Assembly: GCA_034440615.1 (NCBI GenBank)
Contig: JAOTOM010002265.1
Location: 1-64,000 of the forward strand
DNA: 64,000 bases
Direction of reading: 5' to 3'
Source: Ashinkailepas kermadecensis
Taxonomy: Eukaryota > Arthropoda > Thecostraca > Neolepadidae
The position numbers and the translations under genes are program-made. A model generated the notes under the pieces. It was not told where the DNA came from. It ran no database searches and saw only the letters and a program-made list of their open reading frames with translations. This document shows positions 1 to 64,000 of this stretch, in pieces (positions within the stretch are counted from its first letter, which is position 1; each line of letters begins with the position of its first letter).

Positions 1-1140
1 TTATGTGGCAATAATTAGCAAAGCGTAGGAGGCCCAGCAGAATCCGTAGCATCGCACGAAGTGTGGCGAATGCGCCGAATGCGCAAGATGGGTGTGCACG
101 TGCAATAACGTTGGAGTCGTGGCGACCGGGCACTATGAACCGGAATGTCTGAAATTGGGAAATTTTATATTTTAAAGTGATTTGCGTAGATGTAATTTCA
201 GCAGTGCGAGGTGACTTGTCAAGGGATGCCAAAATAATACATTCGAACAGGGTGGGGGAGCTAGGCTTGAAATCAGACGAATCAGAAACGATAGTGATAG
301 ATTAGGCCCCTCCACAGGATAATCCAGTCGATCACTAATTATTGTATTTAAAATGGTCCCCTTTGACAAAATAGTGGTATAAATCGGAAAACTTACGCCC
401 ATGGAGCAAGGTCAACATTTCGGGGGAAAATTCCCCCTCACAAACATACAAAACAACACCGATGCCCCATATTAAATGGGAGGAACGATGTTTTAAAACG
501 TATTTTCTTCCTACAAAGTTGTCTTCTGTAATTACAGCCTGCATGATTAGAGCTTCCCAGCTTCAGTACCTTCTCAACGACACAATTTACAAAATGGTAC
601 AGCACAGCGATAACCATGGGCGTAAAGGCGTGGAATTCGAAGGTTTTGCATTATTTATGCATTATCATTGTTACATTGTTGCATTGTTGTTCAATGCTTG
701 TTCTTGTCGTGAATTTATTCGCGGAGGATTTATTATCTTAGCTTCTGTGCCAAGTGCCTTGCAGCCAGCATCAAATGTTATAAGAAAAGAAGATATAAAT
801 CCCTAAGATGACGATCAGAAAACCAATTCAATTCACTTCTCGTTGTCGCATTCGCGAAATTGTCGTTCGAGGACTGAGAAATGATCGTTTAAGCTTGTTT
901 ATGAGATCAAGCTGGTGGGAATTACTAACAGTAGTGATGAACCTAGCTATATTCAGTTAAACTTGGTGGACATAGAAGTGGGTTGATCAATGGGAGATAT
1001 CTTTCAGATATGCTCAGCACGAGCCCCACCAGCTCGCTACAATCTAGAGGCCAGTGGGAAGATTCTTCTCGTCGATAAAGCATAAAGATATTGGTTTGTT
1101 TTGGCACTGACGTATTTATCCACATTTGCATGTGTATACC
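1..1140. other. Non-coding sequence, nothing recognised
   Basis: Moderately AT-rich sequence without a coding segment, RNA gene or tandem array that I recognise. The short open frames here have no family-like motifs or exon-like splice borders. Confidence 0.5.
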
Positions 1141-1144
1141 CTGG

Positions 1145-1963
1145 TAGGGCTTAGTTCTCAGCGAAAAAAAATGATTCTCGCTATTGCGTTTTGCGTAAAT
1201 GATGCACCATGCCAAGAACAAACAAGACATCAATATGAAATCATGTTCCCATTCGGGAACCATGCTAAGAGATTAAAAAGCAATAGGAGGCCCTAACACA
1301 GGACCTCCCGGAACAGTGTAATGTGCCAAATATTTTCCAGAATAGAACAGGTGCCAAGGAAAAAAGCAGTGCTAAAGAAATGTCTTGGACGTTACTTTAT
1401 GGAATTATACAAATCAAACGAAAACTGAAGACAGAATCTAGTTCATATAATTCATAAAGATAACTTTAAAAAAGTATACCTTGCCATAGAGGATGTCGTT
1501 GTTGATGATATATGGCAACACAGAAAGGTATGATGTGCCTGAATGAATGTGTTTTTTTTTCTTCTTTTTTTGTGATGGATTATTTTGTTAGGTTCGTATT
1601 CACCCATGCATATTCTGTTTAATAATATTTTTTTTAAACAGTGGAGGCCCCCTTTTGGGGAACAGGAGGCCCCCTATGAACATTGCCCCCCTGGAAGAAT
1701 TTCGTGGCGACGCCACTGCCTGGTATGACCCAGTTTTCAGCGAAAATGTTTAGTGCTATTGCATTTTGAGTAAATGATGCACCATGCCAAGAACAAACAA
1801 AAAACCAATATGAAATCATGTTCCCCATCCTCGAACCATAGTATAAGAGCCTAAAAACAATATGAGACGCTAACACAATGGAGGCCCCCTTTCGGGGAAC
1901 AGGAGGCCCCCTTTCGACCTTGCCCCTCCCCCCCCGGAAAGAATTTCGTGGCGACGCCACTGG
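1145..1963. repeat. Interspersed element pieces in direct repeat
   Basis: Two diverged copies of a roughly 130-170 bp segment lie at about 1145-1320 and 1725-1895; both share the stretch around 'atgatgcaccatgcc'. A second pair (about 1638-1722 and 1878-1963) shares 'aacaggaggccccc' and 'tttcgtggcgacgccac'. This looks like an old transposable element in duplicate or nested form. I cannot assign a family. Confidence 0.5.
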
Positions 1964-2074
1964 CAGTAGTACTGCTCCCGGTGCGTTTGTCTGCCAATCT
2001 GCTGCCCGGCTTCGGTGCGGGTTTAGCTGAAATACGAGCTGTTCGAGCTGAGTCTGATGAAGGTGGCTGGCTGC

Positions 2075-2790
2075 TGCGGCTGCCGGCGGCTATATGGCTG
2101 TACTGCTGGCGGCTACATGGCCGTACTGCAGGCGGCTACATGGCTGTACTGCTGGCGGCTACATGGCTGCACTTCAGGCGGCTACATGGCTGCACTGCTG
2201 GCGGCTACATGGCTGCACTTCAGGCGGCTACGTGGCTGTACTGCCGGCGGCTGCATGGTTATACTGCCGGCGGCAGTGTACCTGTACGCCAACGGCTACA
2301 TGGCTGTACCGCTGGCGACGGTATACCTGTACTACCGGCGGCTGTGTACCTGTACGCCAACGGCTACATGGCTGTACTGCTGGCGGCGGTGTACCTGTAC
2401 TGCCGGCGGCGGTGTACCTATACGCCAACGGCTACATGGCTGTACTGCCTGCGGCGGTGTACCTGTACGCCAACGGCTACATGGCTGTACTGCCAGCGGT
2501 GGTGTACCTGTACGCCGGCGGCTACGTGGTTGTACTGCCGGCGATGGTGTACCTATACGCCGGCTGTACTGCCAGCGGTGGTGTACCTGTACGCCGGCGG
2601 CTACGTGGCTGCACTGCCGGCGGTGGTGTACCTGTACGCCGGTTGTACTGCCAGTGGTGGTGTACCCGTACGCCGGCGGCTATGTGGCAGTACTGCCGGC
2701 GGCCGTGTACATGTACCCCAGCGGCTACATGGCTGTACCGCTGGCGGGGGTGTGCCTGTACCTCCGGTGTGTACTGCCGATGTTGCCGCT
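2075..2790. repeat. Degenerate GC-rich minisatellite
   Basis: Built from variants of 'ggctacatggctgtactg' and 'gcggtgtacctgtacgcc', with units of roughly 30-60 bp. All three + frames stay open across most of it. This is a by-product of a stop-free repeat unit, not evidence of a protein. Confidence 0.85.
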
Positions 2791-3105
2791 ACAGCCGGCG
2801 GCGGTGTCTCCTGCGCCGCCCGGTCCGCCAGGCAGTCATGTGAACGCTACGTCTGTCTCAGGGGCGCCGTGAGCGCCCCCGTGCGCAGCACGAATCTGCT
2901 GGACATCGGCGTCACTTTCTCGCGGCCTTGGCGACGCAGTTGCGTCACCGCGCTGCCTACCGATCGGGTGTCAGCTGATCAGCAGCACATTGTCGCTAAC
3001 GCGGCCGGCAGCAAATGCCGCCCCGCTAGATGTCGGCCTGTGTTATAGGATCAGATGGTATCGTATCCGATCTGACGACGGCGGGCGACGACGGCTGTTG
3101 CGTCC

Positions 3106-3445
3106 ACCGTGGCACGACGGACCGACACACGCCGTGCCACGCCTACACGACAGACCGACACACGCCGTGCCACGCCTGCATGGCGGACCGACACACGCCG
3201 TGCCGCACCTACACGACGGACCGACACACGCCGTGCCGCACCTACACGACGGACCGACACACTCCGTGCCGCACCTACACGACGGACCGACACACGCCGT
3301 GCCACGCCTACACGACAGACCGACACACGCCGTGCCACGCCTGCATGGCGGACCGACACACGCCGTGCCGCACCTACACGACGGACCGACACACGCCGTG
3401 CCGCACCTACACGACGGACCGACACACGCCGTGCCACACCAGCAC
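3106..3445. repeat. 33-bp minisatellite, about 10 copies
   Basis: Near-perfect 33-bp units containing 'gaccgacacacgccgtgcc' and 'cctacacgac'. Because 33 is divisible by three, long open frames appear on both strands; I do not treat them as genes. Confidence 0.92.
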
Positions 3446-3594
3446 GACGGCGGGACAGGGTGGGCCGCCGGTCCGGTCCGTCTGGTGCAGCCGCGGAGAG
3501 TGAGGCTCGGCGTCACCGGTCGGCCTGACCGACGCCGCTGCGTACTCCAGCTGGCACGGCTGCCATCGGCCACGCGTCTGTCTGGTCAGGAACG

Positions 3595-3960
3595 TGTCCA
3601 CCTTGTCACTCACGTATCCGTCTCGTCAGTAGCGCGTCGACCTGTCAGTCAGGCGTCCACCTGTCAGTCAGGCGTCCACCCATCAAGCACGCGTCCACCT
3701 GGTCACTCACGCATCCGTCTCGTCAGTAATGCGTCCGCCTGTCAGTCACGCGTCCATCTGCCAAGCACGCGTCCACCTATCAATCACGCGTCCACCTGGC
3801 CAATCACGCGTCCACCTGGGCAATCACGCGTCCACCCGGGCAATCACGCGCCCGTCGCGTCGACAACACGCTCCTCTGACCAATACCGCGTTTGTCTGAT
3901 GAGCAACACATTCGTCTGGACAGTAACACGTCTGCCTGGCCAATCACGCGCGCATCGCAT
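3595..3960. repeat. Short degenerate tandem repeat
   Basis: Variants of 'cacgcgtccacctgtca' recur every 13-18 bp with frequent substitutions. No gene is visible. The following stretch to about 4880 is non-coding sequence in which I recognise nothing. Confidence 0.7.
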
Positions 3961-4884
3961 GTGGTCAGTCGTGCGTCCAGTCGCCGATTGAGCTTGCTGG
4001 ACTGTGTCCATCTCCATGACACAGCACCAGCTGTAATTGTCTGTGTGCACATGCAGTATGTTGGCTGATATTCTGCTGATGTACCAAGTTTCTATATGAC
4101 TGGTTATCAAGTTTGTATGTGATTAGGCGGGACGATCCGATGGTATTACTTCAGACCAGCATTTCTGCATTTGTTGCGCGTAGTTGACACGATATATTGC
4201 CGGCAAAGGATTAGGTGAAAATTCTGAGACTTGCTCATCTGTAATTCCATTCGTTGGCCCCTCACGCACTGTATATTTAAGCTGAGGTTAATTTTTGTTT
4301 GCATGGTAGGGTTCCTGTAGAATCACTTGCGCAATAAGACGCCAATGCTCCAGACATTTAACACCAACACTGCCATGTTGTGTGGAAAAGCGAGAGTAGA
4401 TTAAGCCTTAGTTGATGACAATAGTGGCGACTGGACATCGTGGTGCCTTGTCTTCACCTCTGCTGCCGCTGTGTAGTGTATCATTACACAACATCTGGTA
4501 GCACTGTGACGTCACCAGTCTGCGTGATCGCATGCGCCCTGTCCATCCACACAGGGCCGCCGAACCGTGCACCCGGTCTGGCGCAATGTTCGGACACAGT
4601 TCGTCTCGCGGCCTTGCGGCGTCCGGTGGAGGTCTGTTGTGGTCGACAGGCCCCCACATTGGCCAGGGATACTCCCGTGCGTATGTGGAAAGCAGGCAGG
4701 GAATCCAATCCGCCGCACAGTGCTGGCCTTGGTGTGATATGGAGTTGGATAATTATTTGGATCCAGTCTTAACAAAGCGTCTAGTTTCCGATTGATGTAA
4801 TGACGTCCATCCTGTCGGCATCAGTAAGCGTGCCCCATCCCTGTCTGCCCCGCTACCGGGCCCCAGCCCACCTTGCAGACCTTG

Positions 4885-5001
4885 TGTCGGGTCGGGTCAG
4901 GTCAGCTGTGAGACGTGTCAGCTGAAACTGTGACCTGTGTCGGGTCGGGTCAGGTCAGATGTGAGATGTGAGATGTGTCAGCTGTGACTGTGACCTGTCA
5001 G
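4885..5001 (+). repeat. Duplicated acceptor region before exon a
   Basis: Two copies of a roughly 60-bp block ('gtgtcagctg..actgtgacctgt') precede the exon at 5002. The second ends in the acceptor 'gacctgtcag'. The first copy carries the same block followed by the G-rich 'gggtcgggtcaggtcag'. The acceptor side of this exon has thus been partly duplicated. Confidence 0.5.
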
Positions 5002-5178
5002 GTGAGTCGGCTCAATGAGTCGGTGGCAGAGGTGGGGTCTCGTCTGGAGCGGTGCGAGGCGGACCGCTCGCGAATGGACCGCGAGATCGCCACCTGCCGT
5101 GAGCTCAACCTCAAGCTGGAGACGCAGCGAGAGCGACTCTCCCGGCAGCTGCTTGATCGCGACCGTGACCTCGACAAG
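5002..5178 (+). CDS. Coiled-coil protein, internal exon a (59 codons)
   Basis: An acceptor 'gacctgtcag' precedes an open segment of 59 codons ending at donor 'gacaag|gttagt', phase 0 at both ends. The product is highly charged and helical, with runs such as RLERCEADRSRMDREI and LETQRERLSRQLLDRDRD typical of a continuous coiled coil. It joins in frame to the exon at 7168. The series resembles the C-terminal part of centriolar CEP135/TSGA10-type proteins, but that is a weak family guess: coiled coils are low in specificity. Upstream exons were not found in 1-5000. The donor region is repeated once just downstream (5192-5215). Confidence 0.6.
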
Positions 5179-5191
5179 GTTAGTGATGACC

Positions 5192-5215
5192 TCGTATGTG
5201 ACCTCGACAGGGTCA
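5192..5215 (+). repeat. Extra copy of the exon a splice donor
   Basis: 'tgtgacctcgacagggtcac' repeats the exon end 'cgtgacctcgacaaggttag' about 35 bp downstream. It keeps an exon-like end and a GT dinucleotide, so it is a one-copy example of the junction duplication seen elsewhere in the window. Confidence 0.55.
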
Positions 5216-5254
5216 CTGTTGGAAAGGTCTCCTTCATATTTCGTATTTGTCTGG

Positions 5255-5440
5255 TATACATATGTATGTTGGTTGGTTGGTTATTGGTTTTTACGACACA
5301 TCGACCGTTGAGTCATGTAGCGTCGCCAATCTCTCACGCCGATTGGTCGCGGGCGAAGAGTAGCGACAGGTCAGACTCGAACCCACAACCTTTCGATTGT
5401 GAGACGAGCATCTTACCCCAGACCACTCGTTCCCTACATA
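5255..5440 (-). mobile_element. tRNA-derived SINE
   Basis: On the minus strand there is a tRNA-like head with a B-box-like 'ggttcgagtc' (about 5374-5383) and an A-box-like 'gtggtctggggtaagatgc' (about 5410-5432). It is followed by a body and a 3' end 'aaccaataaccaaccaacc'. The segment 'atgactcaacggtcgatg' in the body is related to tails found at 16853, 20785, 25899, 39232 and 47725, so this is the longest copy of a shared short retroposon family. It sits in the intron after exon a. Confidence 0.55.
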
Positions 5441-5480
5441 TGTATGTATGTATGTATGCACGCATGCATGCATGCATGCA

Positions 5481-5562
<82 letters not shown>
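5441..5562. repeat. Compound microsatellite
   Basis: Tetranucleotide runs (TATG, CATG, CATA) pass into a TA dinucleotide run of about 45 bp. Confidence 0.95.
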
Positions 5563-5565
<3 letters not shown>

Positions 5566-5749
5566 TCCGCGGAGCCGGTGGTGAGTGCTGCTGTTTCACC
5601 GACGTCTGTGCGGCCGCTTCACTCTCCCCGCTTTCGCAGACTGCCGACGTCGCGATCTTTGTGATCAGTTACTGTACGAGCTGGCTAGACTGGCGGAATG
5701 GGTGGCCTCCCAAATATGTAAAACAATAACGCCACTTTCGCCGCGCACG

Positions 5750-5945
5750 TGTCGAGCGGCTCCCTGAAGGCCGTGTTCCGCCGTGTACGTGCCGAGCGGC
5801 TCCCTGAAGGCCGTGTTCCGCCGTGCACGTGTCGAGCGGCTCCCTGAAGGCCGTGTTCCGCTGTACACGTGTCGAGCGGCTCCCTGAAGGCCGTGTTCCG
5901 CCGTATACGTGTCGAGCGGCTCCCTGAAGGCCGTGTTCCGCGCAT
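5750..5945. repeat. 40-bp minisatellite, 5 copies
   Basis: Exact 40-bp spacing of 'tccctgaaggccgtgttccg' at 5761, 5801, 5841, 5881 and 5921. It lies in the intron between exons a and b of the coiled-coil gene. Confidence 0.93.
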
Positions 5946-6309
5946 CCACTCGCACATCCCGGCTCTCGATGCGCTACGCTGATGCCGTTCGGCGTATGTA
6001 ATTGCGAGACTAAGTCCGCCATGCAGGGCGTAGGAGGGTTGCTAGTTCGTGTTCCTTGTTGCTGCGTGGTGGGTATGCAACTGCAGGTGGACGGTATGTT
6101 GATGACTAACACATCAGGCCGACAGTAAATGGGAGTATGCCACATCGTGGGAGTAGTTTGTCCTGATATGTCTCACTGAGGTGACATCAAGTCTGAGTGA
6201 TGTCCATTGATAGGTGTCAGTTTGACAGCATTGTGGTCTACAAACAGCATAACAACACAGCTGTGTGATGTGTCATGTTTGTCCTGACTTGGCTACGGCT
6301 CTGGCCACA

Positions 6310-6655
6310 GTCAAGTCAGATCTCGTGAGTCTCGTCGTGAGGGCCCGTCATGCGAGTTCTCGCCGTGTGAAGTTTCATCGTGTGGGCCCGTGATGCGAAA
6401 TCTCTTCGTGTAAAGTCTCGTCGTGTACAGTCTCGTGTAAAGTCTCGTCGTTTGGGCTAGTCACGTGATACTGGATGGACCGCTCTCGTGTAAAGCCTCA
6501 TGTGAAGTCTAACCGTGTGAAATCTCGTCGGTGAGGTCCGTCGTGTGGTCCAGTCATGTGAAGTATCATCGTGTGAAACCTCATCGAGTGAGATCCGTCG
6601 TGTGGGCCCGTGATGCGAAGTCTCGTCATGCGAGTCCTGCCGTGTGGAGCCACCC
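6310..6655. repeat. Degenerate CTCGTCGTGTGAAGT repeat
   Basis: Imperfect short units ('tctcgtcgtgtgaagt', 'gtgtgggcccgtgatgcgaa') with irregular spacing, intronic to the coiled-coil gene. Confidence 0.75.
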
Positions 6656-6924
6656 CTGTCTGGAGTACAGCCCTGACCTGTATTGTGGTGACCCGGATCC
6701 CGGTACGGTATTCTCTGACAGCGACAATAACAATTGCCGCTGGCCGGAATGAAGAGTTCCGCACCGGAGGCCAGGTGCAGTCCCAGCCGCCGGTAGTGCG
6801 GGCCGGGACTCAGTTCAATAAATGCAGAACTGGTGCTGCTCGGATGGTCCAGTGGTGCCGAGTTGTGTCTGATAGCTCTGGTCTGGTTCTGTCGGTGGGC
6901 GCTGTGTTCCGAGGTCTGTGATTC

Positions 6925-7167
6925 AGATGACCCGTCTGTCGGACAGCTGTGTTAGGAGGGTGCGGTGCTCTGGCCAGAGCTGGAGACGATGACCTCTGAG
7001 TTGAGGTAGGTGGCCTGTGTGGTCATGTGACCTGTGTGACCCGCCTGTTCGACAGCTGTGTTAGGAGGGCGCGGTGCTCTGGCCAGAGCTGGAGACTATG
7101 ACATCTGAGTTGAGGTAGGTGGCCTTGGTGGCCATAGCTGTGACCTGTGGCCCCGTCCGTCGGGCAG
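6925..7167 (+). repeat. Two diverged copies of the exon b acceptor and exon start
   Basis: Segments beginning after 'ctgtcggacag' (about 6951) and 'ctgttcgacag' (about 7059) repeat the true acceptor 'cgtccgtcgggcag' at 7154-7167. They also repeat the first 50 or so bases of the exon, including 'gagctggagacgatg'. In both copies the exon-like part ends in 'gttgaggtaggt', a donor-like sequence. The unit is about 110 bp. Confidence 0.75.
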
Positions 7168-7370
7168 TTGCGTTCAGAGAACGCGACGCTTCAGTCGGAG
7201 CTGGAGACGATGCGTCAGCAGCTGAGCGCTGAGCGGTCGTCCATACACGAGCTGGAGGCGCTGCTGAACTCGTCGCGCGGCCGCGAGTACCACACTGACG
7301 CGGCCGCTCAGCAGCGCGCTGTGGAGCTCGAGAAGATGTCCGACCGGCTGGCCGCCGTCCAGAAGATATT
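7168..7370 (+). CDS. Coiled-coil protein, penultimate exon b
   Basis: Acceptor 'tccgtcgggcag' precedes 203 coding bases, ending at donor 'gatatt|gtgagt' in phase 2. The product begins LRSENATLQSELETMRQQL and continues as a heptad-rich coiled coil through EALLNSS and AVELEKMSDRLAAVQ. The phase-2 end joins exactly to the exon at 8242: one base completes Leu, then EAQKVETG follows. If exon a is spliced directly to this exon the frame is kept. The acceptor has been duplicated twice upstream (6925-7167). Confidence 0.75.
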
Positions 7371-7564
7371 GTGAGTGCGTCTGCACGGCCTACAGCTGTA
7401 CTGCATGACACATCTGAGGCAACAAACAGCTACGAGCACTGAAAGGTGTCGAAGGACGACCACAGAGGCTGGGTAGTGGTATGCACGGGGTGGATAAACT
7501 GCGACATAAATTGTTTCGTAGAGGCTACGAACTGACACCACTGTCGCATTACTTTGATCCCCCT

Positions 7565-8241
7565 TCCCAGCCGACAAGGAGACTCAGAAGGTGGAGACAA
7601 TCTTGCTTTTTATCCCCCTCTCCAGCCGACAAGGAGATCCAGAAGGACTATCTTCTTAGGACTTCAGAGGACTTAGGAGGATTTAGACTTAGGACTTAGG
7701 ACTTCAGACTATCATTGTATTGCCATGTGAGACTTGACTCCCCTGCTGACAGGCAGGCCCAGAAATAGGAGACTAGGTGCGGACAGAAATAGGTGCGGAT
7801 GTACATAATATTGTCATGTGTACATCCGCACCTGGTGCCAGCGAGGGGCCATTACCATGTGTAACCCTACTTCCCCTGCCGACAGTAGTCCGGAAGGTGG
7901 TGACATGATAATATTAGCATGCATAACTCCACTTCCCTGCTGACAGAGGGGCTCAGAAATTGGAGGCTACTGTCATATTGCCATGTGTAACTTCGGTCCC
8001 CTGCCGACAGGAGGCCCAAAGGTACTATCATATTACCATGTGCAACTTTCCCTGCCGATGGGGAGGCCCAGCAAGTGGAGACTATCATGATATTATCATG
8101 TGTAGCTGCGTTTCCCCTGCTGACAGGGGGCACGGAAAGTTGATACGATCATGTTGCCACGTGTAACCCCTCCTACCGACAGGGAGGCCCAGCAGGTGGA
8201 TACAATCATGTTGCCACGTGTAATCCCCCCCCTACCGACAG
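7565..8241 (+). repeat. Array of the exon c acceptor plus exon start, about 10 copies
   Basis: Irregular 45-65 bp units. Each has a copy of the true acceptor and exon start ('cccctaccgacag' then 'ggaggcccagaaggtggaga') followed by an intron-like filler with 'atcatgttgccacgtgtaa'. Recognisable copies start near 7570, 7622, 7743, 7873, 7931, 7999, 8049, 8113 and 8174, and the functional one is at 8229-8260. Most keep CAG and a piece of the GAGGCCCAG exon start. Confidence 0.85.
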
Positions 8242-8599
8242 GGAGGCCCAGAAGGTGGAGACTGGCCTGTACCGGTCGCAGGCAGCAGAGCGCGACCTGG
8301 AGGTGGAACGTCTCAACCGGCAGATGATCGGCGAACGGTTCGAGAAAGAGCGCCTCAGCCAGGAGCTGCGCCGACTGCGCAAGGAGGCCACGCTGGCAGG
8401 CACTTCGGCGCTGCCAGCCGCCGGTGGCGCCACCTATAGCTCTTACGGCAGCCCACCGGTCGGTGGCGCCGTCTCTCGGTCAGTGACGGAACAGACGAGC
8501 GTGGAGCGGCAGTTCACGAGCACGGAGACGAGCAGCGGCTACCGACGCCTGTCTGACTCGCCGACGACCCCGGGCCTGGGGCCGCCTCACAGCAGCTGA
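8242..8599 (+). CDS. Coiled-coil protein, last exon c with stop
   Basis: Follows acceptor 'cctaccgacag' and runs 118 codons to TGA (8597-8599). It starts in phase with exon b. The first half is coiled coil, including LYRSQAAERDLEVERLNRQ, ERFEKERLSQELRRLRKEA. The second half is a Ser/Thr/Gly-rich tail (GATYSSYGSPPVGGAVSRS) ending GLGPPHSS. The ERFEKERLSQELRR signature is what suggests the C-terminus of a CEP135/TSGA10-like centriolar coiled-coil protein; this is inference from memory of the family. The real acceptor is the last of about ten similar copies. Confidence 0.8.
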
Positions 8600-10060
8600 G
8601 AGCGCCTGTGAGTTGCCACCGCCAGCCAGGACACGGCGGTGCGCACCGCCCGTACACCCGACACTGTATCACTAGCGCTGCACCGCCTGCACGCCCGGCA
8701 CCGTTATACCGGCCCTGTTCGATGGCCGCCGACTACTTCCTCAGCTGACGTCACGGGTGCCAGGCTGCTGTGCCATCTTTCGGCGGAAGGTGTCACGTCT
8801 GATAGAACAGGGATGACGGGACGTAACGATTGCTTTCTCACAAACAATTTTACCAGTTGCCTTACGTTAAGACGGGCGGACAACATAGGCGCCGCGATGG
8901 AACAAGAGCGGCGGTTTCACGCAGTTCCCGGGGCACTGCCGTGTCTCCGCTACTGATGGGATGGCAGCAGCACAGGTTATGTCGTCGTATATCCTCGACT
9001 GACAGCTCATCCCCGGCGTTACCGAATCATTGGCGCTGAAAAAGAAAGCGCAGCGAGCATCGGGCATCGTTTGTCACCGTACAACGGGGCTCGCGGTAAT
9101 GTTACGCTACACTGTGCCATCCCGCATCACGATACATCTCGTCGAAGCCGACTTCTATGGAGACCTGGAAATCTATATGGCCGTAATCCATATGGATGTG
9201 GAAATCGGAAGTCATCGAAAAGATCTGGATTGCTGCAATGAAATCATCAGAGGGAACAGCTGATTTCTCCCACATCCATATGGCTGGGTTTGGGAGGCGA
9301 TGAGCTGCTAGCCACCAATTTTCAAACATTCCATACTTGAAATGGCCTAAAGCCACGCTCGCTCGGCGAGGACTGGGCACATGCGGCTGGGCTGTGGTAC
9401 GCCACCAGTTTAATATAACCGCCAGGAGCGATTGGCCGCGAACAGATGTCATCATTGGGCCAGACGCAGGGGGGGAGGGGCAGCTGCCAAGACCAGGGCT
9501 GTGGCTATGGATCCAGCTCCTCTGTGTGATGTATGCAGTGAGCATCGTGAACAGTAGCTGCACTGTGTAGTGAACTATGCGACAGTAGTCATGACCGCCC
9601 ACCAGGATAGTACGCATGCATGTGTATAGCTGCAGTAGCATGCTTCCAGTGTCTCATCTCTATTCCGCAACTGGCTGTTCGGTGCCGGACCATGGCGTAT
9701 TTTCTAATGCGATGTGCGTTTCATGTACGCTCATGATGCAACAATGGCAAGCAAGCAATCACCGCAGGGAAACAATTATTGGCAATGCAACTACGCATAC
9801 CACGTGTGCCCATGCACGCAACTTAATGCGTGTATATAACGCCACTGCTCGTTCTCCGACAGCTCAAAACTGTGCCTGAAATGTGGAGCCTTCATGTGAT
9901 CTGGAACCTGAAGTGTGGGACCTTAACGTGACAGTGCAGCAGTGAGACGGCCTCGTCAGGGGGCTGCTGCGGTTCGGCACCGGTACAGGCAGGAATCGAG
10001 TGGCATGGTGCTAGTCTGGACCAGTGGCTGAAAAAGACTGATGCCATGGTGCCGGTACTG
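8600..10060. other. 3' flank of coiled-coil gene, no gene recognised
   Basis: After the stop at 8599 I see no convincing polyadenylation hexamer, exon or array. Several open frames overlap on both strands (for example 9102-9641) but have no recognisable motif. Confidence 0.5.
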
Positions 10061-10069
10061 GATCAGTGG

Positions 10070-10400
10070 AGGAATGATGACTGGCATGGTGCCAGTCTGT
10101 ACCAGTGGAGGAATGACGACTGCCATAGTGCTGGTACTGGACCAGTGGAGGAATGACGGCTGTCACGGTGCTGGTACTGGATCAGTGGAGGAATGACGAC
10201 TGCCATAGTGCTGGTACTGGACCAGTGGAGGAATGACGACTGTCACGGTGCTGGTACTGGATCAGTGGAGGAATGATGACTGACATGGTGCCAGTCTGTA
10301 CCAGTGGAGGAAAAAGACGGCTGGCATGGTGCCGGTACTCGACCAGTTGATGAATGACGACTGACATGGTGCCGGCACTGGACCGGTGAAGGAAAAAGAC
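10070..10400. repeat. 40-bp minisatellite, about 8 copies
   Basis: 'gaatgacgac' recurs at 10111, 10151, 10191, 10231 and 10271 (40-bp spacing), within units containing 'ctggtactggaccagtggag'. It is intergenic between the two convergent genes. To 10937 no other feature is seen. Confidence 0.92.
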
Positions 10401-10937
10401 GGCCGTCCTGGCGCTAATTTAACTTGATGAATGCTGCCCAGGACGGCTGGAGCGAGCCAGCCCCCTGGTAAACGGTGAGCTCTGTTGACCACCCCACCGT
10501 CAAACTCTCAAGTCATGAAGCCTGTCACCACGTGACGCCATCCAAACTTGGACTGCTCATGCTACTTCCTGTAGTCGTTTGAACGGTGCCACTTACACTG
10601 CTACGAAAAAGAGAATCGACAGAACTCGACTCGCGACGGTGGTACAGACTGACGGCTGATGTGGAAAACGATGTTGATGAACAGAGCGTGATACAACTAA
10701 TAATCGATCACTGCCAGACGTGATATATAATGGTCCGCGTGCACAGCAGAACTTGTATATGACATGCAGGTACAGACATTAACCTGCGTTCTGCTCGCGC
10801 AGCGAATGGGCGCCCTGTGTTGTGTGTTGATCGAGTGTGGCGAGTGTTTTGTCCCTGTTGGACGGTGTTTTACGAAGGCGAGCGAGGCGTTCGGGACTTG
10901 ACTGGCCCCGGCAGCCAGAGCCGTCGCATAGACATAG

Positions 10938-10943
10938 TTTATT
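10938..10943 (-). terminator. Possible SCYL2 polyadenylation signal
   Basis: TTTATT on the + strand reads AATAAA on the minus strand, about 1 kb downstream of the SCYL2 stop at 11931. It is the first canonical hexamer I noticed in that direction. Its use is unproven. Confidence 0.3.
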
Positions 10944-11534
10944 GGCGACGAGTGCCGTGTTAAAATATCGCCGCCGCACGCGTGCCGGCGTAAACGTTAA
11001 CGACAATAAAATGAACCAAACAAACAAGGGCACATCACAATTTCGGAATGTCAAAGCAGTTGTCCGAGGCACCAGATATGCCAGAAAGAGCACAGTTCAC
11101 ACATGGCGGTCACACGGCCACATACGAACACCGGGCGCGCCTGGGGAACCGGAGGCACGGCGTTCGAGTCGCCGCGGTGCCAGCCCTCCCTGTCAGGATG
11201 AGAGGGAGGCAACGCCGTGCGGCCGCGGCTGCTTAGCGCGTCGTAAACCCACAAAACACATCCACAACACCAACACCAATACATAACCTGTTGACGTCCA
11301 GCCCGAACATGCGTGTACCGGTCCCGTAGGCCACAGCTCGTCCTGCTGGGATACACCTGTCTCGGCTCGCCCGGCCGCACGCCCTTCATTGCACGAGTAC
11401 CGTGGCCGCAAGTTAGCTGCTGACGCGCCATCAGCCGACTAACACACATGCACACGCGGCGATATCTGTAAACAGTTAAAGCTCGCTGCCGCAAAATACA
11501 CATACCGACACCGTGCACACGCACCCACACGTAC

Positions 11535-11575
11535 ACGTTACGTACACGCACGCACACGCACACACACACACACCG
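11535..11575. repeat. (AC)n microsatellite
   Basis: Alternating cacgcacgcacac passing into cacacacaca, in the presumed 3' untranslated region of SCYL2. Confidence 0.85.
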
Positions 11576-11930
11576 TACATAAATAGACCGGCGGCCCACG
11601 CCAGCTTTACATAGACATCTCGCTCAGGCCTGTGGTTGCCACATCCCGCAAGCTGGCCCCAAACATTGACAATTAAATACGCGGCACAGTACCCGACCAG
11701 AGGGCTGCCTGTTCCGGAAACAGCACGACTCCGGACGGTGGCAAGTGCTTAATACAGCACGTGGGGGTGCAGAAACGGCTGGCTCATGGCCAGTTTACTG
11801 TTCCCGGCATACCTGATACATACCTGCTATCCAGTACATCTGGTCACCCGTGTCTGCGCGCGGCGACACCTGTGCACAGTGCGCGCAATGCAGCCACTGC
11901 TTGGTCACTTCCCGCCGGCCGTGGCCGAGA

Positions 11931-27978
<16,048 letters not shown>

Positions 27979-27985
27979 GGCGCTG

Positions 27986-30115
27986 CTGCAGGAGACACCT
28001 GCAGTAGACACACCTGAGGTCAACTGCTGGTCAGGTCATGGTGCCAGGAGACACCTGCAGTAGACACACCTGAGGTCAACTGCTGGTCAGGTCATGGTGC
28101 CAGGAGACACCTGCAGTAGACACACCTGAGGTCAACTGCTGGTCAGGTCATGGTGCCAGGAGACACCTGCAGTAGACACACCTGAGGTCAACTGCTGATC
28201 AGGTCATGGTGCCAGGAGACACCTGCAGTAGACACACCTGAGGTCAACTGCTGGTCAGGTCATGGTGCCAGGAGACACCTGCAGTAGACACACCTGAGGT
28301 CAACTGCTGGTTAGGTCATGGTGCCAGGAGACACCTGCAGTAGACACACCTGAGGTCAACTGCTGATCAGGTCATGGTGCCAGGAGACACCTGCAGTAGA
28401 CACACCTGAGGTCAACTGCTGGTTAGGTCATGGTGCCAGGAGACACCTGCAGTAGACACACCTGAGGTCAACTGCTGGTCAGGTCATGGTGGCAGGAGGC
28501 AACAGCAGTAGACACATCTGAGATCAACTGTTGATCAGGTCATGGTGACAGGAGACACCTGCAGTAGCAGTGTTAAAATAATGGTTTTTCATTAGGTGTG
28601 AGATGTCGAAACAAGCACAGTAGGATGTCGAAAGTTGCCATGGAATTAGTGTCATTTAAAATCCTTTTGATATCTTTGAGACTCAAATTTGAGCCAATGG
28701 TGTACTTATGACTGTACGTTTATCATTTGTTTTGAAAATCATAATTTAGGAAGAGCTATATTCGGGATAGGGAGAATAATACCAATGGTATAAACTGGTA
28801 TTGTATGCCATATCACATTATAGGCAATCCCTTTAAATACATTTGAGTTGCAAAATATTCCTGTATCCCCATTCCTTATCGAGAGCATGAACATGATACT
28901 TATGAACAAGATACTGTTAGCACGGAGATATGAGGACTTCATAAGCACGCATCAATGAGCACGATGCTGATACTTCTGTGGAGAAGGATGTCAATTGAGT
29001 GTTCAGAAAGTGGTATATTCCACCCTATTTCACGAATAATTTATCACCGTGCAGTAGACACACCTGAGGTTAACTGCTGGTCAGGTCATGGTGACAGAGA
29101 CACCTGCAGTAGACACACCTGAGATTAACTGCTGGTCAGGTCATGGTGGCAGGATACACCTGCAGTAGACACACCTGAGGTCAACTCCTAGTCAGGACAT
29201 GGTGACAGGAGACACCTGCAGTAGACACACCTGAGGTTAACTCCTGGTCAGGTCATGGTGGCAGGATATACCTGCAATAGACACACCTGAGGTTATCTGC
29301 TGGTCAGGGCATGGTGACAGGAGACACCTGCAGTAGACACACCTGAGGTCAACTGCTGGTCAGGTCATGGTGGCAGGATACACCTGCAGTAGACACACCT
29401 GAGGTTAACTGCTGGCCAGGTCATGGTGACAGGAGACACCTGCAGTAGACACACCTGAGGTTAACTGCTGGTCAGGTCATGGTTACAGGAGACACCTGCA
29501 GTAGACACACCTGAGGTTATCTGCTGGTCAGGTCATGGTGGCAGGAGACACCTGCAGTAGACACATCCGAGATCAACTGTTGATCAGGTCATGGTGACAG
29601 GAGACACCTGCAGTAGACACACCTGAGGTTAACTGCTGGTCAGGTCATGGTGACAGGAGACACCTGCAGTAGACACACCTGAGGTTATCTGCTGGTCAGG
29701 TCATGGTGGCAGGAGACACATCTGAGATCAACTGTTGATCAGGTCATGGTGACAGGAGACACCTGCAGTAGACACACCTGAGGTTAACTGCTAGTCAGGA
29801 TATGGTGACAGGAGACACCTGCAGTAGACACACCTGAGGTCAACTGCTGGTCAGGTCATGGTGGCAGGATACACCTGCAGTAGACACACCTGAGGTTAAC
29901 TGCTGGTCAGGTCATGATGACAGGATACACCTGCAGTAGACACACCTGAAGTTAACTGCTGGTCAGGTCATGGTGACAGGAGACACCTGCAGTAGACACA
30001 CCTGAGGTTAACTGCTGGTCAGGACATGGTGACAGGAGACACCTGCAGTAGACACACCTGAGGTTAACTGCTGATCAGGACAAGGTGACACCTACAGCAT
30101 GCAGGTCTGCTGGTC
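27986..30115 (-). repeat. 56-bp array upstream of the SCYL2 start, split by an insertion
   Basis: Units of 56 bp ('ggagacacctgcagtagaca', 'ggtcaactgctggtcaggtc') run from the presumed acceptor next to the ATG to 28567, then resume at 29050. The distal part is more diverged ('gaggttaactgctgg', 'ggcaggata'). On the minus strand each unit carries 'tctactgcag', acceptor-like, and many carry 'ggcaccatgacc', so the array may derive from the acceptor and start region. Confidence 0.93.
28568..29049. mobile_element. hAT-like non-autonomous DNA transposon (482 bp)
   Basis: The 56-bp array is interrupted by AT-rich unrelated sequence. The 8 bp TGCAGTAG is present on both sides (28560-28567 and 29050-29057), although the repeat unit has it once, so it is a true 8-bp target duplication. 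The ends are imperfect inverted repeats: CAGTGTTAAAATAAT versus CGGTGATAAATTATT, 11 of 15 matching. An 8-bp duplication and CA(G)GTG-type ends are hAT hallmarks. It has no transposase. Confidence 0.78.
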
Positions 30116-30180
30116 AGGTCATGGTGACAGGAGACCTATAGCATGCAAGTCTGTTGGCCAGGTTGTGGTGATGGGAGAGA

Positions 30181-31289
30181 TCTGTAACAGGCAGGCCTAA
30201 TGATTACAGCATAGTGTTGTGAGAGAGGAGCTGGAATAGTCCAATGAAGAGCAAGTCCAGCATTGAGCCTTCACTATATTTCAGCATAAGTACACAATAT
30301 GTATCATCAAATTGTACTTATCAGTATAAGGCAACTATATGGGTGATGGACAAGCAAGCAACATTGCTAAGCCCCCCAGTACAATCAAATTTTCATGTGC
30401 ATCAACCATAGGTGAATTGCTTTGAATGTTTACACAGCCATGCAGTTTCAAGACATATGCAAAATACAAGTGGCTAATGGCTGCACAAAATGTATCTGAC
30501 ATAGTCACAAGAAAAAAAACAGCACAGTATATGTATTTATGAAACTATCAACTTTTGAAAACACAATGCGCATCATTAATGGGACATGTCAGGCCACGCC
30601 CTTGAGTGGATGTTAAACATTTGTCATTTTCTCAACACAGGTAACACAACAGAAATCATACAGTGCTTGCCTGTACTGACATTGGATAAACCAAATTGTG
30701 AAATAGTTCATTGAAGCCAAACTAACAACAAATTATGTATGACGTCACATCATGTTCAGAGCGTAAATAACAAAAAGATGGTGGTATGCATAAATGATGA
30801 ACCTTTCTCTACCAAAATATGAAGGTCTGATCACATTGTTCTACCAATTCTTTGTGTATGGAGCTAGCAAAGTCCACAGGTGCCATTTTTAGGCTTCCAA
30901 GAGCAGTTGGTTTAAGAAAACCATAAGGAAGTGACCTTCAATATTTTTTCACAATTACACAAGCATTTTTTAGTGCTACTAATAGCTTGTACCACAACAG
31001 CTACAGTGAGGTAATCCCATAGAACAACATTTTTGTGTTCAGAATATGGCACACCACTACAAAATAACTATCTGTTTTAAAGTTGCTTTTTGCAAGTGGT
31101 TAGAGGATTTTCATTGAAAGGAACTGTTTGAATATGGATAGCTTGTTCATTTTTGTGTTCAGTAAATACAGTACAATTACTGGTTTGGTCATACAGAAGC
31201 AGCAGTAGAGCTATTTGTTGCATGATGTCTTAAGTGTTCAGAAACACCCCTACTAGCATAAATCTCAACCCATGCATCATTAATTAGAA
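30181..31289. other. AT-rich sequence upstream of SCYL2
   Basis: No array, exon or element recognised. It may hold the SCYL2 promoter or a 5' untranslated exon, but no motif allows this to be placed. Confidence 0.4.
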
Positions 31290-31790
31290 CTAAAAAACAA
31301 GATTCTCCAAACAAAATTGTCCACCCAATTGATAAAATTGCAATGAGGGAATCCCCACATCAGCAGGCAGCCAATCTCATTGATCAACCACCCTTTGACT
31401 GAAGAACCTGTTGTCACTTAACAACTGTCCTACACCTTGACCTGTCTAATTTGAATTAATGACCCCTATGTGATACTCTGAATACAAGAGCATCATTCAG
31501 ATTGACCTTATCTAACTCTCTAACGATTTTATACATTTTAATGATATCAACCCCTATTCTTCTATACCTACTTGAGTGAGTACACATTTAATGCCATAAG
31601 CCTTTCTCCATATTCTAAGTTACCTAGTCCACTGATGAGCTAGTGGCTTTGCACTGCACTCTTTATAGCCTATCTATATATCCTTCTATGTAAGGGCTCC
31701 ATGCCTACACATGCTATCCCAAGTGGGGTCGCACATAGGTTGAGCAGTTTTCTTATGACATCCTTGCTCTTACACTTCACACTCCTATTA
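31290..31790 (-). mobile_element. Decayed 3' end of a CR1-like LINE
   Basis: Minus-strand translation in shifting frames gives pieces such as LNDALVFRVSHRG, resembling the C-terminal region following the reverse transcriptase of CR1/L2-type LINEs (compare the better copy at 34917-35285). It has many stops. Confidence 0.5.
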
Positions 31791-32049
31791 GTAGGAAAGG
31801 ATGTTTCCGGGTGACTTCCCCAGCTCACTTACCGATTACTAAACACAAGTTTTTGTCTGCTATAAATATAAATTCCCAAACTATGAATAAATTACTTGCA
31901 TTGCATGTACGCTAATTTCTACGAATCTTCTGAATCACCTTTGCGCCATAACAGAGGCTGCCGCGCTGTATATGACGCCGTTTATGAATGTCCGGCATAA
32001 AGGCATACCTTCAATGGAAATTAAGTTTTAAAGAATTCTGCTTTCAGGC

Positions 32050-33173
32050 ATAATCCGATACAGGTATCAGGTCCAGAGCACACGAAACCATCCAGCATCT
32101 TCAGCGTTCCGACCGGGTCGGGCTCCAGGCCACAGAAGGCACCTAAGACCAATCAACACCGTGGCAAGGCTCGCTGAAGTGGCTGCTGCAACGCTGGGAA
32201 TGCCACCGCTGTCCATTGCAACAAAGCCTCGTCTGTTTCCGTTCTGGCTTTACAACACATTACCCATCGAATATCTCTTCCACTTCAACAAGTCACAGAC
32301 CACGGAACTTGAGGTGCGAGCGTCTTTCAATGAGTACAAAGGTGTACATAGTGATTATGAGTTTTTCTACACCGACGGCTCTGGTCACGGCGAAAAGGCT
32401 GGTGCAGCCGCTGTGGGCCGGAACTTCCGCTTCGGCACGAGACTCCCTAATTTCACCACCGTTTTCACCTCTGAACTATATGCAATGAAAATCGCTTTGT
32501 CGCATATCAAAGAAGTCGGCATTGCTCAGGCAGTTATCTGTACGGACTCCCGAGCCTCCTTACAGGCACTACACAGACATCACAACATCGAACACCCTTA
32601 TGTGTTGGAGCTGATCGAAATGTGGCATTCTCTTCCTCCTTTGCAGAACGTTATTTTCTTATGGGTCCCTGGACATTTTGGAATATCGGGAAATGTACGA
32701 GCTGATACCCTGGCGAACGAATCCATTCTCTCACCGACGCCGCTGGATATTCCCCTTGCGCTCTCCGATGTCTTACATCAAACAAAAATGTGTCTCGCAA
32801 ACTACCTACAAAATGAATGGAGAACCACGCACTCCAGTCATTTTTACAACATCAAACCGACTCTGGCCCCGTGGTCCACCAGCTCGCAAAACAGTCGTGA
32901 ACTGGAGGTGACCCTGGCTCGACTACGGCTTTGCCATACGAGACTGACTCATGGCCACCCTCTTGATCGTTCCCCGCCTCCGCTCTGCAATGAGTGTGAT
33001 GTTCGCCTGACAGTAGAGCACATATTAATCAGCTGCCCAAAACATCGCACGGAAGACGGCTCATAGAAAACTTTGATGCAAATCTCAGCAATCTACTCGG
33101 GAACAACCACCCAGACCTGGTAAGTAAAGTTCTCGATTTTATTACTGAAGCTCGGTTAATAGAAGAAATATAG
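32050..33173 (+). mobile_element. 5'-truncated LINE with intact-looking RNase H domain
   Basis: An open frame (32161-33066) encodes an RNase H domain with FYTDGS, SELYAMK, TDSRAS and PGHFGISGNVRAD, giving the four acidic catalytic residues (D72, E105, D129, D182 counted from 32161). After it comes a Cys/His segment CNEC...VEHILISCP. A frameshift at about 33055 separates the last 40 codons, which continue as RRLIENFDANLSNLLG to a TAG at 33171-33173. The layout (RNase H then C-terminal zinc-binding segment) is typical of I/R1-type non-LTR retrotransposons. The reverse transcriptase is missing. Confidence 0.8.
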
Positions 33174-34300
33174 TAGGTCTCAAAATAGGCTTCCGCCATC
33201 ATGGTAACTTATTCGTCTACTCCCCAATATTGTCGGGGGGTTTTCACCCTAGGTGCATGCACTAGGCGGGCGCTTCCGGGGTAGGATTCAACACCTACCT
33301 CGGATGTGTAAGCTTGATGCGTGTATCCTGAGTTTGCCCCTGATATCTCTTTATTACACACACAAAAATGGCTTTGAGCGGTAATCTCCTGGACCCGCCG
33401 CTTTAACGTAACTTGCTTCGCCACACTGCGAGCTTATCCCCTGGCGTTCGACTCTTGAGCGCGTCATCTCGATAACTCCGGGGGTGCCGTCCCGCCCTCC
33501 CCTGACGCGCACCTGGCTGAGCGCGGACAGCGGACATCTCGCTGCGACCGCATCAGTATCAACCCGAACTCTGGTGGCTTGCGGGTCGGTTCCGTGGAAC
33601 CTAATCACGGATCTTGGCCTGGGTTTTGCCAGTTCTGGCTGCCTGGTGAGCGACGGACGGGGGAGCGGTACGGGATCCCTGCGGGTTTTTGACCAGCGTG
33701 CTTGATGACGTTCGCTGCGGGATAACGCTCGCGGTGGTCTGCTTCCCCTGGCGATTCTTAGGAAAGCCATTAACAAACACAAAAGGTGGAAAAGGCCTTC
33801 AGGATGTCATTTATAAGGAATTTCCCACAAATTTCACTTGTAGGATGATAACTTTGGGGAGCTTCACGCCCCGACGAGCGATTACACCCTTTAATGGGCT
33901 TCGAAAATGAATGTCATTATCATCTCTGGAAATTCGTATCAATCTGGGGGTGGTCGACGTGGTCGACTATCCCGACAGCACTACCAATTTTCGATCACTA
34001 CCAATTTTCTTGAGAGCGCAGAGGGCTCGAGTGATTGAGAAAATGAGGCGCGAATGACCATGGGTGTAACCACTGGGGGGGCGGCATCCCCCCCCATTTC
34101 CGAAAAGTGGCGATTTGTCCCCTCAATTTTTTATGTTGTCCCCCCACCCTCCAAAGCCTCAGCTACCTGAGTATGATCGTCGCAAAATTATACTTTGAAT
34201 ATATATAATTGAACATATATATGCAAGAGAATCACCAAAAATACTAGAAGCCGATCTAGCCAATCAACGGGCTTCACAGGCTATCTGTCGTCACAAAATA
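33174..34300. other. Probable transposon-derived non-coding sequence
   Basis: This follows the LINE stop. It includes GC-rich stretches (33430-33700) and G/C homopolymer runs near 34075-34100. No protein or array is identified. It could be LINE 3' sequence or another element's untranslated region. Confidence 0.35.
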
Positions 34301-37300
34301 TCCGAATGGTAAACGAGCAAACGTTAGAAATGTCTGCTTTCCGACCATTCTTGAACGTAAAAAGTCATAAAGTATTACTGCTTAATAAGAGCCACATGGG
34401 CCCATCTGGGTTAAGCCTATCTAGAAAAGGTACTAGAAATGTACATACTCTCACCCCAATCAATGCCTTATCCCAAGTTCCTAGGAAGCTATATACCCCA
34501 GCCTATCTAGCACCACTCACTTGCTACCGCATAACACCCTCAACAATCACAAGCTCCTCCCATCATACCCATCGTGCCACCATAGATAATCTCATCAGCA
34601 TCACATCCCGAAGGAAGGTGCCGAATCCACTGCTAGGCACACCCCACACAAATTCATAAAGCGTTCAGACTTAATAAGAGAATCACTTGCTATTGCATAA
34701 TACACTCAACAATTACAAACTCCTCCCATCATACCCATTGTGCTACGATAGACAATCTCATCAGTATCACATCCCGAAGGAAGGTGCTGAATCCACTGCT
34801 AGGTACACCCTATATAAAGTTATAAAGCGTTTAGACTTAATAAGAGACTCACTTGCTATTGCATAACACACTCAACAATTACAAACTCCTCCCAACTCCC
34901 ATCTCCTCCCTGTCGATCAACCCTCCCTGGAATACAGAAAAACAAGCCCCCTATTCTTATAATGATTGTCTATGCCGTTTTTAAAGATGTTCAGTGTGTT
35001 GCTACTGACAATGGTTCCTGGCAGCTGGTTCCAGTGTTCCCTGTTGGTGAAGAAAGACTGTCTGAACCTTGTCCTGCTGTGATTAACTTTAATTTTTAAT
35101 TGATGACCTCTAATTGCATCATTTCTGTTAAATTCAAACATTTCCCTGAGATATCGCTGTTCCTGACCATGAACAAATTTAAAAACCTCGATGAGATCTT
35201 CTCTCAGCCTTCTATATCTAAGTAAAAACATATTCAATTTCTTCAATCTTTCCTCATATGCCAGGTTGCCTATACCATTAACCATTCGTGTTGCCCTCTT
35301 TTGTACTCACTCTAAAAGCCAACAATCTTTCTAATAACTAGGGGACCAAACTTGGACACAGTATTCCAAATGTGGCCTGACATATGCACAGTAAAGCTTC
35401 CTGATGACCTCCTCACTTTTGCATGACACATTCCTCTGTATTGCCCCAAGCATTCTTAGTGCCTTCTTCCTGGCTTCTTTGGTCTGTTCTGATGCCCCCA
35501 ATTTTGTGTTCAAAATAACACCTAAGTCCTTCTCCTGCGAGTCACAGATAGTACTGGCCACCCATCAAGTATGGAGCCTTCATATGCTGCCTACCTACAT
35601 GCATGACTTTGCACTTATCAAAATTAAACTTCATTTGCCATTTTTCGGACCGCTTCACTAGCTCGTCTAAGTCTTTATGCAGCAAAACCTGCTCATTGTG
35701 CCCTGTTATTGCCCTAAGGATCTTCAAATCATTCGCAAATTTCAAAACCTTACTGCTTAGGCCACATTCAATGCTATTCACATATATAATGAACAATAGT
35801 GGCCCCAGTACCGACCCCTGGGGGACTCCACTAAGAACATTTTGCCATAATGACTTTGTACCATTTAGCATCACTCTCTGCTGTCTATCTGAAAGCCACA
35901 ACTCTATCCATTTTAGGATGCTACCTGCAATACCATGGACCTGAAGCTGCATCATTAACCGTTTATGGGGTACCTTGTCAAAGGCCTTACTAAAGTCAAG
36001 ATATGCTACATAAACCTAATTTCCCTGATCAAATTGTTCTGTAGCAAAATTCAAAAAGTCCAAGAGATTTGTGAGACACGATCGCCCTTTTCTAACCCAT
36101 GTTGAGTATCTTGAATCAATCTGTTTCCTTCCAGAAAACTAACTATTCTATCCTTGATAATTGATTCGAGTACCTTGCAGACTAGGGATGTGAGGCTTTC
36201 TGGCCTATAGTTTTCAACTTTCCCTCTTTCTCCTTTCTTGAAAATAGGAACTACATTTGCCCTTTTCCAATCTGTTGGAATTTCATTTTGTGAAACTGAT
36301 CTACAAAATATTATACTAAGTGGAATTGCCACTTCCTTTTCAGCTTCCCGCAATACCCTAGCATAAATTCCATCAGGTCCTGCTGCCTTGTTTGGCTTTA
36401 TTTTTCTGATATAATTGAAAACAATATCACTATCAATGAAATCAACATCGTGTATCTGATCACCTGTCACTGAACTGTGGTTCACGGTTGGCAGATTAGT
36501 CACATCCTCCACTGTAAACACTGATTTAAACTGCTTGCTCATCTCCTCAACCATCTCACCATCCTCACTCAATTTAGTCCCATTTACTTCCAGTGGACCA
36601 ATTGTGCTTGAAACTTTACTTAGCTTGTAGAAACTAAAGAACTTTTTACTGTCCCCATTACAGTTCCTAGCCAAATCCAATTCTTTTGCTCGCTTTGCTG
36701 CTCTGATTTTCTGCTTCACAGCATCTCTATATTTTTTATACGACCTTAGATTTACGATATTTGAAGCTTCCTTAAATACTCTAAATGCATCTTTCTTAGC
36801 CTTAATTGCTTTCATCACATCTGGTGTAAGCCATGCTGGCTTTCCTACCCTTCTTTTGCGCCTTTGCTTTTGGGGGACATGTCTAATCTGAATTTCCCTC
36901 AAGTAAGATTTGAACTTTTCCCACATTTCACAAGCATTTAAATCAAAGAATCCTTCTTCCCATTTTATGGCACTTAAAGCCTCTCTCATGCAGTCAAAGT
37001 TTGCCCTGTTAAAATTTGGAATCTTTGCCAAATTATCCTTGATTGTCCCTGCTACCTGTGCCTTGAATCTCACTATGTTATGGTCACTTCTTCCCAGAGT
37101 TTCACCTACAGTCAAGTCTTGAACTAAATCACTTAAATCTGAGAAGACAAGGTCCAAGAATGAGCCCTGCCTGGTTGGTTCCGTTACAAACTGGTGTAAG
37201 AACAAGTCCTCTTCAAGGCATTTCCTAAACAGTTTACATGATGGGGAGCCAACACCAACATTTTCATATCCTTTTAGATTAAAGTCACCAAGAATAAGGC

Positions 37301-37920
37301 ATTTCCTCCGACAGTTTCTACTGATTTCCTCACAAATTACTTTATCGAGCTCCAGTTGCTGAGAATGTGGCAAGGTTCCTGATAGATACAAAACTCCTAT
37401 CCTCAGTTTATTGCTGTTGTCTTTTCCCACAGCAACATCAATGGACAAATGGACTCCACAGACACATTTTTTACCCCATCTGCTACTTTTTGAGAACTGC
37501 ATAAGCTATTCACATACAGCATTACACCACCCCCTTTCACTGCTGGACCCCTATTGCATGAAAACATATTGTATCCCTGGATCTCATAGTCCTGCAAGTT
37601 ATCCCCAAAATATCCCTCACTGACCCATGCCTCAGTAATGCAAACAAAATCTGGTTTCTCCTCAGCAACATAACACTTGAACTCATCAAATTTGGATCGA
37701 ATGCTCTGAGCATTAAGCATCATACACTTAACAAAAGTTCCATGACCCTCTTTGGCTTTTTATGTTGAGTAGCTCTATCATCTCTGGATGAGCTACCACT
37801 CTGCCCCCTTGATCTACTGCTACCCCTATTTGCTGACTGTGAGGTTCTATTGCCTATGCTGTCACTATTGGCATATCCCTGAGATGGCAATGCCAATTCT
37901 TCCCTCCCCACCCCATTATC
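34300..37920 (-). mobile_element. CR1-like LINE, nearly full length but broken
   Basis: Minus strand, in order: a short Ser/Arg-rich part (37911-37720); endonuclease start MMLNAQSIRSKFDEF (37723); endonuclease core with ILGDFN and RSDHNIV, then the RT start with NKAAGPDGI (37502-36051); RT core SGVPQGSVLGPLLFIIYVN (35955-35542); thumb KDLGVILNTKL and HLEYCVQVWSP (35561-35331); and a C-terminal part (35285-34917). At least three frame changes and one stop separate these pieces. The catalytic FADD box reads FANDLK, so an essential Asp is lost. The 3' flank contains a tandemly duplicated segment of about 180 bp. Confidence 0.88.
34510..34915 (-). repeat. About 180-bp tandem duplication in the LINE 3' region
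   Basis: Segments with 'cacttgctattgcataac', 'atcacatcccgaaggaaggt' and 'ataaagcgtttagactta' occur at about 34518-34680 and 34684-34855, with a third start at about 34851. It is downstream of the LINE coding end on the minus strand. Confidence 0.8.
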
Positions 37921-38600
37921 TAGTTTCCAGGTTCATGAACAACATGAACCTTGACCATAGTTGTGCTTTCGCTTGGATGGAAAATTGTGCATTGCGAGGC
38001 AACATATTTGCATTATCGCAAGGCTTTATATTTATAGTCTTAGGTTGCATTCCCCTGCGCATATATTGATATATCTTGAACAAACGTGACTCTAGGTGTC
38101 CTTGGGTATCTTCAAGACTATGGAGGGGAGTCAGTGGCAGCCTCAAGCAAGTACGTCAAGTTAACGTCGTATTCATATTCAACGACGTGTTTGCCAGAGG
38201 CGTATTTGTATTGGCATCGGCATTCAGCGACGGGTTTATGATCGTTCGAATCAATTACCACAAATGCTTCTGCTTGCACTGAACACGCTGGAAGCAACTA
38301 CATAGGTCTCACATTACCACTTTAACGGTCAAGGTCCGCGAAAGTCCGCTCCCTTGACGGATGACGACCGTGTAGATCGTTGTCCCTCAGGCAGTTCCTT
38401 CACGGCAACGGAGGTCCGCTGCTCTCACAGGTCACGATCGGGAAGATCCGCTTATTAGAACGCCCCCACTCTCTGCGCAGATAAAAGATGCTTACTCGAG
38501 CAGCGCAAGCAAGATCTTACGAAATGCTAATTCATCCTCAGTTTGCCTTAAGTTAGCTGGATGTGTCCTGTGTTCACGCCATCATTTTCATAAAATGACA
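37921..38600. other. Unassigned sequence
   Basis: There is a small inverted repeat 'aggttcatg aacaa catgaacct' near 37926-37948. Nothing else is recognised. Confidence 0.4.
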
Positions 38601-38614
38601 CCACTGGTCCGCTC

Positions 38615-38760
38615 ACCTCGCAGGTAACGGTCGTGGAGGTCCGCTCCCCTCGCAGGTAACGGTCGTGGAGATCCGCTCCCCTCGCAGGTAACGGTCGTGG
38701 AGGTCCGCTCCCCTCACGTGAATCTCCTTGCGTGGACGGTCATGGAGGTCAGTTCCCCTG
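38615..38760. repeat. Short array with CAGGTAACGG motif
   Basis: About 3-4 units of 31 bp ('gtccgctcccctcgcaggta', 'acggtcgtgga'). Each contains CAG|GTAACG, which resembles a splice donor, but no exon is identified here. Confidence 0.8.
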
Positions 38761-38799
38761 ACATGGACGATCGAGACCTGCTCCTCTCACAAGCAACGG

Positions 38800-39112
38800 T
38801 CAGGAGGCTGGTGGGTGGCCAGCCCTGCAACGGTCAGGGAGGCTGGTGGGTGGCCAGCCCTGCAACGGTCAGGGAGGCTGGTGGGTGGCCAGCCCTGCAA
38901 CGGTCAGGAGGCTGGTGGGTGGCCAGCCCTGCAACGGTCAGGGAGGCTGGTGGGTGGCCAGCCCTGCAACGGTCAGGGAGGCTGGTGGGTGGCCAGCCCT
39001 GCAACGGTCAGGGAGGCTGGTGGGTGGCCAGCCCTGCAACGGTCAGGGAGGCTGGTGGGTGGCCAGCCCTGCAACGGTCAGGGAGGCTGGTGGGTGGCCA
39101 GCCCTGCACCCT
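38800..39112. repeat. 35-bp minisatellite, about 9 copies
   Basis: Near-perfect units with 'gtcagggaggctggtgggtg' and 'gccagccctgcaacg'. Open in all + frames; not treated as coding. Confidence 0.95.
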
Positions 39113-41420
39113 GCGCCCTCTAAGCCGGAGCCCCATGTCGATGTATAGAGATAGTTCATTTAATGAGCTTCCATTGCCCGGAAATGCTTATTCGTTCCAG
39201 TCTGCTTCACCTGTCGAGTTTGCTATATGGCCTGTGCAGTCGATGCGCCTCTAAACCACACACCTGTCGAGTTTCGAGCCTGTTTTTACTTCGCCATGCG
39301 TGTGCTCACAATAAGAAGATAGCATGTCATTAGTTAAATTCAAGTTTGAAGGAGCACTTGCACGCACGAATGCTTGTGTTATGCCCACACCTCTGTAATC
39401 AGATAGTTGCCATGACGGCTGCATGTATTCATTCACATGTATATACGTGATGTGGAGTGCCTAGCATGCCTGGGCCTGTCAATACCCGTCCTCGTGGGTG
39501 ATTTCTCAGGGACCGGTGATCCACTGCCGATAACGGTGGACCGTGAATGTACCATGCCAGCCGCACCGGTGCCACCGCTGCTGATAATTCCAGAACTGGA
39601 GACTACGCTGTGTCGTGATTGCAGCCAGGTCAGGGATGAGGCACGCTTGGATTGGAATCTCCGCGTCGGCGCCTTTCATCAGCGCGTATCAGCGGCACCA
39701 ACCTGCCACCTAGCGAACGGTAAGTAAAAACACGGAAACGAGGCCGGTTTTAGGCCGTGCGCCTATGGGAATTCGGGGTACGTATTTCGTGTTTGCTTTT
39801 TCCCAACTGATTCAGCCATCACAGGAGGTTTGCATCAACCTTTCACGACACAGTTTATCAAGGAACCTTACCGTTCTTCCCTTATTGGTGTATGATGTCC
39901 CATTCAGAAGTTGTGCGAAGTGAAAGCATCTGTGAGAGGGAGCCCACCTCGCACAAAGGGTTGGACGACTGGCAAAGTGGTAGCATTGCGTAGCAAGTCG
40001 GCCAGAGGTAGCAGCGTTCCAGACAGGGTATGTTGCAAGGGCTGATCAAAGGGGAAGGAAGCGAAGTTGGCGCCGCTTGGAACCCAAAAGTGGCTCCTCT
40101 TGGAGGTTCCAGTGTAACCCCTCCCTAGAATTTGTCAGCGGAAAGAGTTCCTCGGCCTGAGAACGGCGACCCTCTGCGAGGTCCGAACGCACCCATATAA
40201 TTTTCAAGCGACAGGTGCCCCTCAGACAAAAACGTGGTGCCCGGACCTCTCTGGGAGATTGGAGTCCCATCAAAATGTGCTGAACCAAGAGCCGCCCCTC
40301 CGGAGAAATGGCACCTCCTTGGCGAAATCCTAAAACCGTCAGTGGTAGGGTGTAGATGGAGGGGGATGTACCCTCCATGGAACAACCGCTCAATCCCCTT
40401 TGCGGATTGGCGGGTACGCCGTAGTCTGTATTCTCCAATTCAGTTGCGTAAACCTCTCCGCCGGAAAATATTGGCCACATATCTATGAATTTGAGATGGT
40501 GAGGTCAGAAGGAGAACCGGCAATTGTATCACGAGCATGGGCGTCGCCACGGATTTTGGATACGGATTGGGCGGGAAGGTTTTAGGCAGACTTTTATATG
40601 CCATGATATAGCCCTAATGTTGCATTTCATGAACTCTGCAGGATGAGTCCCAGATGCGGATTCAGGTGCTGTTGATTTCCGAAAATTATTTTGGGAGCAC
40701 AATGCGTGAAGGAAATGGGAAGGCCAAATGGATTTGGGAGGGGCCACACTCCACAGGGTCCCATGTTAAAAGTTGAAATTGTTGGGGGAGGGGCAAAGCC
40801 AACATTAAGGGGACACTTGCCCCATGGTTCATGTCCCCCTAGATTGCCTGATTTGGTATAAAATTGGCCCTTATTCATGATTTCCAAAATGACTAGAACA
40901 TTGTACACTGAAAATATTGTTGTCACCCCAAGAGCCAAGTTCATGCCCTTTAAATTATTCGAATCCGATAAGTTTTCTTTGCTTGCTGAGAAGGTACGTT
41001 GTCATTCCCATCTGCCTTCCAAGTCGACTGAAAACCGGCTAACTAAACTAGCATCTGCGACGACTTGCTCTGTCGCCATCGATTATTTGGCTTCGTTTCG
41101 TCCATTTACCCGACAGGATCCCGAGTAACTCGATGAAATACCTCATCAGGGCACTTTCGCTTATAATTTGAACAATTCAATACACCACACTACATGCTCC
41201 CACCCGAAGCCATGGTCGCTTCTGGGCGTCTACTTACCCAAGAGGTCAGCATGGCCGATACGCAATCAGCTGTTGGTTTCCAATCCAGGAATACATCACC
41301 CATGGTCTGGCTGCTGGCGGTGCTGTAAAAACTTCCTGACCCAGTGCAGCGCCTGCCGCATTACATCACGCTGTGTGTGAAGTTTGTGATGGCAGTTCAC
41401 AGCGATTGTCGAGTGCCTCG
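39113..41420. other. Intergenic sequence with SINE-tail fragment
   Basis: A tail-like 'gcagtcgatgcgcctctaaa' lies at 39237-39256. The rest contains no array, exon or RNA gene that I recognise; isolated open frames (such as 39437-39727) lack motifs. Confidence 0.4.
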
Positions 41421-41424
41421 CGGG

Positions 41425-41680
41425 GCACGGTGTACTCTACGACCACTACCGCTGTCCCTCCTCGCTGTGGGCTGCAGACCAGACTATCAGGGCTTCCTAC
41501 CATGGGCTGCAGATCAGACCACCAGAGCGTCCTGCGGGCCAAATATCTCATCACACCTTAGGCTGCGGACCAGAATATCAGAGTCCCGATGCAGGCGGTG
41601 GACTAGATCATCAGAGTCCCTATGGACTCCAGACCAGACCATCAGAGCCCCTGTATGCTGTGCACCAGATTATCAGAGCC
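41425..41680. repeat. Degenerate repeat of about 40 bp
   Basis: Diverged units with 'gctgcagaccagactatcag', 'cagaccaccagagcgtcc' and similar, up to 41680, plus a related piece at 41935-41985. Confidence 0.65.
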
Positions 41681-41835
41681 AACGGCGCACTGCCAGGATT
41701 TTCTTAGAGCGGGGCCTGACGAAACAAAGAATCATACTTTGGAGACTGCTTTCGGCGCGAGAAGCGCGCGGACAATTTCTGGTTTGGCGTGGTGAAAATC
41801 ACAAAATTTCTTACTTGATCCAATGCACTTTTCCG

Positions 41836-41906
41836 GCAACCAAGGGGTGCTGAGACCCCCTCCCTGGTTAGGGGATGGGAGGGCGTTCTCAGCACCCCTT
41901 GGCTGC
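41836..41906. repeat. Inverted repeat (20-bp arms)
   Basis: 'gcaaccaaggggtgctgaga' (41836-41855) pairs with 'tctcagcaccccttggctgc' (41887-41906) with one mismatch, around a 31-bp C/G-rich spacer. It could be the end of a mobile element; no partner end is found. Confidence 0.7.
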
Positions 41907-42639
41907 GCGCACCTGCTCAGAGCCTTTGTGTGCTGTAGCCCATCGGAGCCACCATGGGCTGTGGACCAGACGCGCCGATTATCAGGCGCCGGCTGAGGAG
42001 AGGCTATACTCTGCTCATCAGGCGAGCATGACCTGGCGGCTTGACTTCAGCTATGGTCTGATGAAGTGGACATTTTCATACTTCATGAGGCAGTGTTTAT
42101 CACCCGCAAGCACGACCTGAAGGTGAAAATACCACGCTGGGAAGGAGAGCGGAATTACCACTTGTACCCACGTTCTGCACTCCCATCTAACGGTCCACCA
42201 TCACGCACCATCAAGGGCGAGGACGGTCATCCCCCTCCGCGGTGTCGGGCGAGCCCGTGACCATGACCGGGTCAAGTGAGGTCGCGTGAGGGCGGCCCGG
42301 TGGCCTGACCCGGCCCGGGTTAGACATGTGGGTCGTCTGCAGGCTGGCAGTTTCACTTTCTGGCCGTGTCGGGGCGCGGCGGGGCAGACCGGAGAGAGGG
42401 AGAGAGAGAAAGAGAGAGAGTGGGGTCGACAGCCAGTCACTCTCACTGGGTGCCCTCCGGCTGGCTGCATACTAAGCACGGCCACGCCGACGCCCGACTT
42501 GCGCACCGCGAAGGAACGCAGCCGACCGTCGCACCACCTCGGGGTGATTGGTAATTATCTCCGGCATCGGACCCTCGACCACGAGATGGAAAGCTGGTGA
42601 GATGGCGCGATCAAAGTCGACCAGCCATCCTGCGTCTGC

Positions 42640-42875
42640 ACACTAGTTAACACCCATACGGTCTCCACGTCTGACGCCGGCTGCACACCACGTAACACCG
42701 ATACAGCCTCCCTTCTGACGCCGACCGGCAATACAGGTGTGCACACCACTTAACACCGGTACAGCCTGCCTTCTGACGCCGACTGGCAATACAGGCCGGC
42801 ACACCACGTAACACCTGTACAGCCTCCCTTCTGACGCCGACCGGCAATACAGGTCTGCACATCAATTAACATCGA
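42640..42875. repeat. Minisatellite of about 59 bp, 3.5 copies
   Basis: Units with 'gcacaccacttaacaccggt' and 'cttctgacgccgactggcaa'. Confidence 0.88.
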
Positions 42876-43284
42876 AGCGACTCTTCACTCTGGTGTGTTC
42901 CTCGCGCCACCAGTGCCGGTATTTCACGTCTTTGTCTCGTCCGCTTCAAGTTTCGACCACAGACAACACTATAAGCATTGATAACTTCATGAGTGTGGTA
43001 TATGCATGGGCTGAGAACGATCGTCATACCCGAGGTGTCTACAACTGCACAAATGGCCGCTTGAGCGGCGGCATTTTCAGTGGTCAACGAGAAAGTAATG
43101 ACGTATTAAATAAACCCTCCTCGCTCCCGTCTGTGCCTGACGATGTCAAGTGTGTCACCCACAACTTGGCCATGGTGTAGCCGAGCATTGGTCGGCCGGT
43201 CCGTGGTGACCTTGTCACACTAAGCCGGCTAATAGCGGTCGCCTCACCTGAACGGTACCGTCTTACGGGAGGTAAGCGAATGGA

Positions 43285-44925
43285 AACGGAGGAGTTGCCC
43301 CAATCCGGAGAGGTTGAGAACCACCTGTCCAGTGGCTGAACACGACACGGTGTGATGGTGCCTGGATCGGTTGGCTGTGTGACGGCTCCTGTGCCAGTGC
43401 TGCGAGCGCAAGAGTCACGGTGGTGCTGCCAGGGGCGGAGAGAGCTCCCCGCACTGCCGAGTCTGGACGTGCCACTCACATCGGACACAGGCCGGCTGGC
43501 TGAGGTCACTGACAGCCGACACTGACATCCGACACTGACACCCAACACTGACACCTGACACCCGACATCGACACCCACACTGATACCCGACACTAACACC
43601 CGACACTGATATCCAACACTGACACCCGACACTTATACCCGACACTGACACCCGACACTGACACCCGACACTGACACCCGATACCGACACCCACACTGAT
43701 ACCCGACACTAACGTCCGACACTGATGCCCGACACTGACACCTGACACTTAGACCCGACACTGCCACCCGACACTGCCACCCAGCACTGATATACGACAC
43801 TGACAGCCGACACTGACACACGACACTGACACCCAGCACTGATATACGACACTGACAGCCGACACTGACACACGACACTGACACCCGACACTGATGCCCG
43901 CACTTACACCCGACACTGATACCCGACATTAACACCAGACACTGATACCCGACACTGACACCCGACACTTAGACCCGACACTGACACCCAACACTGATAT
44001 CCGACACTTAGACCCGACACTGACACCCAACACTGATATCCGACACTGACGCCCGACACTGAAACCAGATACTGACACACAACACTGACACACGACACTG
44101 ACACCCGACACTGATACCCGACACTGATACTCGACACTGACACCCGACACTGAGACCCGACACTCACACCCGGCAATGACACCCGACACTAACAGCCGAC
44201 ACTGACACCCAACACTGACACCCGACATCCGACATCGACACCCACACTGATACCCGACACTAACACGCGACACTGATACCCGACACTGACACCTGACACT
44301 GATATCCGACACTGACACCCGACACTGATACCCAACACTGACACCCGACACCGACACCTGACACTGACACACGACACTGACACCCATCACTGATACCCGA
44401 CACTTGACCCGACACTGATGCCCTACACTTAGACGCGATACTGACACCCACGCTGATACCCGACACTAACACCCGACACTGATACGCGATACTGACACCG
44501 GACATTTAGACCCGACACTGACACCAAACACTGACACCAGAAACCGACATCCATACTGATACCCGACACCAACACCCGACACTGACAACCGACACTGACA
44601 CCTGACACTGACACCCAACACTGACATCCGACACTGTCACCCGACACTGACACCCGACACTGACGCCCGACACTGACACACGACACTGACACCAGACACT
44701 GATACCCGACACTTAGACCCGACACTGACACCCGACACTGATACTCGACACTGACACCCGACACTGAGACCCGGCACTCACACTCGGCAATGACACCCGA
44801 CCCTAACAGCCGGCACTGACACCCAACACTGACACCCGACACCCGACACTGATATCCGACACCCGACACTGATACCAGACACTGATGCCCGGCACTGGCA
44901 CCCGACACCGACAACGACGCCCGAC
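43285..44925. repeat. Segmental duplication, copy 1
   Basis: About 210 bp of unique sequence (from 'ccccaatccggagaggttga' to 'ctggctgaggtcactgac') followed by satellite is repeated, almost base for base, at 57257-58910, 14 kb away. Local differences are single substitutions and gains or losses of a few short units. Confidence 0.92.
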
Positions 44926-45360
44926 ACCGACACCGACGTCCGACACCGACACCGACGCCCGACACCAACACCCGACACTGACCCCCGACACTGATATCCG
45001 ACACTAATACCCGACACTGACACCCGGTACTGATATCCAACACAGATACCCGACACTGACACCAGACATTGATATCTGACGCTGACACCCGGTACTGATA
45101 TCCGACACAGATACCTGACACTGAGTCCAGACACTGATACCCGACACTGTCACCTGGCACTGATACTCGATACTGACACTCGACGCTAACAATCGGCACT
45201 GACACCCGGCACTGATACCATACATTGACGCCCGACACTGACACCCGACACTGATACCCGATACCGACATCCTACATCCAACACCCGACACTGATACCCG
45301 ACACTGACACCCGACACTGATACCCGATACCGACATCCGACATCCGACACCGACACTGAT
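43500..45360. repeat. Degenerate short-unit satellite (CCGACACTGACA)
   Basis: A 1.9-kb run of 12-bp based units ('ccgacactgaca', 'ccgacactgata', 'ccgacacttaga') with no long-range homogenisation, apart from the duplicated block noted separately. Minus-strand open frames of Cys-Arg-Val-Ser repeats are artefacts. Confidence 0.95.
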
Positions 45361-45601
45361 AGCGTGGAATAGTGTTCTATGCGGATAGTGAACAGGAAGC
45401 TGATGGTGTGGAAGCATGTTCTTCCTTTATACTCTAAGGTTGTATGCAATGCTCTTCAGCCATCACGTTATACATTTTTATCGTTAAGATTATACTGTTG
45501 TATAACTATATGACAAAAACATGTGCAAAGGATATAGCTGACTCACATAAGTCTGCTGTTTTATTGAATATCAATGATACGTGCTTGTAGTCGGTAAACA
45601 C

Positions 45602-45671
45602 GTGAGTATTGGAAGTTGAGTGGTGGGGAAGTGGGGAATATCTTCCCCACCGCTCAACTTCCAATACTTAC
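45602..45671. repeat. Hairpin-forming inverted repeat, 30-bp stem
   Basis: The left arm 45602-45631 and right arm 45642-45671 are complementary over 30 bp. Two positions do not match as Watson-Crick pairs; both read as G-U wobbles in a + strand transcript. The loop is 10 nt ('tggggaatat'). The surrounding 45361-46340 shows no gene. Confidence 0.85.
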
Positions 45672-46361
45672 ATGTTTTCAAAGTCTAAAATAATGTCTGG
45701 CATGTTCAAAGCGATCCGATCTTATCGTCTTAGTTACGAATTTAATACCAATTATCTACCCAGTTATCCAAGGAAAAAAATACTACCACGATGCAATCGC
45801 GTCGTGGAAATTAATGGTGAGTAGATGAGGCAGGTGGTGTGTTTTCATGTCGTGAGCATGCGATGGTCGGAATTGTGTTGTCTCACTCGTCGACACAGGC
45901 AAGACGAATCTCAGCCACATGGGGTGGATGTAAATTCCATCGGGAAGCTTTCTATTGCGACGTTTCGGCCATCAAGTATAGAATGCCTGGACGCTTCTTA
46001 CGAAGCGAAAGTGGTCGTCTACAACCGCGGGTCGACAACAGCATATCACGTGCCAAATGTTGCACTCCGAGCGGGCGATGTGGCGGTGGTTATTTAGCGA
46101 TCGGCCTCGCCCTCGCGTTGGCTATCTTTCCAGCCCTGCGGTCTACGGCAGAACCTCTCACTATGGCTGGTCTCGGAATCCGCCGCTCCGGTCGACGACT
46201 GGCTCTCTCGCTGGATGCCTTTCCAGCCCTGCGGTCTACGGCAGAACATCACACTATGGCTGGTCTCGGAATTAGCCGCCTCGGCCGACGACCTCTTCCC
46301 TCTTCGAAGCGAGGCAATCAGATGGGAAGCAGATGATTGGAGTTGCGTTGTTTCGGCTGTC

Positions 46362-47060
46362 ACATTTTCCCAGTCACAATGCGGCCACATCGAGTCTCTC
46401 ACTATGACAGTCGCTGAACACACTTGTCCCAGTCACAATGCGGCCACATCGAGTCTGTCACTATGACAGTCGCTGAACACACTTGTCCCAGTCACAATGC
46501 GGCCACATCGAGTATATCACCATGACGGTCGCTGAACATACTTGTCCCAGGTACAATGCGGCCACATCGAGTCTGTCACTGTGACAGTCGCTGAACACAC
46601 TTGTCCCAGTCACAATGCGGCCACATCGAGTCTATCACTATGACAGTCGCTGAACACACTTGTCCCAGTCACAATGCGGCCACATCGAGTCTGTCACTAC
46701 GACAGTCGCTGAACACACTTGTCCCAGTCACAATGCGGCCACATCGAGTCTGTCACTATGACAGTCGCTGAACACACTTGTCCCAGTCACAATGCGGCCA
46801 CATCGAGTATATCACCATGACGGTCGCTGAACATACTTGTCCCAGGTACAATTCGGCCACATCGAGTCTGTCACTGTGACAGTCGCTGAACACACTTGTC
46901 CCAGTCACAATGCGGCCACATCGAGTCTGTCACTATGACAGTCGCTGAACACACTTGTCCCAGTCACAATGCGGCCACATCGAGTATATCACCATGACGG
47001 TCGCTGAACATACTTGTCCCAGGTACAATTCGGCCACATCGAGTCTGTCACTGTGACAGT
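46362..47060. repeat. 59-bp minisatellite, about 12 copies
   Basis: 'gcggccacatcgagtctgtc' recurs every 59 bp (46381, 46440 and on). A variant with 'gtatatcaccatgacggtcg' and 'gaacatacttgtcccaggta' recurs every few units, suggesting a higher-order repeat. Confidence 0.94.
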
Positions 47061-47990
47061 CGCTGCTAGAGCCGGTGTGCGGAGGGAGACGCCGCCGCGT
47101 TATGTCGGCTGAGGTGGCTCTCTGAACGGCCCGTGACCCGTGTGGCTGCGGAGACGAGCGGCTGGCATGAGGAGCACGCCGACCGGCGTCATGGAAACCG
47201 CCAACAACAACACCTCACGATCCAGTCCGCCGGCGCCGCCTCGTTACCTTGGTATCTTCCTGTCTTTCGCTCCTGTGGTGACACGCACGAACACGTCTGC
47301 ATTCCTGGCTGCACCAACATTAACAGCAAACATTTACATTTCATAATATTAACGAGGGAATGCTTCGGATGGGGCAGCGTGATTTGGTCACAATTGCTGG
47401 CAGCGTCCCGTGCACTTCAGGTCACCGGGCTAGCGCGAGTTTATTGGCTGCATGCAGATCGATGGCTCAACAATGGCATGTGATTAGTGGCGAACATACC
47501 ATGGGCGGGCATGCAAGGCGAGCGTGACAGCTAAGCTGAATGGCAGCCAACCGCGGGCCTAGCGGACGTGTAGCCACTCCGCAGCTCATCTGCGGAGCAT
47601 GCAGGTCGGACCGAGCTCAAATCCCGGCTGTGTGTGGCAGCGTCAGCACAATGCTGCATCTCTCGTGTTTCAGCCGGGCGAGCGAGCGGGCACGCCCTTG
47701 GCGACACCCAAATATGTGTTGGGGTGTTAGTTATTTGAGCTTCAGGGCGCATCAACTTCATTGGTCATGTAGCGCCCATAACAGTATGTTAATTACGCTT
47801 CGATATATTGCATATGCTAGCTAAACTTCGCAGAATACTGCTGTTCGTTAGTCATAGTAGCAAACGTTACGGAAAATACCTCATAGCATAATTAAACCTT
47901 TTTAGCGTGGTTCATATATTGCTGAGAAAGATCCTTCGGCGAGTAATCAAAAAGTTGCCCCGATTGGACAATGCTAGAGTCGTCGCCCAA
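47061..47990. other. Sequence with SINE tail, no gene recognised
   Basis: A tail fragment 'ttatttgagcttcagggcgc' to 'ggtcatgtagcgccc' lies at about 47730-47777 (minus sense). The preceding 47553-47650 has a weak tRNA-like B-box 'gagctcaaatcccg', opposite in sense, so it may belong to another element. No coding exon. Confidence 0.4.
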
Positions 47991-47999
47991 AACTCCACT

Positions 48000-50430
48000 G
48001 AGTGACAGTGACTAAACGCGCCCAAAGTGGCGTCTACGTTCCTCTTCATAACCGGGGCGGGAGAGCAGGACATCACGCACAGAAAGGGGTACGTGACATT
48101 TCGGGCAGCGTGGTAATTCATTACCAGTTAGCAAGTACGAGTGAGTGGCATATGTGTGCCCTATTCTCAAGCGGCATAACGCTACTTCGTGTCGCCTATT
48201 CATACGCGAGCACGAACTCCATTTTTCGAGACGATGCTTGATCGCTTTCAGCTTATTATCAGGTATTGCATTCCAAGAAGCTTGCCACTTTGCGAGCACA
48301 TACGCAGAAATGGCTCGGAAGTGATCACGGGCAGGGAGCGGTAGGGTTCGCAAGCATGGAGCTAGCGACGCACGTTTTGCAGCAGCATCCGCTAGGTCGT
48401 TCCCAGAGATGCCCACGTGGCTTGGGATCCAACACAGTACTACTCTTTTACCTGCTTCATGCACAGCGGTAAGGCGAGATAAAACATCCTGTAAAATGGG
48501 ATTAGATGGGTCGAGCGTCCTCATCGACAAAAGGCTATTTAACACGCGCACTGGAGGGGGGCGAAATCCGCCCACCCCTCCGATTTTTCGTAAATATCTG
48601 CCGATTTTACCGGTCGATGTACGCGATTTTCTGCGTACATGCTTAGAAATGACTGGCGCGTCGGTTAAAGGACGAAAAATGGAAATCGACCGAACATTTT
48701 TCAAGTTAGGGGCCGTTAAAGTCAAAACATTTTCTAGCGCCAGACTACAAAAATCGGCGCTGATGCGCTTCCCGTATATTCGCAAAATGGAAGTGTTCTT
48801 GGCAACACTAGCGACTTGTTTGATGTATATTGATATGGTATATAGTTTCAGGCTAATGTTAGGTCACCCAGGTCAAGTCAGGCCAAGTTTATGACATGTT
48901 ATTTGAACCAAACTTGATCAACTGGAATGTTGTCATAAATGCACTACTCTTTGTCATTTGTACTGTTTGTCATTGCGTTTACATACTTTATTCATGTACT
49001 TCACTCCTTTCTTCACGAAGCCGATTGCTCCGAGCTGCCCAATGGAGCAGTCGGGCGGGCGGCCGGTTCCGGTAACTGGAACAGGTAACTGACCTGATAA
49101 AGCGGTGTTATATAGGTGACCTGACGTCAAATGTTGGGTCTAGCATCTGCATTGCATCATTAGTAAAGTCTAAAACATCATTGATGCCCATTTTGGAGCA
49201 TTTAAACACAATCACAGCGATCCATAACGATGACAAATCAAGCCACACAATACCATAAAATTTTGAAAATTTGACCTCATTTGACCTTGAAGATATTGAC
49301 CTAAGGTCATAAATTTGCACACAATAGAGTTCACTGCCGTACCCATCCACTCTGTAAATTTCATTCCTCTAGCTTCACTAGGAGCCGAGATCTTAGGGGG
49401 GCGGAATCCGCCCCCCCTCCATTGCGCGTAATTTTCAGAGGCCCTCCAGGGCGCGTTTTAAGGAACCCGTTAAAATAACGTGTGGTGGAGCATTTGACAC
49501 TTCAATGAAACCTAGAGCATTCAAGATTGCAATAAGCACAGAGGAATACACAGACGCATGCGATGGAAGTGAAAAACATCTTACAACAGCACCGGTAGTA
49601 AAAGCGCTGCCGGCGCCGGCCTCCGTTCTGGATCCATCGGTATATGTTGCAACGAATTCAGTGTAACTCGATGTGCTCCGTGGCAAGTGCTCGAAATTCA
49701 TGTGATATGACACCCGCTTTCTTTGTGCCGGCGAGGTATACGTCCACTTCATGGTGTTATGAGCTCCCACGGCGGAGTCGGAATGCGTTCAGTGCGCCGA
49801 ATACCCCGTAGCCGGAGACCACTCTCATAGAACAGGCGCCGCATTCGCACACCATACGGGACGGCATTCATAGGCCGTTCGTCTGAGTACAGCGACAGCA
49901 TGCGGTGGGAAAATAGGTGGGCATAAGCTGGGTGATCCGGATGATCCCATAGTTTGCAGGCATATCGCATTCCAAGCTGCTCACGATGAAGAGAGAGTGG
50001 AAATTCGGGAGTTTCTGCGAGGGGACTTGCCGTTGGAGATGTACGAAAGGTCCCTGTAATGATCCGAAGCACAGAGTGGTGAACTGTGGCCAGGGTACGT
50101 TTGCTCGTCAAACATGCTCCGTCATAAATAAAACATGAATAGTCAAGTTTTAATCGAATAAGCGAGCGGTATAGCAGGAGTAGCGTTGCCCGGTCTGCTC
50201 CATAGTTCACACGAGCCACACATTTCAAGACATTCAGGGTTTTCACAAACTTATTTCGCAACGTTTTAAGATGATGCCGGTATGTCAAGCGCGTGTCGAA
50301 CTCCACCCCCAAAAATCAGGCTACAGGTTGCACCGGTATCGTCTGCCGGTAAAGTAGGATATCCATGTTGGGACAGCGACGTGTGTTGGGGTGAATGAAG
50401 CCCACCGACCCTGACAGTGAGAACACCGCA
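48000..50430 (-). mobile_element. RNase H-bearing LINE remnant, interrupted
   Basis: On the minus strand the RT thumb starts near 50430 (FLGVEFDTRLTYRHHLKTLR at about 50320) and continues LLYRSLIRLKLDYSCFIYDG. A frame change leads to the RNase H start (YTDGSRTEAGAGSAF, about 49640). An 886-bp foreign element then intervenes (48544-49429), after which RNase H resumes with CWIPSHVGISGNDLADAA and a Cys-rich end CPKCHVPLSV. The second and third catalytic acids are altered (SSVLIA for a usual AEL; LTGSL for a usual TDS). This makes it a dead copy. It is a different element from that at 32050-33173. Confidence 0.85.
48544..49429. mobile_element. 886-bp DNA element with palindromic GC-rich inverted ends
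   Basis: It interrupts the RNase H frame of the surrounding LINE. The left end 'acgcgcactggaggggggcg' and the reverse complement of the right end 'acgcgcaatggagggggggg' match over about 20 bp. Next to each end lies an inner palindrome of the type GGGGGGCGGAATCCGCCCCC. There is no transposase-like frame, so it is probably a non-autonomous (MITE-like) element of unknown family. I could not define a target duplication. Confidence 0.6.
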
Positions 50431-50504
50431 GCTGTAACAGGCGGGACCGACGGTAGCTGTTGGGCGCGCATCAATACTGACCTGACGTTCAACCTTTGCT
50501 GACC

Positions 50505-51027
50505 ATTGTCTAGCGCTGCATTACTTGCGGCGGAGCGTGTGGGGGGCTGTGAACAACTGGCCCAAACTTGGCAGACTGGTGGCGGCGGGTCGCGAAGGGG
50601 GCAGGGGACAAACGGCTACTCCAGCTCCACCTCCCGACAGCTCACAGACCAGCCGGGGCCACACCGCGGCGCCTCTAGGTCCCTGCCCAGTCCACCAGGT
50701 GGAGCGGGGACGAGGCGCGATCTATGGCAGCCGAAGTCCACATCATGCAAACCATCTATAGCAGGGCATGTCCACATCTTGCAGGCCAGTGCTCGTACGG
50801 TGGGAGACAACCCAGGCCTATCCAGCGTAAGTTCACATCACGGAGGCCAGCCCCGGACTGCCACCCTGCCCGTGGCGCTGCACCAGTCCGCGCTACCCTG
50901 CCCGCGGTACTGCACCAGCCCGCACCAGCCCACCCGCGGTGCTTCACCAGCTGTCGCCTCCTGTCTGCGGCGCTGCATCAGCCATCAGCCTGCGCCCTCT
51001 GCCTACGGTGCTGCGCCAGCCCGGATG
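50505..51027. other. 5' flank of the ionotropic receptor, weak repeats
   Basis: Contains loosely repeated 'ctgcaccagcccgcacc'-type segments (50850-51030). No exon is identified. Confidence 0.4.
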
Positions 51028-54000
51028 ACCACCCTGCCGATTCACTGCCGACGGACGTGTGACAGGGAGAGGCCCGACAGTCGGCGTCATCACCGGCGCT
51101 GGTGCTCCGTCCAGAACGCCGACGGCGTGTCGCTCGCCGGCCTCCTGGCCCTCCTGTTGATGTGCACCGTCTGCGTGGCCGGCGTACCGGCACCTCTTGG
51201 CGCCGACACTCGGCTGACAGCTGTCAGACGCGCTGTCCGCGCCATGCCGGCGGGCTGTCACACTCTGCTGGTGGTACAGTGGGACTCCACACTGGCACCC
51301 CTCACAGACACACTGCTGCGGCGGCTCAGCGGCCACCTCGCCTGGAGCGTGTTCACACCACGCGGCGACTGTGTGGCGGCGGCCAGCTCACGCTGCTCTG
51401 GTCGCGGCGGAGCGCCATGTCGCTGCTGGACGTCACCCTCTCCCGGCTGCTGGCCGACGTCGACCGGCCGACATTCTGGGCGGCGGACAGCGTGGTGCTG
51501 ACGTCCAACTCGTCCTGCCGCGGCCTGCTCGCCTCGCCCGTCGCCGACAAAGTGCACCAGCTGTTCTGCGTCTAACGGCACGGTCTCCTGCAGCGCCGCC
51601 ACTTCCAGCCGCCCTCCGAGTCATCGGTCGTCGTCCTTCACGCGCCCACCCGCACCTCAGTCCCGTGACGCACTCCTTCAACTACCATACCCTCAACGTC
51701 ACCGATGAGGTTATGTCACCGTTCATCATGCTCAGGATCTCCTCCGGCCGCCGCGCGCCGATGCTGGATCAGCTGACCGGCATAAGGCCGACCTACTGCG
51801 CGACTTCGCCGCTGCATGGCACGTTCGCGCACAGCTGGCCGCCAACCCGCAGCCGGGCGACTGGGGCCGGCAGGTGAACGGCGTGTGGACTGGCCTGGTG
51901 GGCACCGTGGCGGCCGGCCGCGTCGAGCTAACCGCCGGCGACATCAGCCACACTGAGGAGCGTCAGCGGACGGCCGACTTTACGCCGGCCCACATCAACA
52001 ACGTGTACGTGTCGCGCTGGGCGTTGGCCGGCGTGCAGTGGACCCGTTTCATGGAGCCCTAGCAGCGACAGGTGTGGTACTGGCTGCCGGCCAGCTACGC
52101 CGCCTTCGCCGCCGTCGACGCGTGGCTGGTCACGGCCGCCGGACGGCCGACGGACACCGGCGTGATGGCGGCCGTGTCGGTACAGCTGGCGCAGTCGCTG
52201 CCGTGGGCGCCGCGCCAGCCGCTGGCGCTCGGCCTGCTCGCCGTCTGACCGCTGGCCTGCACCGTCGTGACGCTGGCCTACAGCGGCACGCCGGTCAGCC
52301 ACCTGGTGCGGCCGGCGCCGCTGGTCAGCGCGGTCACGCCCGAGGGCTTCGTCCAGGCCGACCACACCATCGTCGCGCCCACCGGCATCGCGGCGGCGCT
52401 GCAGGCACAGCGACGTCAGGCGGGACTGGCGCGTCAGCTGGCGTAGCGCACCCCGACCCGTCTGGTGCGTCAGCTGGAGCAGCGCACCCCGACCCGTCTG
52501 GTGCGTCAGCTGGAGCAGCGCACCCCGACCCGTCTGGCGCGTCAGCTGGAGCAGCGCACCCCGACCCGTCTGGTGCGTCAGCTGGAGCAGCGCACCCCGA
52601 CCCGTCTGGCGCGTCAGCTGGCGTAGCGCACCCCGACCCGTCTGGTGCGTCAGCTGGAGCAGCGCACCCCGACCCGTCTGGTGCGTCAGCTGGAGCAGCG
52701 CACCCCGACCCGTCTGGTGCGTCAGCTGGAGCAGCGCACCCCGACCCGTCTGGTGCGTCAGCTGGAGCAGCGCACCCCGACCCGTCTGGTGCGTCAGCTG
52801 GAGCAGCGCACCCCGACCCGTCTGGTGCGTCAGCTGGAGCAGCGCACCCCGACCCGTCTGGTGCGTCAGCTGGAGCAGCGCACCCCGACCCGTCTGGTGC
52901 GTCAGCTGGAGCAGCGCACCCCGACCCGTCTGGTGCGTCAGCTGGAGCAGCGCACCCCGACCCGTCTGGTGCGTCAGCTGGAGCAGCGCACCCCGACCCG
53001 TCTGGTGCGTCAGCTGGAGCAGCGCACCCCGACCCGTCTGGTGCGTCAGCTGGAGCAGCGCACCCCGACCCGTCTGGTGCGTCAGCTGGAGCAGCGCACC
53101 CCGACCCGTCTGGTGCGTCAGCTGGAGCAGCGCACCCCGACCCGTCTGGTGCGTCAGCTGGAGCAGCGCGCCCCGACCCGTCTGGTGCGTCAGCTGGCGT
53201 AGCGCACCCCGACCCGTCTGGTGCGTCAGCTGGAGCAGCGCACCCCGACCCGTCTGGTGCGTCAGCTGGAGCAGCGCACCCCGACCCGTCTGGTGCGTCA
53301 GCTGGAGCAGCGCACCCCGACCCGTCTGGTGCGTCAGCTGGAGCAGCGCACCCCGACCCGTCTGGTGCGTCAGCTGGAGCAGCGCACCCCGACCCGTCTG
53401 GTGCGTCAGCTGGAGCAGCGCACCCCGACCCGTCTGGTGCGTCAGCTGGAGCAGCGCACCCCGACCCGTCTGGTGCGTCAGCTGGAGCAGCGCACCCCGA
53501 CCCGTCTGGTGCGTCAGCTGGAGCAGCGCACCCCGACCCGTCTGGTGCGTCAGCTGGAGCAGCGCACCCCGACCCGTCTGGTGCGTCAGCTGGAGCAGCG
53601 CACCCCGACCCGTCTGGCGCGTCAGCTGGAGCAGCGCACCCAGACCCGTCTGGCGACCAACCTCGCCTACCCGGCGGCGCTGCGCACGCTGACTGGCAGG
53701 CAGGCGTTGATGGAGGAGCGGTTGGTGGTGGCGCAGTTCCTGGCGCAGGCGCCGCACGTGCGCGCCGCCGAGCCGGGTCTGCTTCCCACCGGCTTGGCGT
53801 GGGCGCTGCAGTGGCACTCGCACTGGCTGCCAGCACCGGGTCGCTTCCTCCCGCGGATGCGGGAGTCAGGCCTCCTGGAGCGCCCTATCGATGGCTACGT
53901 GCACCAGCAGCGCGATGGCTACGTGCGCCTGCACAGCCAGTTCCAGCTGCTGGTGGCCGGCCTGGCCACGAACGCCGACGTGTTCTGTGTGGAGACGTTC

Positions 54001-54039
54001 GAGTACCGCATGTTGGCGGCCATCCGCCGCGGCCAGTGA
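51028..54039 (+). pseudogene. Ionotropic receptor (variant iGluR chemoreceptor), broken
   Basis: A signal-peptide-like SLAGLLALLLMCTVCVAG (51120-51180) begins a frame running to about 51390. The sequence then continues in two other frames (SMSLLDVTLSRLLADV-like region, about 51400-51575; VTDEVMSPFIMLR, about 51700) and from 51874 again in the first. There GVWTGLVGTVAAGRVELTAG and DISHTEERQRTADFT match the S1 ligand-binding lobe of ionotropic receptors, followed by a channel segment (VTLAYSGTPVSHLVRP) and the S2 lobe (TNLAYPAALRTLTGRQALME, LAWALQ, RMRESGLLER). In-frame stops at 52060, 52246, 52444, 52624 and 53200, plus frame changes, mark it as a pseudogene unless the assembly is faulty. Such receptors are ligand-gated chemosensory channels in protostomes. 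Confidence 0.75.
52447..53634 (+). repeat. 36-bp repeat, 33 copies, inside the receptor S2 region
   Basis: Exact 36-bp spacing. In the receptor frame each unit encodes RTPTRLVRQLEQ. The array has grown from the sequence still present at its 3' edge (RTQTRLATNLAYPAAL), between QAQRRQAGLARQL and NLAYPAAL. Units are nearly identical; a variant ending GCGTAG (a stop) occurs three times and a GTCTGGCG variant a few times. All + frames and two minus frames stay open through it. Confidence 0.96.
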
Positions 54040-54740
54040 GTCGCCCCGACACAGAACTGCAGGGCTGACAATGAGTCGCCCCAACACAGAGCTGCAGGGC
54101 CAACAGTGAGTCGCCCCAACACAGAGCTGCAGGGCCGACAGTGAGTCGCCCCGACACAGAACTGCAGGGCCGACAGTGAGTCGCCCCAACACAGAGCTGC
54201 AGGGCTGACAGTGAGTCGCCCCGACACAGAACTGCGGGGCCGACAGTGAGTCGTCCCGACACAGAGCTGCAGGGCCGACAGTTAGTCGCCCCGACATAGA
54301 GCTGTAGAGCCGACAGTGAGTCGCCCCTATACAGAGCTGCAGAACCGACAGTGAGTCGCCCCGCACAGAGCTGTAGAGCCGACAGTGAGTCGCCCCGACA
54401 CAGAGCTGTAGAGCCCACAGTGAATCGCACCGACACAGAGCTGCAGAGCCGACAATGAGTCGCCCCGACACAGAGCTGCAGAGCCGACAGTCAGTCGCCC
54501 CGACACAGAGCTGTAGAGCCGACAGTGAGTCGCCCCGACACAGAGCTATAGAGCCCACAGTGAGTCGCCCCGACACAGAGCTGCAGAGCCGACAGTGAGT
54601 CGTCCCGACACACAGAGCTGCAAAGCCGACGGTGAGTCGCCCCAGACACAGAGCTGCACGGCCGACAGTGAGTCACCCCGACACAGAACTACAGGGCCGA
54701 CAGTGATTCGCCCCGACATAGAGCTGCAGAGCCGACAACG
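54036..54740 (+). repeat. 35-bp array starting at the end of the receptor frame, about 20 copies
   Basis: Units with 'acagtgagtcgccccgacac' and 'agagctgcagggccg' spaced 35 bp. The first GTGAGT (54036) falls exactly where the receptor frame ends (RRGQ then TGA), so the unit may begin at a splice donor 'ggcca|gtgagt'. Most units keep CA|GTGAGT. Confidence 0.92.
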
Positions 54741-56284
54741 GAGCGTCGCAGTCGACCAGGACGGTGAGACGCCGGTCGTGGTGAGCGGCTTGTCCACCAG
54801 GCAGCTGCGAGTCAGGCGGCTGTAGTGTCTCGGCGATGTTTCGATGTGGTGATCAGCATTGGTAGTGTTGCAATATTAATCCTCACACGAGCTATTTCGG
54901 TATCGATTGTCTTGTGGGCGGTGGCACCACCACCGGCAACATGATGAGGGTGTGGAGCAGATTCTGAGTCAGACTTTCCATGCTGCACCATACACCATAG
55001 ATCATAGGCGTAACCTCGAATGCCCAACAAAAGCGGCATGCAATTAGCGAGCAAAAATAGTTGCCTTGTTGAGGACTGTCATGGAATCGATCGGGAGAGA
55101 GGTAGAATTGGTGTGTCTGCCCTATCGTCTCGCACCCCTGGACAGTCCTTGTAGGGTGCTGTGCTGCCACCGTCGCCGATCGATGAGTGACGCTGAGGGG
55201 TAGACTTGCGTGTCTGCCCTATCGTCTCGTACCCCTGGTTGATGGACTCTGACTGTGCTGGATGGCATACCAAACTACTCGACGCCACTATAATGAAGAC
55301 GACGCAAGATTCTATCCTACCTGTTATCTCGGACTGATAGAGTCTTCATACTAGTCTATCGTCAAGCCAAGGAAGCGCGTGGGCTGAAGGCCTAGCCCCG
55401 ACTGCCCGTCGTAGCAATAGTGTACAGACAGCAGACGACATTGCAATCTCTGCAGATACCCCAATTGCAACGCTAACGGTTATTATATGTATTCTGGGCA
55501 TTTAACCCTCGTACTTGAACGGTGTTTTCCGACATTCTCCAGTGCTGGTGGGTGGGGAGGGGTGGGGGATGTTGTGACCTCCTTACGCTTCCAAACGGAA
55601 ATGATATGAAGCAAATGCCAGCGTGTTACACGCGACAGGTTGTCGCCCTTGGCAACAGCTTGATTAATACCTGGGTTACTGATCCATCTCCCATGAGAGC
55701 TATTCGGTTATATTTAATTAAATAATTAATGTTCCTTCAATTGCTCGCAACAATCGATATACTTCACGCTTAGTCATTACCCGTGTGGGAAGAATATAGA
55801 ACAAGGGCTTAAAATGTTCACCATATTCTGCTTAGCATTTATCATTGCCATTTGCCATGCATCTGCATTGCATTGCAAATGTCCACATTCTTCTCGGCAT
55901 CTTGGAATACTTCTCTTTCTGGTTCTTGTTATATTCTCTATATATTATTATATTCCTATCCTTATGTTTCAACTCATTCGTCCAGGGATGAATCATGTCG
56001 AAGTGCTGACACTACTTTGGATGCATCCGTAATAGTGCCCCCAAACACGATTTTCTTGCATTCTGGGATTAAAATGGATCCCAGATTCAGTTTCAGCGTC
56101 CCAATTAACCCCAGAGTGCATCACTAAAGCTGAAGAAGGCCGTCTGAAATTCGGTCCAGTCAATGATCTTGAATGACCTCAGAAGGTTCAATAGTCTCGG
56201 TAAACACATTAGCTAAGTTGTCCAGCTCTCTACTACAACACCCAACATTGGCCATGTGGAGGAAATAAGTGGGGCTAAGCACCG
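54741..56284. other. Unassigned sequence with a small direct repeat
   Basis: 'tgtctgccctatcgtctcg' occurs at about 55112 and 55212, within a longer diverged duplication. No gene or family is recognised. Confidence 0.4.
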
Positions 56285-57165
56285 ATAATTTCACTGGTTT
56301 GCGACAAACGACCCGACATGTTCACACTTATAGCGTCACAGCTTAGTGACCTGACAAGATATCTTCATTGTTTGCGACAAACGACCCGACATGTTCAGTT
56401 ATAGTGTCACAGCTAAGTGACCTGACAAGATATCTTCCTTGTTTGCGACAAACGACCCGACATGTTCAGTTATAGTGTCACAGCTAAGTGACCTGACAAG
56501 ATATCTTCATTGTTTGCGACAAACGACCCGACATGTTCAGTTATAGTGTCACAGCTAAGTGACCTGACAAGATATCTTCATTGTTTGCGACACACGACCC
56601 GACATGTTCACACTTATAGCGTCACAGCTAAGTGACCTGACAAGATATCTTCATTGTTTGCGACAAACGACCCGACATGTTCAGTTATAGTGTCACAGCT
56701 AAGTGACCTGACAAGATATCTTCATTGTTTGCGACAAACGACCCGACATGTTCAGTTATAGCGTCACAGCTAAGTGACCCGACAAGATATCTTCCTTGTT
56801 TGCGACAAACGACCCGACATGTTCACACTTATAGCGTCACAGCTTAGTGACCTGACAAGATATCTTCATTGTTTGCGACAAACGACCCGACATGTTCACA
56901 CTTATAGCGTCACAGCTAGGTGACCTGACAAGATATCTTCCTTGTTTGCGACAAACGACCCGACATGTTCACACTTATAGCGTCACAGCTAAGTGACCTG
57001 ACAAGATATCTTCATTGTTTGCGACACACGACCCGACATGTTCACACTTATAGCGTCACAGCTAAGTGACCTGACAAGACATCTTCATTGTTTGCGACAA
57101 ACGACCCGTCATGTGCACTGTTATAATGTCACAACTCAGTGACCTGACAGGACATCTTCAATGTT
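56285..57165. repeat. 71-75-bp minisatellite, about 12 copies
   Basis: Units with 'gacaagatatcttcattgtt', 'tgcgacaaacgacccgacat' and 'tatagcgtcacagctaagtg'. A 3-bp-longer variant with 'gttcacactt' is mixed with 'gttcagtt'. Confidence 0.95.
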
Positions 57166-57186
57166 TGAACCAAACGCAAATTTAAA

Positions 57187-57259
57187 CCAAACGCAAAAGA
57201 TGCGTTATCAGCTGCACCAAGCAGTGGTGTACATAAGCAAGCCGTTTTCTCATAGTACG
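57187..57259. repeat. 73-bp direct repeat, left copy
   Basis: Identical over 73 bp to 58944-59016 (starts 'ccaaacgcaaaagatgcg', ends 'ttctcatagtacg'). The pair brackets the second satellite block. Confidence 0.95.
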
Positions 57260-58910
57260 GAGGAGTTTCCCCAATCCGGAGAGGTTGAGAACCACCTGTC
57301 CAGTGGCTGAACACGACACGGTGTGATGGTGCCTGGATCGGTTGGCTGTGTGACGGCTCCTGTGCCAGTGCTGCGAGCGCAAGAGTCACGGTGGTGCTGC
57401 CAGGGGCGGAGAGAGCTCCCCGCACTGCCGAGTCTGGACGTGCCACTCACATCGGACACAGGCCGGCTGGCTGAGGTCACTGACAGCCGACACTGACATC
57501 CGACACTGACACCCAACACTGACACCTGACACCCGACATCGACACCCACACTGATACCAGACACTAACACCCGACACTGATATCCAACACTGACACCCGA
57601 CACTTATACCCGACACTGACACCCGACACTGACACCCGATACCGACACCCACACTGATACCCGACACTAACGTCCGAAACTGATGCCCGACACTGACACC
57701 TGACACTTAGACCCGACACTGCCACCCGACACTGCCACCCAGCACTGATATACGACACTGACAGCCGACACTGACACACGACACTGACACCCAGCACTGA
57801 TATACGACACTGACAGCCGACACTGACACACGACACTGACACCCGACACTGATGCCCGCACTTACACCCGACACTGACACCCGACACTGATACCCGACAT
57901 TAACACCAGACACTGATACCCGACACTGACACCCGACACTTAGACCCGACACTGATACCCGACACTGACACCCGACACTTAGACCCGACACTGACACCCA
58001 ACACTGATATCCGACACTGACGCCCGACACTGAAACCAGATACTGACACCCAACACTGACACACGACACTGACACCCGACACTGATACCCGACACTGATA
58101 CTCGACACTGACACCCGACACTGAGACCCGGCACTCATACCCGGCAATGACACCCGACACTGACAGCCGACACTGACACCCAACACTGACACCCGACATC
58201 CGACATCGACACCCACACTGATACCCGACACTAACACGCGACACTGATACCCGACACTGACACCTGACACTGATATCCGACACTGACACCCGACACTGAT
58301 ACCCAACACTGACACCCGACACCGACACCTGACACTGACACACGACACTGACACCCATCACTGATACCCGACACTTGACCCGACACTGATGCCCTACACT
58401 TAGACGCGATACTGACACCCACGCTGATACCCGACACTAACACCCGACACTGATACGCGATACTGACACCGGACATTTAGACCCGACACTGACACCAAAC
58501 ACTGACACCAGAAACCGACATCCATACTGATACCCGACACCAACACCCGACACTGACACCTGACACTGACACCCAACACTGACATCCGACACTGTCACCC
58601 GACACTGATACCCGACACTGACACCCGACACTGACACCCGACACTGACACCAGACACTGATACCCGACACTTAGACCCGACACTGACACCCGACACTGAT
58701 ACCCGACACTGATACCCGCCACTGATACTCGACACTGACACCCGACACTGAGACCCGGCACTCACACTCGGCAATGACACCCGACCCTAACAGCCGGCAC
58801 TGACACCCAACACTGACACCCGACACCCGACACTGATATCCGACACCCGACACTGATACCAGACACTGATACCCGGCACTGGCACCCGACACCGACAACG
58901 ACGCCCGACA
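57257..58910. repeat. Segmental duplication, copy 2 (satellite block)
   Basis: Counterpart of 43285-44925. It begins at 'ggaggagtt' directly after the left 73-bp repeat and ends at 'acgacgcccgaca', after which a short hairpin and the right 73-bp repeat follow. Confidence 0.92.
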
Positions 58911-58915
58911 TGTTT

Positions 58916-58942
58916 GCGACGCACCAAGCAGTGGTGCGTCGC
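58916..58942. repeat. Perfect 10-bp stem hairpin
   Basis: GCGACGCACC (58916-58925) and GGTGCGTCGC (58933-58942) are perfect inverted repeats around 'aagcagt', just before the right 73-bp repeat. Part of that repeat ('caccaagcagtggtg') resembles the hairpin. Confidence 0.85.
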
Positions 58943-58943
58943 A

Positions 58944-59016
58944 CCAAACGCAAAAGATGCGTTATCAGCTGCACCAAGCAGTGGTGTACATAAGCAAGCC
59001 GTTTTCTCATAGTACG
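58944..59016. repeat. 73-bp direct repeat, right copy
   Basis: Base-for-base copy of 57187-57259, followed by an A-rich stretch. Confidence 0.95.
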
Positions 59017-59049
59017 AAAAAAAGACCTTAGGGTGATGCATGAGCTGCA

Positions 59050-59345
59050 CTGGCGAAGGTTAACATCCGCTCGGGTGGAAGGTTAACATCCGCTCTGGCA
59101 GAGAGCCGATCACTGGTGAAGGTTAGCATCCGATCGGGTAGAGGGCCTGGTGGTGAAGGTTAATGTACTGGTATCAGCCCTCGGGTAGAGGGCTGATCGC
59201 TGGTGAGGGTTAACATGCACTCTGTTAGAGGACCTGGTGGCGGAGGTTGACATCTGCTCGGGTAGAGGGGCCTGATGGTGAAGGTTAACGTCCGCTCGGG
59301 TAGAGAGCCTGGCGGAGAAGGTTAACATCCGCTCGAGTAGAAGGC
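59050..59345. repeat. Degenerate repeat of about 30-60 bp
   Basis: Variants of 'gaaggttaacatccgctcgg' and 'gtagagggcctggtgg'. The stretch 59346-60490 that follows shows a weak tRNA-like segment (about 60160-60205, 'ggtgttcaagtccg') and no gene. Confidence 0.8.
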
Positions 59346-60494
59346 CGATCATCGTCGTCTTTTCTATTCAGCTTAGTCGCCGTACTATAATTGCATGTAG
59401 TCTTGTGTTGAGTCTTATAGCTTGCTTTATGGTGCTCTGTGATAGATTTGGGCGCCGAACTGGTCAATAAGGCACCAAAATTGTTTTGCGATCCTTTTGT
59501 TGTTCTTGGGTGGAGAGGGGGGGAGGGTACAATCAGGGATATAGTCAAATGCAATTGATGACTTCGGAACAACTAACCAACTAGACTGGTAAATGTAGAC
59601 ACTAAATTCAAATCCATCCTAGAAACCTCAGCTCTCCGGGAAGAGGCTAACCAAGGCCATTCGAGGTTATTGAAGTATAAGTCAAAACAGTGGCAACCTG
59701 TAGCCGATCATCTAAAGATATTACATTGCACAACCTGGGTTTAAAGAAATGCATTCTACAAGTATAATGGCATACTTTTATCAATCTGACCCTTACTCCA
59801 GCATCCCTTTTAGGCTATTCCACCTAACCTGATCTGATATTAACCTGACATACTTCACACTGGCGGAAGATAATGTGGTCAATCATATTTCAACCCTTTT
59901 TAGGTGGAACGATTAGCTAGAAGATGAAGCACACATGTAGTTTTTAAGCTTCAAGTCTGAGCCCCAAACCACCAGAGCTACTTTCTTATTTCTTATTTGG
60001 TCAGTTATAAATAAACAGTAAATTAAAACTAATGTCTATTTTAAGCACCCAATTTTGGGTATGCTTGAAAAGTTATCCTAGAAAAGGCATTGTTAAAAGC
60101 TGGAGTCCTGACTTTCGCCTCGTCTAGTCCACTCACCGTTGACTACCTTGAGACCAGACCATCGTCAAGCGATCCGGTGTTCAAGTCCGCACAGCCTTTG
60201 TTACTTAGGCAGCGCTGCGCGTGATATGTTTTTGGATGGATTTGGGAGAATGCAATGAGTCAATTTCACACTCCCCCCACCCAAGCGGGTGCTAAGAGCA
60301 GCGTCGGATGGCACCTTCCAGATTGCTGACAGATAGTGCTGTTCTCTAACTACCGCAGAAATGGTTTAGATCCGGATGCTGAGACCACCGGACATGATCC
60401 GTCACCATCTTGGTCATGACCCAGCCGTGTGGCCTGTAATTAGTCAAGCCAGCGACTAATCGAGGTAAGAGTGGAGCAGCTGATACCCATCAGC

Positions 60495-61290
60495 ATGCAC
60501 AGCCTGCCACCCTCAGCCGACACCCCCAGCTGACACCCCAGCTGACATACACAGCCTGCCACCCTCAGCCGACACCCCCAGCTGACACCCCAGCTGACAT
60601 ACACAGCCTGCCACCCTCAGCCGACACCCCCAGCTGACACCCAGCTGACATACACAGTCTGCCACCCTCAGCCGACACCCCCAGCTGACACCCAGCTGAC
60701 ATACACAGCCTGCCACCCTCAGCCGACACCCCCAGCTGACACCCAGCTGACATACACAGCCTGCCACCCTCAGCCGACACCCCCAGCTGACATACACAGC
60801 CTGCCACCCTCAGCCGACACCCCCAGCTGACACCCAGCTGACATACACAGCCTGCCACCCTCAGCCGACACCCCCAGCTGATACCCAGCTGACATACACA
60901 GCCTGCCACCCTCAGCCGACACCCCCAGCTGACACCCAGCTGACATACACAGCCTGCCAACCTCAGCCGACACCCCCAGCTGACACCCAGCTGACATACA
61001 CAGCCTGCCATCCTCAGCCTACACCCCGGCTGACACCGAGCTAACACCCACAGCCTGCCACCCTCAGTCCACACCCCAGCTGACACCCAGCTAATATGCA
61101 CAGCCTGCCACCCTCAGCCAACACCCATAGTTGACACCCCAGCTAACATGTACAGCCTGCCACCCTCAGCCGACACCCAGCTAACATGCACAGCCTGCCA
61201 CCCTCAGCCAACACCCCAGCTGACACCCAGCTAACATGCACAGCCTGCCACCCTCAGCTAACACCCCAGCTGACACCCAGCTAACATGCA
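60495..61290. repeat. 53-bp minisatellite, about 15 copies
   Basis: Units with 'cagcctgccaccctcagccg' and 'acacccccagctgacaccca'. They are cleaner in the first two thirds and more diverged towards 61290. Confidence 0.95.
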
Positions 61291-61353
61291 CAGCATGTTC
61301 GCTAGTTGACTGCGCATTTGGGTGACAACGACAGGTGTATCTCTCGGAATGCT

Positions 61354-62100
<747 letters not shown>

Positions 62101-64000
62101 ATGCTCTTCACCACATTCCATACCCCATGCACCACCTCGCAGCCCTCAGGCACGTTGCTGTCGGTTTGGCAGCGTAGGAATACACCAACCCAGCTAGTCA
62201 CCTGCGCTCTGGACATTCCTCACTAATAATTATGAACCGCGAAAGTAGTTAGGTGAAAGTTGGGAAGTGTCGACCAAGCTATCGCCTCTGCGGCGATGGT
62301 GCATACATTCTTCACCTCGTGCGATATTTTGCTCCTGATATTACCGCAGAGATGTGTTAGATATTTAATTTTAGCGACATAAATAGTGGATACAGAGGTA
62401 GTCGTCATTACAAGCAAAATAGGCGGTGCGCTGAGTGACAAATCACCTACTTATTGTAGTTGTTTGGTCCTTTGCGGCTTTCACAGCTATGGAAACATTA
62501 CATACGCCGGTGAATGGAACCATTTGTTTGGAAACATGCTGACATAGTTATACTATAATGATTTAGGTCTGCCGCGTTCTTGACCTGATCGGGCCAGTAA
62601 CCAGCTGATCCTCTCGGTGGGGAGTAAACACGTGCGCATGTGGCGACCCGCACCCTGCCTGACCAGGACCCGACCCGCACCCTGCCTGACCAGGACCTGG
62701 GAGGTCAATGTGGCCAGCCCTCTGTCGACTGAGAACACTGGAACATCACCAGGGTAGCCCATGTCAGCAAAGTAAGGAGGGCCGCAGCTGACAGATGTAG
62801 CACACGAGTGTGAACGCTACACTTAGGGCCATCGGGTCCACTACATGATGGAGTGCATGTGGATGAGAGGGTAGTTTAAGGTACTCAATGGTCCCTAATT
62901 TATTGAGCTGTATTGAGTATGCGGCTTAACACAGTGCTCTTGCCCCGTCGGTCTATTGCAGAACGTTAAGAGCAGGTCGGCTCTAACTTTGGGTCACCTT
63001 TCCGTGACAGGAATACCTTCGACAGCGGGAACACCATGATGCGATAACTGCTCGCCGGCCACCACATTTAGCACTGTGCCAACTGCTGCTGGGTGAGGTG
63101 AAAGACATCAAGAATATGCATGTCGCCTTACCTATTTGCCGTGGTAGGGACTGCGATGAACAGCACTGAAATACGGGGAGGGGGGGGGCAGAGGCGCAGC
63201 CAGAGGAGTGTGTGTGGGGGATACTCCTTAAGCACCCAAAAATAAACTAGATCAAATGAGAAATTTTGAGATTGTTGCCACACAAATCTCAAATCACATT
63301 TTCGACAAGTTTCGAGTGGCGGAAGCTTTCTCTGTTTCATCATACTTTTTGGTGGAAAAAATACCTTAGAAAAATCCTGGCTGAGCTACTGGAGCGGAAA
63401 GATGAGAATTGTTTCGGTATGGTTGCTTGCGTTACGGGGGCTAAATAAAACAGCATGGTGTGTGTGCAAATTATGCAAAATTATAAAGCAATACAATGCG
63501 GTTTTGGCGGCACGGCACCAGCACTACACGGCGCAGCTCCATGCTACAGTGGCAGTTCGGGGACAGCCCTGGCCGCTTTTGTGACAGAACAGTGGTCCGC
63601 GACTACTCTCCATAATCGGATAATGCCGGTGCACTGAAGTATTCCGGCGCACAGCGCAAAAACGACAATGGACTCGCGAGAAGTCGGCCGAGCATTTCCA
63701 CAGTCCGCCTGTGCTCCGTCTCTCCAGACGACTTTCGTCCGTCTGTGACGTCATCTTTTTACGAACGCCAATTGGATAAGCATCATCAGAAGGCGCACTC
63801 AATATACATCCATAATTTAAAAGCTCAGACTACCAGGAGGAGAAAGTGGCTAAGCTGGGAGAAAGGAGGCACGGCGCTTCGTTTGCGAATACCGCATCTC
63901 GCTGGGCATGATCTCCCGCTGCGAGGCATCCAGCCGTGTTGCATGTGCAGCGGCCATTAGTGGCACGCGAGTGTAGCCGGCGCGGCCCGGCGGCCGATGG
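62101..64000. other. Right end of the window, no gene recognised
   Basis: A two-copy 28-bp repeat ('cgacccgcaccctgcctgac') lies at about 62647-62700. GC content rises near 63900-64000, but no exon, promoter motif or RNA gene could be supported. Confidence 0.4.

Follow-up and report, generated by a model that had tools for sequence, protein, structure and literature searches.

What kind of repeat copies the junction between an exon and its intron, and do junctions carry more such repeats than random placement would give? Two neighbouring genes of the barnacle Ashinkailepas kermadecensis raise this question. The window, i.e. the whole stretch of DNA analysed here, comprises the first 64 kb of a 96,638-base contig (C1768) in an assembly of 908 Mb. 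We regard its junction arrays, with a probability of about 0.72, as "mirages": local tandem duplications that straddle an exon-intron border and have expanded into the intron as minisatellites, being near-neutral and favoured by GC and probably by the junctions as such. The existence of arrays that copy junctions is confirmed.

Junction copies in SCYL2 and its neighbour

The two genes and the repeats at their junctions are as follows.

11931..27978, minus strand: SCYL2 (SCY1-like protein 2), 13 coding exons, from protein alignment
5002..8599, plus strand: coiled-coil protein gene, terminal exons a, b and c, from a gene model
26771..27007, minus strand: SCYL2 exon 2 donor array, 75-79 bp units; exon end 26953
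24230..24638, minus strand: SCYL2 exon 4 donor array, 37-bp units; exon end 24613
20237..20648, minus strand: SCYL2 exon 6 donor array, 91-bp units; exon end 20625
17507..17641, minus strand: SCYL2 exon 9 donor array, 31-bp units; exon end 17620
15529..16184, minus strand: SCYL2 exon 10 acceptor array, 64-bp units; exon start 15549
27158..27350 (approximate), minus strand: SCYL2 exon 2 acceptor, copied in degenerate form in intron 1, from the probe scan
8114..8259, plus strand: coiled-coil exon c acceptor array, 57-bp units; exon start 8242
6928..7190, plus strand: coiled-coil exon b acceptor, degenerate copies in 109-bp units; exon start 7168
4886..5010, plus strand: coiled-coil exon a acceptor array, ending 4 bp short of exon a (start 5002), with degenerate acceptor copies
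5160..5215, plus strand: single degenerate copy of the coiled-coil exon a donor; exon end 5178
27989..28567, minus strand: 56-bp array by the SCYL2 start codon, left out of the counts

Splice sites were called from homology and consensus in one assembly. SCYL2, hand-spliced from its 13 exons, forms a single frame of 885 residues, which aligns end to end with the SCYL2 of Amphibalanus amphitrite at 72-73% identity. This is its best match (1405 bits; the next protein scores 1026 bits), and the 12 exon boundaries all lie more than 10 residues from the nearest gap. The last three exons of the coiled-coil gene gave no Pfam match at E ≤ 0.001 and no PDB match at E ≤ 0.01.

Arrays were counted with Tandem Repeats Finder (TRF) at a period of at least 10, the TRF output for the window comprising 84 rows. 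TRF arrays cover 37.1% of the intron bases of the two genes (6029 of 16250) and 4.9% of their exon bases. Six of the 29 junctions lie within arrays, namely the donors of SCYL2 exons 2, 4, 6 and 9 and two acceptors, those of SCYL2 exon 10 and coiled-coil exon c, and 18 to 55 exonic bases have been taken into the arrays at these six sites. The exon 2 donor array includes 55 exonic bases and three donors, all CAG/GTCAGT, and the exon 6 donor array repeats the donor ACCAAG/GTAAT five times. With the true site counted, the GTGAGT donor of exon 4 occurs 11 times consecutively and the CCGCAG acceptor of exon 10 ten times. By eye, the upstream units of the exon 10 array (15529-16184) also carry TCTG/GTGAGC about 18 bp past the AG, which gives them the look of tiny exons with both splice sites.

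A scan independent of TRF, in which a 40-nt probe from each junction was compared with the adjoining intron and with 200 dinucleotide shuffles, found 10 of the 29 junctions copied at P ≤ 0.02, when at most about 0.6 were expected. These ten are the six junctions within TRF arrays together with the acceptor (P = 0.020) and donor (P = 0.015) of exon a, and the acceptors of exon b (P = 0.010) and of SCYL2 exon 2 (P = 0.005). The copies at exons a and b are weak and degenerate (P 0.010 to 0.020). Thus all eight junctions that the original prediction had named as copied along with exon sequence are confirmed, two of them as degenerate copies only; the exon a acceptor, given there with a "perhaps", is indeed copied, in a weak and degenerate form, and the copied acceptor of SCYL2 exon 2 is an addition. 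The last unit of the array at 27989..28567 lies at most 11 bp from the start codon, and this array possibly repeats a 5'-UTR acceptor (ctactgcag/GTGTCTCC) or the start context.

Frequency of junction arrays inside and outside the window

The window had been picked because of the pattern itself, and for this reason genes outside it were tested. PRPF8, AP2B1 and CLTC, and the exons of XPO1, VCP and KPNB1 as an added set, are a convenience choice and are not random, and 18 + 20 kinase regions were hand-picked from the 138 Pfam kinase matches in the assembly, as exon pairs with adjoining matches or as exons whose match stops within the domain. Two of 11 CLTC introns and two of 26 PRPF8 introns were removed for want of a clean splice solution, as were one of 19 kinase introns that gave no consistent splice pair, 18 of 66 single-exon junctions, whose splice scores were weak, and five of the 17 loci of the XPO1/VCP/KPNB1 set, which belong to other AAA ATPases. 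Single-exon calls underlie 48 of the 196 junctions, and the donor called at one kinase locus (L042) is probably about 18 bp off. Outside the counts stand L001 to L008 (single-exon kinase loci, TRF only), L030 and 78 myosin exons. The overlapping XPO1 loci may have led to a double count of at most one array, and the P values assume that arrays are independent.

The pattern is not limited to this locus, recurring in PRPF8, AP2B1 and the kinase sample of the same assembly. Junction-spanning arrays make up five of 14 in PRPF8 and five of 11 in AP2B1, where one of them contains 21 consecutive donors, the true site counted. The single array within the called introns of CLTC starts exactly at a donor.

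In the final test, each array was collapsed to one unit and its position was compared with uniform and GC-weighted seeding nulls. The pooled sample outside the window holds 65 arrays and 168 junctions. Fifteen arrays span a junction (5.4 expected under uniform and 9.0 under GC-weighted seeding, P = 0.019) and 12 touch one, at -4 to 14 bp (3.6 and 5.2, P = 0.0036), making 27 of 65 in these two classes (9.0 and 14.2, P < 0.0001). At 15-99 bp from a junction there are 11 arrays (12.7 and 13.5), and 27 lie at least 100 bp away (43.3 and 37.3). When only arrays within 100 bp are considered, as a guard against deep introns filled with transposons, 27 of 38 span or touch, as against 15.9 under uniform seeding (P = 0.0001) and 20.2 under GC-weighted seeding (P = 0.011), a modest excess. 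The pooled data therefore show an excess centred on junctions in the sampled genes outside the window. GC explains roughly one third of this excess here and roughly half in an earlier GC-weighted test.

The sets differ. In the window alone, six of 18 arrays span a junction (1.9 expected under uniform seeding, P = 0.007; 3.0 with GC weighting, P = 0.056) and none touches one, and with GC weighting P is 0.21 for both classes together and 0.72 within 100 bp. For PRPF8, AP2B1 and CLTC the corresponding GC-weighted values are P = 0.005 and P = 0.029, and this is the only set significant within 100 bp. They are P = 0.047 and P = 0.35 for the kinase pairs, in which none of the 15 arrays spans and six touch, and P = 0.043 and P = 0.20 for the kinase single exons. 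XPO1, VCP and KPNB1 gave no significant excess (three of six arrays, P = 0.32; within 100 bp, P = 0.64).

It could be argued that junctions have no preference at all and that GC-rich minisatellites are so abundant that GC and tolerance set their rate at junctions. The share of array sequence in the introns of the window (37%) is in keeping with this. GC is 54% in junction zones, 45% in deep introns and 58% in arrays. A first GC-weighted null over whole introns gave P = 0.06 for all 63 arrays (0.04 with a stricter overlap) and P = 0.18 for the window. By coverage there is no excess, arrays spanning 14 of 102 junctions and covering 19.5% of intron bases (first five genes; AP2B1 in part), but expansion into introns dominates coverage. 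The result within 100 bp outside the window, at P = 0.011 only, leans the same way. However, when arrays are counted once, an analytic seed null expects 4.2 spanning arrays where 14 of 40 were found, and in the larger sample of collapsed arrays the combined excess of 27 over 14.2 withstands GC weighting. It has gone past 15 bp, and it persists among arrays of at least 2.5 copies with units of at least 20 bp (18 of 39 span or touch, 10.0 expected, P = 0.001). We consider an absence of preference rather doubtful on this balance, and an extra, junction-specific bias in array birth of roughly 1.3 to 1.9 fold likely. An edge-position simulation was also applied. A half-intron null with arrays masked wholly, under which 26 arrays outside the window spanned or touched as against 22.0 with GC weighting (P = 0.13), had an inflated expectation and was replaced by the collapsed arrays.

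The claim that spanning units are too many for random placement therefore holds for arrays counted once and in other genes; it does not hold by coverage, GC takes a part of it, and the window alone is not significant after GC correction.

Structure and possible origin of the arrays

The units of spanning arrays contain exon and intron sequence of one boundary of the host gene, and both 5' and 3' boundaries are affected (12 donors and nine acceptors among the 21 spanning arrays). The statistics on breakpoints and unit lengths predate a strand correction that alters one of their 21 spanning arrays. In them, unit breakpoints were scattered at random about the junction (overhang/unit, KS P = 0.23) and the median unit length was 42 bp in spanning arrays and 32.5 bp in the others (P = 0.002). 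Longer units in spanning arrays would be expected under any seeding model. Units in multiples of three are not in excess, accounting for eight of 21 spanning arrays (seven of 21 after the strand correction) and 17 of 50 others. The median match between copies is 87% in spanning arrays, 90% in touching arrays and 86% in arrays at least 100 bp away. The copies of a junction array resemble one another as closely as those of an array deep in an intron, and junction arrays are therefore not mere older survivors.

This homogeneity has a bearing on the idea that junctions are mutational hotspots, at which co-transcriptional splicing, polymerase pausing, R-loops or a step in composition would cause local breaks or re-replication and so tandem duplications. 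The peak at -60 to +15 bp, with donors and acceptors affected alike, also agrees with it, but the ends of the units are unfixed relative to the splice site, and such an origin seems to us a tentative proposal, unlikely on the whole. A link of the birth bias to transcription or splicing is possible. We are likewise inclined to doubt that tandem duplications in this lineage arise at true junction hotspots, over and above what GC and selection account for; if they did, transcription or splicing would be linked to local DNA duplication that continually rewrites the ends of introns.

Selection could instead keep decoy arrays as an aid to exon recognition or splicing regulation, and the use of decoy sites in splicing had been entertained in the original prediction. 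In a first set of decoys, GT or AG was kept in 61 of 62 copies, as compared with 84 of 107 for identical dinucleotides at other places in the unit, copies within an array being non-independent. In the fuller count, which covers 17 of the 21 spanning arrays (the other four lack a full ungapped copy), the splice dinucleotide is better kept than other dinucleotides in 12 arrays, worse in three and equally in two. Yet it is retained in 76 of 82 copies, when the figure for the remaining non-CpG dinucleotides is 86% (P = 0.10 by copy, 0.11 by array), and one acceptor array keeps its AG in only one of five copies. Decoys are therefore neither strongly purged nor clearly conserved. With no excess of multiples of three, and with arrays unshared between paralogs (see below), maintenance or use of the decoys is improbable. 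We also considered, and rejected, donor-like motifs in the 28 arrays confined to introns (strong donors 0.07, as against 0.04 of controls).

The paralogs in question are six kinase exon pairs on different contigs, with 82-98% nucleotide identity (L035/L036, L037/L038, L041/L042, L051/L055, L060/L061 and L062/L063), which are either duplication paralogs or strongly diverged haplotypes. Their introns could not be aligned at E 1e-8 with low-complexity masking on, and in the five pairs examined for arrays no array was common to both members. The exons being similar and the arrays and introns unshared, introns and arrays therefore turn over faster than exons.

Apart from their position, nothing further was found to suggest that the units are dispersed elements, such as introners or pieces of transposons, that insert at splice sites. 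A comparison of 117 array units gave four matches between loci, three of which represent one array in overlapping loci and the fourth a stretch of 19 bp. A two-unit query from the exon 10 acceptor array found no second site in the 908-Mb assembly, under a search setting that passes over very common words, and the spanning units carry the exon of their host gene, so that dispersed insertion is hardly credible. Contig-level assemblies can miscount copies, and tandem copies might have been collapsed or inflated; however, the copies differ by distinct point differences, the pattern occurs at many separate loci, and degenerate copies are hard to produce by mis-assembly. An artefact is accordingly very improbable.

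We therefore return to mirages of near-neutral origin. A tandem duplication over a donor would give the order exon, intron, exon fragment, intron; splicing at the first donor would then remove the added fragment along with the intron, and acceptors would present the mirror image. Such a duplication would be nearly neutral because use of the exon-side site would discard the surplus exon fragments with the intron, one intact junction staying beside the exon. The exon-side site is probably the one in use, because the SCYL2 protein is free of gaps at its 12 boundaries relative to Amphibalanus. This continuity supports the earlier statement that the functional junction always adjoins the remaining exon, a statement that is partly true by definition. 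Duplications within exons would mostly be eliminated, making junctions the last place that tolerates arrays, and the GC of exon edges would favour arrays there. A near-neutral duplication of a junction could then expand like any minisatellite.

Relation to known repeats at exon-intron borders

The original prediction knew of no named system of this kind, but the mirages of lancelets match. Allelic or somatic length instability has reportedly been seen in the lancelet Adh3 mirage. In the parts of the two reports available to us, mirages are described from Adh3, the globin genes BflGb6 and BflGb9, troponin C and PGBD5, as minisatellite-like units over the boundary of exon and intron, on the 5' as well as the 3' side, with AG or GT in many copies, and they reportedly leave regular splicing undisturbed (PMC3087553, PMC3902484). 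The arrays found here share the traits given in those parts, with exon and intron in one unit, both types of boundary, and many copies with GT or AG (76 of 82). They differ from what is described there in their crustacean host, in affecting several unrelated genes, and in that the junction excess was estimated against explicit nulls. What is new is thus the group of host animals and the excess at junctions tested here, whereas the mirage kind itself is already known.

Introners are similar sequences dispersed over many introns, a distribution not seen among the units compared here. In intron gain of the Rogers type, a new intron is said to derive its two splice sites from copies of one exonic AGGT segment. 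In the available part of PMC4974935, splice signals are copied by tandem duplication, as here, although our copies sit in existing introns. TRF minisatellites with units of about 30 bp on average occur at exon-intron borders in human segmental duplications, where they reportedly change introns in recently duplicated paralogs and may even give rise to new ones (PMC2812944); this situation is different from that of the conserved genes here, in which the coding frame is unchanged. Intron 1 of the earthworm metallothionein gene, like the introns here, contains tandem repeats of minisatellite length, but junction-spanning units are not described in the sections available (PMC12783039). In a limited library, which included parts of PMC8917513 and PMC11331182, both on barnacle genomes, we could not find any report on junction-spanning repeats in barnacles, and this is weak evidence.

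In the literature examined mirages are a lancelet curiosity, and crustacean cases with a measured excess make junction-promoted duplication testable. The arrays are a source of spare splice sites for the lengthening of introns, intron gain and shifts of exon borders. For annotation they call for caution, as decoy donors or acceptors may flank true sites by the dozen.

The window also contains repeats of other kinds. About 1.65 kb is present in two copies (43286-44926 and 57257-58910), 14 kb apart and 95% identical, which contain a 13-bp (CACTGACACCCGA) minisatellite and its flank and reflect either local segmental duplication or a stretch that was assembled twice. A 36-bp unit is repeated 34 times at 52426-53653 (98% match, about 73% GC), with several open frames on both strands, and could be coding or non-coding. 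At 61504-61973 lies an AT dinucleotide repeat of 470 bp with a 100% match, flanked on both sides by GA repeats, with a TG repeat beyond. Broken frames that by eye resemble the reverse transcriptase, endonuclease and RNase H of non-LTR retrotransposons occur at 32032-33066 on the plus strand and at 34917-37759 and 48012-50315 on the minus strand.
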